Assembly: GCF_018476525.1 (NCBI RefSeq)
Contig: NZ_JAHCST010000007.1
Span: 62,001 to 126,000, forward strand
Direction: 5' to 3'
DNA length: 64,000 nucleotides
From: Acrocarpospora catenulata
Lineage (GTDB): Bacteria; Actinomycetota; Actinomycetes; Streptosporangiales; Streptosporangiaceae
Part shown: positions 1 to 64,000 of the stretch, one piece after another
Layout of the letters: each line of letters starts with the position of its first letter
How positions within the stretch are numbered: the first letter of the stretch is position 1
Notes under the pieces: generated by a model
What the model saw: the letters and a program-made list of their open reading frames with translations, nothing else
What the model was told of the DNA's origin: nothing
The model's database searches: none
Translations under genes and position numbers: made by a program

Positions 1-14531
<14,531 letters not shown>

Positions 14532-14623
14532 TTCAGCTCAACCCTTTTTCGACGGCCGGATCGCGGAGCCCAGTCTCAAACCCGGGCTCCCTGAAAATCA
14601 CTAGAACCACACGGCCGGGGAGT

Positions 14624-14639
14624 CTGGGGAAAAGACCAG
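14624..14639 (+). promoter_or_regulatory. Candidate PAS-LuxR (PimM-type) operator in the PKS/methyltransferase divergent promoter
   Basis: CTGGGGAAAAGACCAG matches 13 of 16 positions of the consensus I recall for PimM-type regulators, CTVGGGAWWTCCCBAG. The left half is perfect and the right half is degenerate. It lies 24 bp before the methyltransferase ATG and 93 bp upstream of the PKS ATG. A PAS-LuxR gene is present at 20837-21529. The match was found by eye. Confidence 0.4.
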
Positions 14640-14662
14640 CGCGCGGACCATACGCTCGCGCA

Positions 14663-15382
14663 ATGGCCGGTCAGCTCAACATCACAGCAGAACTGTCTGA
14701 CTACGTTCGTACGGTGTCGCTACGGGAGGACGAGATCCTGCGCGCCCTGCGCGAGGAGACCGCCGCCCTGCCCGCGGGGAAGGCGATGCAGATCATGGCC
14801 GAGGAGGGGCAACTCCTGGAGCTGCTCGTCCGGCTCACCTCTGCCCGCACCGTGCTGGAGGTGGGCACCTTCACGGGCTACAGCACGCTCTGCCTGGCCC
14901 GCGCGGTCGCCCCCGGAGGCCGCGTCATCACCTGCGACATCACCGAGCGGTGGCCCCGCGTCGGAGTGCCCTACTGGCGCAGGGCCGGAGTGCTCGACCG
15001 GATCGACTCGCGGATCGGCGACGCGTCGGACACCCTTGCCACGCTGTTGTACGAGGAGGGGCCGGGCTCGGTCGACTTCGTGTTCATCGACGCCGACAAG
15101 CCCGGCTACCCCAAGTACTACGAGGCCGCTCTCGCGCTGGTGCGGGAGAACGGCCTGATCGTGGTGGACAACACGCTGTTCTTCGGCAAGGTCGCCGACC
15201 CGGCGGCGCAGGACGCGGACACCGAGGCGATTCGCGCGTTCAACGCCCTGCTGCTGGAGGACCGCCGGGTGGACGTCTCGCTGCTGCCGATGGCGGACGG
15301 CATCACCTTGGTGCGTAAGAGGGCGGAACTCCAGGGCCTTCTAGGGCCTGAGCACGTCGGAGAGCCGGTTCCCCGGCACTGA
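14663..15382 (+). CDS. fkbG: SAM-dependent O-methyltransferase, FkbG/MdmC type (methoxymalonyl-ACP pathway)
   Basis: The 239-residue protein belongs to the CCoAOMT-like family. SAM-binding motif I is [10 protein letters not shown] (about residues 72-81). The metal-binding Asp region is FIDADKPGY, followed by [11 protein letters not shown]. In methoxymalonyl-ACP pathways (FkbG in FK520, MdmC in midecamycin) this enzyme methylates the 2-hydroxyl of the ACP-bound glyceryl-derived unit. The ATG at 14663 gives the expected family length; no strong ribosome site is visible. It is the only pathway gene on the plus strand. Its last 42 bp overlap tail-to-tail with the end of the FkbH gene. Context with FkbH, I, J and K makes the assignment firm; O-methylation of another position is the alternative. 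Confidence 0.9.
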
Positions 15383-16450
15383 CGTGAGGTTCGGCGCGAT
15401 GAGGTTCATCGTGGTGGGCGGGGCCTGCGGCACGGGGACGAGATGCAGCCGTTGCAGGCCGCTGACGTCATCGGCGGGCAGGCTCGCCAGACACGGGCAG
15501 GTCTCGCCAGTGAACCCGCTGAACCGGTAGGCGATCTCCATCATCCGGTTGCGCTCGGTCCTGCGGAAGTCGGCCACCAGGTGCGCGCCGGCCTGCGCGG
15601 CCTGATCGGTCAGCCAGCGCAGGATCACCGAGCCCGCGCCGAAGGACACGACCCGGCAGGAGGTGGCCAGCAGCTTCAGGTGCCACACGTCGGCCCCCGT
15701 CTCCACCAGCACGACCCCGACCGCGCCGTGCGGCCCGAACCGGTCGCTCATCGAGGTGACCAGGACTCGGTTCCTGTGATCGTCGAGCAGCCCGGCCAGC
15801 GTCTCCCGCGAATAGTGCACGCCGGTCGCGTTCATCTGGCTGGTGCGCAGGGTCAGCTCCTCGACGCGGTCGAGGTGCTCCACGGTCGCGTGCTCGATGC
15901 GCATCTCCAGGTCGAGGGAGCGGATGAACTCTTCGTCCGGACCGGTGAAGTCGGCCTGCGCGGCCTCCCGCCGGAAACCGGCCTGGTACATCTCTCTGCG
16001 GCGCCGGGCATCCTGGGTCACCGTTTCCGGGTTGAACTCCGGCAGCTCGGCCAGCCCGGCGACCTCGTCGGCGGAGTAGCACCGTACGGCGGGAAGGTGG
16101 AATGCCACCTCGGCCTGCTCGGCGGCCTGGTCGTCCACGAACGCCATCGTGCCGTGGGCGAACCGTAGTTCCTCGGCGATGCTCCGGATCGAGCCGGACT
16201 TGGGCGACCAGCCGATGTGCGGCAGCACGAAATACTCCGCGACGCCCAGCTCCTCAAGCTTCGCCCAGGCATGGTCGTGGTCGTTCTTGCTCGCGATGGA
16301 CTGCAGGATGCCGCGGGAATCCAGGAGCTGGATGAGCTCGCGTACGCCGGGGTATAGGCGTACCTCGCCGTCCTCCAGCAACGTGCCCTGCCACAGCGTG
16401 TTGTCCAGATCCCATACCAGGCATTTCACCGTCACGGTCGTGTCGGCCAC
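15341..16450 (-). CDS. fkbH: FkbH-like HAD-family glyceryltransferase/phosphatase
   Basis: The 369-residue protein is of normal FkbH length. The N-terminal HAD motif I is [13 protein letters not shown] (about residues 11-23), with SKND as the motif II region and FVDDQ as motif IV. The C-terminal half resembles a GNAT-like segment. FkbH-family proteins load a glyceryl unit from 1,3-bisphosphoglycerate onto the dedicated ACP and remove the phosphate, which starts methoxymalonyl-ACP synthesis. The ATG at 16450 follows GAGGAG at good spacing. It is the last gene of the minus-strand operon K-J-I-H, 33 bp after FkbI, and its 3' end overlaps that of the convergent FkbG gene. Confidence 0.95.
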
Positions 16451-16483
16451 GTGTTTCTCCTCGTCTCCTTCAGGTCGTCTGCT

Positions 16484-17593
16484 TCAGATCGCCTGGGCGA
16501 CAGCGTGCTGGGCGAGAATGATCTGACAGATCTCGGTGCTGCCCTCGATGAGCTCCATGAGCTTGGCGTCCCGGTAGGCCCGCGCCACGACGTGGCCGTC
16601 CTGCGCCCCCGCCGAGGCCAGCACCTGCACGGCCGCCGCCGCACCGCGTGCGGCCTCGGTCGAGCTGACGTACTTGGCCAGGACCGTGGCGATCACCATC
16701 TCCGGCGATCTCGCGTCCCAGCACCGGCTCGCGTGCTCGCAGACCCGCGTCGCCACCTGTTCCGCCGCCACGAGCTCGGCCAGGTGCCGGGCCACGAGCT
16801 GGTGCTCGGCCAGCGGCCGGCCGAACTGCCGGCGGCCGCCCGCGTGCGCGCCCGCGGCGGAAAGGCACGCACGCAGGATCCCGGCACAACCCCAGGCGAC
16901 CGAGATCCGGCCGTACGCCAGAGCCGTGGTGACCAGCAGCGGGAGCGACTGCCCGCCGCCGCCCAGCACGGCGCTCGCGGGCAGCCGTACCGCGTCGAGG
17001 ACGACCTCGGCGTGCCCGGCGGCTCGGCAGCCGCTCGGGTTGGGCACCGGCCGTATGGTGACCCCCGGTGCGCCGGCGGGCACCAGGACGACGCCGCCGC
17101 CGTCCCCGTACCGTCCGAAGACGGCGATCAGGTCGGCGTAGCGGGCCACCGTGATCCACGACTTGCGTCCTTCGACCACCACCGTGTCGCCGTCGGAGCG
17201 GATCTCGGTCGCCATCGCGGTCACGTCACTGCCGGCATCGGGCTCGCTGAACGCGACCGCGGCCAGCTCGCCGCCGGTCAGCCTGGGCAGGTACTCCTGC
17301 CGCTGGCGGGCGTCGCCGAGCCGCTGGATCGTCCACGCCGCCATTCCCTGTGACGTCATCACGCTCCGCAGCGAACTGCAGAGGCTGCCCACATGGGCGG
17401 TGAAGGCGCCGTTGTCCAGGCTGCCCGCGCCGATGCCGCCGTGTTCGACCGGCACCTCGGCGCAGAGCAGACCCTGCTTGCCGAGGGTTCTGAGCGTCTC
17501 CACGGGGAGGACGCCTGCCAGGTCCCAGGCCGCGGCCTGGTCGCCGACCAGCCGCGTGACCCGTTCTTCGGCGTCGGCGCGCCAGTCAGGCAT
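16484..17593 (-). CDS. fkbI: Acyl-CoA dehydrogenase-like oxidase, FkbI type
   Basis: The 369-residue flavoprotein has acyl-CoA dehydrogenase architecture: an N-terminal helical domain, a middle beta domain (VAFSEPDAGSDVTA, about residues 112-125) and a C-terminal helical domain. The C-terminal motif LIEGSTEI holds the probable catalytic Glu. In methoxymalonyl-ACP pathways FkbI acts with FkbK to oxidise the ACP-bound glyceryl hydroxymethyl carbon to a carboxylate. The ATG at 17593 overlaps the upstream ACP gene by 8 bp, which suggests translational coupling. Confidence 0.93.
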   Translation of the reverse strand: MPDWRADAEERVTRLVGDQAAAWDLAGVLPVETLRTLGKQGLLCAEVPVEHGGIGAGSLDNGAFTAHVGSLCSSLRSVMTSQGMAAWTIQRLGDARQRQEYLPRLTGGELAAVAFSEPDAGSDVTAMATEIRSDGDTVVVEGRKSWITVARYADLIAVFGRYGDGGGVVLVPAGAPGVTIRPVPNPSGCRAAGHAEVVLDAVRLPASAVLGGGGQSLPLLVTTALAYGRISVAWGCAGILRACLSAAGAHAGGRRQFGRPLAEHQLVARHLAELVAAEQVATRVCEHASRCWDARSPEMVIATVLAKYVSSTEAARGAAAAVQVLASAGAQDGHVVARAYRDAKLMELIEGSTEICQIILAQHAVAQAI

Positions 17594-17855
17594 GGTCGGT
17601 CACCGGCGCGTCACGCAGCCGGCACACCAGCGAGGTCATCCGCTCGACGGTGCGGAAGTTGTCGAGCTTCAGGTCCTCCCCGACGATGGCGACGCCGAAC
17701 TCCTGCTCCAGGTGGACGACCAGCTCCATGGCGAACATGGAGTTGACGAGCCCGGAGGCGAACAGATCCTTGTCGACGACGATGTTGGTCTTGATCCGCT
17801 CTTCGAGGAACTCCCGGATCCGCTGCTGGATCGTCTCTTCTGATCCCGTGGTCAC
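17586..17855 (-). CDS. fkbJ: Discrete acyl carrier protein, FkbJ type
   Basis: This is an 89-residue stand-alone ACP that carries the glyceryl-to-methoxymalonyl intermediates. The phosphopantetheine attachment site is Ser39 in SGLVNSMFAMEL, where helix II normally starts. I chose the GTG at 17855 because it overlaps the FkbK stop as GTGA and gives a normal ACP length. An upstream in-frame ATG near 17975 would read through FkbK coding sequence. The 3' end overlaps FkbI by 8 bp. Confidence 0.92.
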   Translation of the reverse strand: MTTGSEETIQQRIREFLEERIKTNIVVDKDLFASGLVNSMFAMELVVHLEQEFGVAIVGEDLKLDNFRTVERMTSLVCRLRDAPVTDHA

Positions 17856-18712
17856 GACAGCACCTTCTCGTAATCGTAGAAACCCTTGCCGGACTTGCGT
17901 CCGAGGTGTCCTGCGGCCACCTTCTCCCGCAGCAGTTCGCAGGGCTGGTGGCTCGTTTCGCCCGTTCGCTCCCACAGGGTCGACAGCGCGTCGACCAGGT
18001 TGTCCAGTCCGATGAGGTCGGCCGTGCGCAGTGGCCCGGTGGGATGCCCGAGGCAGCCTCGCATGAGGTCGTCGACCGACTCGGCGGTGGCCACGCCGGC
18101 CTCGACTATCCGTGCGGCCTCGTTGATCATGGGGTGGAGCAGCCTGCTCGTGACGAACCCCGGGGCGTCCCGGACGACGATCCCGCGGCGTCCCATCCGC
18201 GCCAGCAGCCCGGTGACCGCGGCCATGGTCTCGTCGCTGGTCCGCGCGCTCCTGATCACCTCCACCATCGTGATCAGGTAGGCCGGATTCATGAAATGGA
18301 TGCCGACCAGTTCGTCGGGGCGGCTGACGAACCTCTCCAGCTCCCCTATCGGGATGCCCGAGGTGTTGGAGACGATCGGGGTGCCGGCCGCGACCAGGCT
18401 CGACGCCTCTCCCAGCACCTTCGCCTTGATCTCGGTGTCCTCGGTGACCGCCTCGACGACCGCGGTGGCCCTGGCGACGGCCGGGAGTTCCACGGTCGTC
18501 GTCAGAGCGGCCGGGCCCTGCGCCGGCACCGCGCCCATCAGCCGCGCGTGCCGGAGCTGGGCGTCGACGCGACGCCGGGCGGCGTCGAGCCTGTCCTCCG
18601 ACACGTCGACGAGCACCACGGGTATGCCGTGGCCGATCGCCAGGGCCGTGATCCCGGTGCCCATCACGCCTGCGCCCAGCACTCCCAGCGGGGCTCCTGC
18701 CGCGTCACTCAT
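17852..18712 (-). CDS. fkbK: 3-hydroxyacyl-CoA dehydrogenase family protein, FkbK type
   Basis: The 286-residue protein has an N-terminal Rossmann NAD site (VLGAGVMGTGI, about residues 11-21). The central NTSGIPIGEL and HFMNPAYLITMVEV segments carry the catalytic Ser/His/Asn context. The C-terminal dimerisation domain ends in GRKSGKGFYDY. In the methoxymalonyl-ACP route this dehydrogenase oxidises the glyceryl-ACP primary alcohol. It lies 20 bp downstream of the GDP-mannose dehydratase gene and overlaps the ACP gene by 4 bp, so gmd-K-J-I-H is probably one transcript. Confidence 0.93.
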   Translation of the reverse strand: MSDAAGAPLGVLGAGVMGTGITALAIGHGIPVVLVDVSEDRLDAARRRVDAQLRHARLMGAVPAQGPAALTTTVELPAVARATAVVEAVTEDTEIKAKVLGEASSLVAAGTPIVSNTSGIPIGELERFVSRPDELVGIHFMNPAYLITMVEVIRSARTSDETMAAVTGLLARMGRRGIVVRDAPGFVTSRLLHPMINEAARIVEAGVATAESVDDLMRGCLGHPTGPLRTADLIGLDNLVDALSTLWERTGETSHQPCELLREKVAAGHLGRKSGKGFYDYEKVLS

Positions 18713-18732
18713 CTCGGTTCACTCATCTCGGC

Positions 18733-19761
18733 TCACCAGCTCGAGGCGAGGATGAGATCTCCCAACTCCCGCTCACGCGAGACGTTCAGGAGATCGGCCT
18801 CCACCATCATGTGGATGAGCTGCTCGAAGGAGACGGTCGGCTCCCAGCCGAGTTCGTCCCTGGCCCGGCTGGGGTCGGCGCAGAGGGTCTCCACCTCGGC
18901 GGGACGTACGAGCCCCGGGTCGATGACGACGTGGTCCCGCCAGTTCAGCCCGACGTACTCGAAAGCCATCCGTACGGCGTCGTACACCGAGTGCGTGCGA
19001 CCGGTGCCCACGACGTAGTCGGTCGGCTCGTCCTGCTGCAGCATGAGGTGCATCGCGCGGACATAGTCACCGGCGAATCCCCAGTCACGGACCGCATCGA
19101 GGTTTCCGAGGTACAGCTTGTCCTGGAAGCCGAGTTTGATCTGGGCGACGGCCAGCGAAATCTTCCGCGTCACGAATTCCGCGCCGCGGCGGGGCGACTC
19201 GTGGTTGAACAGAATGCCGGAGACGCCGTACATGTTGAACGACTCACGGTAGTTGCGGGTGATGAAATGGCCGTAGGTCTTCGCCACCCCGTAGGGGCTA
19301 CGCGGGTGGAAGTTCGTCATCTCGTGTTGCGGACTCTCCACGACCTTGCCGAACATCTCCGAAGACGACGCCTGGTAGAAGCGGATCTGACCGGTGCTGC
19401 TGCGGGACTTGTCCAGCCCGCACACCAGGCGGATCGCCTCCAGCGTCCGGAGCACGCCCATGCCGTTGACGTCGGTGGTCAACTCGGCCTGCTGCCACGA
19501 CATGGGGACGAAGGAGATGGCCGCGAGGTTGTACACCTCGTCGGGCTGCACCTTGTCCACCGCCGCGACCAGGCTCCCCTGGTCCAGCAGGTCGCCGTTG
19601 ACGAACGACACATCGCTGACGAGGCGGCTGATGCGGGACTTGCGGGGGTTGGCCTGCCCTCTGATCAGTCCCCAGACCTGGTATCCCAGGGACAGCAGAT
19701 GCTCAGCCAGATAGGAGCCGTCCTGACCGGTGATACCGGTGATCAGCGCGCGCCTGGACAT
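18733..19761 (-). CDS. gmd: GDP-mannose 4,6-dehydratase
   Basis: The 342-residue extended SDR converts GDP-mannose to GDP-4-keto-6-deoxymannose. The nucleotide motif is ITGITGQDGSYLAEHL (about residues 7-22), the catalytic Tyr-Lys lies in SPYGVAKTYGH, and NHESPRRGAEFVTRK is the family signature. The ATG at 19761 follows AAAGGAAAG at correct spacing; an upstream in-frame start at 19848 would run into the preceding gene. In polyene macrolide clusters this enzyme (NysDIII and relatives) starts mycosamine synthesis. It can also feed D-rhamnose or other GDP-deoxysugars. No aminotransferase or glycosyltransferase is in view, so the sugar cannot be named. Confidence 0.93.
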   Translation of the reverse strand: MSRRALITGITGQDGSYLAEHLLSLGYQVWGLIRGQANPRKSRISRLVSDVSFVNGDLLDQGSLVAAVDKVQPDEVYNLAAISFVPMSWQQAELTTDVNGMGVLRTLEAIRLVCGLDKSRSSTGQIRFYQASSSEMFGKVVESPQHEMTNFHPRSPYGVAKTYGHFITRNYRESFNMYGVSGILFNHESPRRGAEFVTRKISLAVAQIKLGFQDKLYLGNLDAVRDWGFAGDYVRAMHLMLQQDEPTDYVVGTGRTHSVYDAVRMAFEYVGLNWRDHVVIDPGLVRPAEVETLCADPSRARDELGWEPTVSFEQLIHMMVEADLLNVSRERELGDLILASSW

Positions 19762-19802
19762 GCACTTTCCTTTCGCCCGGAGCCGGCGGGAAGCCGTGAC
19801 GG

Positions 19803-20318
19803 CTACCCGTCGACCCAGCTGTGTGTCTGCGCGAGGCCGACGAGACATTCGCGGACGCCCAGAATCTGCTGCGCGGTCATCGTCGGTACGGCCGCGAGCA
19901 CGGCTTCCGTGATTTCGCGCGTGAACTCCTTGACGGACAGCACGTCGCAGAAACCGGCGTCGTTCGCCTGACGATCGGGGGTGGCGACGACCGGTCCTGG
20001 TGACACCATCGCCGCGATCGTCGCAGGTGTCGGTGTGGGCGTCGGCGCCGGTGTGAGTTTCGGTGTGGGGCTCGGCAGCGGGGGCGGGACCAGGGTGACT
20101 TTCGGTGCGCTGGGCCGGTCCAGGACGCGGACATGTGAGGCCTTCAGACCTTTTCCACCGCTCTCGACCATGAATTCAACCTGCGCGTCGACCGAGATGA
20201 GACGCTTGTCGCTGTCCAGGTCGTTGACGTGCATGAAAACGTCTTCACCGCCTTCGTCCGGGGCGATGAAACCGAAACCGCGGAATTCGTCGAAGCTGAT
20301 TACCTTGCCCCTTGCCAT
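19803..20318 (-). CDS. Cold-shock-domain protein with Pro/Thr-rich linker and novel C-terminal domain
   Basis: The 171-residue protein starts with a canonical cold-shock domain (residues 1-68). RNP-1 is RGFGFIAPD and RNP-2 is DVFMHV; both bind single-stranded nucleic acid in this family. A Pro/Thr-rich linker follows (about 75-105, with TPAPTPTPTPAT). An acidic helical tail (about 120-171, FTREITEAVLAAVPTM and GVRECLVGLAQTHSW) is unfamiliar to me. Typical bacterial CspA proteins are about 67 residues, so the extension is unusual. The ATG at 20318 follows GAGGTG. The gene lies 41 bp upstream of gmd, in the same direction, and may lead the gmd-fkbKJIH transcript. A post-transcriptional role is an inference. 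Confidence 0.85.
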   Translation of the reverse strand: MARGKVISFDEFRGFGFIAPDEGGEDVFMHVNDLDSDKRLISVDAQVEFMVESGGKGLKASHVRVLDRPSAPKVTLVPPPLPSPTPKLTPAPTPTPTPATIAAMVSPGPVVATPDRQANDAGFCDVLSVKEFTREITEAVLAAVPTMTAQQILGVRECLVGLAQTHSWVDG

Positions 20319-20453
20319 GACCACACCTCACGAGAACCACGCCCCCCGGAATGGGGAGCCCTGCCAGGAGAACCACCCGTCACGACCACCCGGGATCGGA
20401 CCGCCGATGATATGACCACATTGGCTCCCGCTCGTTTCGGGAACCGACCACGC
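20319..20453. promoter_or_regulatory. Intergenic region upstream of the cold-shock fusion gene, with repeated GAGAACCAC
   Basis: The 9-mer GAGAACCAC occurs at 20332-20340 and 20368-20376, 36 bp apart, on the plus strand. Between the two copies is a short CCCC/GGGG inverted repeat. The region holds the likely promoter of the csp-gmd-fkb transcript. No convincing -35/-10 pair was seen. Confidence 0.3.
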
Positions 20454-20657
20454 CTACTCGGCTATTTTGGTCCGCTGGGACCACTGGAACACCGGGAGAT
20501 TCTCCCCGTCGATCTCCACGAACTCGCCGTTGTGCACGAAGTGCTCATACCCCGAGCCGAGGAGAATCTTCACCTTCTCGTAACCATCGTCCGACGGTCG
20601 AACGTGGCCGTATTTGAACTCCGGTCCACCGTCGAGCACGATTCTTGTACTGGTCAC
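20454..20657 (-). CDS. Small conserved-type protein, probably DUF5988-like
   Basis: This 67-residue protein starts at GTG 20657, behind a strong GGGAGGTG ribosome site. Its C-terminal half reads GYEHFVHNGEFVEIDG then PVFQWSQRTKIAE. That resembles, from memory, a family of small actinobacterial proteins (DUF5988) ending in R-T-K/R-I-A-E, often found near PKS and NRPS clusters. The function is unknown. It has no signal peptide or membrane segment. It lies between the cold-shock fusion gene and the PAS-LuxR regulator. Confidence 0.75.
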   Translation of the reverse strand: MTSTRIVLDGGPEFKYGHVRPSDDGYEKVKILLGSGYEHFVHNGEFVEIDGENLPVFQWSQRTKIAE

Positions 20658-20836
20658 GATGACACCTCCCTAACATGGCAGGCCGATGGAGAGAATGTGA
20701 TCGGGATCGGCGCCTTTCCCCATGGAAATCGGCCCGATCCATCCGGTCGGGTGCCGCCGGAATCGCCGCACCAGAATGATGAATACCGCGAGGAGATCCG
20801 ATCAAGCCATCGGATCTATGGCCTGGCCGCCTGGAC

Positions 20837-21529
20837 CTATTTCACGAACTCGGGCAGCACCCGGGGCGGCCAGGAGCCGAGCCGGAAAATGCCCATGGAG
20901 TAGGCCTTGGAGACCAGGGCCGGGCGGTTGCTGGCCTTCAACTTCCGCAGCAGCGTCGTCACGTGGTATTCCACACCGCCGCGGCTGAGGTAGAGCATCG
21001 ACGCGAGCTGCACGGTCGACACTCCCGCCGCCACCCCTTCGATGACGCGTGCTTCCATGTTGCTCAGCAGCTTCTTCCGGCCGATCAGCAGGTCGTCCCG
21101 CTGCTCCCGGTCGGGCCGCACCAGCACCATGACACTCTCGACGTAGCCGGCCTCTCCGTGCAGCGCGAGGCCGGTCAGCTCACCGCCAAGCACCGTGTGG
21201 TCCGGCCGTACGGCGAGTACGCGCTCTTCGAATCGGGCGCGGTGGTGATCTGTCAGACGGGTGAACTGCTGCCCCATCTTGTCGCGGACGCTCGGATGCA
21301 GCAGTTCGCAGAACGCCCGTCCGCGGATGTCCGCCAGGGAACGCCCGAACTGCCGAGTGAATTCGAGATTGGCCTCGATTACTCTGGTCGCGTGGTCGAG
21401 ACTCGCCACGCATATCCCGGGCTGGTCGAGGAATGAACGATACTGGCCTAGACTGTCATTGACTTCTTGACCAACCGGGAGGAAACCCGGTTCCTCATCA
21501 ATGAGGGCGGCTCCGATATCAATGCTCAT
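20837..21529 (-). CDS. PAS-LuxR transcriptional regulator, PimM-like
   Basis: The 230-residue protein has an N-terminal PAS fold (about residues 25-135, with GICVASLDHATRVIEAN and GRAFCELLHPSVR). A C-terminal LuxR helix-turn-helix follows (about 155-215, with AAGVSTVQLASMLYL and HVTTLLRKLKASNRPALV). The tail SKAYSMGIFRLGSWPPRV is typical of PimM/AmphRIV/NysRIV/PteF pathway activators of polyene clusters. The ATG at 21529 fits the domain start; GAGGAG lies upstream with long spacing. A likely promoter sits at 21605-21633. Two sequences resembling the PimM operator occur in this window, upstream of the PKS/methyltransferase pair and upstream of the acyl-CoA carboxylase. Confidence 0.9.
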   Translation of the reverse strand: MSIDIGAALIDEEPGFLPVGQEVNDSLGQYRSFLDQPGICVASLDHATRVIEANLEFTRQFGRSLADIRGRAFCELLHPSVRDKMGQQFTRLTDHHRARFEERVLAVRPDHTVLGGELTGLALHGEAGYVESVMVLVRPDREQRDDLLIGRKKLLSNMEARVIEGVAAGVSTVQLASMLYLSRGGVEYHVTTLLRKLKASNRPALVSKAYSMGIFRLGSWPPRVLPEFVK

Positions 21530-21604
21530 CTGATGACCACTCTCCTCTGGTGACAGACGATGCTCTGTTAAGCTTCGGAGCAACGATCGAATGATCTATT
21601 AGCA

Positions 21605-21633
21605 TGATATTAACCCACCCGAAACCAAGTCAA
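21605..21633 (-). promoter_or_regulatory. Probable promoter of the PAS-LuxR gene
   Basis: On the minus strand TTGACT (21633-21628) is followed after 17 bp by ATATCA (21610-21605), in an AT-richer stretch, 76 bp upstream of the ATG at 21529. The -35 is a near-consensus housekeeping sigma element. TAATAT lies 2 bp closer as an alternative -10. Confidence 0.45.
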
Positions 21634-21871
21634 CGCAGATGCGGCATAAACGGTAAAAGACTGTGGTATGCAGGACGGTAGGTTCGGAGCTTGCGGTTCG
21701 GTCGTTCGGTCGTGTTCGGTACCGAACTCCCGCTGGTCATGAGGGTTCGCGTCCGCACCACGAAGAAGCGAAGCCGGAGCAGGCCGGCAGGCATTAAGAA
21801 ATGAAGTATCGCGTCGGCGAACGGCGACGCCCGTCAGCACCGGGGCGGTTCCGCGGCAGCCCCGCCGCGGC
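21634..21871. other. Intergenic stretch with no gene seen
   Basis: The gap between the PAS-LuxR and the first LAL gene is about 375 bp and AT-richer than its surroundings. Apart from the promoter and terminator listed separately I see no credible gene; a short minus ORF at 21610-21873 has no ribosome site or recognisable content. Two CCGCGG blocks at 21851-21856 and 21865-21870 could form an extra hairpin beside the terminator. Confidence 0.4.
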
Positions 21872-21897
21872 AAAAAAGATAAAGGCGCGCGACCTTT
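21872..21897 (-). terminator. Candidate intrinsic terminator after the first LAL regulator
   Basis: On the minus strand, 8 bp after the stop, AAAGG (21897-21893) pairs with CCTTT (21885-21881) around a 7-nt GC loop. ATC and a run of six T (21877-21872) follow. The stem is short, but the T-run placed right after it is unusual in such GC-rich DNA. Confidence 0.5.
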
Positions 21898-21904
21898 GCG
21901 CGGC

Positions 21905-24727
21905 CTATTCGCCGGTGTTCCGCGCGCTCAACTCTTCGATGAGCGCCGCCCGGCCACTCACCCCGAGCTTGCGATAGGTGCTCGTCAGACTTTTTTCGAC
22001 GGCGCGGCGGGTCACGCCGAGAGAATCGGCGATCTGCTGGTTCGTCCAACCCTGCAGCACGAAGGCGACGACCGTTTCCTCGGTCCTGGTGAGATCACCG
22101 CGTTCCGGCGCGCCCAGTCGCAGCGCCGGGCCGTTCAGTTCCGAGTCCTCATCGCCCTCGGCCCAGGAAACGCCCCGTTCCTGGGCGACCCGCCTGCCCT
22201 CGGAGATGAACTCCTCCGCGCTGCCGGAACCGGTTTCGGCAAGCCTTCTGCCGAGGAGCGTGAGCGTTCGGGACAGTTCGATCCGATCCTCCGAACCGCG
22301 AAGCGTGTCGACGGCCCGGCGAAGGAGATCGATCCCCTCCGCACCGGGGGTGATCATGCCGCGCAGCCGCAGCGCGCGGCCGTATGTGGCGGGTGCGCCC
22401 CAGGCCCGGGCCAAGGCATGCTCCTCGTCGGCCAACTCGGCCGCGACCCGCGTGTACCCGAGCCGGTGACTCACCGCCGCGGCCCACACCCGCCAGGGGT
22501 ACAGCGCCGTGTTCGTCCATCCGCAGCGCGACAGCTGCTTGCCACTGTCGAGGAACCTGTCCAGCGCGGCAGGCAGATCACCGCGCACCGCGTCCAGCAT
22601 CCCCCGCACCATGCGGTGCGCGACGAGCACGCGCAGGTCGCCGCTCTCCGGACTCGTCAGGATCACTCGCTCGCCCAGCTCGACGTCCCGTGTCTCGAGC
22701 GCGACCATGGCGAGCGTCCAGAGGGACAGCGTCGTCGCCTCCGGCCAGGCCGGGTCGGCGTTGTCGAGCACGCTCAGCGCGGCGGTCTTCGCCTGGGCCG
22801 GCTGTCCTGACGCGCGCAGGACCGCGCTCCGCTCCGCGTTGACCAGCGCGGTGACTCCATCGAGTGCCTGGCACTGAGCCTGGTCCCGCACCGCGTCCAG
22901 CCACTGGGCCACCGGTGCCGCCGCGTCGGCGAGGACAAGGGCCGGGACCAGCAGGGGGAAGGCGGTGTAGGCGTGCCCGGCGCGCGGCGGCTCGCGCTCC
23001 AGGATCCGGGTGACCAGGGCGGAGATCTCACCGGCCGTGACCCCGCCGGTCACGGCCGCCGCGTACGCGAGCACGGCCAGCAGTTCGCGCCCCGCACCGG
23101 TGGAGACCGGCACATCCGCGCCGAACCCCCGCAACCGGTCGGCCGCCGCGCCGAGCTGCGCGGGGTCCTGGAGGCGGAGGTAGCGGGTACGGGCTTCCAG
23201 CCGCAGGCCGAGATCGCCCCGGGCGTACGCCGATCCGAAGTCGTGGAGCCGGCCGGCCGTGTCCTGGACGAGCGCGTCCAGCGACGGGTTGACCGCGCCG
23301 AGCGCGGGCGGGATCCACAGCGCCGCCGCCGCGCGTTCCGTCGCCGAGGTGAGCATCGGCACGGCCTGCGCGATGTGGGTGACCGAGGACGCGAGGTCGA
23401 ATCCCCGCTCGGCGGCGGCCAGGTCGACCAGGCGCCGGCCCCGGATCTCGCTGTCGGGCGGGCTGTGCAGCAGCGCGTGCCGGAGATAACGGACCGCCTC
23501 CCGCGCGCAGCCGCGTTCGAGCGCGGTACCGGCGGCCGCGCGCAGCGTGTCGATCTCCCACGGCTCGTACCCGGAGGTGACCAGCAGGAGCTGGTCGGCG
23601 ACCTGCTCGGCCGGGTGCCCGGCGTTGTGCAGCAGGGCCGCCGCCCGGCGGTGCATCAGGGTTCGCGTGTTGACGCTCATCGCCGATTCGATGCCGTGCC
23701 GCACGCTCTGGTGGACGAACTGCGGGGAGTCACCGGGAGCGAGCAGGCCGAGGCGATCCAGGGTCTGCATCGCGGACTTGTAGTCGATGCTGTCCAGGCC
23801 GGCGAGCTCGCTGATGAGCTCCGGCTCGGCCAGGTCGCCGAACACCACCATCGCCTGGGCGAGATCCCGGACGATCTCGGGCTGGATGCTGAGGCAGAAC
23901 ATGCGCCGGTCGTGCAGGTAGGGCTGGCCGGCGGCGGGCAGCTCGCCGGCCTGCGACGCGACCGGGTGGACGCCGGCCGTGCGCAACCCGCGAAGCATCG
24001 CGACCAGTAACGCGGGATTGCCACCGGACACCTGGTGACAGGCTCGGGCGAAGTCGGGGTCGCACGGCTCCCCGAGCTCCTCGCCGATCAACTGGCGCAC
24101 TCCCCCGGTGGACAGCGGCATCGGGTACAGCGTGCGCGCCGCCGAGGCGGCGATGTCCCTGAGCAGCATCTGGTCGGAGGCCGCGCATTCCTCCGACCAC
24201 GCTCCGGCGACCAGAACCCGCGCGCCGCCCAGACGTTTGGCGAGGTAGGCCAGCCAGCGCAGGGACGGCGGGTCCGCCCACTGGAGGTCGTCGACCATGA
24301 TCAGCAGGGCTTGGTCCTTGCTCAGATTGACCAGGAGCGAGTTCAGACCCTGCAGGATCGCCTCCTGCCCGAGCGAGCGGTAGGAGCCGGCGGACCACGA
24401 CCCGCCGAAGAACATCTCCCGCACCATGCCCGCCGCGCCCCCGAAGCAGGCTGCCCAGAGGGCCTCCGGCGCGCCGGCCACGAGCGGCTCGAACAACTGC
24501 TGGGCGATGCCGAAGGTGAAGTCCTGTTCGACGAGCGTGCCGCTGGCGCGTAGGACCCGCGCGTGCGGGGCGGCCGCGTCGGCGACGGAGCGCAGCAGCG
24601 CCGACTTGCCGACGCCGGGCGAACCGATGATCGCCATCATGGATCCGTCACCCGCCACGGCAAGGCGGAGCGCCTGTTCCGCCCGCGCCAACTCCTTTCC
24701 GCGTTCCAGCAGCATGGAATCAGTCAC
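21905..24727 (-). CDS. LAL-family LuxR transcriptional regulator (first of an overlapping pair)
   Basis: The 940-residue large ATP-binding LuxR (LAL) regulator has an N-terminal Walker A, GSPGVGKS (35-42), and Walker B, LLIMVDDLQWAD. A long helical middle and a C-terminal LuxR HTH (about 875-935, with NQQIADSLGVTRRAVEKSL and TYRKLGVSGR) follow. LAL proteins of the MalT/PikD/NysR type activate macrolide clusters. An in-frame TTA leucine codon at 24008-24010 (Leu240) suggests dependence on the rare bldA tRNA. The ATG at 24727 overlaps the end of the next LAL gene by 8 bp. Confidence 0.95.
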   Translation of the reverse strand: MTDSMLLERGKELARAEQALRLAVAGDGSMMAIIGSPGVGKSALLRSVADAAAPHARVLRASGTLVEQDFTFGIAQQLFEPLVAGAPEALWAACFGGAAGMVREMFFGGSWSAGSYRSLGQEAILQGLNSLLVNLSKDQALLIMVDDLQWADPPSLRWLAYLAKRLGGARVLVAGAWSEECAASDQMLLRDIAASAARTLYPMPLSTGGVRQLIGEELGEPCDPDFARACHQVSGGNPALLVAMLRGLRTAGVHPVASQAGELPAAGQPYLHDRRMFCLSIQPEIVRDLAQAMVVFGDLAEPELISELAGLDSIDYKSAMQTLDRLGLLAPGDSPQFVHQSVRHGIESAMSVNTRTLMHRRAAALLHNAGHPAEQVADQLLLVTSGYEPWEIDTLRAAAGTALERGCAREAVRYLRHALLHSPPDSEIRGRRLVDLAAAERGFDLASSVTHIAQAVPMLTSATERAAAALWIPPALGAVNPSLDALVQDTAGRLHDFGSAYARGDLGLRLEARTRYLRLQDPAQLGAAADRLRGFGADVPVSTGAGRELLAVLAYAAAVTGGVTAGEISALVTRILEREPPRAGHAYTAFPLLVPALVLADAAAPVAQWLDAVRDQAQCQALDGVTALVNAERSAVLRASGQPAQAKTAALSVLDNADPAWPEATTLSLWTLAMVALETRDVELGERVILTSPESGDLRVLVAHRMVRGMLDAVRGDLPAALDRFLDSGKQLSRCGWTNTALYPWRVWAAAVSHRLGYTRVAAELADEEHALARAWGAPATYGRALRLRGMITPGAEGIDLLRRAVDTLRGSEDRIELSRTLTLLGRRLAETGSGSAEEFISEGRRVAQERGVSWAEGDEDSELNGPALRLGAPERGDLTRTEETVVAFVLQGWTNQQIADSLGVTRRAVEKSLTSTYRKLGVSGRAALIEELSARNTGE

Positions 24728-27542
24728 CCACGTTCCGCGTCGCCGGGATCGGGGCCAGTCGCGAGGCGAGCTCGTTACGGCTGGTGATGGCGAGCTTGCG
24801 GTAGATCCCGGTCAGCCGCAGCTCCACGGTTCGCACGCTCACCGACAGGATGCTCGCGATGTTGGCGTTGGAGCGGCCAGTGGCGGCAAGGACGGCGACT
24901 CGTTCCTCCTGGGCGGTCAGCAGGTGCTGCGGCGTCTGTTTCGGTGTCGGCGATCTTTCCGCGACAGCCGTCTCGGCCCGGTCCCGGCTCGCCATGGTGA
25001 GTCCGCCGAGCGGCGTGGGGATCTTCCTCGCGGCCTCCAGCAGGCTCAGTGCCCGCGCGTAGGAGCCGCGCGACACCGAGTCCCGCAGCACCCGTACGGC
25101 GTGTTCGAGTTCGCTCATGGCCTCGGCACCGCTCAGCACGCGCGACGCGCACAGATGCGCCAACCCCAGCGCGCTGGGGGCGCCCCATTCCCGCGCCCGC
25201 TCGACGGCCTCCACCGCCAGCCGCCTGGCGGCCTCGCCGTTCCCGCAGGCGCTGTGCGCCGCGGCGGCCACCGATCGCCAGGACAGCACCGCGGGATTGG
25301 TCCAGCCCCTGGACAACAGGACCCGCCCGCACTCGTTGATGTCGCGCAGCGCGGCCTCCGGATCGGCCAGCTCCATGTGCACACTGGCCCGCGCGTACAG
25401 CAGCATCGCCCAGGCCGCGCCCTGGTCCGCCCCCGCGGGCAGCTCCTGAGCGAGCGCTTGCTTTGCTTCCTCGACCGACTGACCCGCCAGGTGCAAGCGT
25501 GCCTCCATCGAGACGAAGTACGGAACCACTCGCGGGTGCCACGAGGTGAGCGGCAGTTCCGCCCGCGCCGCCGCCAGGTCCGACCACGCCTGCCCGAGGT
25601 TGCCCCGCCGCATCTCGCATCGGCTGCGCTGGATCAGCGCCAGCGCGGCCGGTGCCCGCGCGCCACAGCGCCGGGCGTCGGCCAGCACCTCGTCCAGCCC
25701 GATCACCGCCTCGGCCACCTCGTCGGCCAGGCACAGCGCCTTGGCGGCGTGAATCCTCGGCCCGAACGGCTGGTCCTCGCCCTTGAGCCGGAAGGCCGCC
25801 CTGGCCAGTTCCCGCGCCCGGGACATGTGCCGGCCGCGGGCGGCCAGCATCCAGGCCGCGACGCCCGCCGGCACGGGGTCTCCCGACCGGTCAAGCGGGT
25901 CGGGGAAGGACCGCACGGGCAGCACCGGGTCGGTGGCGCACTCGTTCTCCGCCAGCCAGCCGATGGCCGCCAGCGACCCGGCGTCCGCCCCACCGGCCTC
26001 CTGCCGCGCGTAAGCCGTCGCGACAGCGCGGTACGCGGCGGACGCGTCGCCCCTGGAGTTGAGCAGATCGGCCGCCTGCAGGAGCACCGAGACCGGCACC
26101 TCGGGCCCGCTGTTCAGCAGCACCTGCTGTAATCGCCGGTCACTCGTCGCCGGGCTGCGGCCCACCTCCGTCATGGCGAGCTCGATGAGCAGCCGCTGCC
26201 GCTGCTCACCCTCCACCGGCTCCCGCAGCGCGCGGCCGAGCAGGACGGCGGCACTCTCGTGATCATCATCGAGACGATACCGCCTGGCCACCCGGCGCAA
26301 CAGGTTCGTTACCCATCCGGCACCTACCGGCGGAGCGTTGAGCAGCAACCGGGCCAGCAGGTCCTCCGCAATCACCGCCCGGTACCCGAGCTCGACGGAG
26401 CGCGTCGCCAGCGCCTGCCGCTCCCCGGCGTCCATCCCCGCCAGCGCCAGGTCGGCGATGAGGGGGCTGACCGGCCGCGGGTGCTCTCCGCCGGTCACCA
26501 GACCCAGGCGCAGGAGGAAGGACAGCGCCTGCTCAGGAGACATCGTCCGCGGTTCCGCCAGGGAGGTGAGCAGGTCGAAGCCGAGGCCGCCCTCGCAGAC
26601 CGCTATCACGCGCAGCAGCGCGAGAGCGTCCGCGGGCAGGCGGGAGAGGGACCCCGCCACCCGGTCGCCGCTCACCTCGGCGGCCCGCTCCAACAGAACC
26701 TGGACATGTCGCGCGACGGGCGACAGGGAGGCCAGCGCGAAATGGTCGAGTACGGCGAGCAGGACCGCCGGGCTGCCCGCCGTGGCCTCGGTGGCGGCGG
26801 TCACGAATGCTCCGTCGACGGGCCCGGCGTACCGGGAGGCGATCACCTGCCGGACCCCGCGCTCGGACAGCGGCGGCACCTGGATGACGCTGTGGGGCAC
26901 CGGTCCTGGCTCGGTGGCCGATCCGGCTGCGCCGCCTTCCGCGGGCGTGCCGGCCTGCACCAGGAGGATCGGAACGTAGCGCAGCCGTTGTGCCATGGCG
27001 GCCAGCCACGCCTTCGATTCCTCGTCCGCCCACTGGGCGTCGTCCAGGGCGATCAGCAGCGGATGCTTCCTGGCGAGCGCCGCGAACGCCCCGCACAGCG
27101 CCGGGATCAAGGTCGCGGTCGTCTGGTCTTCCGCCCATAATCGCCGCGAGACGGCCGGATATCCGGCGCCGGCCAGCCCAGCGGTGATCTGCGAGACCAC
27201 GCCGAAGCGAAGATCGGTCTCAGCGGGCGAGCAGCGGGCGAGGACGGCCGGCAATCCCGCTTCCCTGGCGCGTGCGACAGCGGCCCTGAGCAGGGCGCTC
27301 CTTCCCGTACCCGGCTCGCCGAGCACGGTCACCAGGCTGGACTGTCCGAGCTGGAGCTCGGACAGCTGCCTGTCCAGCCGATGGATCTGGCCTTCCCGCT
27401 CGGCCAGGAACTCCGGTGCGGTGTCGGAAAGTTCGGTTACGACCGCGCCGCCGCCGCGGACAGGCAGAAACATCGTGCCCCACGGCTCGGCCGGTCCGGT
27501 TGTGACCCCGATTCGGACTGTATGTCCACTTCCGCTGGGCAT
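24720..27542 (-). CDS. LAL-family LuxR transcriptional regulator (second of the pair)
   Basis: The 940-residue LAL regulator has Walker A GEPGTGRSAL (about residues 75-84), where Arg replaces the usual Lys of GK[ST], and Walker B LLIALDDAQWAD. The C-terminal HTH (about 870-930) contains NANIASILSVSVRTVELRL and YRKLAITSRNEL. The ATG at 27542 follows GAGGTG at 6-7 bp. ATG 27473 is an alternative, but the ATPase core is intact either way. Two in-frame TTA codons lie at 27138-27140 (Leu135) and 26130-26132 (Leu471). The Lys-to-Arg change in the P-loop may weaken ATP hydrolysis. Confidence 0.95.
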   Translation of the reverse strand: MPSGSGHTVRIGVTTGPAEPWGTMFLPVRGGGAVVTELSDTAPEFLAEREGQIHRLDRQLSELQLGQSSLVTVLGEPGTGRSALLRAAVARAREAGLPAVLARCSPAETDLRFGVVSQITAGLAGAGYPAVSRRLWAEDQTTATLIPALCGAFAALARKHPLLIALDDAQWADEESKAWLAAMAQRLRYVPILLVQAGTPAEGGAAGSATEPGPVPHSVIQVPPLSERGVRQVIASRYAGPVDGAFVTAATEATAGSPAVLLAVLDHFALASLSPVARHVQVLLERAAEVSGDRVAGSLSRLPADALALLRVIAVCEGGLGFDLLTSLAEPRTMSPEQALSFLLRLGLVTGGEHPRPVSPLIADLALAGMDAGERQALATRSVELGYRAVIAEDLLARLLLNAPPVGAGWVTNLLRRVARRYRLDDDHESAAVLLGRALREPVEGEQRQRLLIELAMTEVGRSPATSDRRLQQVLLNSGPEVPVSVLLQAADLLNSRGDASAAYRAVATAYARQEAGGADAGSLAAIGWLAENECATDPVLPVRSFPDPLDRSGDPVPAGVAAWMLAARGRHMSRARELARAAFRLKGEDQPFGPRIHAAKALCLADEVAEAVIGLDEVLADARRCGARAPAALALIQRSRCEMRRGNLGQAWSDLAAARAELPLTSWHPRVVPYFVSMEARLHLAGQSVEEAKQALAQELPAGADQGAAWAMLLYARASVHMELADPEAALRDINECGRVLLSRGWTNPAVLSWRSVAAAAHSACGNGEAARRLAVEAVERAREWGAPSALGLAHLCASRVLSGAEAMSELEHAVRVLRDSVSRGSYARALSLLEAARKIPTPLGGLTMASRDRAETAVAERSPTPKQTPQHLLTAQEERVAVLAATGRSNANIASILSVSVRTVELRLTGIYRKLAITSRNELASRLAPIPATRNVGD

Positions 27543-27624
27543 TTCCGCACCTCAAATCGACGATGCATGCGCCTGAGCTCAAGCACCCCAATCGCCTAAT
27601 GAGCAAACTTTAATCATCTCCTGT

Positions 27625-27675
27625 TTTGTTTGCAAGCATTTGGGCGTTGGTTTGTATGTGGTCTCCTTTGTTTGC
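27625..27675. repeat. TTTGTTTGC direct repeats upstream of the LAL pair
   Basis: TTTGTTTGC occurs at 27625-27633 and again at 27667-27675, 42 bp apart (about four helical turns). A related inverted AGTTTGCTC core lies at 27601-27609. The stretch is the 149-bp gap between the carboxylase stop and the LAL pair start, so the repeats may be activator or autoregulator sites. No other function is visible. Confidence 0.35.
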
Positions 27676-27691
27676 CTGTGATCTCCCCTGC

Positions 27692-29119
27692 TCAGAGCGG
27701 GATATTGGTGTGGCGGCCTCGGCGCGCCGGAGCCGCGGCCAGCGCCTCGCCGAGCCGCAGTCGGGTCCACTCCGGATCGATCACGTCATCGACGACCCCT
27801 TCGCTCACCGCCCTGGCCACGCCCCCCGCGTTCCTTTCGTGCTCGACGGCCAGGCGGTTCAGCAGTTCCTCGCGCTCGTGCGGCGCCACGGCGGCGAGCT
27901 GCTTGCGGTGCAGGATCTCCACCGCCGCCTTCGCCCCCATGATCGCCACCTCGGCCTCCGGCCACGCGAACACGGCGGTGGCGCCGAGAGAGCGGGAGTT
28001 CATCGCGATGTAGGCGCCGCCGTAGGACTTGCGCGTCACCAGCGTGACCCGCGGAACGCTGGCCTCGGCGAAGGCGTGCAACAGCTTCGCGCCCCGGCGG
28101 ACCACGCCCTCCCATTCCTGGCCGACGCCGGGCAGGTAGCCGGGAACGTCGACCAGCACGAGCAAGGGCACGCCGAACGAGTCGCACATCCGGACGAATC
28201 TGGACGCCTTATCCGAAGACAGCGAGTCGAGGCAGCCGCCCTTGCGCAGCGGATTGTTGGCGATCACCCCTACCGTGCGCCCGGCGAGCCTGCCGAACCC
28301 GATCACCACGTTCGGCGCCCATTTGGGCTGTAACTCGATGAATCCGTGCTCCTCATCGAGAATCGCCTTGACCAGCGGGCGCACGTCATAGGCGCGCCTG
28401 GGCGAGTCGGGGAGCAGGTGGCGCAGCGGCTTCTCCTCCCGGACCGAGTCCACGTCCACGAATCCCGGCTTGGCCAGCAGCGTGACGAGCTGGCGGGCGC
28501 GGGCGAAGGCGGCCTCCTCGGAACCCGCGGCGATGTGGGCCACTCCGGACTTCCGGCCGTGCGCGTCCGGCCCGCCCAGGCTTTCCATGTCGATCTGCTC
28601 GCCGGTCACCGACCGGACGACGTCCGGTCCGGTGACGAACATGCGGGCGGCATCAGACATGATCACAATGTCGGTCAGCGCCGGACCGTAGGCAGCGCCA
28701 CCCGCCGCGGGCCCGAGTACGACGGACAGTTGCGGGATCTCGCCCGAGGCACGGACCATCGCGGCGAACATCACCCCGATCCCGTGCATCGCCGCGACGC
28801 CTTCACCGAGCTTGGCGCCACCGGAGTGCCACACGCCGATCACCGGGCAGCGTTCGTGCACCGCGAGATCGATGGCGTTGGCGATCACCGGGCACTCGTC
28901 GATCCCGATCGCGCCGCCCTTCAGCGTGGCGTCGGTGCAGTAGACCACCACTCTGGCACCGTTGACCCGCCCATAGGCGACCACCACCCCGACGCCTTCA
29001 CGCTGGTGGATGATCTCCAGTGAGTCGGGATCCACCAACCGTGCCATCCGGACCGCAGGCACGCGGTGATCAAGGCTCGACTCGTCTCGGTGCACCACGG
29101 CCAGTGTGGGAAGTGTCAT
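27692..29119 (-). CDS. Acyl-CoA carboxylase carboxyltransferase (beta) subunit
   Basis: The 475-residue protein has the tandem crotonase-fold carboxyltransferase domains of the PccB/AccB family. The N-half has GGAKLGEGVAAMHGIG (about residues 98-113) and GPAAGGAAYGPALTD. The C-half has DVPGYLPGVGQEWEGVVRRGAKLL and RKSYGGAYIAMNSR segments (about residues 320-370). With a biotinylated alpha subunit encoded elsewhere it would make malonyl-CoA or methylmalonyl-CoA, the extender units of this PKS. No alpha or epsilon subunit is adjacent. A TTA codon at 28331-28333 (Leu263) and a PimM-type box 56 bp upstream suggest control with the cluster. Substrate preference cannot be read securely. Confidence 0.93.
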   Translation of the reverse strand: MTLPTLAVVHRDESSLDHRVPAVRMARLVDPDSLEIIHQREGVGVVVAYGRVNGARVVVYCTDATLKGGAIGIDECPVIANAIDLAVHERCPVIGVWHSGGAKLGEGVAAMHGIGVMFAAMVRASGEIPQLSVVLGPAAGGAAYGPALTDIVIMSDAARMFVTGPDVVRSVTGEQIDMESLGGPDAHGRKSGVAHIAAGSEEAAFARARQLVTLLAKPGFVDVDSVREEKPLRHLLPDSPRRAYDVRPLVKAILDEEHGFIELQPKWAPNVVIGFGRLAGRTVGVIANNPLRKGGCLDSLSSDKASRFVRMCDSFGVPLLVLVDVPGYLPGVGQEWEGVVRRGAKLLHAFAEASVPRVTLVTRKSYGGAYIAMNSRSLGATAVFAWPEAEVAIMGAKAAVEILHRKQLAAVAPHEREELLNRLAVEHERNAGGVARAVSEGVVDDVIDPEWTRLRLGEALAAAPARRGRHTNIPL

Positions 29120-29174
29120 CGCTCACCTCTGCGAATCGCCCGTTGTCCGAGCCGCAAGTGAAGCAGGAGCGATG

Positions 29175-29190
29175 TCGAGAAAACCCTAGT
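29175..29190 (-). promoter_or_regulatory. Candidate PAS-LuxR (PimM-type) operator upstream of the acyl-CoA carboxylase gene
   Basis: On the minus strand CTAGGGTTTTCTCGAC matches 13 of 16 positions of the recalled CTVGGGAWWTCCCBAG consensus. It ends 56 bp before the carboxylase ATG, a plausible activator position. It overlaps an AAAAC-CCTA-GTTTT inverted repeat (29181-29194). Confidence 0.4.
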
Positions 29191-29213
29191 TTTGGCCGTG
29201 CGCACACTCCTCG

Positions 29214-29801
29214 TCAGGGCAGCCGACGCAGTCCTTCGTACACCCGGAGGATCAACTCAAGCGGGGGCTGACCGTCGATCTCCGGTGGCGGCGGCACCTT
29301 GAGCAGGTTCCAGCCGATCGCATCGCTGATCAGGACGAGGGCCGCCCCGAGCGGCACCCTGAGGCGAGCCGCGATCTCGACTATGGGCGTGGGCCGCTGG
29401 CAGATGTCGAAGATCTGGCGGTACTCCGCGGACAGCGTGGAACTGTGGGCGGTCATGGCGCCCTCGGGCGTCAGCGAGATCAGCGAGTCGATGCGGAGCA
29501 GATCGTCACGGGGGGTGCCGCCCGCGGCGAGAGCGTACGGCCGCACTTCGACCGGCTGCTGGGCCGGCATGAGTTGCGCGGGGGCGTCACCCTCCCGAGG
29601 GTCCTCGTCCAGCGCCTTGTCGTCCAGCACCTCGCCCTGCACCACTTCGCCGTGCAGCACCTCGTCGTCTGACGCGTCTTCGACGGGCTTGGGCAGGAAC
29701 TGGTGCTCGGCCCAGGTCTTGTAGTCACCCCAGCCGCCGAAGGCTAGTGGGTGAAACTTCGGTCCGTCGGCGCGCCGTCGTCGCCTCCTGTGGGCGGACA
29801 T
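29214..29801 (-). CDS. DUF742-domain protein, orphan conservon-type component
   Basis: The 195-residue protein has a basic N-terminus, an acidic low-complexity middle (about residues 40-72, many Asp and Glu, including VVQGEVLDD) and a C-terminal DUF742 domain (about 85-195). The domain carries VRPYAL, RPTPIVEIAARLRVPLG and LILRVYEGLRRLP. DUF742 proteins are normally the third member of actinobacterial conservons (histidine kinase-like, roadblock, DUF742, small GTPase), where they act as signalling adaptors. None of those partners is adjacent here. The ATG at 29801 has AGGTG 11 bp upstream. Confidence 0.85.
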   Translation of the reverse strand: MSAHRRRRRRADGPKFHPLAFGGWGDYKTWAEHQFLPKPVEDASDDEVLHGEVVQGEVLDDKALDEDPREGDAPAQLMPAQQPVEVRPYALAAGGTPRDDLLRIDSLISLTPEGAMTAHSSTLSAEYRQIFDICQRPTPIVEIAARLRVPLGAALVLISDAIGWNLLKVPPPPEIDGQPPLELILRVYEGLRRLP

Positions 29802-29833
29802 CGGGGGGATTTCACCTGCTCTCGAAATATCGT

Positions 29834-29858
29834 CCGATATCAGCTTGCTACCGATATC
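29834..29858. promoter_or_regulatory. Paired CCGATATC motifs upstream of the DUF742 gene
   Basis: CCGATATC occurs at 29834-29841 and 29851-29858, 17 bp apart, each containing the palindrome GATATC. They lie 33-57 bp upstream of the DUF742 start, where an operator or promoter element would be expected. Confidence 0.3.
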
Positions 29859-29868
29859 GAACTCGCGC

Positions 29869-29912
29869 GACGGTGGGAGGTGAACATGCTGCTGCGATCA
29901 CCTCCCACCGTC
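29869..29912. terminator. Perfect 15-bp inverted repeat (hairpin) between LAL3 and the DUF742 gene
   Basis: GACGGTGGGAGGTGA (29869-29883) and its exact reverse complement (29898-29912) flank a 14-nt loop. The hairpin sits 100 bp beyond the LAL3 stop and 68 bp before the DUF742 start. Transcription termination after LAL3 is the simplest reading; there is no T-run, so an operator role is also possible. Confidence 0.6.
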
Positions 29913-30011
29913 ACCCCCGCGATTCCGTCGCGCGGTTGTCGCCTAATGCCAAGGTCTGCTGATTGTCTCCGCCAATTCCTAGGCATTTGCGCAGTCTTCA
30001 GGGAATCCACG

Positions 30012-32612
30012 TCACCTGGCTGTCGGCGTGTTACGGCCCGCCTTCCCGAGTAGTTCCAGCGCCCGGCCCAGGTCCGTGCGGCCACTCACGTCCAGCTTCC
30101 GGAAAACGCTGGTCAGGTGCATCTCGACGGTGCGCACCGCGATGCGCAGGGCGTGGGCGATCTCCCGGTTGGTGGCGCCGGCCGCCGCGAGTTCCGCGAC
30201 GCGCCGCTCGCCCGTGGTCAGCACCTCCTCGACGCCGCCGACTCCCTGGTTCATCCAGCCGCCCGCGGCGACCAGCCCCTCGCGCGCCTTCGCGGCCAGT
30301 GCGCGAAACCCGCACCGTACCGACAGATACACGGCCTGGCGGAAATGCCTGCGGGCGCCCTCGCGATCGTCCCTTCGCAGCAGCGCCTCGCCGAGCAGAG
30401 TTTCGGCCCGAACCCGATACCAGCGCGCCGAGGTGCCCGCCAGCGTCTCCGCCGACTCGGTGAGCAGCTCCACCCCAGCGCTTCCTTCGGTGATGACCCC
30501 CCTCGCCAGCAGCGCGAATCCCCGGCCGGAGGCGTCCCCCCAGTCCGCGGCGAGCCGCTCACCATGCTGGACGAACTCCTCCGCCTCCTTAGGCCGGCCC
30601 AGGTCGGCGAGCACACAGGCCGCTTCCAGCCACCACGGCATGAATTTCGGATTCCTGACGCCGGCCTCGGCCAGCAGCGTGCCGCAGGCGGTCAGCGACG
30701 ACAGCGCACCTTCGAGGTCACCTCGCGACGCCGCCAGGTGCGACCTGGTCATCAGCACCCATGGGTAGTCGGGGAAGGACTCCGCCGCGTCCAGCGCGGG
30801 CAGCCGCGCCAGCGCGGAAGCGGCCTCGTCGATGTCGCCGCGCTGGGCGAGCACCGCCGCCAGGGCCGCCCGTGACGCCGCGGCGCCTTTCGACCACGAC
30901 CGCTCATCCGCCAGCTCGACGGCACGGGTCGCGTCCGCCAGGGCCGCGTCGAGGTCGCCCGCATCGCCCAGGATCCGCGCCCGCGTGGACAAGGCCATCA
31001 TCCAGACCCAATCGTCGCCGTGCTCGGTGGCACGCGCGATTATCGGGTCCATGGCCTGAACCGCTTCCTCGACCTTGTCAGCGAGCGAGAGTACGCAGGC
31101 GGCAGGGCCCAAGGCCCAGATACCGTCCGCACCGCTGAGTGCCTGGCGGGCCAGCGCGACGCAAACCTCGGCCGAGGAACCGGACATCGCCCAGATCATC
31201 GATCGCATGGCGAGCGATTCGCGCTCGCCCGCGGCGGGCGCCTCCGGCATCCCCATCGCCAGCACGCGCTCGGAGATCACCTTGCCGGACCGGCGTCTGC
31301 CGCCGACCATCGACAGCGCCGACCAGACCATCGTCCGCAGCTCGGGATTGTCGGCGACCACGCCGTCGAGTTCCGGCAGGTTGTCGTTGGGATCGTCGTG
31401 CCCGATCAGCCGGGCGAAGTCGGCCTGCGCGTCGATGTCGGCGGGATCGGCCACCACCATCCGGCCCAGGTAGCGCGCCGCCGTCCCCAGTGACCCGTCC
31501 CGCTCGGCACTGCGCGCCGCCGCACGGAGCACGTCCCGCATCCAGGGTTCGGGAAGCCTGGGCAGCAGCACCAGCTGCGCGCCGACCTCCTCGACCGGCC
31601 GGCCGCTGTCGTTGAGCAGGCGGGCGGCCTGGCTCCGCCACCGGTCGAGCGTGCCGGTCGGCATGGCTTTCAGCACCCTGGTACGTACCTGATCGTCGTT
31701 CAGCTCCGTCAGGCCGGCGTCGATGATCCCCTCGTCGCGAAGGATGTCGATCGCGGCGGTCACCAGCGGCTCCGAGACCCCGCACAGCATGCCCGCCAGT
31801 TCCTCGTCGGCCTGCCCCAGCACGGCGAGGGCCTCCACGACCTTGCGTACGTACTCGGGCTGCCGGTCGAGCGTCGCCAGCAGATGCCCGGCGAAGAGTT
31901 CGGCGCCGAGCTCATGGGCCCTGAGCTCGCCCCGGGCATCGGCCGGTACGCCCTCCTCGCTCAGGCGTGCGAACAGCTGAACGAGAAGTGAGGGGTTGCC
32001 ACGGCAGACGCTGTGGCACACCCGGACGAACGGCTTCTCCGGTACGGCGTCCCACCACTGCCTGGCCAGCTCTCCCGCGTCCTCCCCGAGCAGTGCCCCG
32101 AGGTCGATGGTGCGGTGTCCGCGCGCGGCGACGCCGGGCACCGCCTGCCGCCAGTTCGTCAGGCCGGAGCGGTGCTGAGCGAGCAGGACGAGCAGCGGCA
32201 GATGGTGCCCGCGGTTCATCAGGAAGTCCAGCCAGGCCAGCGACTCTTCGTCACACCACTGCGTGTCGTCGAGCATGATGGCCACCGGTCCCGACGCGGT
32301 CGCCTTGGTGACCCGCCGGAGCAACCGGTGTGACAGCGGCACGGCGGTGCTCTCGGTTTGCAGCGGCGCCCCGCCGAACAGGCTTTCCGCGGCGTGCCAG
32401 GGCAGGCGGGCCCCGGCCGGCGAGCAGGCGCCGCGCAGAATCGTCACTCCCGCGCACCGGGCGTGCCGCTCCAGGGCGTCCAGCAGGGCGGTCTTGCCGG
32501 ACCCCGCGGGACCCCGCATCAGGATCATGCGCGCCGGCCCTTGTGGGGCCAGGTCCAATCCGGACACCAGCGCGCGGAACTCCGCTTCCCTGCCCACCAG
32601 CCTGGCGCTCAC
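30012..32612 (-). CDS. LAL-family LuxR transcriptional regulator coupled to the PTS operon
   Basis: The 866-residue LAL regulator has Walker A GPAGSGKTAL (about residues 34-43) and Walker B VAIMLDDTQWCDEE. A helical repeat middle and a C-terminal LuxR HTH (about 800-860, with NREIAHALRIAVRTVEMHL and FRKLDVSGRTDL) follow. The GTG start at 32612 overlaps the enzyme I stop as GTGA, so the gene is very probably translated with the sugar-PTS operon. I saw no TTA codon here, unlike the two other LAL genes. It may regulate the PTS, the PKS cluster, or both. Confidence 0.95.
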   Translation of the reverse strand: MSARLVGREAEFRALVSGLDLAPQGPARMILMRGPAGSGKTALLDALERHARCAGVTILRGACSPAGARLPWHAAESLFGGAPLQTESTAVPLSHRLLRRVTKATASGPVAIMLDDTQWCDEESLAWLDFLMNRGHHLPLLVLLAQHRSGLTNWRQAVPGVAARGHRTIDLGALLGEDAGELARQWWDAVPEKPFVRVCHSVCRGNPSLLVQLFARLSEEGVPADARGELRAHELGAELFAGHLLATLDRQPEYVRKVVEALAVLGQADEELAGMLCGVSEPLVTAAIDILRDEGIIDAGLTELNDDQVRTRVLKAMPTGTLDRWRSQAARLLNDSGRPVEEVGAQLVLLPRLPEPWMRDVLRAAARSAERDGSLGTAARYLGRMVVADPADIDAQADFARLIGHDDPNDNLPELDGVVADNPELRTMVWSALSMVGGRRRSGKVISERVLAMGMPEAPAAGERESLAMRSMIWAMSGSSAEVCVALARQALSGADGIWALGPAACVLSLADKVEEAVQAMDPIIARATEHGDDWVWMMALSTRARILGDAGDLDAALADATRAVELADERSWSKGAAASRAALAAVLAQRGDIDEAASALARLPALDAAESFPDYPWVLMTRSHLAASRGDLEGALSSLTACGTLLAEAGVRNPKFMPWWLEAACVLADLGRPKEAEEFVQHGERLAADWGDASGRGFALLARGVITEGSAGVELLTESAETLAGTSARWYRVRAETLLGEALLRRDDREGARRHFRQAVYLSVRCGFRALAAKAREGLVAAGGWMNQGVGGVEEVLTTGERRVAELAAAGATNREIAHALRIAVRTVEMHLTSVFRKLDVSGRTDLGRALELLGKAGRNTPTAR

Positions 32613-34282
32613 CAGGCCTCCCGCACTGCCCTTCGTGCTCCGTCGGGGTCACGGGCCGCCAGTGCGAGTTCGGCGTTGTGCCGGCACTGGGCGATGGAGT
32701 GACGGGCGAGAGCATCCCGTACAGCGGGCACGCTACGGGCCGACATGGACAGGCTCGTGACGCCGAGCCCCACCAGGACGGTGGCCAGCAGCGGGTCGGC
32801 GGCGGCCTCGCCGCAGACTCCCACCGGCTTGCCCACGGCACGCCCCGCCTCGGCGCACTCCGCGATCAGGTGGAGGAGCGCCGGCTGCCAGGGGTCGAGC
32901 AGGTCGGCGAGGTCGCCGTGCTGGCGGTCCGCGGCGAAGGTGTACTGGCTGAGATCGTTGGTGCCGATGCTCAGAAAGTCCACCTCGTCGAGGAGACGAC
33001 GGGCGTGCAGAGCCGCGGCCGGAACCTCCACCATGGCGCCGACGTGCGCGATTCCCCGGGAACGGGCCGCTCGCGCGAAGTCGGCCGCCTCCCCTGGCGT
33101 AGTGACCATGGGCGCCATCACCCACGGCGAGGTGTCACTCGCGCGGGCGGCCTCGGCGATGGCGTCGAGCTGGGCGTCGAGCACGTCCGGCTGGCGGCGT
33201 GACACACGCAGCCCCCGGACGCCCAGCGCGGGGTTGATCTCGTCGGCCAGACCCAGGAAGGGCAGCGGCTTGTCCGTGCCGGCGTCCAGGGTGCGGATGA
33301 CGACCTGCCCGCCGGGGAAGGCCCGCAGGACCGCCTCGTACGCGCTGGTCTGCTCCTCATGGGTGGGAGCCGTGCGACGGTCGAGGAAGAGGAACTCGCT
33401 GCGGAAGAGACCGACGCCCTCCGCGTCCACCCCGGCCTGGAGATCCGCCACGGATCCGATGTTCAGCAGCAACTTGACCGGATGCCCGTCGGCGGTCCGG
33501 CCCGGCCCGCTCGCCTTGCCCAGCCGGTCGCGCTCGGCGAGCGCGCGCCGCTGGATCTCAGCGGCCGCCTCCTCACCGATGCCGGTGCCGACCTCGCCGG
33601 TGTCGCCGTCGACGGACACCCACGTCCCGTCGGCGATGCCGGTCGCGCCATGGCACGCCACCACCGCGGGCAGCCCGAGGGCCCGCGCGAGGATGGCGGT
33701 GTGGCTGGTCGGCCCGCCCTTCTCGGTGACCAGGGCGAGCACCGTGTCGGGGTCGAGGTTCACGGTGTCGGCGGGCGCGAGATCCTCGGCCGTCAGGATG
33801 AACGGGTAGCCCGGCGAAGGGACGCCCGGCATCGGCAGGCCGAGAACGGCCGCGACGGCGCGGTTCCTGATGTCGTCGAGATCGCTCGCGCGTTCCGCGA
33901 AGTAGCCGCCCGCCGACAGCAGCATCTGGCGGCTCTGGGCGCACGCGGTGTCGATCGCGTGCGCGGCGTCCATCCCCGCTCTGACGTGCTCGTCGACCGA
34001 CTCGCGCAGCATGGGGTCACCCGCGATCGCGGCCTGTGCCTCCAGGATGTCGCGTGCGGCCGGATCGGCCGCTTTTTCTGCCCGTAGGGCCAGCTCGTCC
34101 GCGACCTCCTCCAGCCCCCGCACGGCCCGGGCGATCTCCGCGACCGTGTCCGTGACCGGGACGGGGTTCGGCAGCAGCGGGGGGCCCGCCATCCGGTACA
34201 CCCGGCCCGCGGCGCGGCCGGGGCTGATGCCCAGGCCGCGCAGCGTCTCGGCGCCCGGCACGGCCGCCACCGGCTCAGGCAT
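32609..34282 (-). CDS. ptsI: PTS enzyme I (phosphoenolpyruvate-protein phosphotransferase)
   Basis: The 557-residue cytoplasmic enzyme passes phosphate from PEP to HPr. The phospho-His is His194 in GGPTSHTAILAR. The PEP-binding barrel has LLNIGSVADL, GVGLFRSEFLF, and the C-terminal SIGTNDLSQYTFAADR and GVCGEAA segments. I chose ATG 34282, which overlaps HPr by 8 bp and gives standard length. The longer in-frame extension reads through HPr coding sequence and is low complexity. Confidence 0.97.
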   Translation of the reverse strand: MPEPVAAVPGAETLRGLGISPGRAAGRVYRMAGPPLLPNPVPVTDTVAEIARAVRGLEEVADELALRAEKAADPAARDILEAQAAIAGDPMLRESVDEHVRAGMDAAHAIDTACAQSRQMLLSAGGYFAERASDLDDIRNRAVAAVLGLPMPGVPSPGYPFILTAEDLAPADTVNLDPDTVLALVTEKGGPTSHTAILARALGLPAVVACHGATGIADGTWVSVDGDTGEVGTGIGEEAAAEIQRRALAERDRLGKASGPGRTADGHPVKLLLNIGSVADLQAGVDAEGVGLFRSEFLFLDRRTAPTHEEQTSAYEAVLRAFPGGQVVIRTLDAGTDKPLPFLGLADEINPALGVRGLRVSRRQPDVLDAQLDAIAEAARASDTSPWVMAPMVTTPGEAADFARAARSRGIAHVGAMVEVPAAALHARRLLDEVDFLSIGTNDLSQYTFAADRQHGDLADLLDPWQPALLHLIAECAEAGRAVGKPVGVCGEAAADPLLATVLVGLGVTSLSMSARSVPAVRDALARHSIAQCRHNAELALAARDPDGARRAVREAW

Positions 34283-34559
34283 CCGGCACCGCCTCGGCGT
34301 CCAGGTCCTGGGCGAGCAGCTCGGCGAGGGACGCCAGCACCTCGTCCGCGCCCGGCCCTTCCGCGGCCAGGGTGACCTCGGTGCCGTGCCCGGCGCCGAG
34401 TGACAGTACGGCCAGCATGCTGTTGGCGGGGACCGGCTTGCCGTCACCGACCCGAATGCGCACGGCCATCCCCTGGCGCGCCACCGCCTCCACGAAGATC
34501 TTGGCGGGGCGTGCGTGCAGACCGGACCGCGAGGCGACGGCCACTGTCCTTTCCGGCAT
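34275..34559 (-). CDS. ptsH: PTS phosphocarrier protein HPr
   Basis: The 94-residue protein has the active His15 in RSGLHARPA and a Ser47 context (VPANSMLAVLSLG) similar to the regulatory Ser46 of Gram-positive HPr. It lies between the zinc dehydrogenase (13 bp upstream) and enzyme I (8-bp overlap). Having ptsH and ptsI inside a sugar operon suggests a self-sufficient PTS. Confidence 0.97.
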   Translation of the reverse strand: MPERTVAVASRSGLHARPAKIFVEAVARQGMAVRIRVGDGKPVPANSMLAVLSLGAGHGTEVTLAAEGPGADEVLASLAELLAQDLDAEAVPDA

Positions 34560-34572
34560 CTGCGGGCTCCTT

Positions 34573-35613
34573 TCAGGGTTCGATGGTCACCTTGATCGCG
34601 GCGCCACGGCTCACGATGTCGATGGCGTCCAGGACCTCCGCGAGGGGAAGGTGATGTGTGATCAGGTCGGACACCTGCACCGCGCCCTCGGCGATGAGCT
34701 GGAGCGCGCGCGCGTTGTGTGCCGGGCTGGAGCCGTTGGCGCCGACGATCGTCAGCTCCCGGTAGTGCACCAGGTTGGAGTCGACCGAGATGATCGGGTC
34801 GTCCTTGGGCAGGCCGCCGAAGAAGCTGATGCGCCCCTGGCGTGCGGTCATCTGCAGCGCCTGCTGCTGGGCGGCTCCGGAGGCGGCGGCGGTGATGACG
34901 ACGTCCGCTCCCCTGCCTCCGGTGAGCTTCAGTACCTCGTCCACGACGTCCGTCTCACCGGCGCAGATCGTGGCGTCCGGCCGTACCAGATCGGCCGCCA
35001 TCGCGAGCCGTTCGGCGTTGAGATCGGCGAGGAACACCCGGCCCGCGCCGCGGGAGCGGGCCAGCCGTACGTGCAGGCAGCCGATGGGGCCCGCCCCCAT
35101 GACGACCACGTCGTCGCCCTCGCCGACCCGGGCCAGCTCCTGGCCGTTCAGCACGCAGGCGAGCGGCTCGGCCACCGAGGCCTCGGCGAAGCCGAGCTGG
35201 TCGGGGATGCGGTTGAGACCTCCCACGGCGAGCACCTTAGCCGGAACGATCATGTACTGGGCGAAACCGCCGTCGTAGTGGTAGCCCATCGACTCCTGGT
35301 TCGGGCACACCGTCATGTGGCCGCGGCGGCACTCCTCGCACCGGCCGCACGGGATCGCGGCGATCACCTGCACCCGGTCGCCCGGTGCCCACCCGGCCAC
35401 GCCGTCGCCGACGCCGACGATCTCGCCGGCGATCTCGTGGCCCATGACCCTGGGCGGCCTGATGTGGTGGTGGCCGTGCTTGTAGATCTTGACGTCCGTG
35501 CCGCAGGTCGAGCAGTTGCGGACACGGATCTTCACCTCACCGGCGCCCTCGACGGGCTCCGCAACGTCCTCGATGCGGATGTCGCCGGGAGCGTGGAAAC
35601 GGGCGACCTTCAC
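34573..35613 (-). CDS. Zinc-dependent medium-chain dehydrogenase, probable polyol-phosphate dehydrogenase
   Basis: The 346-residue MDR-family enzyme has catalytic zinc ligands in NCSTCGTD and MGHEIAGEIVG. Four structural-zinc Cys lie in CGRCEECRRGHMTVC, and the NAD site is VMGAGPIGCLHVRLA. The family includes sorbitol, galactitol-1-phosphate and threonine dehydrogenases. Placed between EIIA and HPr of a mannitol-type PTS, it most likely oxidises the polyol phosphate made by the transporter. The start is GTG 35613, sharing one base with the EIIA stop. The exact substrate and which carbon is oxidised are not visible. Confidence 0.88.
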   Translation of the reverse strand: MKVARFHAPGDIRIEDVAEPVEGAGEVKIRVRNCSTCGTDVKIYKHGHHHIRPPRVMGHEIAGEIVGVGDGVAGWAPGDRVQVIAAIPCGRCEECRRGHMTVCPNQESMGYHYDGGFAQYMIVPAKVLAVGGLNRIPDQLGFAEASVAEPLACVLNGQELARVGEGDDVVVMGAGPIGCLHVRLARSRGAGRVFLADLNAERLAMAADLVRPDATICAGETDVVDEVLKLTGGRGADVVITAAASGAAQQQALQMTARQGRISFFGGLPKDDPIISVDSNLVHYRELTIVGANGSSPAHNARALQLIAEGAVQVSDLITHHLPLAEVLDAIDIVSRGAAIKVTIEP

Positions 35614-36077
35614 TAGGAAGCTTCCTCTCTTGAGGGTTGAAGCAGGTCGACGACCTCGGAGATCTCCGTCGCGTCCCGCAGGGCGCGGGCGCTGTCCGGA
35701 TCGAGCAGGATCTGGGCGAGCTCTGCCAGCAGCCGCACGTGGCCGTCACCCCGCGCCGCGATGCCGACGCAGACGGTGACCTGCTCGCCGTTCCAGTCGA
35801 CGCCGTCGGGGAAGCGCAGCACGCAGATCGCGTCATGGTGGACGGCGTCCTTGGCCGCGAGGGTGCCGTGCGGGATGGCCACACCCTCACCGACGTACGT
35901 GGAGATCGAGCGCTCTCGCTCGAGCATGGCGCCGATGTAGCTCTCGTCCACGGCGCCCACGTCGACGAGGGCCTGTCCGCACTGGCGGATCGCGTCATCG
36001 CGGCTGTCCGCGACGGCGGTGAGGCGGACGGCCCGCGGATCGAGCGGGAGCGGGGCCGTGTCGGGCAGGTCAGCCAT
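35613..36077 (-). CDS. PTS EIIA component, mannitol/fructose type
   Basis: The 154-residue cytoplasmic domain has the phospho-His at His70 in GEGVAIPHGTL, the EIIA-2 (mannitol/fructose) signature. It receives phosphate from HPr and passes it to EIIB. ATG 36077 overlaps the EIIB end by 8 bp. In many bacteria this domain is fused to EIIC-EIIB in one mannitol permease; here the three are separate genes. Confidence 0.93.
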   Translation of the reverse strand: MADLPDTAPLPLDPRAVRLTAVADSRDDAIRQCGQALVDVGAVDESYIGAMLERERSISTYVGEGVAIPHGTLAAKDAVHHDAICVLRFPDGVDWNGEQVTVCVGIAARGDGHVRLLAELAQILLDPDSARALRDATEISEVVDLLQPSREEAS

Positions 36078-36378
36078 CGATGGTGCCGCCGTTCTTGAGC
36101 GTGGTGACCAGCCTGGTCACCGCCGGGTCACCGATGAAGATCTGGAACGGTACGAGCACCACCCCCGGAGCGCTCGCCCGGGCCCGGTCCGCCAGCCCGA
36201 CGTGACTGACGATCACGTCGGCGTCCTGCGGGATCGAGTTCACCGGGGTGTGCACCACCTCGACCGGTGTGCCTTTGAGCTGCTTGCGGAGTTGGCTGGC
36301 CAGCATCACGCTGCTGCCCATCCCCGCGTCACAGGCCACGACGAGCTTGCGGACATCTTTGCTGTCGATGCTGGCCAT
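36070..36378 (-). CDS. PTS EIIB component, mannitol type
   Basis: The 102-residue protein has the phospho-Cys at Cys16 in VVACDAGMGSSVML, the mannitol-type EIIB loop. I chose ATG 36378, 4 bp after the EIIC stop, with AGGAGG inside the EIIC tail as ribosome site. A longer in-frame start at 36522 would overlap EIIC coding sequence and is rejected. It transfers phosphate from EIIA to the substrate bound by EIIC. Confidence 0.93.
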   Translation of the reverse strand: MASIDSKDVRKLVVACDAGMGSSVMLASQLRKQLKGTPVEVVHTPVNSIPQDADVIVSHVGLADRARASAPGVVLVPFQIFIGDPAVTRLVTTLKNGGTIDG

Positions 36379-36382
36379 CGCC

Positions 36383-37477
36383 TTACGCCTCCTGCGCTGC
36401 GGTCTCGGTGCTGGGCGTCTCCTCGTCCTTGGCGCCCCGGCCGAAGCCCAGCAGCGCCGAAGCGACGATGAACGACACCCCGGTCGCGACGATGATCCCC
36501 AGGATGACGCCGAACCAGCCACCCTTCGGGGTCACCGCCAGGTAGGCGAAGATACTGCCCGGCGACGGCGTGGCGACCAGACCGGCACCGGTGACCAGGA
36601 AGGTCAGGATGCCCGAGGCGCCACCGGCGATCACGGCCAGGATCAGACGCGGCTTCATCAGCACGTACGGGAAGTAGATCTCGTGGATACCGCCCAGGAA
36701 GTGGATGATCATCGCGGGCGGGGTGCTCGGACGCAGCGAGCGCGGGCCGAACAGCATGTAGGCGATCAGCAGGCCCAGGCCGGGGCCGGGGTTGGACTCC
36801 AGCATGAACAGGACCGACTGGCCGTGCTTGACCGCCTCGGCCACACCCAGCGGGCCGAGCACGCCGTGGTTGATCGCGTTGTTGAGGAACAGCACCTTGG
36901 CCGGCTCGATCAGCACCGAGGCCAGCGGCAGCAGGCTGTGGCTGACCAGGTATTCCACCGCTTCGCCCGCGGCGTCGGTGATGACCTTGACGACCGGGCC
37001 GATGCCCCAGACGCCGACGATGGCCATGCCACCGCCGATGATGCCGGCGGTGAAGTTGTCCACCAGCATTTCGAAGCCGGCGCGGGTACGCTGCTGGGTG
37101 AACTTGTCCACCAGCTTGATCACGTACGCGGCGAGCGGGCCGATGATCATGGCGCCGAGGAACATCGGGATGTCCACGCCGACGACCACACCCATGGTGG
37201 CCACGGCGCCGACGACGGCGCCGCGCTGGCCGTGGACCATCCGCCCACCGGTGTAGCCGATCAGGACGGGGAGCAGAACGGTGATGATCGGGCCCACGAG
37301 GGCGGCGAGCGTCTCGTTGGGCAGCCAGCCGGTGGGGATGAACAGAGCGGTGATCAGACCCCAGGCGATGAAGGCGCCGATGTTCGGCATGATCATGCCG
37401 GCGAGGTGACCGCCGAAGCGCTGGATGGTGGCCCGGATTCCGGTTCCCTGAACCGTTGGGGTATATGGGGTGGCCAA
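36383..37477 (-). CDS. PTS EIIC membrane permease, mannitol family
   Basis: The 364-residue integral membrane protein has several hydrophobic segments (about residues 28-360). Characteristic mannitol-permease stretches include MIMPNIGAFIAWGLITALF, LIGYTGGRMVHG, LFLNNAINHGVLGPLG, ESNPGPGLGLLIAY and HFLGGIHEIYFPYVL (the GGIHEIYFPYV signature). It translocates and phosphorylates the sugar alcohol with EIIB. ATG 37477 lies 60 bp after the kinase stop. Confidence 0.95.
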   Translation of the reverse strand: MATPYTPTVQGTGIRATIQRFGGHLAGMIMPNIGAFIAWGLITALFIPTGWLPNETLAALVGPIITVLLPVLIGYTGGRMVHGQRGAVVGAVATMGVVVGVDIPMFLGAMIIGPLAAYVIKLVDKFTQQRTRAGFEMLVDNFTAGIIGGGMAIVGVWGIGPVVKVITDAAGEAVEYLVSHSLLPLASVLIEPAKVLFLNNAINHGVLGPLGVAEAVKHGQSVLFMLESNPGPGLGLLIAYMLFGPRSLRPSTPPAMIIHFLGGIHEIYFPYVLMKPRLILAVIAGGASGILTFLVTGAGLVATPSPGSIFAYLAVTPKGGWFGVILGIIVATGVSFIVASALLGFGRGAKDEETPSTETAAQEA

Positions 37478-37537
37478 CTGATGTACTCCTTCGGGGTGGG
37501 CGGCCTCACCGGCCGCCTAGTGGGGGGAGAGTGCCGC

Positions 37538-38479
37538 TCATCCCCCGGGCATGAGCGGCATAGCCGGATCGGCGGTGCAGATCCGGACAGCTGTGCGATC
37601 GATGTCGGCCGGGCTCGGCATGCGGCTGCCCGGCAGTCCCACGGCGGCGCTCGCCCACGCGAGGCCCTCGGCCAGCGCCGATTCGCCGCGTGCGCCCGCC
37701 GCCAGGAATCCCGCGAGCATGGCGTCGCCGGCGCCGACGCTGCTGCGCGGCTCCTCGACGGGGCACTGGCCGTACCAGACCTGGTCGCCCTCGATTAGGA
37801 GCGCTCCATCGGCGCCGAGGCTGGTCAGCACCGAGCGTGCGCCCATCGCCCGAAGCTTGCCCGCGGCGTCGATGACGTCGCCGAGGCAGGTGATCGGTGT
37901 GCCGGTGGCCTCCGCGAGTTCCTCGCGGTTGGGCTTGATCAGCGTGGGGCCCGCCGCCAGCGCGGAGACCAGGGCCGGGCCGCTCGAGTCGACCGCGACC
38001 TGGATGCCGGCGCTGCCGAACCTCTCGCACAGAACGGCGTACACCTCGGTCGGCACACCGGGCGGCAGACTGCCCGAGGCGACGACCCAGTCGGCCGATC
38101 CGGCGGCGTCGAGGACGGCGCTCGCCAGCGTGTCGAGCTCGGCCGCCGTGAGGGGGGTGCCAGGCTCATTGATCTTGGTGACGGTTCCGTCGGGTTCCGC
38201 CAGGGTGACGTTGGAACGGGTCGCCCCCGCCACCGGAACGGAGATCATGTCGATCCCCTCGGCGGCGAGCAGGGCCACGAGCTGCTGCCCTTCGGCCCCG
38301 CCGAACGGGATGACCGCGCGCGACCGCACCCGGTTGGCCAGCAGCGCGCGCGACACGTTGACCCCCTTGCCGCCGGGGTCGAGGTGAGCGGCCGCCGCCC
38401 GGTGGACGGCTCCCCGAGTCAGTGAGCCGACCTCGATGGTGCGGTCCAAACTTGGGTTCAGCGTCAGCGTGAGGATCAT
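37538..38479 (-). CDS. fruK: PfkB-family hexose-phosphate kinase, 1-phosphofructokinase-like
   Basis: The 313-residue PfkB-fold kinase starts LTLTLNPSLDRTIEV. It has the sugar-binding GGKGVNVSRAL (about residues 36-46) and C-terminal SSVGAGDAMLAGFL with the catalytic Asp. FruK converts fructose-1-phosphate to fructose-1,6-bisphosphate; LacC-type tagatose-6-phosphate kinases share the fold and are the main alternative. It overlaps the DeoR gene by 4 bp. Confidence 0.88.
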   Translation of the reverse strand: MILTLTLNPSLDRTIEVGSLTRGAVHRAAAAHLDPGGKGVNVSRALLANRVRSRAVIPFGGAEGQQLVALLAAEGIDMISVPVAGATRSNVTLAEPDGTVTKINEPGTPLTAAELDTLASAVLDAAGSADWVVASGSLPPGVPTEVYAVLCERFGSAGIQVAVDSSGPALVSALAAGPTLIKPNREELAEATGTPITCLGDVIDAAGKLRAMGARSVLTSLGADGALLIEGDQVWYGQCPVEEPRSSVGAGDAMLAGFLAAGARGESALAEGLAWASAAVGLPGSRMPSPADIDRTAVRICTADPAMPLMPGG

Positions 38480-39237
38480 ACGCGCACAACCTCGGGTCCG
38501 GCTGCCGCCACATCTCCAGCGAGTTGGAGATCCAGCCGCGTGTCAGTGATGATCACGTCGATCTCGGACAACGTCGCGAAGCGCGTCAGGTAGTTGTCGG
38601 AGAACTTGGTGTGGTCCGCCAGCAGTACGGCCCGCTGCGAGCAGGCGATCATCGCCCGCTTGATCGCTGCCTCTGCCGGGTCGGGCGTTGTCAGGCCTTT
38701 GGCTACCGAACAACCGTTGGTCGCCATGAAGGCCACGTCGATGTGCAACTGGGAGAGCTGCTGGAGTGCCCAGTCTTCGACCGTCGCGAGCGTACGCCCC
38801 CGTACCCGGCCCCCCAGCATGAACACCGTCACATTGGCGCGTGCGGCCAGCGTCGTGGCCAGGGGCGGCGAATTGACGATGACGGTGAGCTCGCGATCGG
38901 CCGGTATGGCCTGAACCAGGCGGCCCGTCGTCGTGCCCGCATCGATGATGATGGCTCCGTCCTGCGGTAACTCGCCCAGCGCCGCCTTGGCGATGCGCTC
39001 CTTCTCCGCTGTCATGACCTCGTCCCTCGCCGCGAGAGCGGGCTCGAAGCCAAGCCGCTCGACCGGGATCGCCCCCCCGTGCACGCGCCGCAGCACCCCC
39101 GCGCGCTCGAGAACCGTCAGGTCCCGGCGGATCGTCTCCGTCGTGACGCCGAACTGTTCCGCCAGGCTCACCACGTTGACCCGCCCCGCGGCCCGGGCTT
39201 CACGCAGGATCTCCTGCTGCCGTTCCTCGGCGTACAT
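38476..39237 (-). CDS. DeoR-family transcriptional regulator of the PTS operon
   Basis: The 253-residue repressor-type protein has an N-terminal winged HTH (residues 1-57, with VVSLAEQFGVTTETIRRDL and VLRRVHGGA). A C-terminal sugar-phosphate sensor domain carries IIIDAGTTTGRLV and ADHTKFSDNYLTRFA. It is the first gene of the PTS operon, so autoregulation by a phosphorylated sugar is likely. An in-frame TTA codon lies at 38968-38970 (Leu90). Confidence 0.95.
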   Translation of the reverse strand: MYAEERQQEILREARAAGRVNVVSLAEQFGVTTETIRRDLTVLERAGVLRRVHGGAIPVERLGFEPALAARDEVMTAEKERIAKAALGELPQDGAIIIDAGTTTGRLVQAIPADRELTVIVNSPPLATTLAARANVTVFMLGGRVRGRTLATVEDWALQQLSQLHIDVAFMATNGCSVAKGLTTPDPAEAAIKRAMIACSQRAVLLADHTKFSDNYLTRFATLSEIDVIITDTRLDLQLAGDVAAAGPEVVRV

Positions 39238-39278
39238 TGCTGTTGATTCACCGCCGTTTCGATGTTGTTCCGTTTGTT

Positions 39279-39305
39279 TTTATACCCGACCATGTTGCCA
39301 GTCAA
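39279..39305 (-). promoter_or_regulatory. Probable promoter of the DeoR-PTS operon with AAACGG repeats
   Basis: On the minus strand TTGACT (39305-39300) is followed by TATAAA (39284-39279). The spacer is 15 bp, or 17 bp if the overlapping TAAAAA at 39282-39277 is used. It lies about 40 bp upstream of the DeoR ATG. Two AAACGG direct repeats (in AAACGGAACAACATCGAAAC) lie between it and the gene, where a DeoR operator would be expected. Confidence 0.5.
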
Positions 39306-39836
39306 GAGTCAGTTAGTAAGGAAGCTGTCGTGGGTTCTCGGGCCGCCCACCCGCGGCCGGCAGCTGATCGATTCCTGCGGCAAGCGGCGTCTGCCCTGGT
39401 CACCACATACGCCGTTCCGCTGACAAGGAGGCGGCGCGAACCCCTCCGAACTTTGATCAGCTTTGGATAGTGGCACTACCGAACAGCTGAATAGTAGGCA
39501 ATTCACTACTAGGCAATCCCTAGTCTCCGGCCACGCGGATCTCCCGGCTCAGCGCCGACTCCGACTCATCCGGGCACTCCCGAAGATCGGACAACGATCC
39601 ACACGATCGTGGAGATGGGAAGATACCCGGCATGACGAGTACCAGAAAGGCCAATGCCGCGTAGACGGCCCGGCCGCGTCCGCGCCGAACTTCCACGCCG
39701 GCCCCGGACGCGCGACGACATCACGGTCATCCCTGGCCTGTCCTCAGCAGCCCTCGCCGAGGTTCGACTCGACGGAAGGCGCGCGAACTACGAAGCCTGG
39801 TCGAAGTCCTGGATGGACAGTACTGATTCGGCCTCG
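39306..39836. other. 530-bp intergenic region without a credible gene
   Basis: This gap separates the DeoR start from the M20 gene stop. It contains the inverted repeat ACTAGG-CAATC-CCTAGT (39508-39524) preceded by a near-direct copy (AGTAGGCAAT at 39493, ACTAGGCAAT at 39508). A 10-codon mini-ORF lies at 39632-39664. A stretch near 39715-39830 translates to something faintly like an alanine racemase start, but it has no intact reading frame. I call no gene. Confidence 0.5.
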
Positions 39837-41024
39837 TCAGCCTTCGGTGGCGGCGAGGTAGCCGGCCAGCATCGCCAGGGCCACGTCGGTGACGGTCTCG
39901 TCCGGTGGCAGGAAGTCGGCTCCGTGCAGGCGGACCCGATCGGCGGTGTCGACCCCGACGAACATCATCAGGCCGGGCAGTGCCGTCGACAGGTAGGAGA
40001 AGTCGTCGGCGCCGAAGGAGAGCATCGGCCGGGAGGTGGTCAGCCCCAGCCCGGCCAGTTCGGCGCCCGCCCGCGCGGCCAGCCGGGAGTCGTTGTGCAG
40101 CACGGGCTCACCCCGGGTGATGGTCACCTCGGCGGTGCAGCCGTGCGCGCGGGCGAGCAGGTCGGCGACCTCGGCCAGCTGGGTGTGCACCTGCTTCCTG
40201 GTGGTCTCGTTCATCGCCCGTACGGTCCCGGCCGCCACCGCCTGGTCCGGCACCACGTTGGACGCGCTGCCCGCGCGCAGCGTGGAGACGCCCAGCACGG
40301 CCGAGCTGGTCGGGTCTACGTTCCGGCTGACGATGTGCTGGAGCCCGATGATGACGTGCGCGAGCGCGAGCACGGGATCGCTGGTCAGATGCGGGTAGGC
40401 GGCGTGGCCACCGTGCCCGCGGACGGTGAGGATGAACTCGTCCGCGGCGGCGTTCACGGTGCCGGGGGTGGCGGCCACCTCCCCCCTCGGGAGGGTGGGC
40501 TGCACGTGCGCGCCGATGATCGCGGTCAGCTGGTGCTCGCGCAGCAGCGACGAGGCGGCGATGTCGCGAGCGCCGGAGGGGTAGGTCTCCTCGCGCGGCT
40601 GGAGCACCGCCACCAGCGGTTGCGCGCCCGGAGTGGCGGCGACCGCCCGGCACAGGGCGACCAGCGCGGCCAGGTGCACGTCGTGGCCGCAGGCGTGCAT
40701 GCACCCCACCCGGGTGGAGGCCCACGGGACACCGGTCCGCTCGGTCACGGCCAGCGCGTCCAGCTCGGCGCGTACGCCGACGGCCGGGCCGGGACCGCCG
40801 ATCCGGACCAGCGCGCCGGTCCCCGCCACCAGGTCGGCCGGATGGCCGGAGAGTTCGGCCAGGATCAGGTCCCGGGTCGGGCCCTCGGCTCCCGAGGGGT
40901 CGGGCGCGGCGTGCAGGCGGCGGCGCAGCTCAACCGCCGCGGGCAGCTCGTCCTGCAACGCGCTTTTCAGGCGGTCGGCGAGACCCGTGGCGATGGGGGG
41001 AATGGTGGGGATCGACTCGGTCAC
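39837..41024 (-). CDS. M20-family amidohydrolase, M20D/hippurate-hydrolase type
   Basis: The 395-residue metallohydrolase has the motifs RAELDALAVTE, CMHACGHDVHLAAL (about residues 105-118, metal ligands), PREETYPSGA and FGADDFSYL. The lid dimerisation domain holds RGHGGHAAYPH. The subfamily removes N-acyl groups or hydrolyses amides of amino acids or auxins. I chose GTG 41024, which overlaps the upstream amidohydrolase stop as GTGA; longer in-frame extensions run into that gene. It is the third gene of the minus arm of the catabolic locus. Confidence 0.9.
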   Translation of the reverse strand: MTESIPTIPPIATGLADRLKSALQDELPAAVELRRRLHAAPDPSGAEGPTRDLILAELSGHPADLVAGTGALVRIGGPGPAVGVRAELDALAVTERTGVPWASTRVGCMHACGHDVHLAALVALCRAVAATPGAQPLVAVLQPREETYPSGARDIAASSLLREHQLTAIIGAHVQPTLPRGEVAATPGTVNAAADEFILTVRGHGGHAAYPHLTSDPVLALAHVIIGLQHIVSRNVDPTSSAVLGVSTLRAGSASNVVPDQAVAAGTVRAMNETTRKQVHTQLAEVADLLARAHGCTAEVTITRGEPVLHNDSRLAARAGAELAGLGLTTSRPMLSFGADDFSYLSTALPGLMMFVGVDTADRVRLHGADFLPPDETVTDVALAMLAGYLAATEG

Positions 41025-42154
41025 GGGGCGGGCTCCAGGCCGTAGACGCGCAGCGCGTTGGTGACTCCGATCATGGTAGCGACCCGGATCGCGTCCGATT
41101 CGGTCCACTCGCCGGCGTCCACCCAGCCGCGCAGCGCCCGGGCCAGACCGCGCCGGAACAGGTGCGCGCCGAGGTGGTGCAGCTCGGCGGGCCCCCACGC
41201 GTCGGAAGAGAAGAGGATCTTCGCGAAGGGGGCCAGCTCCAGCGACTCCGCGATCACGGCGTCGGAACGGCTGCCGGTGTAGTTCACGCCGAGCCCGACG
41301 TCGAAATAGACGTGCGGGAACACCTGGGCGAGGTAGCCCGCGTTGCGCTGGTAGGGGTAGCAGTGCAGGAGCAGCACGTCCACGCCGAACGGTTCCACCA
41401 GCTTCAGCCAGCGGGTCAGCAGCAGCGGGTCGCACAGGTGCAGCTCCACGTCCGGATCACCGTAGCCGGTGTGCAACTGGATCGGGAGACCCTGGGCCAC
41501 CCCGGTCCACAGGCCGAAACGGAGCAGGACGGGGTCCTCCACCCGCTGGGTGCCTTCGGCGAGCCAGCGCCCGGCGGCGGCCACCACCTCACGTTCGGCC
41601 GGCGGCTCGGGGGTGAAGGCGAAACCGTACCGGTAGGCGACGATGCTCTTCAGCCCGACCGCGCCCGCGCACCGGGCGGCCAGCTCCGCGCGGAACCGAT
41701 CAGGCAGCTCGGCGGCGCTCACCCCGCCGGCGGCGACCTCCTCCAGGACGCGCTCGATCCGGACGATCTCGTGGGCCGGACGGCCCGAGGCGGCGGCCAT
41801 GCCCGCCACGCCCAGGACCTCATCGCCCCGATAGCCGGTCTCGACCAGGAACCGCCCGATGCCGCTGGCCGCCAGCAGCCGCCGGTTGACCTCGTCCGCG
41901 CCCAGCTCGCCGCGGCGCGCCAGGTAGCCGGCGGGCGAGGCGTGCGCGGGCAGCCCGAGTACGGGGGCGCACCAGCGGCGGATCGCGAAGCCGAGCTGGG
42001 AGTCGAACTGCGTCATGAACGCCGGGATCGGCCGGTCGGACTCGGTGATCAGCGTCTCGAAGGCGGTCCGGTCCAGGGGGACGGTGGCGGCGCCGTGCAC
42101 GTGGTGGTCCACCAGCGGCAGGGCGCCCAGGACCGCTTCCAGGTCAGTAGACAT
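41021..42154 (-). CDS. Amidohydrolase-2 family protein, FluG N-terminal-domain-like
   Basis: The 377-residue TIM-barrel metal-dependent hydrolase has metal ligands in LVDHHVHG (about residues 14-21), IQLHTGYGDPD, VLLLHCYPYQRN and FSSDAWGP. It resembles the nodulin/amidohydrolase half of fungal FluG. It is encoded directly after a glutamine-synthetase-like gene with an 11-bp overlap, so the two halves of FluG are separate proteins here. ATG 42154 fits the domain start. The substrate is unknown; hydrolysis of a C-N bond made or broken in a gamma-glutamyl pathway is an inference. Confidence 0.87.
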   Translation of the reverse strand: MSTDLEAVLGALPLVDHHVHGAATVPLDRTAFETLITESDRPIPAFMTQFDSQLGFAIRRWCAPVLGLPAHASPAGYLARRGELGADEVNRRLLAASGIGRFLVETGYRGDEVLGVAGMAAASGRPAHEIVRIERVLEEVAAGGVSAAELPDRFRAELAARCAGAVGLKSIVAYRYGFAFTPEPPAEREVVAAAGRWLAEGTQRVEDPVLLRFGLWTGVAQGLPIQLHTGYGDPDVELHLCDPLLLTRWLKLVEPFGVDVLLLHCYPYQRNAGYLAQVFPHVYFDVGLGVNYTGSRSDAVIAESLELAPFAKILFSSDAWGPAELHHLGAHLFRRGLARALRGWVDAGEWTESDAIRVATMIGVTNALRVYGLEPAP

Positions 42155-43433
42155 CGACGACCTTACGGCAGAGTTCGGCGGCGGACAGGCCGACCGTCCC
42201 GGCCAGCTCGGCCCGGCGTACGGCGAGGAAAGCGTCCAGCAGCGTGGGCGGCAGCCAGCCGCGGGCGACCGGGTCGCGCTCCAGCGCGGCCAGCGCCGTC
42301 TCCAGCGTGTCGGGCAGCGCGGGTTCGCCCGCCAGGTCGGCCTCGGTGGCGCTCTCCGGCCAGACGTGAGCGCGTTCGCCGCCGGCCAACCCGGCCAGCC
42401 CGGCGCGGACCAGCGTGCCGAGCACCAGCCAGGGATTGGCGGTGGCGTCGGCCGCGCGGTACTCCAGGTGCAGCTGGGCAGCCGGGTCGGCGCCGCCGAT
42501 GTGCACCGTGGGCGCGATCCGGAGCAGCGCCTCCCGGTTGCGCTCGGCCAGGAAGACGCCGCCCGCGCTCCACCGGTGCGGGGTGAGCCGCAGGTAGGAC
42601 ACGGGGTTGGGCGCGGTGACCGCCACCACGGCGGCGGCGTGGCGCAGGATCCCGGCCGCGAACCGCGCCGCGAGGGCGGACAGGCGGCCGGGCGCCCCGG
42701 CGTCGTACATGACCGGGCCGCCGTCGACGGCATGCAGCGAGAAGTGCACATGGACGCCGTTGCCGACGGCCCCGGGGTCGGTGATGGGGGCGAAGGTGGC
42801 GCGTCGCCCACGCCGCCTGGCGAGGTCGCGCACCAGTTCGCGGAGCAGGACCGCGCGGTCGGCGGCGACCAGGGCCGGGGCCGGGCGGAGAGTGATCTCG
42901 AACTGGCCGGGGCCGTACTCGGGCAGCCAGCACTCCGGTTCCAGGCCCGCGTGTTCCAGCAGGGCGACCAGGTCGGTGCCGAACGGCTCGGCCGCGCGCA
43001 GCCGCTGGAAGGAGAACGGGGCTTCGCCGTCCGGCCCGTCGAGCATGAACTCGTGCTCGAAGGACGCGCGCACCTCCAGTCCGGCGCTCTCCCGCAGCTC
43101 CCGCAGGGCCGCCGCCAGGAACGTACGCGGGCAGCCCGGCCATGGCGCGCCGTCCAGGCCGGTCTGGTCGGCCAGGTAGAGCCGGGTGCCGGGCGTCTCG
43201 CCGTCGGCGGGCAGCTCGATCGCGCTGGCCGGATCGGGCAGCAGCCGCAGGTCACCGACGGAGCCGAACGGGCTGCCTCCGGCGAGGTGCCCGAAGCCGG
43301 TCAGCGCCAGGTTGGCGGGCACCCAGCCCACCCCTGTCGCCAGGGTCCGCTCCAGTCGTGCCGCCGGGATCGCCCGGCCGCGTACCTGGGCCGCGAGGTC
43401 ACAGGTCGCCACGAAGACGGTCCCGGTCATCAT
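42144..43433 (-). CDS. Glutamine-synthetase-like gamma-glutamyl ligase
   Basis: The 429-residue protein has GS beta-grasp and catalytic domains. It carries SFEHEFML (Glu ligands), LPEYGPGQFEITL, GVHVHFSLH (about residues 245-253), APNPVSYLRLTPHRWSAG and HLEYRAADATANPWLVL. The sequence is divergent from housekeeping GlnA, as in gamma-glutamylpolyamine synthetases and FluG C-terminal domains. These enzymes attach glutamate or ammonia to carboxylates or amines with ATP. ATG 43433, or the adjacent ATG 43430, follows GGAGG. It leads the minus arm, facing the SDR gene across 181 bp. Confidence 0.88.
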   Translation of the reverse strand: MMTGTVFVATCDLAAQVRGRAIPAARLERTLATGVGWVPANLALTGFGHLAGGSPFGSVGDLRLLPDPASAIELPADGETPGTRLYLADQTGLDGAPWPGCPRTFLAAALRELRESAGLEVRASFEHEFMLDGPDGEAPFSFQRLRAAEPFGTDLVALLEHAGLEPECWLPEYGPGQFEITLRPAPALVAADRAVLLRELVRDLARRRGRRATFAPITDPGAVGNGVHVHFSLHAVDGGPVMYDAGAPGRLSALAARFAAGILRHAAAVVAVTAPNPVSYLRLTPHRWSAGGVFLAERNREALLRIAPTVHIGGADPAAQLHLEYRAADATANPWLVLGTLVRAGLAGLAGGERAHVWPESATEADLAGEPALPDTLETALAALERDPVARGWLPPTLLDAFLAVRRAELAGTVGLSAAELCRKVVDVY

Positions 43434-43481
43434 CGGCTTTCCTCCCGTGCCGGCTCGACGTCCGCGTGCCAGCCGACCTAG

Positions 43482-43530
43482 TGAAACATACGGTTCATAA
43501 CTCCGGTCAAGGTATTGATATGAAATCAAT
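43482..43530. promoter_or_regulatory. Divergent regulatory region with two palindromes
   Basis: ATTGAT-ATGAA-ATCAAT (43514-43530) is a perfect 6-bp inverted repeat. A second near-palindrome, TGAAAC-ATACG-GTTCA, lies at 43482-43497. They sit between the divergent GS-like and SDR genes, the natural control point of the catabolic locus. The RpiR protein at 53911-54819 is the likely ligand-responsive factor. Confidence 0.45.
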
Positions 43531-43614
43531 CCTGCGTGTAGCCTGCCAGACCTGGCGAAATAACCCCAGGTCAGACGGTTGGCGTCAAATCCGACTTAGG
43601 CAGGGAGGTAATTC

Positions 43615-44367
43615 ATGGCGAACGCCGACGGCCGGTTGGCCGGCGCGGTGACCCTGGTCACCGGTGGCGCCCAGGGCATCGGCCGAGGCGTCGCCGCGGC
43701 CTTCCGGGACGCCGGCTCCACGGTGGTGGTCGCGGACCTCGACGAGGCCCGCGCCGACCTGCCCGGGGTGGACCGGGTGCGCATGGACGTGCGCGATCCG
43801 GCGTCGGTGGCGGGCGCGACCGAACAGGTCGTGGCACGGCACGGCGGCCTGGACATCCTGGTCGCCAGTGCGGGCGTCTACCCGAACACGCCCGTGCTGG
43901 AGATGGACCCGGCCGAGTGGGACGAGGTGTTCGCGGTGAACACCCGCGGGGTCATGCTGGCCGCGCGGGCGTTCGCCCGGGCCCCGGGCGCCTCCGGGGC
44001 CGAGCGCCGGATCATCGCGATCTCCTCCGGGGCGGGCCGGTCGGCGCGGGTGGGGGCCGCGCACTACTGCGCCTCGAAAGCGGCCCTGGACATGCTGGTG
44101 AAGGTGCTGGCCCTGGAGCTGGCGCCGGCGCGGACCACGGTCAACGCGGTCGCGCCCGGCCTGATCGAGGTCCCGGCCACCGCCGCGCTGGCCCCGGAAT
44201 ACGTCACAGCCCTGGTCGCCGGGCAGCCGGTGCAGCGGATGGGCACGCCCGCCGAGGTCGCGCGGGCCTGCCTGTTCCTGGCCGATCCGGATTCCTCGTT
44301 CATCACGGGGAGCGTGCTCGACGTGGACGGAGGCTTCCTGGCCGGCACACCGCTACCGCCGAGCTGA
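43615..44367 (+). CDS. Short-chain dehydrogenase/reductase (SDR)
   Basis: The 250-residue classical SDR has NAD(P) site TGGAQGIGRG (about residues 17-26), an Asp after beta-2 (VADLDEA) that favours NAD, the active Tyr-Lys in HYCASKAAL, and a C-terminal GSVLDVDGGFLAG. ATG 43615 follows GGGAGG. It is the first gene of the plus arm, 192 bp before the solute-binding protein gene. It probably oxidises a hydroxyl of the imported compound or its product. Confidence 0.88.
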   Translation: MANADGRLAGAVTLVTGGAQGIGRGVAAAFRDAGSTVVVADLDEARADLPGVDRVRMDVRDPASVAGATEQVVARHGGLDILVASAGVYPNTPVLEMDPAEWDEVFAVNTRGVMLAARAFARAPGASGAERRIIAISSGAGRSARVGAAHYCASKAALDMLVKVLALELAPARTTVNAVAPGLIEVPATAALAPEYVTALVAGQPVQRMGTPAEVARACLFLADPDSSFITGSVLDVDGGFLAGTPLPPS

Positions 44368-44559
44368 GCCGCCTCATCGTTAGTAACAAATACTTAATGC
44401 GTCTGTTCTTCCACATCAGATGCAACGTACATTTCAATTTGCTCGGAGTAGTGGAATGGTGCAAATCGGACAGTTGATCGTTCCGTGCGCGGCCTGGCCC
44501 CTCCTCGATCCGACCGGCCTCCGATCAACCCAGCCCTGATCACGCAGAGAGGTTCCCCC
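44368..44559 (+). promoter_or_regulatory. Region upstream of the transporter operon with an ATTTGC/GCAAAT inverted repeat
   Basis: Just after the SDR stop the sequence becomes AT-rich. ATTTGC (44437-44442) and GCAAAT (44461-44466) form an inverted repeat with an 18-bp spacer. A TTTCAATTT stretch shares the TGAAA core with the 43.5-kb palindrome. A second promoter for the importer operon is likely here; no clear -10/-35 was identified. Confidence 0.35.
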
Positions 44560-45858
44560 ATGGACCGTCCTTCCTTCCTTCGCTCCCGGCCACCCGTCGT
44601 CGCCGCCCTGCTGGCCGCCGTCACCACGCTGGCCGCCTGTTCCTCCGGCGCCACCACCGAGGCGGGCGACGGCCAGGTCGCCGCGGACCCCGCCGGCAAG
44701 GAGATCCAGATCGGCCTGCTGGCCCCGCTGACCGGCGGCTCCGCCTCCGACGGCAAGGGCATGCTGCAGGGCGCCGAACTGGCCATCAAGCAGCTCAACG
44801 AGCGCGGCGGCGTCGCCGGCCACACCTTCAAGCTGAAGAGCGTGGACGTCCAGGGCCAGTCCAACGACGCGGTCACCAAGGGCGTGCAGACCCTGATCGA
44901 CGACCCGGAGATCAAGGCCGTGATCACCGGCTACGCCTCCACCTCCAACTTCGAGATCGACGAGTTCGCCGCGGCCGAGAAGGTCTACCTGATCGGCGGC
45001 AACACCGCGCAGACCCAGGCGATCATCGAGAAGGACCCCGCCAAGTACCCCACCGTCTGGTCGATCACCCCCAACTACGACGCGTACGGGGTGGAACCGG
45101 TCACCCTGGCCCTGAAATGGGCCGACCAGGGGCTGTGGAAGCCGCGCTCCAAGAGCGTCTTCCTGGTCCGCTCCGACAACCCCTACAGCGAGGGCATCGC
45201 CGACGGCCTGGCCAAGGAGTTCCAGAGCAAGGGGTGGAAGGTCGCCGGGCAGGAGAAGGTACCGTTCGGCGCGGTCAACGACTGGGGCACCGTGATCAGC
45301 AAGATCCGCTCCGCCGACCCCGACTTCATCGTCAACACCGACTACCAGGTCGCCAATGAGGCGAGCTTCATGCAGCAGTTCCTGCAGAACCCCACCAAGT
45401 CGCTGGTCTTCATGCAGTACGGCCCCAACCAGCCGCAGTTCTTCGAGCTGACCAAGCAGAAGGCCGAAGGGGTGCTGTTCAACAACCTGGCGGGCCTGGT
45501 GCCCTCGGCCGGCTACGCGCCCGCCGCCCAGCTCCAGAAGGACTGGCAGGCCGCGTACGGCACCAGCGAGGTGGACCCGCAGGGCGTGCTCACCTACGTC
45601 GAGATGATGATCTACGCCGAGGCGCTGCGCCAGGTCGGCGACCCCGACGACGCCAAGGCGATCGGCACCGCGATCGGCGCCAGTGACACCGAGCAGGCCT
45701 CCGGCCGGATCGCCTTCGACCCGGCCACCCACCTGGCCAGGCAGGGCGACGACTACGTACCGCTCCAGTCCTTCCAGTTCCAGGACGAGAAGAAGGTCCT
45801 GATCGCTCCGGAGAAGTACGCCTCCGGCACCTTCCGGCTGCCGCCCTGGATGAGCTGA
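44560..45858 (+). CDS. Lipoprotein substrate-binding protein of a branched-chain-amino-acid-type ABC importer
   Basis: The 432-residue type I periplasmic-binding fold (LivK/Peripla_BP_6) protein has an N-terminal signal with the lipobox LAAC at Cys27, so it is anchored outside the membrane. The core begins EIQIGLLAPLTGGSASDGKG. I chose ATG 44560, after AGAGAGG, because it gives a clean signal peptide; the upstream start at 44485 adds a non-signal leader. It defines the substrate for the LivGFHM set encoded at 49.1-52.4 kb. The ligand is unknown; amides and amino-acid derivatives are common in this class. Confidence 0.93.
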   Translation: MDRPSFLRSRPPVVAALLAAVTTLAACSSGATTEAGDGQVAADPAGKEIQIGLLAPLTGGSASDGKGMLQGAELAIKQLNERGGVAGHTFKLKSVDVQGQSNDAVTKGVQTLIDDPEIKAVITGYASTSNFEIDEFAAAEKVYLIGGNTAQTQAIIEKDPAKYPTVWSITPNYDAYGVEPVTLALKWADQGLWKPRSKSVFLVRSDNPYSEGIADGLAKEFQSKGWKVAGQEKVPFGAVNDWGTVISKIRSADPDFIVNTDYQVANEASFMQQFLQNPTKSLVFMQYGPNQPQFFELTKQKAEGVLFNNLAGLVPSAGYAPAAQLQKDWQAAYGTSEVDPQGVLTYVEMMIYAEALRQVGDPDDAKAIGTAIGASDTEQASGRIAFDPATHLARQGDDYVPLQSFQFQDEKKVLIAPEKYASGTFRLPPWMS

Positions 45859-45868
45859 GAGGAACACC

Positions 45869-46714
45869 GTGCCGGACAACCTTCTGACGCTGCCGCCCGG
45901 CAAGCGCATGGCGGTCGCGCTGACCTTCGACTTCGACGCGCACTCCCCGTGGATGGGCACGGTGGGCCGTACCTCGCCCACCTACCTGTCCCGGGGGGAC
46001 TTCGGCGCCGAGCAGGGCGTGCCGCGCCTGCTGGAGTTGCTGGGCCGCAACAACCTGCCGGCCACCTGGGCCACCCCCGGCCACGACCTGGTGACCTTTC
46101 CGCACCGGATCGAGCAGATCCTGAACGCAGGCCACGAGATCGCCGCGCACGGCTGCTACCACGAGGTGGTGCCGAGCCTCGGTCCTGCGGAGGAGCGGCG
46201 GCTGATGGAGGTGGCGCTCGGCCAGCACGAGCGCGTCGTCGGCCGCCGCCCGCGCGGCTACCGCTCCCCCGCCTGGGACTTCTCCGAGACCACGCTGGAC
46301 CTGCTGGAGGAGTACGGCTTCGACTGGGACAGCTCGCTGATGGGCCGGGAGTTCGAGCTGTACCGGCCGCGCCGGGTCACCGTCAACTACGAGTCGGCCA
46401 ACGAGTTCGGCCCGGAAAGCCGGATCATCGAGATCCCGGTCTCCTGGTACCTGGACGACTGGCCCTCGGTGGAGTACGTCGCGGGCATCTCGGCGCTCGG
46501 GCCGCACCGCGACATGGAGGACCGCTGGCACACGATCTTCGAGTACGCCCACGAACGGGTGCCGGGCGCGGTCTACGTGCTCACCATGCATCCGCAGACC
46601 ATCGGCCGCTCCCACCACCTGCTGGTGCTGGAGAAGCTGATCGAGCGCATGCTGGAGACGGGCACCGTCTGGTTCGCGACCCTCAGCGAGATCGCCGATG
46701 CCTGGCGTGGGTGA
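45869..46714 (+). CDS. NodB-fold polysaccharide-deacetylase-family hydrolase
   Basis: The 281-residue protein has a NodB catalytic domain with the Asp-Asp motif TFDFDAHSPW (about residues 18-27) and metal His in AAHGCYHEVV. RSPAWDFSETTLDLL is the motif 3 region and TMHPQTIGR is near the end. This lineage includes cyclic-imide and allantoin hydrolases (PuuE-like) as well as true deacetylases. It lacks a signal peptide, so it acts inside the cell and a small amide or cyclic imide substrate is more likely than a polysaccharide. GTG 45869 follows AGAGGAA, 10 bp after the binding-protein stop. Confidence 0.85.
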   Translation: MPDNLLTLPPGKRMAVALTFDFDAHSPWMGTVGRTSPTYLSRGDFGAEQGVPRLLELLGRNNLPATWATPGHDLVTFPHRIEQILNAGHEIAAHGCYHEVVPSLGPAEERRLMEVALGQHERVVGRRPRGYRSPAWDFSETTLDLLEEYGFDWDSSLMGREFELYRPRRVTVNYESANEFGPESRIIEIPVSWYLDDWPSVEYVAGISALGPHRDMEDRWHTIFEYAHERVPGAVYVLTMHPQTIGRSHHLLVLEKLIERMLETGTVWFATLSEIADAWRG

Positions 46715-48314
46715 AGCCACCGGCGGGATGGTCACGGCGCCCGATCCACGGGCGGCGCACGCCGGAGCGCTGATGTTGCGCGCGGGCGGCAGCGCCGTGG
46801 ACGCCGCCGTGGCCACCGCCTTCGCGATCGGCGTGGTCGAGCCGTACATGAGCGGCCTCGGCGGCGGCGCCTGGCTGGTGATCCGCCGGCCGGGGGCCAG
46901 GAGCGCGACCACCGTGTCCGGGCCGATCCGGGCCCCCGGCCTGGCCAGGCCGGACATGTTCCGGCTCGCGCCCGGCGCGGACCCGACCGGCCTGTACGGC
47001 TGGCCCGCGGTGGCCGGCGACGCCAACATCCTCGGCCCACTGTCGGTCGGGACGCCCGGCGCGGTCGCCGCGCTCTGCCGGGCCCACGCCCGCTTCGGCC
47101 TGCTCCCGCTGGCCGAGGTGCTGGCCCCGGCGATCGAACTGGCCGAGGAAGGCCACCAGACCAACTGGTTCGCCTCGTCGGCGATCTGCGGCGAAGCCCG
47201 GAACCTCCGCAGATTCCCAGAAAGCGCGGCCCTGTTCCTCCCCGGCGGGCTGCCCTTGCGCGGCCCGTCGCAGGGACCGGGCGACCGGCTGGTGCAACCC
47301 CGCCTGGCCGCCGTCCTGCGTGAGATCGCCGACGGCGGCGCCGAGCGGTTCTACCGGGGCCGGGCCGGTCGGGCCGTCGCCGCCTTCGTCGAAGCGCGGG
47401 GCGGCACCCTGCGCGCCGACGACCTGGCCACCTGCGAGGCCACCGAGACCGAGATCGATCCGGTCGAGATCGGCCCGCTGAGCCTGTACGGCCCGCCGGC
47501 CACCGGCGTGGTGACGGCCGCCGAGGCGTTGCAGATCGTCGAGGCCGCCGGACGACGCGGCCTGGACCCGGGCCCCCGGCTGTGGGCCCGCGCCCTGGCC
47601 CGCGCCTTCGACGACCGGCTGCGCGAGGTCAGCACGGAGAACTCCGGCTGGGAGCGGCTGGCCGGGGCCGAACACGCCGAGCGGGTCGTCGCGGAGTGGG
47701 ACCGTCCCCTGCCGGTGACCGGGGGACCGGCCAGGGCCGGGTGCACCTCCCACCTGTCGGCCGTGGACGGGCGCGGCATGACGGTCGCGCTCACCCAGAC
47801 GGTGCTCGACCTGTTCGGCTCGCGTCTGGTCGAACCGGAGACCGGCATCGTGCTCAACGACGGGATGATGTACTTCGACCCGCGCCCCGGCCAGGTGACC
47901 AGCATCTCCCCCGGCGCGGCGGGGCTCAGCGCGGTCTGCCCCGTCATCGTCGGCGGCCCCGGCGGCGAGGCCGTGCTCGGCGCGTCCGGCGGCCGGCGGA
48001 TCATCTCCGCCGTCGCCCAGATCATCGCCCGCTGGCGGGACGGCGCCACCCTCCAGGCCGCCGTCGAGGCCCCCCGGCTGCACGCCGAGGGACGCACGGT
48101 CTGGCTGGACCGCCGCCGGGAGAGCGCCGCCGCGGACCTGACCGCGGCGGGACACGACGTCCAGGTGGTCGAGGAGGAGCCGACCACCTGGCACTTCGCC
48201 CGCCCGGGCGGCGTCGAACGCCGCCCGGGGCGTGGCTGGGCGCCCGGGGTGGACCGGATGAAGCCCCACGGCGTGGGCGTCCAGGACAGCACACCGTCAC
48301 TCGCAGCGCACTGA
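46698..48314 (+). CDS. Gamma-glutamyltransferase family protein
   Basis: The 538-residue Ntn-hydrolase of the GGT family has the N-terminal GSAVDAAVATAFAIGVVEP and SGLGGGAWLV (about residues 31-60), and the nucleophile region GCTSHLSAVDGRG (Thr start of the mature beta chain). C-terminal motifs are LNDGMMYFDPRPG and LGASGGRRI. GGT breaks gamma-glutamyl bonds or transfers the glutamyl group. It lacks a visible signal peptide, so it is probably cytoplasmic, unlike classical GGT. It overlaps the NodB gene by 17 bp. With a GS-like ligase across the divergent region, a gamma-glutamylated intermediate is plausible. Confidence 0.92.
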   Translation: MPGVGEATGGMVTAPDPRAAHAGALMLRAGGSAVDAAVATAFAIGVVEPYMSGLGGGAWLVIRRPGARSATTVSGPIRAPGLARPDMFRLAPGADPTGLYGWPAVAGDANILGPLSVGTPGAVAALCRAHARFGLLPLAEVLAPAIELAEEGHQTNWFASSAICGEARNLRRFPESAALFLPGGLPLRGPSQGPGDRLVQPRLAAVLREIADGGAERFYRGRAGRAVAAFVEARGGTLRADDLATCEATETEIDPVEIGPLSLYGPPATGVVTAAEALQIVEAAGRRGLDPGPRLWARALARAFDDRLREVSTENSGWERLAGAEHAERVVAEWDRPLPVTGGPARAGCTSHLSAVDGRGMTVALTQTVLDLFGSRLVEPETGIVLNDGMMYFDPRPGQVTSISPGAAGLSAVCPVIVGGPGGEAVLGASGGRRIISAVAQIIARWRDGATLQAAVEAPRLHAEGRTVWLDRRRESAAADLTAAGHDVQVVEEEPTTWHFARPGGVERRPGRGWAPGVDRMKPHGVGVQDSTPSLAAH

Positions 48315-48326
48315 GGAGAGATCGCG

Positions 48327-49138
<812 letters not shown>

Positions 49139-49142
<4 letters not shown>

Positions 49143-49873
49143 CCGTACTGCTGGCCGCCGAGCAGGTCACCAAGTCCTTCGGCAGCCTCCGCGCCGTGGA
49201 CGGGGTGTCCATCGAGGTACGGCAGGGCGAGGTCTTCGGCCTGGCCGGTCCCAACGGCGCGGGCAAGAGCACGCTGTTCAACCTGTTGACCGGCATCCCG
49301 ATCCGGCCCGACTCCGGCCGGGTGCTCCTGCGCGGCCGGGAGGTCCAGCACCGCTCCCCCCGCTGGATCGCCAAGGCCGGGCTGAAGCGCACCTTCCAGA
49401 CCGAGGCCGTCTTCGAGTCCCTCACCGTCCTGGAGAACGTCCGGATCGGCTCCGCGTACGGCGGGGCGGGCCGGGCCGCCCGGTGGAACCGGGCCAGCTG
49501 CGCCGAGGCGCTGGAGCAGGTGGAGCTGGGCGGCGACCCCGGCCGCCCGGCCGACGAGCTGTCGCTGATCGACCGCAAGCGCCTGATGATCGCCTGCGCC
49601 CTGGTCAGCCGCCCGTCCGTGCTCCTGCTGGACGAGCCGGCCGCCGGGCTGGACCCCGCCGACCAGGACGCCCTGATCCGCCTGCTGACCCGGATCCACG
49701 CCACCGGCACGACGATGGTGATCATCGAACACGTGCTGTCCGTGCTGGAGGCGCTCGCCGACCGGATGTCCGTACTGGACAGCGGCCGGGTGATCGTCAC
49801 CGGCGCCCCCGCCGACGTGCTCACCGACGCCCGCGTGGTCGAGGCCTACCTGGGACCGGGAGCGGCACGATGA
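49139..49873 (+). CDS. ABC transporter ATP-binding protein, LivG type
   Basis: The 244-residue ATPase has Walker A GPNGAGKST and Walker B LLLDEPAAGLDP. The LivG-family LKRTFQTEAVFESLTVLENV stretch lies between them. The signature motif is altered: DELSLIDRKRLMIA replaces the usual LSGGQ-type sequence, as in many LivG relatives. The ATG at 49139 overlaps the SDR stop. It powers the branched-chain-amino-acid-type importer. Confidence 0.93.
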
Positions 49874-50601
49874 ACGACCTGCTGACAGTAGACGGTCTCA
49901 CCGCGGGCTACGGCCATACAAAGGTGCTGCGCGGGATCTCGCTGCGCGTCGGCGCGGCCGAGGCGATCGGGCTGCTCGGCCCCAACGGGCACGGCAAGAC
50001 CACACTGCTGCGCTGCGTGTCCAACCTGCACCGGGCCACCTCCGGCTCCATCACCTACGCGGGCAGTGACACCCGGGGCCGCTCCCCGCGCGACCTGGTC
50101 CGCCGCGGCCTCATCCACGTCCCCCAGGGCTCCCGGCTGTTCCCGCAGCTCACCGTGGAGGAGGCGCTGCGCATGTCGGCCGCCTCCAGCGGCCACACCG
50201 CGACCTGGCGGGACGGCCTGGACCACGTCTTCACCGTCTTCCCCCGCCTGGGCGAACGCCGAGGCCAGCTCACCGGCACGCTGAGCGGCGGCGAACGCCA
50301 GATGGTCAGCCTCGGGATGGGCCTGATGGCCCGGCCCACCCTGCTCATCCTCGATGAGCCCACCCTCGGCCTGTCGCCCAAGGTCAAGCACGAGCTGAGC
50401 GAGTGCATCCTGCGGATCCGCACCGAGGTCTCCTCGATCATCCTGGTGGACGGTGACATGGACCTGGTGCTCAGCCTCACCGACCGCTACCACGTCGTGC
50501 TGCACGGCGACATCGTGCACAGCGGCGCCTCCGACACGACCGTCGGCCGCGACGCGATGATGTCGCTCTTCCTGGGAGGGTCCACCGATGAGCGGCATTA
50601 G
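49870..50601 (+). CDS. ABC transporter ATP-binding protein, LivF type
   Basis: The 243-residue ATPase has Walker A GPNGHGKTT (His where Ala is usual), HVPQGSRLFPQLTVEE typical of LivF, signature TLSGGERQMV and Walker B LLILDEPTLGLSP. It overlaps livG by 4 bp and livH by 14 bp. It pairs with LivG as the two motor subunits. The switch loop reads ILVDGDMDLVLSL, where the common form has EQ before N; this is worth noting but not proof of inactivity. Confidence 0.92.
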   Translation: MNDLLTVDGLTAGYGHTKVLRGISLRVGAAEAIGLLGPNGHGKTTLLRCVSNLHRATSGSITYAGSDTRGRSPRDLVRRGLIHVPQGSRLFPQLTVEEALRMSAASSGHTATWRDGLDHVFTVFPRLGERRGQLTGTLSGGERQMVSLGMGLMARPTLLILDEPTLGLSPKVKHELSECILRIRTEVSSIILVDGDMDLVLSLTDRYHVVLHGDIVHSGASDTTVGRDAMMSLFLGGSTDERH

Positions 50602-51463
50602 CGCCATCCTGACCAGCGCCCTCGTCCTGGGCGGGCTCTACCTGCTCATGGCGGCCGGGCTCACCCTGATCTGGTCCACCCTGCGGGTGTTCAACTTCGG
50701 GCACGGCGCGCTGCTGATGTTCGGGGCGTACCTGTCCTGGACGCTCCTGGACCGCGCCGGGCTGCCGCTGCTCCCCGCCCTGGTCGGCGGCGTGCTGGCG
50801 CTGGCCCTGCTCGGCGTGGTCTACGAGTTCCTGCTGGTCAGCCCGTTCATCCGGCGGCCCAACGGGGACATGCTGGTGATGGTGGCCACGCTGGCCGCCA
50901 CCATGCTGTTGCAGTCCGGCGCGCTGCTGCTGTGGGGGCCGGAGATCAAGCAGCTCCCGCCGCTCGGCTCGGCCAGGATCGAGCTGGGCGGCTCGGTCGT
51001 CCAGGGCACCCAGCTGGTCACCATCATCCTGGCGCCGGTGCTGGTCGGCCTGCTGGCCCTGGCACTCAAACGCACCGGCATCGGGCTGACCGTGCGGGCG
51101 CTGGAACAGAACCGCGAGCACGCCCAGCTCCTGGGCATCTCGCCGCGCCGGGTCTACCTGTTCGTGGTGACCGTCGCGATCGCGCTGGCGGCGGTGGCCG
51201 GGGTGCTGCTGGGCAGCATGCGGTTCATCTCGCCGACGATGGGCGACGATCCGCTGCTGCGCGCCTTCGTCGTGCTCGCCTTCGGCGGCGCCGGCAGCCT
51301 CGGCGGCACCATCGCCGGCGCGTACGCCATCGGCCTGCTCGAAGCGGTGACCACGTACTACTTCGGGCTGTCGTGGAGCCCGGTCCTGGTCTTCCTGGCC
51401 ATGATCGTCATCATGCTGGCCCGCCCCGAGGGTCTGCTGCGCAGCCAGGTGAGGAGCGCGTGA
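50588..51463 (+). CDS. ABC transporter permease, LivH type
   Basis: The 291-residue membrane permease has about eight hydrophobic segments. LivH-family features are LMAAGLTLIWSTLRVFNFGHGALLMFGAYL at the N-terminus (residues 19-48), ALEQNREHAQLLGIS (the cytoplasmic coupling loop) and FGGAGSLGGTIAGAYAIGL near the C-terminus. It overlaps livF by 14 bp and livM by 1 bp. It forms the channel with LivM. Confidence 0.93.
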   Translation: MSGISAILTSALVLGGLYLLMAAGLTLIWSTLRVFNFGHGALLMFGAYLSWTLLDRAGLPLLPALVGGVLALALLGVVYEFLLVSPFIRRPNGDMLVMVATLAATMLLQSGALLLWGPEIKQLPPLGSARIELGGSVVQGTQLVTIILAPVLVGLLALALKRTGIGLTVRALEQNREHAQLLGISPRRVYLFVVTVAIALAAVAGVLLGSMRFISPTMGDDPLLRAFVVLAFGGAGSLGGTIAGAYAIGLLEAVTTYYFGLSWSPVLVFLAMIVIMLARPEGLLRSQVRSA

Positions 51464-52419
51464 TGGCGAACCTGCGCACCTGGGCCGGGTGGCCCGCATA
51501 CGCGATCGTGCTGGCCGTGCTCCCGCTGGTCCTCACCGACCCGCACAGCCGCCTGCTGCTGATCCTGATCACCATGTACGGCATGCTCGCGCTGAGCTGG
51601 AACCTCACCCTCGGCTTCGCGGGCATCTTCAACTTCGCCCAGATCGGCTTCTTCGGGATCGGCGCCTACACGGCCGGCATCCTGGCCACCCAGACCGGGA
51701 TCGACCCGTGGCTGACCCTGCCGATCTCCGCGGTGTCGGCGGTACTGGCCTCGCTGGTGGCCTTCCTGCCGGTGCTGCGGCTGCGCGGCATCTACGTCGG
51801 CCTGGCCACCTACGTCTTCTCCCAGCTCTGCATCTACCTGGTGCTCGGCCAGGCGGGCCTGACCGGCGGCGCAGGCGGCATCGTCGGCATTCCCCGGCTG
51901 ACCCTCGGGGAGACCAGCCTGCGGGCCGACGGCCGGATCGGCTACTACTTCCTGGGCGCGGCGCTGCTGTTCGCCACCACCCTGCTGGTCCGCCTGATCA
52001 GCCGTTCCACGCTCGGCCTGTCCCTGCTGGCGATCCGCGACAACGAGGCCCTGGCCACCAGCCGGGGCGTCTCCCGGGTACGGCAGCACCTGATCATCTT
52101 CATGATCGGCGCGGCGCTGGCCGGAGTGGCGGGCGCCTTCAACACCTACCTCAACGGCGTGGTCAGCACCGACGTGTTCGGCTTCGGCTACCTGACCCTG
52201 CTGCTCAGCATGATCTTCCTGGGCGGCAGCGGCAGCGTGTACGGCCCGATCGCGGGCGCCGTCGTGGTCACCCTGGTCACCGACGCGCTCCAGGACGCCG
52301 GGGCGTGGCGCGACGTGACGGTCGCGCTGCTCATCCTGGTGGTCCTCTGGATCGCCCCGAAAGGCCTGGCCGGGCTCGCCCGCCGAGCCATCGCCCCTCG
52401 TGTAAAGGAGAACGCATGA
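51463..52419 (+). CDS. ABC transporter permease, LivM type
   Basis: The 318-residue membrane permease has LivM features: LALSWNLTLGFAGIFNFAQ (about residues 41-59), IRDNEALATSRGVSRVRQHL as coupling loop, and FLGGSGSVYGPIAGAVVVT near the end. I chose ATG 51463, overlapping the livH stop. The 3' end overlaps the M20 gene as ATGA. With SBP, LivG, LivF and LivH it completes a full importer. Confidence 0.93.
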   Translation: MANLRTWAGWPAYAIVLAVLPLVLTDPHSRLLLILITMYGMLALSWNLTLGFAGIFNFAQIGFFGIGAYTAGILATQTGIDPWLTLPISAVSAVLASLVAFLPVLRLRGIYVGLATYVFSQLCIYLVLGQAGLTGGAGGIVGIPRLTLGETSLRADGRIGYYFLGAALLFATTLLVRLISRSTLGLSLLAIRDNEALATSRGVSRVRQHLIIFMIGAALAGVAGAFNTYLNGVVSTDVFGFGYLTLLLSMIFLGGSGSVYGPIAGAVVVTLVTDALQDAGAWRDVTVALLILVVLWIAPKGLAGLARRAIAPRVKENA

Positions 52420-53738
52420 CCAGCCAGGACGCCCTGACGACCAGGATCCTCGACGAGGTGGACGGCCTGGCGGCCAGGATGGTGCACACCCTCGCCGAGG
52501 CCATCGCCGTGCCCAGCATCAACCCCCGCTACCCCGGCCAGGAGTACGACAAGGTCGTCGGCGCCGAGGGCGAGATGAGCGCACTCCTCGCCGACCTGTA
52601 CGCCGAGGCGGGCGCCGACCTCACCACGGTGACCGTGGAACGCGGCCGGGACAATGTGGTCGGCGTCCTGCCCGGCGCGGGCGGCGGGCGCTCACTGCTG
52701 TTGAACGGGCACGTGGACGTGGTGCCGCCCGGGCGGCTGGACCGCTGGCACGGCGACCCCTTCCGGGCGGTGGTCACCGACGACACGGTCACCGGCCGCG
52801 GCGCCACCGACATGAAGGCCGGTCTGGTCGCCGCCGCGTACGCCGCCGTCGCGCTGCGCCGCGCGGGCCTGCGCCTGGCGGGTGACCTGGTGCTGCAGGC
52901 GGTCGTCGGCGAAGAGGTGGGCGACCACGAGGCCGGCACCACGGCAGTGCTGGAGGCCGGTTTCGGCGCGGACGCGGCCATCGTGTGCGAACCGTCCGGT
53001 CAGCGTGGCACGCTGCCCGCGGTGGTGCCGGTCACGCCCGGCCTGTTGTGGTTCTCCATCACCATGGAGGGCAAGACCGCACATTCCGGGCTGCGAGGCA
53101 TGACCGTGCACCCGACCCTGGAGGGGGACGCCCTGGGCGTCAACACGGTGGACAAGTTCTGGATCGTCTACCAGGCCCTGCGCGCGCTGGAGGAGGAGTG
53201 GGCCGGGCACGACCGGCACCCGCTCTTCCCGCCCGGCTACTTCAACCTGCTGCCCGGCGTGCTGCGCGCCAATCCGTCCGGGATCCTGGTGCCGTTCTTC
53301 CTGGCCGACGAGCTGACCGTGGAGTACTGCGTCTACCATCACCCCGGCCGTACCAACGAGGAGGTGATGGCCGAGATCGAGACCCGGGTCGCCGACGCCT
53401 GCCGCCGCGACCCGTGGCTGCGCGCGCATCCCCCGGTGTTCGAGTGGAAACTGCTCTGGCCGCCGTACGCGCTGCCCGACGACGCGCCGATCGCCGCCAC
53501 CGTCGCGCACGCACACGCCACCGCCGCCGGACAGGTCCCGCTGACCAGCGGCTTCATGGGCGTGTGCGATCTGACCTGGATGGACCGCAAGGACATCGGC
53601 GGCCTGGTGTACGGCCCGGGAGTGGGCTACACCGCGCACGCCGAGAACGAGTACGTCGAGATCGCCCAGCTCGTCCAGTCGGCCAAGACCTACGCGCTGA
53701 CCGCGGTCAGCTGGTGCGGCCTGGCGGAGGCCGGATGA
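52416..53738 (+). CDS. M20-family peptidase/deacylase, ArgE/DapE type
   Basis: The 440-residue cytoplasmic metallohydrolase has metal-ligand motifs LLLNGHVDVVPPG (about residues 93-105), GRGATDMKAGL and VVGEEVGDHEAGT, and a lid domain starting ITMEGKTAHSGLRG. The family cleaves N-acyl or peptide-like amide bonds of amino acids. It is the last gene of the tightly overlapping importer operon, 172 bp before the RpiR gene. It is the second M20 enzyme of the locus and belongs to a different subfamily from the one at 39.8 kb. Confidence 0.9.
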   Translation: MTSQDALTTRILDEVDGLAARMVHTLAEAIAVPSINPRYPGQEYDKVVGAEGEMSALLADLYAEAGADLTTVTVERGRDNVVGVLPGAGGGRSLLLNGHVDVVPPGRLDRWHGDPFRAVVTDDTVTGRGATDMKAGLVAAAYAAVALRRAGLRLAGDLVLQAVVGEEVGDHEAGTTAVLEAGFGADAAIVCEPSGQRGTLPAVVPVTPGLLWFSITMEGKTAHSGLRGMTVHPTLEGDALGVNTVDKFWIVYQALRALEEEWAGHDRHPLFPPGYFNLLPGVLRANPSGILVPFFLADELTVEYCVYHHPGRTNEEVMAEIETRVADACRRDPWLRAHPPVFEWKLLWPPYALPDDAPIAATVAHAHATAAGQVPLTSGFMGVCDLTWMDRKDIGGLVYGPGVGYTAHAENEYVEIAQLVQSAKTYALTAVSWCGLAEAG

Positions 53739-53910
53739 CCACGACCTGTCCCCCCGGGCTGAATCAGGCCCCGGAGGTTTTCCGCACCGGCCTTCCGCGG
53801 GAGGTTCGCGCCGTCCACCCATCCGTGCGAGTATCCCTGATGCGACCGGCCGGAGCCGGCTCCCCCCGAGCTGGTCTGCCGCGATGACCGGTCACGCTGA
53901 AGGAGACGGC

Positions 53911-54819
53911 ATGCCCGGCACGACCGAGCCGCGTACGGTGGCGGCCCAGCTGCGCGACGTGCTTCCCAGCCTTCCCCGGGCCGAGCAGCGGGTGGCCCGC
54001 GCACTGCTGGCCGGCTACCCCACGGCGGGGCTGGAGCCACTGGCCACCGTGGCCACCCTGGCCCAGTCCAGCCCGGCCACCGTGCTCCGGCTGGCCTACC
54101 GCCTGGGTTTCCAGGGCTACCCGGAACTCCAGCAGGCGCTCAAACGCGAAACCCAGCAGCGCTACTCCTCCCCGCTCATCCAGTACGCCGAACCCACCGC
54201 CGAAGAGGGCACGGGTCAAGACGACGACGGGGTACTCGGCCGCTCCCGGCGCGTCCTGCTGGAAGCCACCGCGATGACCTTCGACCAGCTCCCCGAAGGC
54301 GAACTCGTCAAAGCGGCCGGGCTGCTGGCCGATTCCGCCCGGCGCGTGTCGGCCGCAGGCGGCCGATTCAGCACAATCCTGGCGCACTACCTCATCGCCC
54401 ACCTCCACCAGCTCCGCCCGAACGCCACCTACATCGCGGGCTCCACCGCCGACCACGCCGCCCACCTGCTCGACATGGGCCGCCGCGACGTCCTGGTCCT
54501 CTTCGACTACCGCCGCTACCAACGCGAAACCATCGCCTTCGCCCGCGCGGCAGCCGCCCGCAACGTAAAGATCGTCCTCTTCACCGACCCCTGGCTCTCC
54601 CCTGCCGCGGCAGTAGCCGACGTCGTCCTCCCCGGCCAGGTCCGTTCCCCCTCCCCCTTCGACTCCCTCACCCCCGCCGTAGCACTCATCGAAACCCTGG
54701 TCGCCGCCGTAGTCGAACAACTCGGCGAAACCGGCCGTGCCCGCGTCGCCAAGTACGACCAAATGGCCGACGACGTACTCCGCGAGGAAGACACCACCTC
54801 CCAACCCGCCACCCCGTAA
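53911..54819 (+). CDS. RpiR-family transcriptional regulator
   Basis: The 302-residue protein has an N-terminal RpiR HTH (about residues 1-80, with LEPLATVATLAQSSPATVLRL and GFQGYPELQQALKRE). A C-terminal SIS sugar-isomerase-like domain (about 130-290) is FSTILAHYL through LVLFDYRRYQRETIAFARAA, with PSPFDSLTPAVALIETL near the end. ATG 53911 follows AAGGAG at 5 bp; an in-frame ATG at 53884 is the alternative. It closes the catabolic locus and is its probable regulator, acting at the palindromes near 43.5 kb. The ligand is unknown. Confidence 0.92.
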   Translation: MPGTTEPRTVAAQLRDVLPSLPRAEQRVARALLAGYPTAGLEPLATVATLAQSSPATVLRLAYRLGFQGYPELQQALKRETQQRYSSPLIQYAEPTAEEGTGQDDDGVLGRSRRVLLEATAMTFDQLPEGELVKAAGLLADSARRVSAAGGRFSTILAHYLIAHLHQLRPNATYIAGSTADHAAHLLDMGRRDVLVLFDYRRYQRETIAFARAAAARNVKIVLFTDPWLSPAAAVADVVLPGQVRSPSPFDSLTPAVALIETLVAAVVEQLGETGRARVAKYDQMADDVLREEDTTSQPATP

Positions 54820-54832
54820 CCTCCCCCGAAGC

Positions 54833-54915
54833 CCCGGCAACGGCCACCAGGCCCCGCGGGTGCCTGATGGACCCCCGCCCGGCAACTGCCACCCGGCCCC
54901 GCAGGTGCCTGATGG
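54833..54915. repeat. Two imperfect 38-bp direct repeats
   Basis: The segments 54833-54870 and 54878-54915 match at 35 of 38 positions, with a period of 45 bp. Each runs from CCCGGCAAC to GGTGCCTGATGG. They lie just after the RpiR stop. A 6-bp stem, TCGGCC-GAGG-GGCCGA (54928-54943), follows and may act as a terminator before bioY. No coding role is seen. Confidence 0.6.
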
Positions 54916-54969
54916 CCCCTCCCCCGCTCGGCCGAGGGGCCGACAACGCCGCTGACGTTGGGGGATATC

Positions 54970-55605
54970 GTGTCTGGCGTGTCGAGATCTCAGATCGCTT
55001 CCCCCGTCGATCTTGCTAAAACGGTGGTCTTCGCGGCTTTCATCGCGGTGCTGGGGATCTTCCCCGGGATCTACGTCGGCAGTTCCGGCGTACCCATCGT
55101 GCTCCAGAACATCGGGCCGCTGCTGGCCGGCGGCATCCTGGGCCCCCGCCGCGGCACGGCGTCCGTCGTGCTCTTCCTGGGACTGACCGCGATCGGCCTG
55201 CCACTGCTGTCCGGCGGACGGGGCGGGATCGCGCCGTTCATCGGCCCAAGCGGCGGGTTCTTGCTGGGCTGGATCCTGTCGGCACTGGTCACCGGCCTGA
55301 TCGTGACACGTGCGCGGCGCGTCGGCCTGCCGGTGCTGCTGCTGGCCAGCGCGGCCGGGCTGGTCGTCGACTACCTGATCGGTGTTCCGTTCCTCGGCCT
55401 GTACACCGGCGACCTGCCGGCGGCGGCCGTGCAGTCGCTGGTGTTCCTGCCGGGCGACGCGGCCAAGGTGGTGGCGGCGTCCTTGATCGCCTCGGTGGTT
55501 CACCGCGCCCTGCCCAGCCAGCTCCCGGGATCGCGCAACAGCCCCGATGCCGGGCCCGGGCCCGGCGAAGCGGATGAGACCGGCGAGATCGCCGCGAACA
55601 CCTGA
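54970..55605 (+). CDS. bioY: BioY, substrate-specific (S) component of an ECF biotin transporter
   Basis: The 211-residue membrane protein has about six hydrophobic segments. BioY hallmarks are AFIAVLGIFPGIYVG, GPLLAGGILGPRRGTASVVLFL (about residues 52-73), GGRGGIAPFIGPSGGFLLGW and FLPGDAAKVVAAS. It binds biotin and works with BioM and BioN encoded 2.5 kb downstream. I chose GTG 54970, preceded by GGGGGA; TTG 54958 and GTG 54979 are possible. It is the first gene of a five-gene operon. Confidence 0.93.
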   Translation: MSGVSRSQIASPVDLAKTVVFAAFIAVLGIFPGIYVGSSGVPIVLQNIGPLLAGGILGPRRGTASVVLFLGLTAIGLPLLSGGRGGIAPFIGPSGGFLLGWILSALVTGLIVTRARRVGLPVLLLASAAGLVVDYLIGVPFLGLYTGDLPAAAVQSLVFLPGDAAKVVAASLIASVVHRALPSQLPGSRNSPDAGPGPGEADETGEIAANT

Positions 55606-55606
55606 C

Positions 55607-56917
55607 GTGGCAGCGATCACGCCACCGATTGTCGGCGCGGGCACCGTTCCGGCCGGTCTGCTGGCTCGGGCGCACGGAGCCGCCCGATGGCTGGCCGCTC
55701 GGGGGATCACCGAGGGATCGCGGATCGCCGTGGACTCGGCGGACGTGCTGCCGTGGTTCCTCGGCGCGGACCTGCTGGGCGCCGCCGCCCTGGTCGTCGA
55801 GCCGTCGTGGACACCGCGGGAGCGTGACGCGGTGCTCGCCGACGCCAGGCCCGATCTCGTGGTCCATCCCAGAGTCGCGGACGTCGTCGCCGCCGACGGC
55901 GTCTTTCCCGCCGGAGACGAGGACACCTTCTTCTATCTGCCGACCACCTCGGGCAGCAGCGGACGTCCGAAGGTGCTCCTGCGTACCCGCGGCTCGTGGC
56001 TGCGCAGCTTCGCCGCCCTCGGGCGCCTCCACGGACCGGTACTGATCCCCGGACCACTGAGCTCGTCGCTGTTCCTGTTCGGCGCCCTGCACGCGCTCTG
56101 GTGCGACCAGGAGGTACGGCTGCTGCCGCGATGGGAGCCGAACGCAGCGGCCGAGGCCACGCGACGGGCCGGCGCGATCCATGTGGTTCCCGCGATGCTG
56201 GCGGCGCTGCTCGACGTGCTGGACCGGCGGTCCGAGCTGCGGGAGAACTGCGCCCTGCGGACGGTGGTGTGCGGGGGAGCCCATCTGCCCGAGGAAGTGC
56301 GGGCACGGGTGGCGCGGCTGTTGCCGGAGGCTGATCTGGTCGAGTACTACGGCTCGGCCGAGCACTCCCTGATCGCGATCCGGCGCGGCGCGGACGGGCT
56401 GCGCCCCGTCCCCGGCGTGCGGCTCGACATCCGCGACGGCATCCTGTGGGTCCGCTCCCCTCTCGCGTTCAGCGGCTACCTGCGCAGCGGCGTGCTTCAC
56501 CCGCCTGAGACCGAGTGGTCCACAGTGGGCGATCGGGTCGAGCTGGACGGCACCGGCGCCCTGGTGGTGCGGGGCCGGACGGGTGCGGTCGTGTCCAGCG
56601 GCGGCAGGCTCGTGTCCGCCGAGGAGGTCGAGGCGGTGCTGCGCAGTGTGCGGCACGTGGAAGACGTGGTCGTCGCCGGCACTCCGCATCCGACCCTCGG
56701 CGCGATCGTAACCGCCGTCGTCGAGGCCGCCCCGGATCGGTGGCCCGCGCTGCGAGAGCTGCGGGAGGCCGCGCGGGCGAGCCTCGAACCCGGCAAGAGA
56801 CCCCGCCGATGGCTGGTGACCAAGGCGCTGCCCCGAACGGCGGCCGGCAAGCCCGCCCGCGCCGCCATCGCGCGGCAGTTGCGGGACGGCACCCTGGCCG
56901 CGGAGCCGCTGCGATGA
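55607..56917 (+). CDS. AMP-forming acyl-CoA ligase, YhfT-like
   Basis: The 436-residue adenylate-forming enzyme has P-loop motif YLPTTSGSSGRPKVLLR (about residues 113-129), YYGSAEHS as A5, the STVGDRVELD region and the C-terminal catalytic Lys in PRTAAGKPARAA. It is shorter than typical acyl-CoA ligases (about 500-550), mainly in the N-terminal part. GTG 55607 starts 1 bp after the bioY stop; an in-frame ATG inside bioY is less likely. The bioY-ligase-thiolase pairing recalls Bacillus subtilis yhfT-yhfS-yhfU, where the substrate is also not settled. Activation of a biotin-related or fatty acyl carboxylate is an inference. Confidence 0.87.
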   Translation: MAAITPPIVGAGTVPAGLLARAHGAARWLAARGITEGSRIAVDSADVLPWFLGADLLGAAALVVEPSWTPRERDAVLADARPDLVVHPRVADVVAADGVFPAGDEDTFFYLPTTSGSSGRPKVLLRTRGSWLRSFAALGRLHGPVLIPGPLSSSLFLFGALHALWCDQEVRLLPRWEPNAAAEATRRAGAIHVVPAMLAALLDVLDRRSELRENCALRTVVCGGAHLPEEVRARVARLLPEADLVEYYGSAEHSLIAIRRGADGLRPVPGVRLDIRDGILWVRSPLAFSGYLRSGVLHPPETEWSTVGDRVELDGTGALVVRGRTGAVVSSGGRLVSAEEVEAVLRSVRHVEDVVVAGTPHPTLGAIVTAVVEAAPDRWPALRELREAARASLEPGKRPRRWLVTKALPRTAAGKPARAAIARQLRDGTLAAEPLR

Positions 56918-58092
56918 GCGAGGACCGGACGCCCGTGGTGGTGGCGGCGCGCCGCACTCCGATCGGCAACACCGGCGGCGCGCTGCGCGCGTTCACCGTC
57001 GACGAGCTCGCCGCGCCGGTGCTGCGCGCCGTCCTCGACGACGCCGGGCTGGAACGTGTGGACGGGCTGGGCGGGGTGGACGACGTCGTCCTGGGCAACG
57101 TCTTCGGCCCCGGAGGCAACCCCGCCCGCGTCGCCGCGCTGCGCGCGGGACTACACAACCGCTGGGCCAACGGGCTGGGCAACGGACCGTGCGAAGCCGT
57201 ACCCGGCGTGACGATCGACCGGCAGTGCGCGAGCGGTCTGGCCGCGATCACCCTCGCGGCGGCGATGATCCGTGCCGGGGAGGGTGAGGCCTATCTTGCG
57301 GGGGGCGTGGAGAGCGCCTCCACCGCGCCCTACCGCGCGTGGCGTCCGCAGTCCGCGGCCGAAACCCCCCGGTGCTACACCCGGGCGCCGTTCGCACCCG
57401 CCGAGATCGGCGACCCCGACATGGGACCGGCCGCCGACCTGGTGGCCGCCGAGGCCGGCATCACCCGGGAGCGGCAGGACGCCTTCGCCGTACGCAGCCA
57501 CGCCAGGGCGGTCGCGGCCCAGCGAGCCGGCCGGTTCGACGGCGAACTCGTCCCCCTCGGCGGCGTCGGGCGGGACGAGCGCCCCCGCGCCGGATTCACG
57601 GTCGAACGGCTGGCCAGGTTCCGGCCCGCTTTCACCCCGGACGGCACCGCCACCGCGGCCAACTCCTGCGGGATAAACGACGGGGCCGCCGCCGTACTGC
57701 TGGTGAGCGAGGCGCTGCGCCGCAGGCTCGGCCTGCCCGGTCTGCGGCTCGTCGCCTCGGCGACCTCCGCAGTCGACCCCAACCGGCTCGGCCTGGGCGC
57801 GGTCCCGGCGATGAAGGCCGTGCTCGACCGCACACCCGACGTGGTGGAGTTCAACGAGGCCTTCGCCGGACAGGCACTGGCCTGCCTGGACGCGGTGGGC
57901 ATCGACGAGCACACGGTCAGCCCGGACGGCGGCGCGATCGCGCTGGGCCACCCCTGGGGCGCGTCGGGCGCCGTACTGGTCGTACGGCTGTTCGCGACAC
58001 TTGTGCGAGCCCGCGGCACCGGTCGCGGGCTGGCCGCCCTGTCGGCGGGGGGCGGCCTCGGCGTAGCGACGATGTGGGAAGTGGTGCAGTGA
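56914..58092 (+). CDS. Thiolase-family protein lacking the second catalytic cysteine, YhfS-like
   Basis: The 392-residue thiolase-fold protein is of usual length. It has the nucleophile Cys105 in IDRQCASGLAA, VVEFNEAFAGQAL, and the His motif ALGHPWGASGAV. The position of the second catalytic cysteine (CxGGG in typical thiolases) reads LAALSAGGGLGVA, so Ser stands where Cys is expected (about Ser377). It overlaps the ligase gene by 4 bp and bioM by 4 bp. It may carry out only part of the thiolase reaction or use another substrate. The role beside biotin transport is unknown. Confidence 0.88.
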   Translation: MSEDRTPVVVAARRTPIGNTGGALRAFTVDELAAPVLRAVLDDAGLERVDGLGGVDDVVLGNVFGPGGNPARVAALRAGLHNRWANGLGNGPCEAVPGVTIDRQCASGLAAITLAAAMIRAGEGEAYLAGGVESASTAPYRAWRPQSAAETPRCYTRAPFAPAEIGDPDMGPAADLVAAEAGITRERQDAFAVRSHARAVAAQRAGRFDGELVPLGGVGRDERPRAGFTVERLARFRPAFTPDGTATAANSCGINDGAAAVLLVSEALRRRLGLPGLRLVASATSAVDPNRLGLGAVPAMKAVLDRTPDVVEFNEAFAGQALACLDAVGIDEHTVSPDGGAIALGHPWGASGAVLVVRLFATLVRARGTGRGLAALSAGGGLGVATMWEVVQ

Positions 58093-58763
58093 TCGAGTTC
58101 GAGGGCGTCGGGCACCGCTACGGCGAGCGGATGGTCCTGTCCGGCGTGGACCTCCGCCTGCCCGAGCGGCGGGTGGCGTTCGTCGGCGCGAACGGCTCCG
58201 GCAAATCCACCCTGGCCCGCATGATCAACGGCCTGGTGCGGCCGACCACGGGACGAGTGCTGGTCGACGGGCTCGACCCGAGCCATGACGGCCCGGCGGT
58301 GCGACGACGGGTCGGATTCGTCTTCACCAATCCCGACAGCCAGATCGTGATGCCGACGGCGGGCGAGGACGTCGCGTTCTCACTGCGCCGCAGCGGGCTG
58401 TCCAGAAGAGAGCGCGCGCAGCGGGCGGCCGAGGTCCTCGCCGAACACGGTCTCGACGGCTACGCCGACCACCCAGCGCACCAGCTCTCCGGCGGTCAGA
58501 AGCAGCTGCTCGCGCTGTGCGCGATGCTCGTACTGGAACCCGAGGTGCTCGTCTGCGACGAGCCGACCACCCTGCTCGACCTACGCAACAAGCGACGGTT
58601 CGTCGACCTGCTCGGGACGCTGAAACAGCAGGTCGTGCTGGTGACGCACGACCTCGACCTGCTCGGCGGCTTCGACCGCGTCCTGGTGCTCCACGCGGGC
58701 CGCGTCGTCGCCGACGACGAGCCGGAGCCCGCGCTGCGCCGTTACCGGGAACTCGCCGGATGA
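58089..58763 (+). CDS. bioM: BioM, ATPase (A) component of the ECF biotin transporter
   Basis: The 224-residue ABC ATPase of the EcfA/CbiO class has Walker A GANGSGKST (about residues 34-42), the Q-loop region FTNPDSQIVMPTAGEDV (ECF-type), signature HQLSGGQKQLLALC, Walker B VLVCDEPTTLLDL and switch His in VLVTHDLDLL. The GTG start at 58089 overlaps the thiolase stop. Only one ATPase is present, as in BioMNY systems, so it probably acts as a homodimer. Confidence 0.94.
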   Translation: MIEFEGVGHRYGERMVLSGVDLRLPERRVAFVGANGSGKSTLARMINGLVRPTTGRVLVDGLDPSHDGPAVRRRVGFVFTNPDSQIVMPTAGEDVAFSLRRSGLSRRERAQRAAEVLAEHGLDGYADHPAHQLSGGQKQLLALCAMLVLEPEVLVCDEPTTLLDLRNKRRFVDLLGTLKQQVVLVTHDLDLLGGFDRVLVLHAGRVVADDEPEPALRRYRELAG

Positions 58764-59365
58764 CGGCGGGTGGCTGGTACGAGCCGGGCTCGACCCCGCT
58801 GCACCGCATGCCGGCCGGGTGGAAGTTCCTCGCCCTGCTCGGGCTCGCGGCGGCGGTGTTCGTGCTGCGCGCCCCGGCCTGGCTCGCCGGCGTCTGCGCC
58901 GCGGTCGTCCTGGGGTACGTCGTGGCACGAGTCTCCCCCCGGCGCTGCCGACAACTCCTCGGCACACTCGGAGTGATCGTGGCCTCGGTGTTCGCGATTC
59001 AATGGTGGCTGCTCGGCCCCGGCCCGGCCCTGGTCGTATGCCTGCGGATGGTCGCGGCGCTGGCCGCCGCGAACCTGTTCACGATCACCACCCGGGTGGA
59101 CGACGTGGTGTCGGCGGTCGAGCGCGGGCTGCGCCCGCTTCGGCGCCTAGGGGCGCGGCCCGACCGGATCGGCCTGCTCGTCGGACTCACACTCCAGTCG
59201 GTGGCCGTACTGTCCACGATCGCAACCGACGTACGCGAGGCCGCCAAGGCACGCGACGCACACCGTTCGATCACGGCCTTCGTGGTGCCCTTCCTCGTCC
59301 GCACCCTACGCCACGCCGACGAACTCGGCGAGGCCCTCGCCGCACGCGGCGAGGGCGATCGGTAA
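58760..59365 (+). CDS. bioN: BioN, transmembrane (T) component of the ECF biotin transporter
   Basis: The 201-residue EcfT-family membrane protein begins with GSTPLHRMPAGWKFLALLGL, the usual entry sequence. It has about five hydrophobic segments and the coupling motifs EAAKARDAH and EALAARG, variants of the EcfT Ala-Arg-Gly signatures. ATG 58760 overlaps bioM by 4 bp. It couples BioM to BioY and completes the transporter. Confidence 0.92.
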   Translation: MTAGGWYEPGSTPLHRMPAGWKFLALLGLAAAVFVLRAPAWLAGVCAAVVLGYVVARVSPRRCRQLLGTLGVIVASVFAIQWWLLGPGPALVVCLRMVAALAAANLFTITTRVDDVVSAVERGLRPLRRLGARPDRIGLLVGLTLQSVAVLSTIATDVREAAKARDAHRSITAFVVPFLVRTLRHADELGEALAARGEGDR

Positions 59366-59671
59366 CGCTGGCCAACGTAGGTGGTCTTCAGCCTTCGGCA
59401 TTGCTAGAGAGGGGTCCTGGAGTTAACTCTGTCGACGGAGCAACGCCGGGGTGTGAGTGACAACCGACACGACAGCCCTGGACGTGGACGGACCCACCAG
59501 CGCGGCTAATGGTGCAGGCAATCCGGGCGTCAGTGTGGTCAGATGGGCGTTCGATCTGCCTGGGGTCAGTAGTCCCGGCTTTGCTAGCCGGCGTCCGGGT
59601 TGTCCAGGTAAAGGTTCGCGCCACCCTGGGTCGTGCCGGACGACTACGAGCGCAGCCCCAGGGAAGAGTCG
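59366..59671. other. 306-bp intergenic stretch without a credible gene
   Basis: This gap lies between the convergent bioN and the minus-strand secreted protein gene. Short reading frames on both strands (for example 59388-59624 minus and 59457-59765 plus) have no ribosome site, no domain and odd composition. I see no terminator hairpin with a T-run. Confidence 0.5.
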
Positions 59672-60535
59672 CTATCGCGCCGATGCGGGGAAGACGACAA
59701 TCAGCACTTCCCTGACCGCCTCCGCCTCGGCCAAATCCGGGGCGCGCTCGACCCCCCGGACATAGGCGCGGATCCAGTAGGAGCCCGCTCCTGCGACGGT
59801 CACATCGCCTAGCGCGTTGCCGCCGTCACCGAAGAACTCCAGCACACCGGTTGGGCTGTGAAATCTCATCTCTCCCGACCGCTGCCAGCCCTTCGCTTGC
59901 GGCGGACGCTTCCTGTAGGCCTCTCCCGTGACGCAAACCGGCCCCTCTTCATTTCCTCCCCAGGTGAGGTGCACCGTGCCCTTGCCCTTGGCAAGGAACC
60001 TGTTCGTGTAGTCGAGGCCGTTGTAGCCCTCTTCCCACGCCTGGATGCCGCCCGTTTGCACCCACATGGCGGCCCGAACCTGCCGTACCGGCTTGCCGAT
60101 CGGCTTTCTGCGTGGACACCGAGCGTTCGCCACCGCCAGTCGCCGCTTGTCCTCGACCTCTTGGGCGTTCCGCTCGGCCAGGTAGATCTGTTGATTGCGC
60201 TCGTACAGGCCGGGACAGCGCAGTTCGAGCAGCCTTATCAACTCCTCGTCACGGACCTCGGAGCCGCACAGGGCACCGCCGCGCGCGAGCAGTTCCTCGT
60301 CCGGCAGGTCACCGAACTGCCGATGAGCGAAGCACAGGTACATCCACTGCCAGTCCTTGGGTTCGACCGCTGCGGCTCCTGGCGGAACACCAAGTCCCAG
60401 GCCCATGGGGCAGTCATGCTGCTTCGCGGGCTCCGCCAACGGCACGGTGGCGCTCAACTGCGGTATGGCTAGGGCGAGCAAGAGCACTGCCATCCCTGCG
60501 GCGACCCACCAACGCAAACGGTGCATTCGTAACAC
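59672..60535 (-). CDS. Hypothetical membrane-anchored or secreted protein
   Basis: The 287-residue protein has an N-terminal hydrophobic anchor or signal (about residues 8-30, VAAGMAVLLLALAIPQLSA), then a soluble outer region. That region has Cys-containing segments (QHDCPMG, WMYLCFAHRQFGDLPDEEL, GALCGSEV, ELRCPGLYERN, ANARCPRRK) and a later beta-rich part (VHLTWGGNEEGPVCV). I do not recognise the family. Starts at GTG 60535 or ATG 60526 are both possible; with the GTG start the second codon is TTA. No strong ribosome site was seen. It sits between the biotin operon and mobile-element debris. Confidence 0.6.
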   Translation of the reverse strand: MLRMHRLRWWVAAGMAVLLLALAIPQLSATVPLAEPAKQHDCPMGLGLGVPPGAAAVEPKDWQWMYLCFAHRQFGDLPDEELLARGGALCGSEVRDEELIRLLELRCPGLYERNQQIYLAERNAQEVEDKRRLAVANARCPRRKPIGKPVRQVRAAMWVQTGGIQAWEEGYNGLDYTNRFLAKGKGTVHLTWGGNEEGPVCVTGEAYRKRPPQAKGWQRSGEMRFHSPTGVLEFFGDGGNALGDVTVAGAGSYWIRAYVRGVERAPDLAEAEAVREVLIVVFPASAR

Positions 60536-60840
60536 GATGTATCAGTGTAGATAATGCGTGTCATGCTTGCCGACAGCGTCGCCTGTTCCGGTACACGTAT
60601 ATCTACTGACGCCAGAGCAGCAGGCCTAACTGTGCTGGCACAAACGCTAACCTCCGGCATCCCGACACCTCGTCACTGAACCGCGTGATGAAATTCGTTG
60701 TGTCGAGGCCGCCGACCGGGCGGCTGGTGAAGAAGAGTGATATCAGAACGCTGGCAAGCCTTATGAAGCTACATGAAGCCACCGACAACGCCGAGCTTGC
60801 CTCCTAAACGTATGCAGCCGAAAAGGAATGCGACTGCAAT
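60536..60840. other. Intergenic region with one possible small gene
   Basis: A 39-residue plus-strand ORF at 60688-60807 begins MKFVVSRPPTGRLVKK and ends DNAELAS. It has a balanced, protein-like composition but no recognisable domain or strong ribosome site. It could be the tail of a decayed gene. No other features are seen. Confidence 0.25.
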
Positions 60841-60913
60841 TTGGACTTGATCCGGTTTGACGGACGCCTAAGATCAGGGGTTCGTCCCCGGAAAGGTGTC
60901 CATGATGGACAGC

Positions 60914-61110
60914 ATGGGCAAGAAGAGGGCGTCCTCGCCGCTCGTTCACGCCGGAGTTCGAAGCCGAGATCGTCGAGCTGTGCCGGCGGGGCGATCGTTC
61001 GGTCGGCCAGGTGGCCAACTGCTGGGAGTCTCCCGTGCCGCCTTCTACGCCCGCCGCGGCGACACCCCGGGCCCCGCGCTGCGCGCGACGCCGTGCTCGG
61101 TGATTCTCGG
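60914..61110 (+). pseudogene. IS3-type transposase remnant
   Basis: Pieces of an IS3-family transposase lie in different frames. The OrfA start is RSFTPEFEAEIVELCRRGD followed by RSVGQVA (from about 60939), preceded by MGKKR in another frame. An OrfB-like piece, LLGVSRAAFYARRGD, follows immediately (about 61019-61064) in a third arrangement. OrfA and OrfB middles and the DDE domain are missing. No terminal inverted repeats were identified. It is non-functional. Confidence 0.7.
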
Positions 61111-61347
61111 TGCGTCGAGGATCTCGCGGCCAAACGCCGGGAGGACGCGCGGTGGCTCCGTGAACATTTCAGGCCGTGGCTCGGACGGCGCCTGTGCGGA
61201 ACCCCCTGCGGCGACAACGTCACCGCGAAAAGACCGGAGCTCATCCCGTTCGAGACCGGCGACATCTAGACAGCTGGCCTCCGGACGGTGAGCTCGGGTA
61301 GATGCCAACCAATCGTGAAAGCGCTCTCTCAGACGTATCGTATCGGG

Positions 61348-62169
61348 ATGGAGCTAGCTGAGATCCGGAAATATCCGGTTAAGTCAGTTTCAGGGTGGGT
61401 GGTGGATTCAGCGGTCGTCGAGCCTTGGGGGCTGGCAGGAGACCGCCGCTGGGCCGTCGTGGACGAGCAGGGGGAATTGCATTGGGTCGGGGAGAATCCC
61501 CGACTGCTGTCCGTCGTAGCCAGTGCCACGGCCGAAGACGGGCTGCTGCTCGACGCGCCGGGACTACCCCAGCTGAAGATCCCCCCAGCCACCGGAGAGA
61601 GCGTTCCCGTGGGCTTCGTCGAACTGGACACCGCCGTGCTAGCGGCCCCCGACGCGCACGCCTGGTTCACCAGGCTGCTCGGCAAACCGGCCCACCTGGT
61701 CTGGCTCGACGACCCCAACCGCTGCGCCGTCCCGGCCTCCCACGGCGGCCTGCCCGGCGAGGTCGTCAACTTCGCCGGGGACGCCCCCATCCTGCTCACC
61801 TCCCGCTCCTCGCTGCGGCAACTGGACGACTGGATCATCGAAGGCGCCCTGGAACGCCAGGAGGCCCCGCCCGGCCCACTGGACATGGCCCGCTTCCGCC
61901 CCAACCTCGTGATCGACGGCGCACCGCCGTACGCGGAGGACGAGTGGCGCGAGATCCGCATCGGCCCGCTCACCTTCCGCATCTCAGAACGCTGCGACCG
62001 CTGCGCCACCACCACCTACGACCCGGTCACCTTGGACAAGGGCAAGGAACCCCTGCGCACCCTCGCCCGCCACCGCCGCTGGAACGGCAAGACCTGGTTC
62101 GGCATCCGCCTGATCCCCCGAGCCCGCGGCGAACTACGACTCGGCGACCCAGTCACCGTCCTGGCCTGA
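61348..62169 (+). CDS. MOSC-domain protein (molybdenum-cofactor sulfurase C-terminal/mARC-like)
   Basis: The 273-residue protein has an N-terminal MOSC beta-barrel domain (MELAEIRKYPVKSVSGW, DRRWAVVDEQGE) and a C-terminal MOSC domain. The latter has LDMARFRPNLVIDG, and ERCDRCATTTYDPVT at about residues 211-225. The first Cys of that motif is the usual molybdenum-cofactor ligand of mARC-type N-oxide or N-hydroxyl reductases. It is close to the length of stand-alone MOSC proteins such as YcbX. ATG 61348 fits the family start; the ribosome site is weak. No redox partner gene is adjacent. Confidence 0.9.
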   Translation: MELAEIRKYPVKSVSGWVVDSAVVEPWGLAGDRRWAVVDEQGELHWVGENPRLLSVVASATAEDGLLLDAPGLPQLKIPPATGESVPVGFVELDTAVLAAPDAHAWFTRLLGKPAHLVWLDDPNRCAVPASHGGLPGEVVNFAGDAPILLTSRSSLRQLDDWIIEGALERQEAPPGPLDMARFRPNLVIDGAPPYAEDEWREIRIGPLTFRISERCDRCATTTYDPVTLDKGKEPLRTLARHRRWNGKTWFGIRLIPRARGELRLGDPVTVLA

Positions 62170-62306
62170 ACCACCCACCGACAGCCACGTGCGCCCCGGT
62201 CTCCGTACCCGCCTGACCGCCCGGCGACAGCCGCGCTTTAACCGGCCGACAGCCGCCGCAGGGCTTACCGGACCTTCTGGGGGACCGAGGTCCGCCAGTA
62301 CGGAGT
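62170..62306. repeat. Short CGACAGCC repeats after the MOSC gene
   Basis: CGACAGCC occurs three times, near 62178, 62225 and 62250, just after the MOSC stop. Spacing is irregular and no function is evident. The stretch leads into the integrase remnant. Confidence 0.25.
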
Positions 62307-62372
62307 GAGCTGCGGCACAATTTCGCACCTATTCTGAGCGCGCACGACGTCCCGCTAGAGGACGTCAGTGGT
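62307..62372 (+). pseudogene. Tyrosine-recombinase (integrase) C-terminal remnant
   Basis: The plus strand translates as ELRHNFAPILSAHDVPLEDV and then S-G from 62307. This matches the conserved part of actinobacterial phage-type integrases around the R-x-x-H catalytic box (typical form LRHSF..LLSD.GVP.EEI). No intact frame continues on either side, so only a fragment remains. It marks a former integration event near the MOSC gene. Confidence 0.5.
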
Positions 62373-62426
62373 GAGGGGTCGTGCGGCACGGTTGCTGTAC
62401 TTCGCTGCTGTACAGCAGTTGCGTCG

Positions 62427-62807
62427 TCAAGCCTCGGCGCGCTGGGCAGCCATCGAAGCTTCATAGAGGTACCACCCATCGACTTCCCTGGTGCCGGGCT
62501 CCGTGGGCAACTCTCCACACGCTGCTGCAATCTGAATCAGGCGGCGGACCGTCTTCGGCTCGTACAGGTTCAACCAGTCCCCTTCGGGGCCGGCAACCAC
62601 GGTGCCAGCCTCGAAGTAGGTGTTGGAAATGAACCTGCCGGGGCCGGGCCGGAAGACGATCGACAAGCGAGAACGTGAGTCGTCTCGACGGAGCGACAGG
62701 GTTAGACGACAGTTCTCATACCGGTCCCTGTCGAGCTTCCGACGCACCGACCAGAGCCAGACGGCGTCACCATCGACCAGGCGACGCAGCCTACGATCGT
62801 TCTTCAT
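62427..62807 (-). CDS. Hypothetical protein
   Basis: The 126-residue soluble protein starts at ATG 62807, which overlaps the upstream small gene stop as ATGA. It is rich in Arg and Trp (AVWLWSVRRKLDRDRYENCRL) and has a probable beta-sheet middle (RPGPGRFISNTYFEAGTVV). I do not recognise a domain. It converges with the MOSC gene. Confidence 0.5.
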   Translation of the reverse strand: MKNDRRLRRLVDGDAVWLWSVRRKLDRDRYENCRLTLSLRRDDSRSRLSIVFRPGPGRFISNTYFEAGTVVAGPEGDWLNLYEPKTVRRLIQIAAACGELPTEPGTREVDGWYLYEASMAAQRAEA

Positions 62808-63016
62808 GCCTTCGCCCTGGTGTTGGAAACGAGCGGACTCCCTAGCGGGCGCAACACGTTGACGATAGACGCTTGTGCGGCTCCGCGCGAGAGAAGGCCC
62901 AACTCGGGCGGGATGGGACGCAACCAGTCGGCCTGTAGGCCGGATACAAATTGCGCACGCTCCCTACCTGCACGGATTCGCCCTACACCATAGACGACCT
63001 GCGATAACGCTTTCAT
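62804..63016 (-). CDS. Small hypothetical protein
   Basis: This is a 70-residue ORF beginning MKALSQVVYGVGRIRAGRE, with 4-bp ATGA overlap to the next gene, which suggests translation in tandem. Its fourth codon is TTA. No domain was recognised and the ribosome site is weak, so it may be spurious. Confidence 0.35.
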   Translation of the reverse strand: MKALSQVVYGVGRIRAGRERAQFVSGLQADWLRPIPPELGLLSRGAAQASIVNVLRPLGSPLVSNTRAKA

Positions 63017-63147
63017 TCGTTGTCATCGCTTGCCAACGCTTTTCGGAGTCATGTGCCCCCAAAGTGCCCCGGCCCGTCAGGCATTCGCGAACCCTCAGAC
63101 CGCATATTGCGTGGCCGAGGTTACCTGCACTGAGCGATGCTGTACCG

Positions 63148-63711
63148 GTGTCATCGCCCCTGACCACGCTGGAGTATGAGCGTACGGTTGCTCTGTTGCG
63201 GGGCAGGCGTATCCAGAGGGTCATCTACTACCCCCTGATGGTCGGGGAGGACGGTTGCGAAGTCGAAGACTGGGATTTCGGGCCGTGGCACCAGCCGACC
63301 ATGGGCGTCGAGTTGTTCACCGACGACCGCGCTCGGTTCTCGGCCGTGTGGGGAAGCAGCTTCGAACACTACGGGCTTGAACTCTTCCCTGAGCCGATGA
63401 CCGCTCACCTGCTAAGAATCGGAGAACCAGGAGGCTCGGCGCAGGTGGATGTGACCGATCATGTGCGCTGGTCAACCCTGGTCGGCAGAAAGCTGACCTC
63501 CGTTGACATCGCCTGGGCCGAAGGCCCTAAGCCCGGCATCCGGGTGCCGGACGCCATCCGGTTGTGCTCGCGAGAGAGGGCAGTGTGGATCGCCGTCGGC
63601 CGGCCAGCGGACTATCCACCGAGCGGGGCCTACTACCTGGGCACCGACGATGTCATGGTGGTCTTCACCACCGAGTTCGCGGCCAAGGTGGGCATTCCCA
63701 ACACCCGCTGA
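63148..63711 (+). CDS. Hypothetical protein
   Basis: This is a 187-residue soluble protein if read from GTG 63148. The frame is open further upstream, but that part is of low quality. The sequence looks like a real alpha/beta protein (GRRIQRVIYYPLM, DFGPWHQPTMGVELF, VWGSSFEHYGLEL, YPPSGAYYLGTDDVMVVF). I do not recognise the family. Small proteins of this kind are common beside toxin or immunity islands, but no partner is seen. Confidence 0.6.
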   Translation: MSSPLTTLEYERTVALLRGRRIQRVIYYPLMVGEDGCEVEDWDFGPWHQPTMGVELFTDDRARFSAVWGSSFEHYGLELFPEPMTAHLLRIGEPGGSAQVDVTDHVRWSTLVGRKLTSVDIAWAEGPKPGIRVPDAIRLCSRERAVWIAVGRPADYPPSGAYYLGTDDVMVVFTTEFAAKVGIPNTR

Positions 63712-64000
63712 TCGGAATGGCCGAGCCAGCAGCCGTCCATCTTCTAGCGGTTTCGCTGCTACCTGAACTTGATTGGGTGATGTCGGGGGCATCGCCCTGA
63801 CAGTAGTGCCGGTTCCTGTAGTTCTGGCTGGTTCAGAGATGCGCAGGGCGGGGGCTGACCGACGCCGGGAGGCCGGGCGGGAGCGCAGTCGGCTTCAGAC
63901 CACCGTGGAGCCACCTCGGACATAAGACCGAACAGTGGTGACCCCGTCTTTGGTCCTCCTCTGGTGCGAGGTCGGGTCGCTGATCACGACGCAGCGTTAC
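63712..64000. other. Terminal stretch without a supported gene
   Basis: Only short frames occur. A minus-strand frame ending at 63895 reads TKDGVTTVRSYVRGG near its end, which looks protein-like, but an in-frame stop lies 34 codons upstream at the window edge. No call is made. Confidence 0.4.

What the first reader, a model, noticed from the sequence alone, without database searches (positions are those of the whole stretch)
39837..54819. Divergent catabolic locus built around a split FluG, with its own importer
A glutamine-synthetase-like ligase and an amidohydrolase overlap by 11 bp and correspond to the two halves of fungal FluG. They share an operon with an M20D amidohydrolase. Across a short divergent region lies a complete Liv-type importer with two SDRs, an intracellular NodB-fold hydrolase, a signal-less gamma-glutamyltransferase, a second M20 enzyme and an RpiR regulator. 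The parts suggest uptake of an amide or amine compound, gamma-glutamylation, oxidation and stepwise deacylation. I do not know a described pathway with this gene set.
Basis: partly seen in the sequence, partly recalled or inferred. Interest (0 to 1): 0.75.

Follow-up and report, generated by a model that had tools for sequence, protein, structure and literature searches.

The report
Actinomycete gamma-glutamylation amine catabolism locus
A 14-gene block in a soil actinomycete appears to import a nitrogen compound, tag its amine with glutamate, process it and remove the tag; each piece resembles known enzymes, but the combination and the substrate are undescribed as far as my searches went.

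Summary
Fourteen genes (39837-54819) are present as described, in the same order in relatives from three other genera. The two arms form one unit: the importer's binding protein was found only beside the GS arm (5 of 5 among 200 order genomes), and both arms carry a similar palindromic operator (43482, 44421) that has one other match in the 10.3 Mb genome.

The GS-like enzyme lost both ammonia residues, so it is probably a gamma-glutamyl-amine ligase. The "gamma-glutamyltransferase" keeps its nucleophile but lost the residues that hold the gamma-glutamyl group; another amide hydrolase is likelier. M20D and an EgtC-like amidotransferase exclude each other next to GS and AH (22 against 13 of 44, 9 neither), suggesting M20D as deglutamylase. 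SDR1, NodB, GGT-like and SDR2 form an optional cassette, lost as a set in relatives.

The split FluG pair itself is known in Streptomyces coelicolor (SCO6961/6962). New here are the composition, operator, exchange and modules. The substrate stays unknown.

The parts
39837..41024 (-). M20D-family metal-dependent amidohydrolase; proposed gamma-glutamyl-amide hydrolase (deglutamylase)
   Evidence: TIGR01891 243 bits over cut-off 153.75; exchanges with EgtC-like GATase next to GS/AH, 22 vs 13 of 44, 0 both, 9 neither
41021..42154 (-). Amidohydrolase (AH), homologue of the FluG N-terminal half; metal residues H18, H20, K169, H228, H264, D318 kept
42144..43433 (-). GS-like gamma-glutamyl-amine ligase, homologue of the FluG C-terminal half; ammonia residues replaced (A40, W288)
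   Evidence: 4hpp (PA5508) E 5e-106; alignment to own-genome GlnA; W288 in 11 of 11 aligned sequences, the window's included
43482..43497 (.). Palindromic operator TGAAACATACGGTTCA in the divergent region
43615..44367 (+). SDR1 oxidoreductase (cassette gene)
   Evidence: Pfam PF13561; catalytic S and YxxxK present
44421..44436 (.). Second operator copy TGCAACGTACATTTCA upstream of the SBP gene
   Evidence: an intergenic site before SBP in 6 of 7 block relatives (L053-L056, L114, L129; not listed as intergenic for L052)
44560..45858 (+). Substrate-binding lipoprotein of a Liv/HAAT-type importer
   Evidence: Pfam PF13458; nearest solved 3h5l
45869..46714 (+). NodB-fold intracellular hydrolase, HP0310/PuuE-like (cassette gene)
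   Evidence: Pfam PF01522; 3qbu E 2e-49
46698..48314 (+). GGT-fold Ntn hydrolase with the gamma-glutamyl site lost (cassette gene)
   Evidence: Pfam PF01019; residue mapping; TIGR00066 below cut-off
48327..49142 (+). SDR2 oxidoreductase (cassette gene)
   Evidence: Pfam PF13561
49139..49873 (+). ABC importer ATPase 1
   Evidence: sequence and position; orthologues; no family scan run
49870..50601 (+). ABC importer ATPase 2
   Evidence: sequence and position; orthologues; no family scan run
50588..51463 (+). ABC importer permease 1
   Evidence: sequence and position; orthologues; no family scan run
51463..52419 (+). ABC importer permease 2 (start 51460 or 51463)
   Evidence: sequence and position; orthologues; no family scan run
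52416..53738 (+). M20 ArgE/DapE-family deacylase
   Evidence: TIGR01910 225.7 bits over cut-off 217.6
53911..54819 (+). RpiR-family regulator with SIS domain
   Evidence: PF01418 and PF01380

Best explanation
A single RpiR-controlled catabolic locus for an acylated or ring-closed amine. The Liv-type importer takes the compound up. An optional front-end cassette (NodB-type ring or amide hydrolase, GGT-fold Ntn amide hydrolase, two SDRs) opens amide bonds and oxidises a hydroxyl. The M20 deacylase frees the primary amine. The GS-like enzyme caps that amine as a gamma-glutamyl amide using ATP. AH acts on the capped intermediate or its product, and M20D cleaves the gamma-glutamyl amide to give glutamate back. 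Shown by sequence and comparison: the unit, its shared operator, the lost ammonia site of GS, the lost gamma-glutamyl site of the GGT-like enzyme, the cassette behaviour, and the M20D/GATase exchange. Inferred: the order of steps, the role of AH, M20D as deglutamylase, RpiR as the protein that binds the operator, and the substrate class.
For: All 14 genes collinear in three other genera. SBP only beside the GS arm in 5 of 5; AH adjacent to GS in 14 of 14 genomes found by GS. Operator at both arms, 2 of 3 genome-wide places at <=1 mismatch, and 11 intergenic / 0 genic sites in 37 GS loci outside the window's clade. GS: Asp to A40 and Glu to W288, W288 in 11 of 11 aligned sequences. GGT residue losses. 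M20D or GATase-II, never both, in 44 GS loci, three changes at the fewest on the AH tree; the five GATases looked at keep Cys2. A Sinorhizobium relative of the core carries an FGase instead, the family predicted as gamma-glutamylglycine amidohydrolase in S. coelicolor (PMC6529630, PMC9397018, passages). Cassette missing as a set in L054 and L070 and in G191, which keeps a 54-residue SDR1 remnant.
Against: 11 of 36 AH loci without a counted GS still carry M20D; one of these (L057) has a GS fragment, so ten stand, and there M20D and AH work where no gamma-glutamylation gene is near. 9 of 44 GS loci have neither deglutamylase in range, six of them with at least 6 kb read on both sides. Three changes are few, were counted on one tree, and the Fisher p (1.9e-5) ignores relatedness. 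26 of 44 GS loci lack the operator pattern, 13 of them with an RpiR in range. HP0310, the nearest solved NodB relative, was inactive on acetylated polyamines, acetylated dipeptides and allantoin (PMC3084791 section 9), so the ring-opening role of NodB has no direct support. The SBP model (pLDDT 70) matches Liv, amide, urea, GABA and aromatic-acid binders. No aldehyde dehydrogenase or amine oxidase is in the block.
Confidence: 0.48

Rival explanations
1. AH, not M20D, is the deglutamylase (as predicted for SCO6961), and both M20 enzymes deacylate the imported compound.
For: SCO6961 is induced by polyamines like glnA3 and was predicted as the hydrolase step of that pathway (PMC5403932 passages); AH is next to GS in 14 of 14 genomes found by GS; M20D occurs with AH but no GS in ten loci.
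Against: Loci without M20D carry a GATase-II whose best NCBIfam match is EgtC (52-53 bits, cut-off 218.65; that EgtC cleaves a gamma-glutamyl amide is recalled) while AH stays (those loci were selected by AH, so this is partly by construction). The Sinorhizobium core has an FGase and no AH in the 25 kb read.
Confidence: 0.25
2. A plain polyamine or monoamine utilisation locus of the known Puu/GlnA3 kind; the cassette and M20 only widen the range, for example to acetylated polyamines.
For: GS is nearest to PA5508/PauA7 among solved structures; other clusters carry APC permeases and class III or ornithine-type aminotransferases; HP0310 relatives neighbour polyamine importers (PMC3084791).
Against: No PuuB-type oxidase or PuuC dehydrogenase in the block; the importer is Liv-type; HP0310 itself was inactive on acetylated polyamines.
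Confidence: 0.2
3. AH is a sugar-acid isomerase-like enzyme and the substrate is a sugar-linked amine sensed by the SIS domain of RpiR.
Against: AH keeps K169, the lysine that is carbamylated and bridges two zinc ions in 2qpx (PMC6478659), a hydrolase feature; a shared fold shows no function.
Confidence: 0.07
4. A FluG-like signal-making or self-modification locus rather than catabolism.
For: Fungal FluG is developmental, and bacterial homologues of both halves can replace it with altered characteristics (PMC6478659 abstract and passages).
Against: Dedicated importer, five hydrolases, patchy distribution (SBP in 5 of 200), repeated loss of parts.
Confidence: 0.05

Closest known systems
Streptomyces coelicolor glnA3-SCO6961-SCO6960 (SCO6962 is GlnA3)
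   Same: GS-like gamma-glutamylpolyamine ligase with a downstream Amidohydro_2 gene, likely co-transcribed and induced by polyamines: the same split FluG pair (PMC5403932, PMC6478659, passages)
   Different: The passages seen name no Liv importer, M20D, M20, RpiR, NodB, GGT-like or SDR gene beside it; substrate known (polyamines). SCO6961/6962 sequences were not compared here
S. coelicolor GlnA4 ethanolamine cluster (SCO1611-1615)
   Same: Amine capped with glutamate, then predicted oxidation and cap removal (PMC6529630, PMC9397018, passages)
   Different: Cap removal predicted for a PF05013 FGase; aldehyde dehydrogenase present; no AH named
Aniline/1-naphthylamine pathways (AtdA, NpaA; GoaS class)
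   Same: GS-like ligase plus an amidotransferase-like hydrolase of the gamma-glutamyl amide (PMC11335346, passages)
   Different: Rieske dioxygenase step; no AH, M20D or Liv importer named in the passages
Aspergillus nidulans FluG
   Same: Both halves match the same solved relatives (2qpx, 4hpp); metal residues of the N-terminal half kept (PMC6478659)
   Different: Fused and developmental in the fungus; separate overlapping genes here
HP0310 / PuuE allantoinase (NodB-fold small-molecule hydrolases)
   Same: Metal and catalytic Asp/His positions kept (against PMC3084791), no signal peptide by eye
   Different: PuuE equivalog cut-off not reached (59 of 424.6 bits); linked here to SDRs and an Ntn hydrolase. 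HP0310 itself is inactive on allantoin

Membership tests
Glutamine synthetase (glutamate-ammonia ligase) | ammonia-site residues D50 and E327 (Salmonella numbering, recalled) | tested here: not met
   A40 and W288 against own-genome GlnA L001; W288 in 11 of 11 aligned sequences
Glutamine synthetase (glutamate-ammonia ligase) | ATP, glutamate and metal residues (recalled) | tested here: met
   E126, E128, E172, E179, H228, R282, R300, R305, E324 aligned with GlnA
Gamma-glutamyl organic amine ligase (GoaS: PauA7, GlnA3) | closest homology to such a ligase, and lost ammonia site | tested here: met
   PA5508/4hpp E 4.9e-106, next best 3.3e-35
Gamma-glutamyl organic amine ligase (GoaS: PauA7, GlnA3) | amine glutamylation activity | not testable with these tools
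   needs an assay; gamma-glutamylputrescine synthetase cut-off 650 not reached (231.5 bits)
Gamma-glutamyltransferase | autoprocessing Thr nucleophile | tested here: met
   T350 aligned with position 391 of E. coli GGT (alanine in that mutant chain, Thr in wild type is recalled); small-subunit chains start at query residue 350
Gamma-glutamyltransferase | residues binding the gamma-glutamyl group (R114, D433 and others, recalled) | tested here: not met
   P76, L370, G389, Y392, A412, invariant in the four orthologues aligned
Gamma-glutamyltransferase | TIGR00066 curated score | tested here: not met
   221.4 bits, cut-off 357.85
FluG | N- and C-terminal halves with catalytic residues | tested here: met
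   no direct comparison with a FluG sequence was run
FluG | one fused polypeptide | tested here: not met
   separate genes overlapping by 11 bp
PuuE allantoinase | equivalog score | tested here: not met
   TIGR03212 59 bits, cut-off 424.6
Secreted polysaccharide deacetylase | secretion signal | tested here: not met
   N-terminus without a hydrophobic segment, by eye; no predictor run
Puu-type polyamine pathway | PuuB oxidase and PuuC dehydrogenase in the locus | tested here: not met
   absent from the ten scanned proteins, the other four being ABC core proteins; rest of the genome not tested
Liv/HAAT importer | SBP, two permeases, two ATPases | tested here: met
   SBP by Pfam; the four others by sequence, position and orthologues
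Liv/HAAT importer for amino acids | amino-acid ligand | tested here: inconclusive
   model pLDDT 70; matches span several ligand classes
Uronate isomerase | fold and active site | tested here: inconclusive

The most novel reading that the evidence does not exclude
An undescribed pathway in which a cyclic amide or imide is imported, opened by a NodB-fold hydrolase and a GGT-fold Ntn hydrolase that has abandoned gamma-glutamyl chemistry, and the freed amine is then protected by gamma-glutamylation. The split FluG pair would here be the central tag-and-process enzymes, with an M20D enzyme as a third, independently recruited kind of deglutamylase beside GATase-II and FGase. Working it out would give a substrate for the FluG amidohydrolase half.
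Probability: 0.33. Interest if true: 0.7.

Novelty: new variant of a known kind. Interest (0 to 1): 0.52.

Why it matters
The amidohydrolase half of FluG, and its solved bacterial relative, had no known activity in the 2019 FluG paper (PMC6478659, passages). This locus, with its own importer, operator, regulator and natural loss variants, gives a bacterial system in which that substrate can be sought genetically. It also offers a testable case that M20D enzymes can serve as deglutamylases and that GGT-fold enzymes annotated as gamma-glutamyltransferases can do other amide chemistry.

Tried and rejected
True gamma-glutamyltransferase: rejected on lost binding residues. Glutamine synthetase: rejected on the lost ammonia site. 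Cassette as a chance insertion: rejected, since it is present in the window and 6 relatives, and its four genes, which lie on both sides of the retained SBP gene, are missing together in L054 and G191, with an SDR1 remnant in G191. Consensus promoter/terminator scan: nothing found; uninformative here. SBP model and Foldseek: no ligand signal. Literature searches for an equal gene set: none recognised in the listings (open-access PMC library only). Searches for imidase/NodB and HpxW-type GGT gave no direct functional anchor beyond HP0310 and PuuE; the HpxW link is recalled only. RpiR operator search gave no usable consensus.

Negative or mixed controls: NodB homologues are common at E<=0.001 (167 of 200 order genomes), so NodB alone is no marker; the GGT-like protein at E<=1e-60 was in 2 of 296 class genomes, the window's own included. 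In 26 paralogous NodB loci (about 3.8 kb each), 18 hold an SDR match and 14 one of three hydrolase types; the hydrolase queries came from three of those same loci, which match by construction, and the other 12 were not tested for other hydrolases. In plasmid records the NodB homologue sat near an amidase or nitrilase-type gene in 3 of the 4 regions opened (not in 21). The window operator pattern was derived from the window site itself, so one search is no independent test; one search is. On confidence: after re-reading, the HP0310 result on allantoin and the 13 RpiR-bearing loci without the operator were added as evidence against, and I lowered the best explanation from 0.50 to 0.48 and the novel case from 0.35 to 0.33.
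Full report
What is there. The window lies in a 10.3 Mb actinomycete genome. Its AH protein is 94% identical to that of Acrocarpospora macrocephala, Streptosporangiaceae. On the minus strand GS-like (42144-43433), AH (41021-42154) and M20D (39837-41024) overlap end to start. On the plus strand, after a 181-bp gap, follow SDR1, SBP, NodB, GGT-like, SDR2, two ATPases, two permeases, M20 and RpiR. Pfam and NCBIfam were run on ten of the fourteen proteins; Pfam matches all ten, NCBIfam has no model for AH. The four ABC core proteins were read from sequence and orthologues. Metal or catalytic motifs are present in AH, NodB, M20D, M20, GS and both SDRs (motif meanings recalled, those of AH and NodB checked against PMC6478659 and PMC3084791 passages).

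It is one unit. L052, L056 and L129 show all 12 genes that fit in the fetched flank. In searches of 200 order genomes the SBP orthologue (E<=1e-40, all at 79% or more) occurs in 5, always beside GS. GS at E<=1e-75 occurs in 14, always beside AH; 9 of those 14 lack this SBP. NodB at 90% or more occurs in 4, all inside the block. Two sampled congeners (G063, G145) have no SBP or GS match at those limits, so the block is patchy.

Shared operator. Alignment of the divergent region in eight loci showed a conserved TGAAACATNYGRTKCA near-palindrome. A second copy lies before the SBP gene (44421). One search gives four strand matches, that is two sites, in the window at up to two mismatches, against a mean of 0.17 in shuffles, but the pattern came from that site. 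In the whole genome the pattern with at most one mismatch hits these two sites and one other place; the control pattern read backwards has 2 matches. The looser form TGMAACNNNNGTTKCA at <=1 mismatch gives 24 intergenic and 3 genic sites in 44 GS loci (18 loci with a site). In the 37 loci outside the window's clade it gives 11 and 0, and in 36 loci without a counted GS 1 and 4. None of 59 permuted palindromes reached 11 on those 37 (mean 0.7, maximum 9). All 11 independent loci also carry an RpiR. 26 of 44 GS loci have no such site, 13 of them with an RpiR in range. That RpiR binds it is inferred.

GS-like and GGT-like enzymes. Against GlnA of the same genome (L001) the GS-like enzyme has A40 and W288 where GlnA has the Asp and Glu of the ammonia site. 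W288 holds in 11 of 11 aligned sequences, including a Sinorhizobium and a Deinococcus one. The closest solved relative is PA5508, a gamma-glutamyl amine ligase (PMC11335346, PMC6529630 passages). The GGT-like protein keeps T350 at the nucleophile position but has P76, L370, G389, Y392 and A412 in place of E. coli R114, N411, Q430, D433 and S463 (roles of these residues recalled). All of these are invariant in the four orthologues aligned. It scores 221 bits against a cut-off of 358 for gamma-glutamyltransferase.

Core, cassette and slots. One genome-contig scan with the AH alignment gave 80 loci (81 relatives found, best 80 kept). Among the 44 with GS near AH, 22 carry M20D, 13 an EgtC-like class II GATase, none both, nine neither (Fisher p 1.9e-5 without correction for relatedness). 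With at least 6 kb on both sides the figures are 20, 10, 0 and 6 of 36. On the AH tree of 73 rows, 35 GS-bearing rows (the window's included) need three changes between the two states (one tree, not checked on bootstrap trees). Five GATases looked at keep Cys2. The Liv SBP occurs in 8 and the APC permease in 26 of the 44, never together, ten with neither. Streptomyces and Saccharopolyspora cores hold RpiR, APC permease, GS, AH and M20D, some with an ornithine-type aminotransferase. NodB and GGT occur together in 6 of 80 loci plus the window. They and both SDRs are absent from L054, which lies inside the block's clade (support 97/82), and from L070. G191 also lacks them but keeps a 54-residue SDR1 tail at 87%. 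G111 lost the importer and cassette except an SDR1 piece, keeping most of M20 and RpiR. L054 has no SDR1 remnant. As whole genes, the four are all present or all absent in these eleven loci (window, L052-L056, L070, L114, L129, G191, G111).

Beyond actinomycetes. A Sinorhizobium plasmid carries RpiR, GS, M20, SBP, two ATPases and two permeases in one run at 31-50% identity. This run is divergent from an FGase, two isochorismatase-type amidases, a second Liv importer and a class III aminotransferase. The 25 kb read hold no AH or M20D match. FGase is the family predicted to remove glutamate in the ethanolamine pathway (PMC6529630, PMC9397018 passages). A Deinococcus plasmid has GS and AH adjacent, without the rest.

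The NodB cassette elsewhere. HP0310, the nearest solved NodB relative, is described as an intracellular type likely to bind a small molecule, and was inactive on GlcNAc, chitotriose, acetylated polyamines, acetylated dipeptides and allantoin (PMC3084791 passages and section 9). In 26 paralogous NodB loci, 18 hold an SDR match, 8 an M20D, 5 a C45 Ntn hydrolase and 1 an Amidohydro_1 enzyme (only these hydrolases were sought, and three loci supplied the queries). The window's cassette looks like one more version with a GGT-fold Ntn hydrolase in that slot.

Mechanism and limits. I read the locus as import, amide opening and oxidation, deacylation, gamma-glutamylation, AH step, deglutamylation. The sequence work shows the unit, the shared sites, the lost residues and the exchanges. 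The order, the role of AH and the substrate are inference. Against the M20D assignment stand ten loci where M20D sits with AH but no GS (an eleventh, L057, has a GS fragment). AH loci were chosen by AH, so AH retention in them proves nothing; the 14 of 14 count comes from the GS-seeded search.

Known versus new. The bacterial split FluG pair is in print: S. coelicolor SCO6961/6962 (PMC5403932, PMC6478659 passages), as is the nearness of GSI and amidohydrolase genes in bacterial clusters (PMC6478659 passage). I recognised no paper with this gene set in the listings (open-access library only).

Noticed in passing
L074, L075, L077, L079, L088, L090 and similar Nonomuraea loci: AH, in ten such loci with M20D but without GS, in several of them near a NAGPA/metallophosphatase protein and a GH2 beta-galactosidase-like protein; role unknown.
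   Followed up: partly
L018, L019, L022, L024, L025 and L013, L014, L016, L017, L020, L021, L023, L029: Recurring NodB+SDR modules: one with a C45 Ntn hydrolase and a ProP-like MFS transporter, one with an M20D enzyme (PucR-type regulator seen in L013, L046 and L047).
   Followed up: partly
L136 1446-17993: Sinorhizobium sp. RAC02 plasmid region with two Liv importers around RpiR, GS-like, M20, FGase, isochorismatase-type and aminotransferase genes; no gene is listed there in the plasmid table.
   Followed up: partly
L041: Paenarthrobacter sp. YJN-D plasmid: NodB homologue next to a nitrilase-type hydrolase and near an ABC binding protein.
   Followed up: no
L057 9682-10011: GS gene of Saccharopolyspora shandongensis was called as only about 110 residues beside AH and M20D; may be broken.
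   Followed up: no
window 36383-39237: PTS EIIC, PfkB kinase and DeoR regulator: a separate sugar operon next to the block.
   Followed up: no
G000:C1:280461-281540: A second AH homologue (44%) elsewhere in the genome, read with one TGA inside the match.
   Followed up: no
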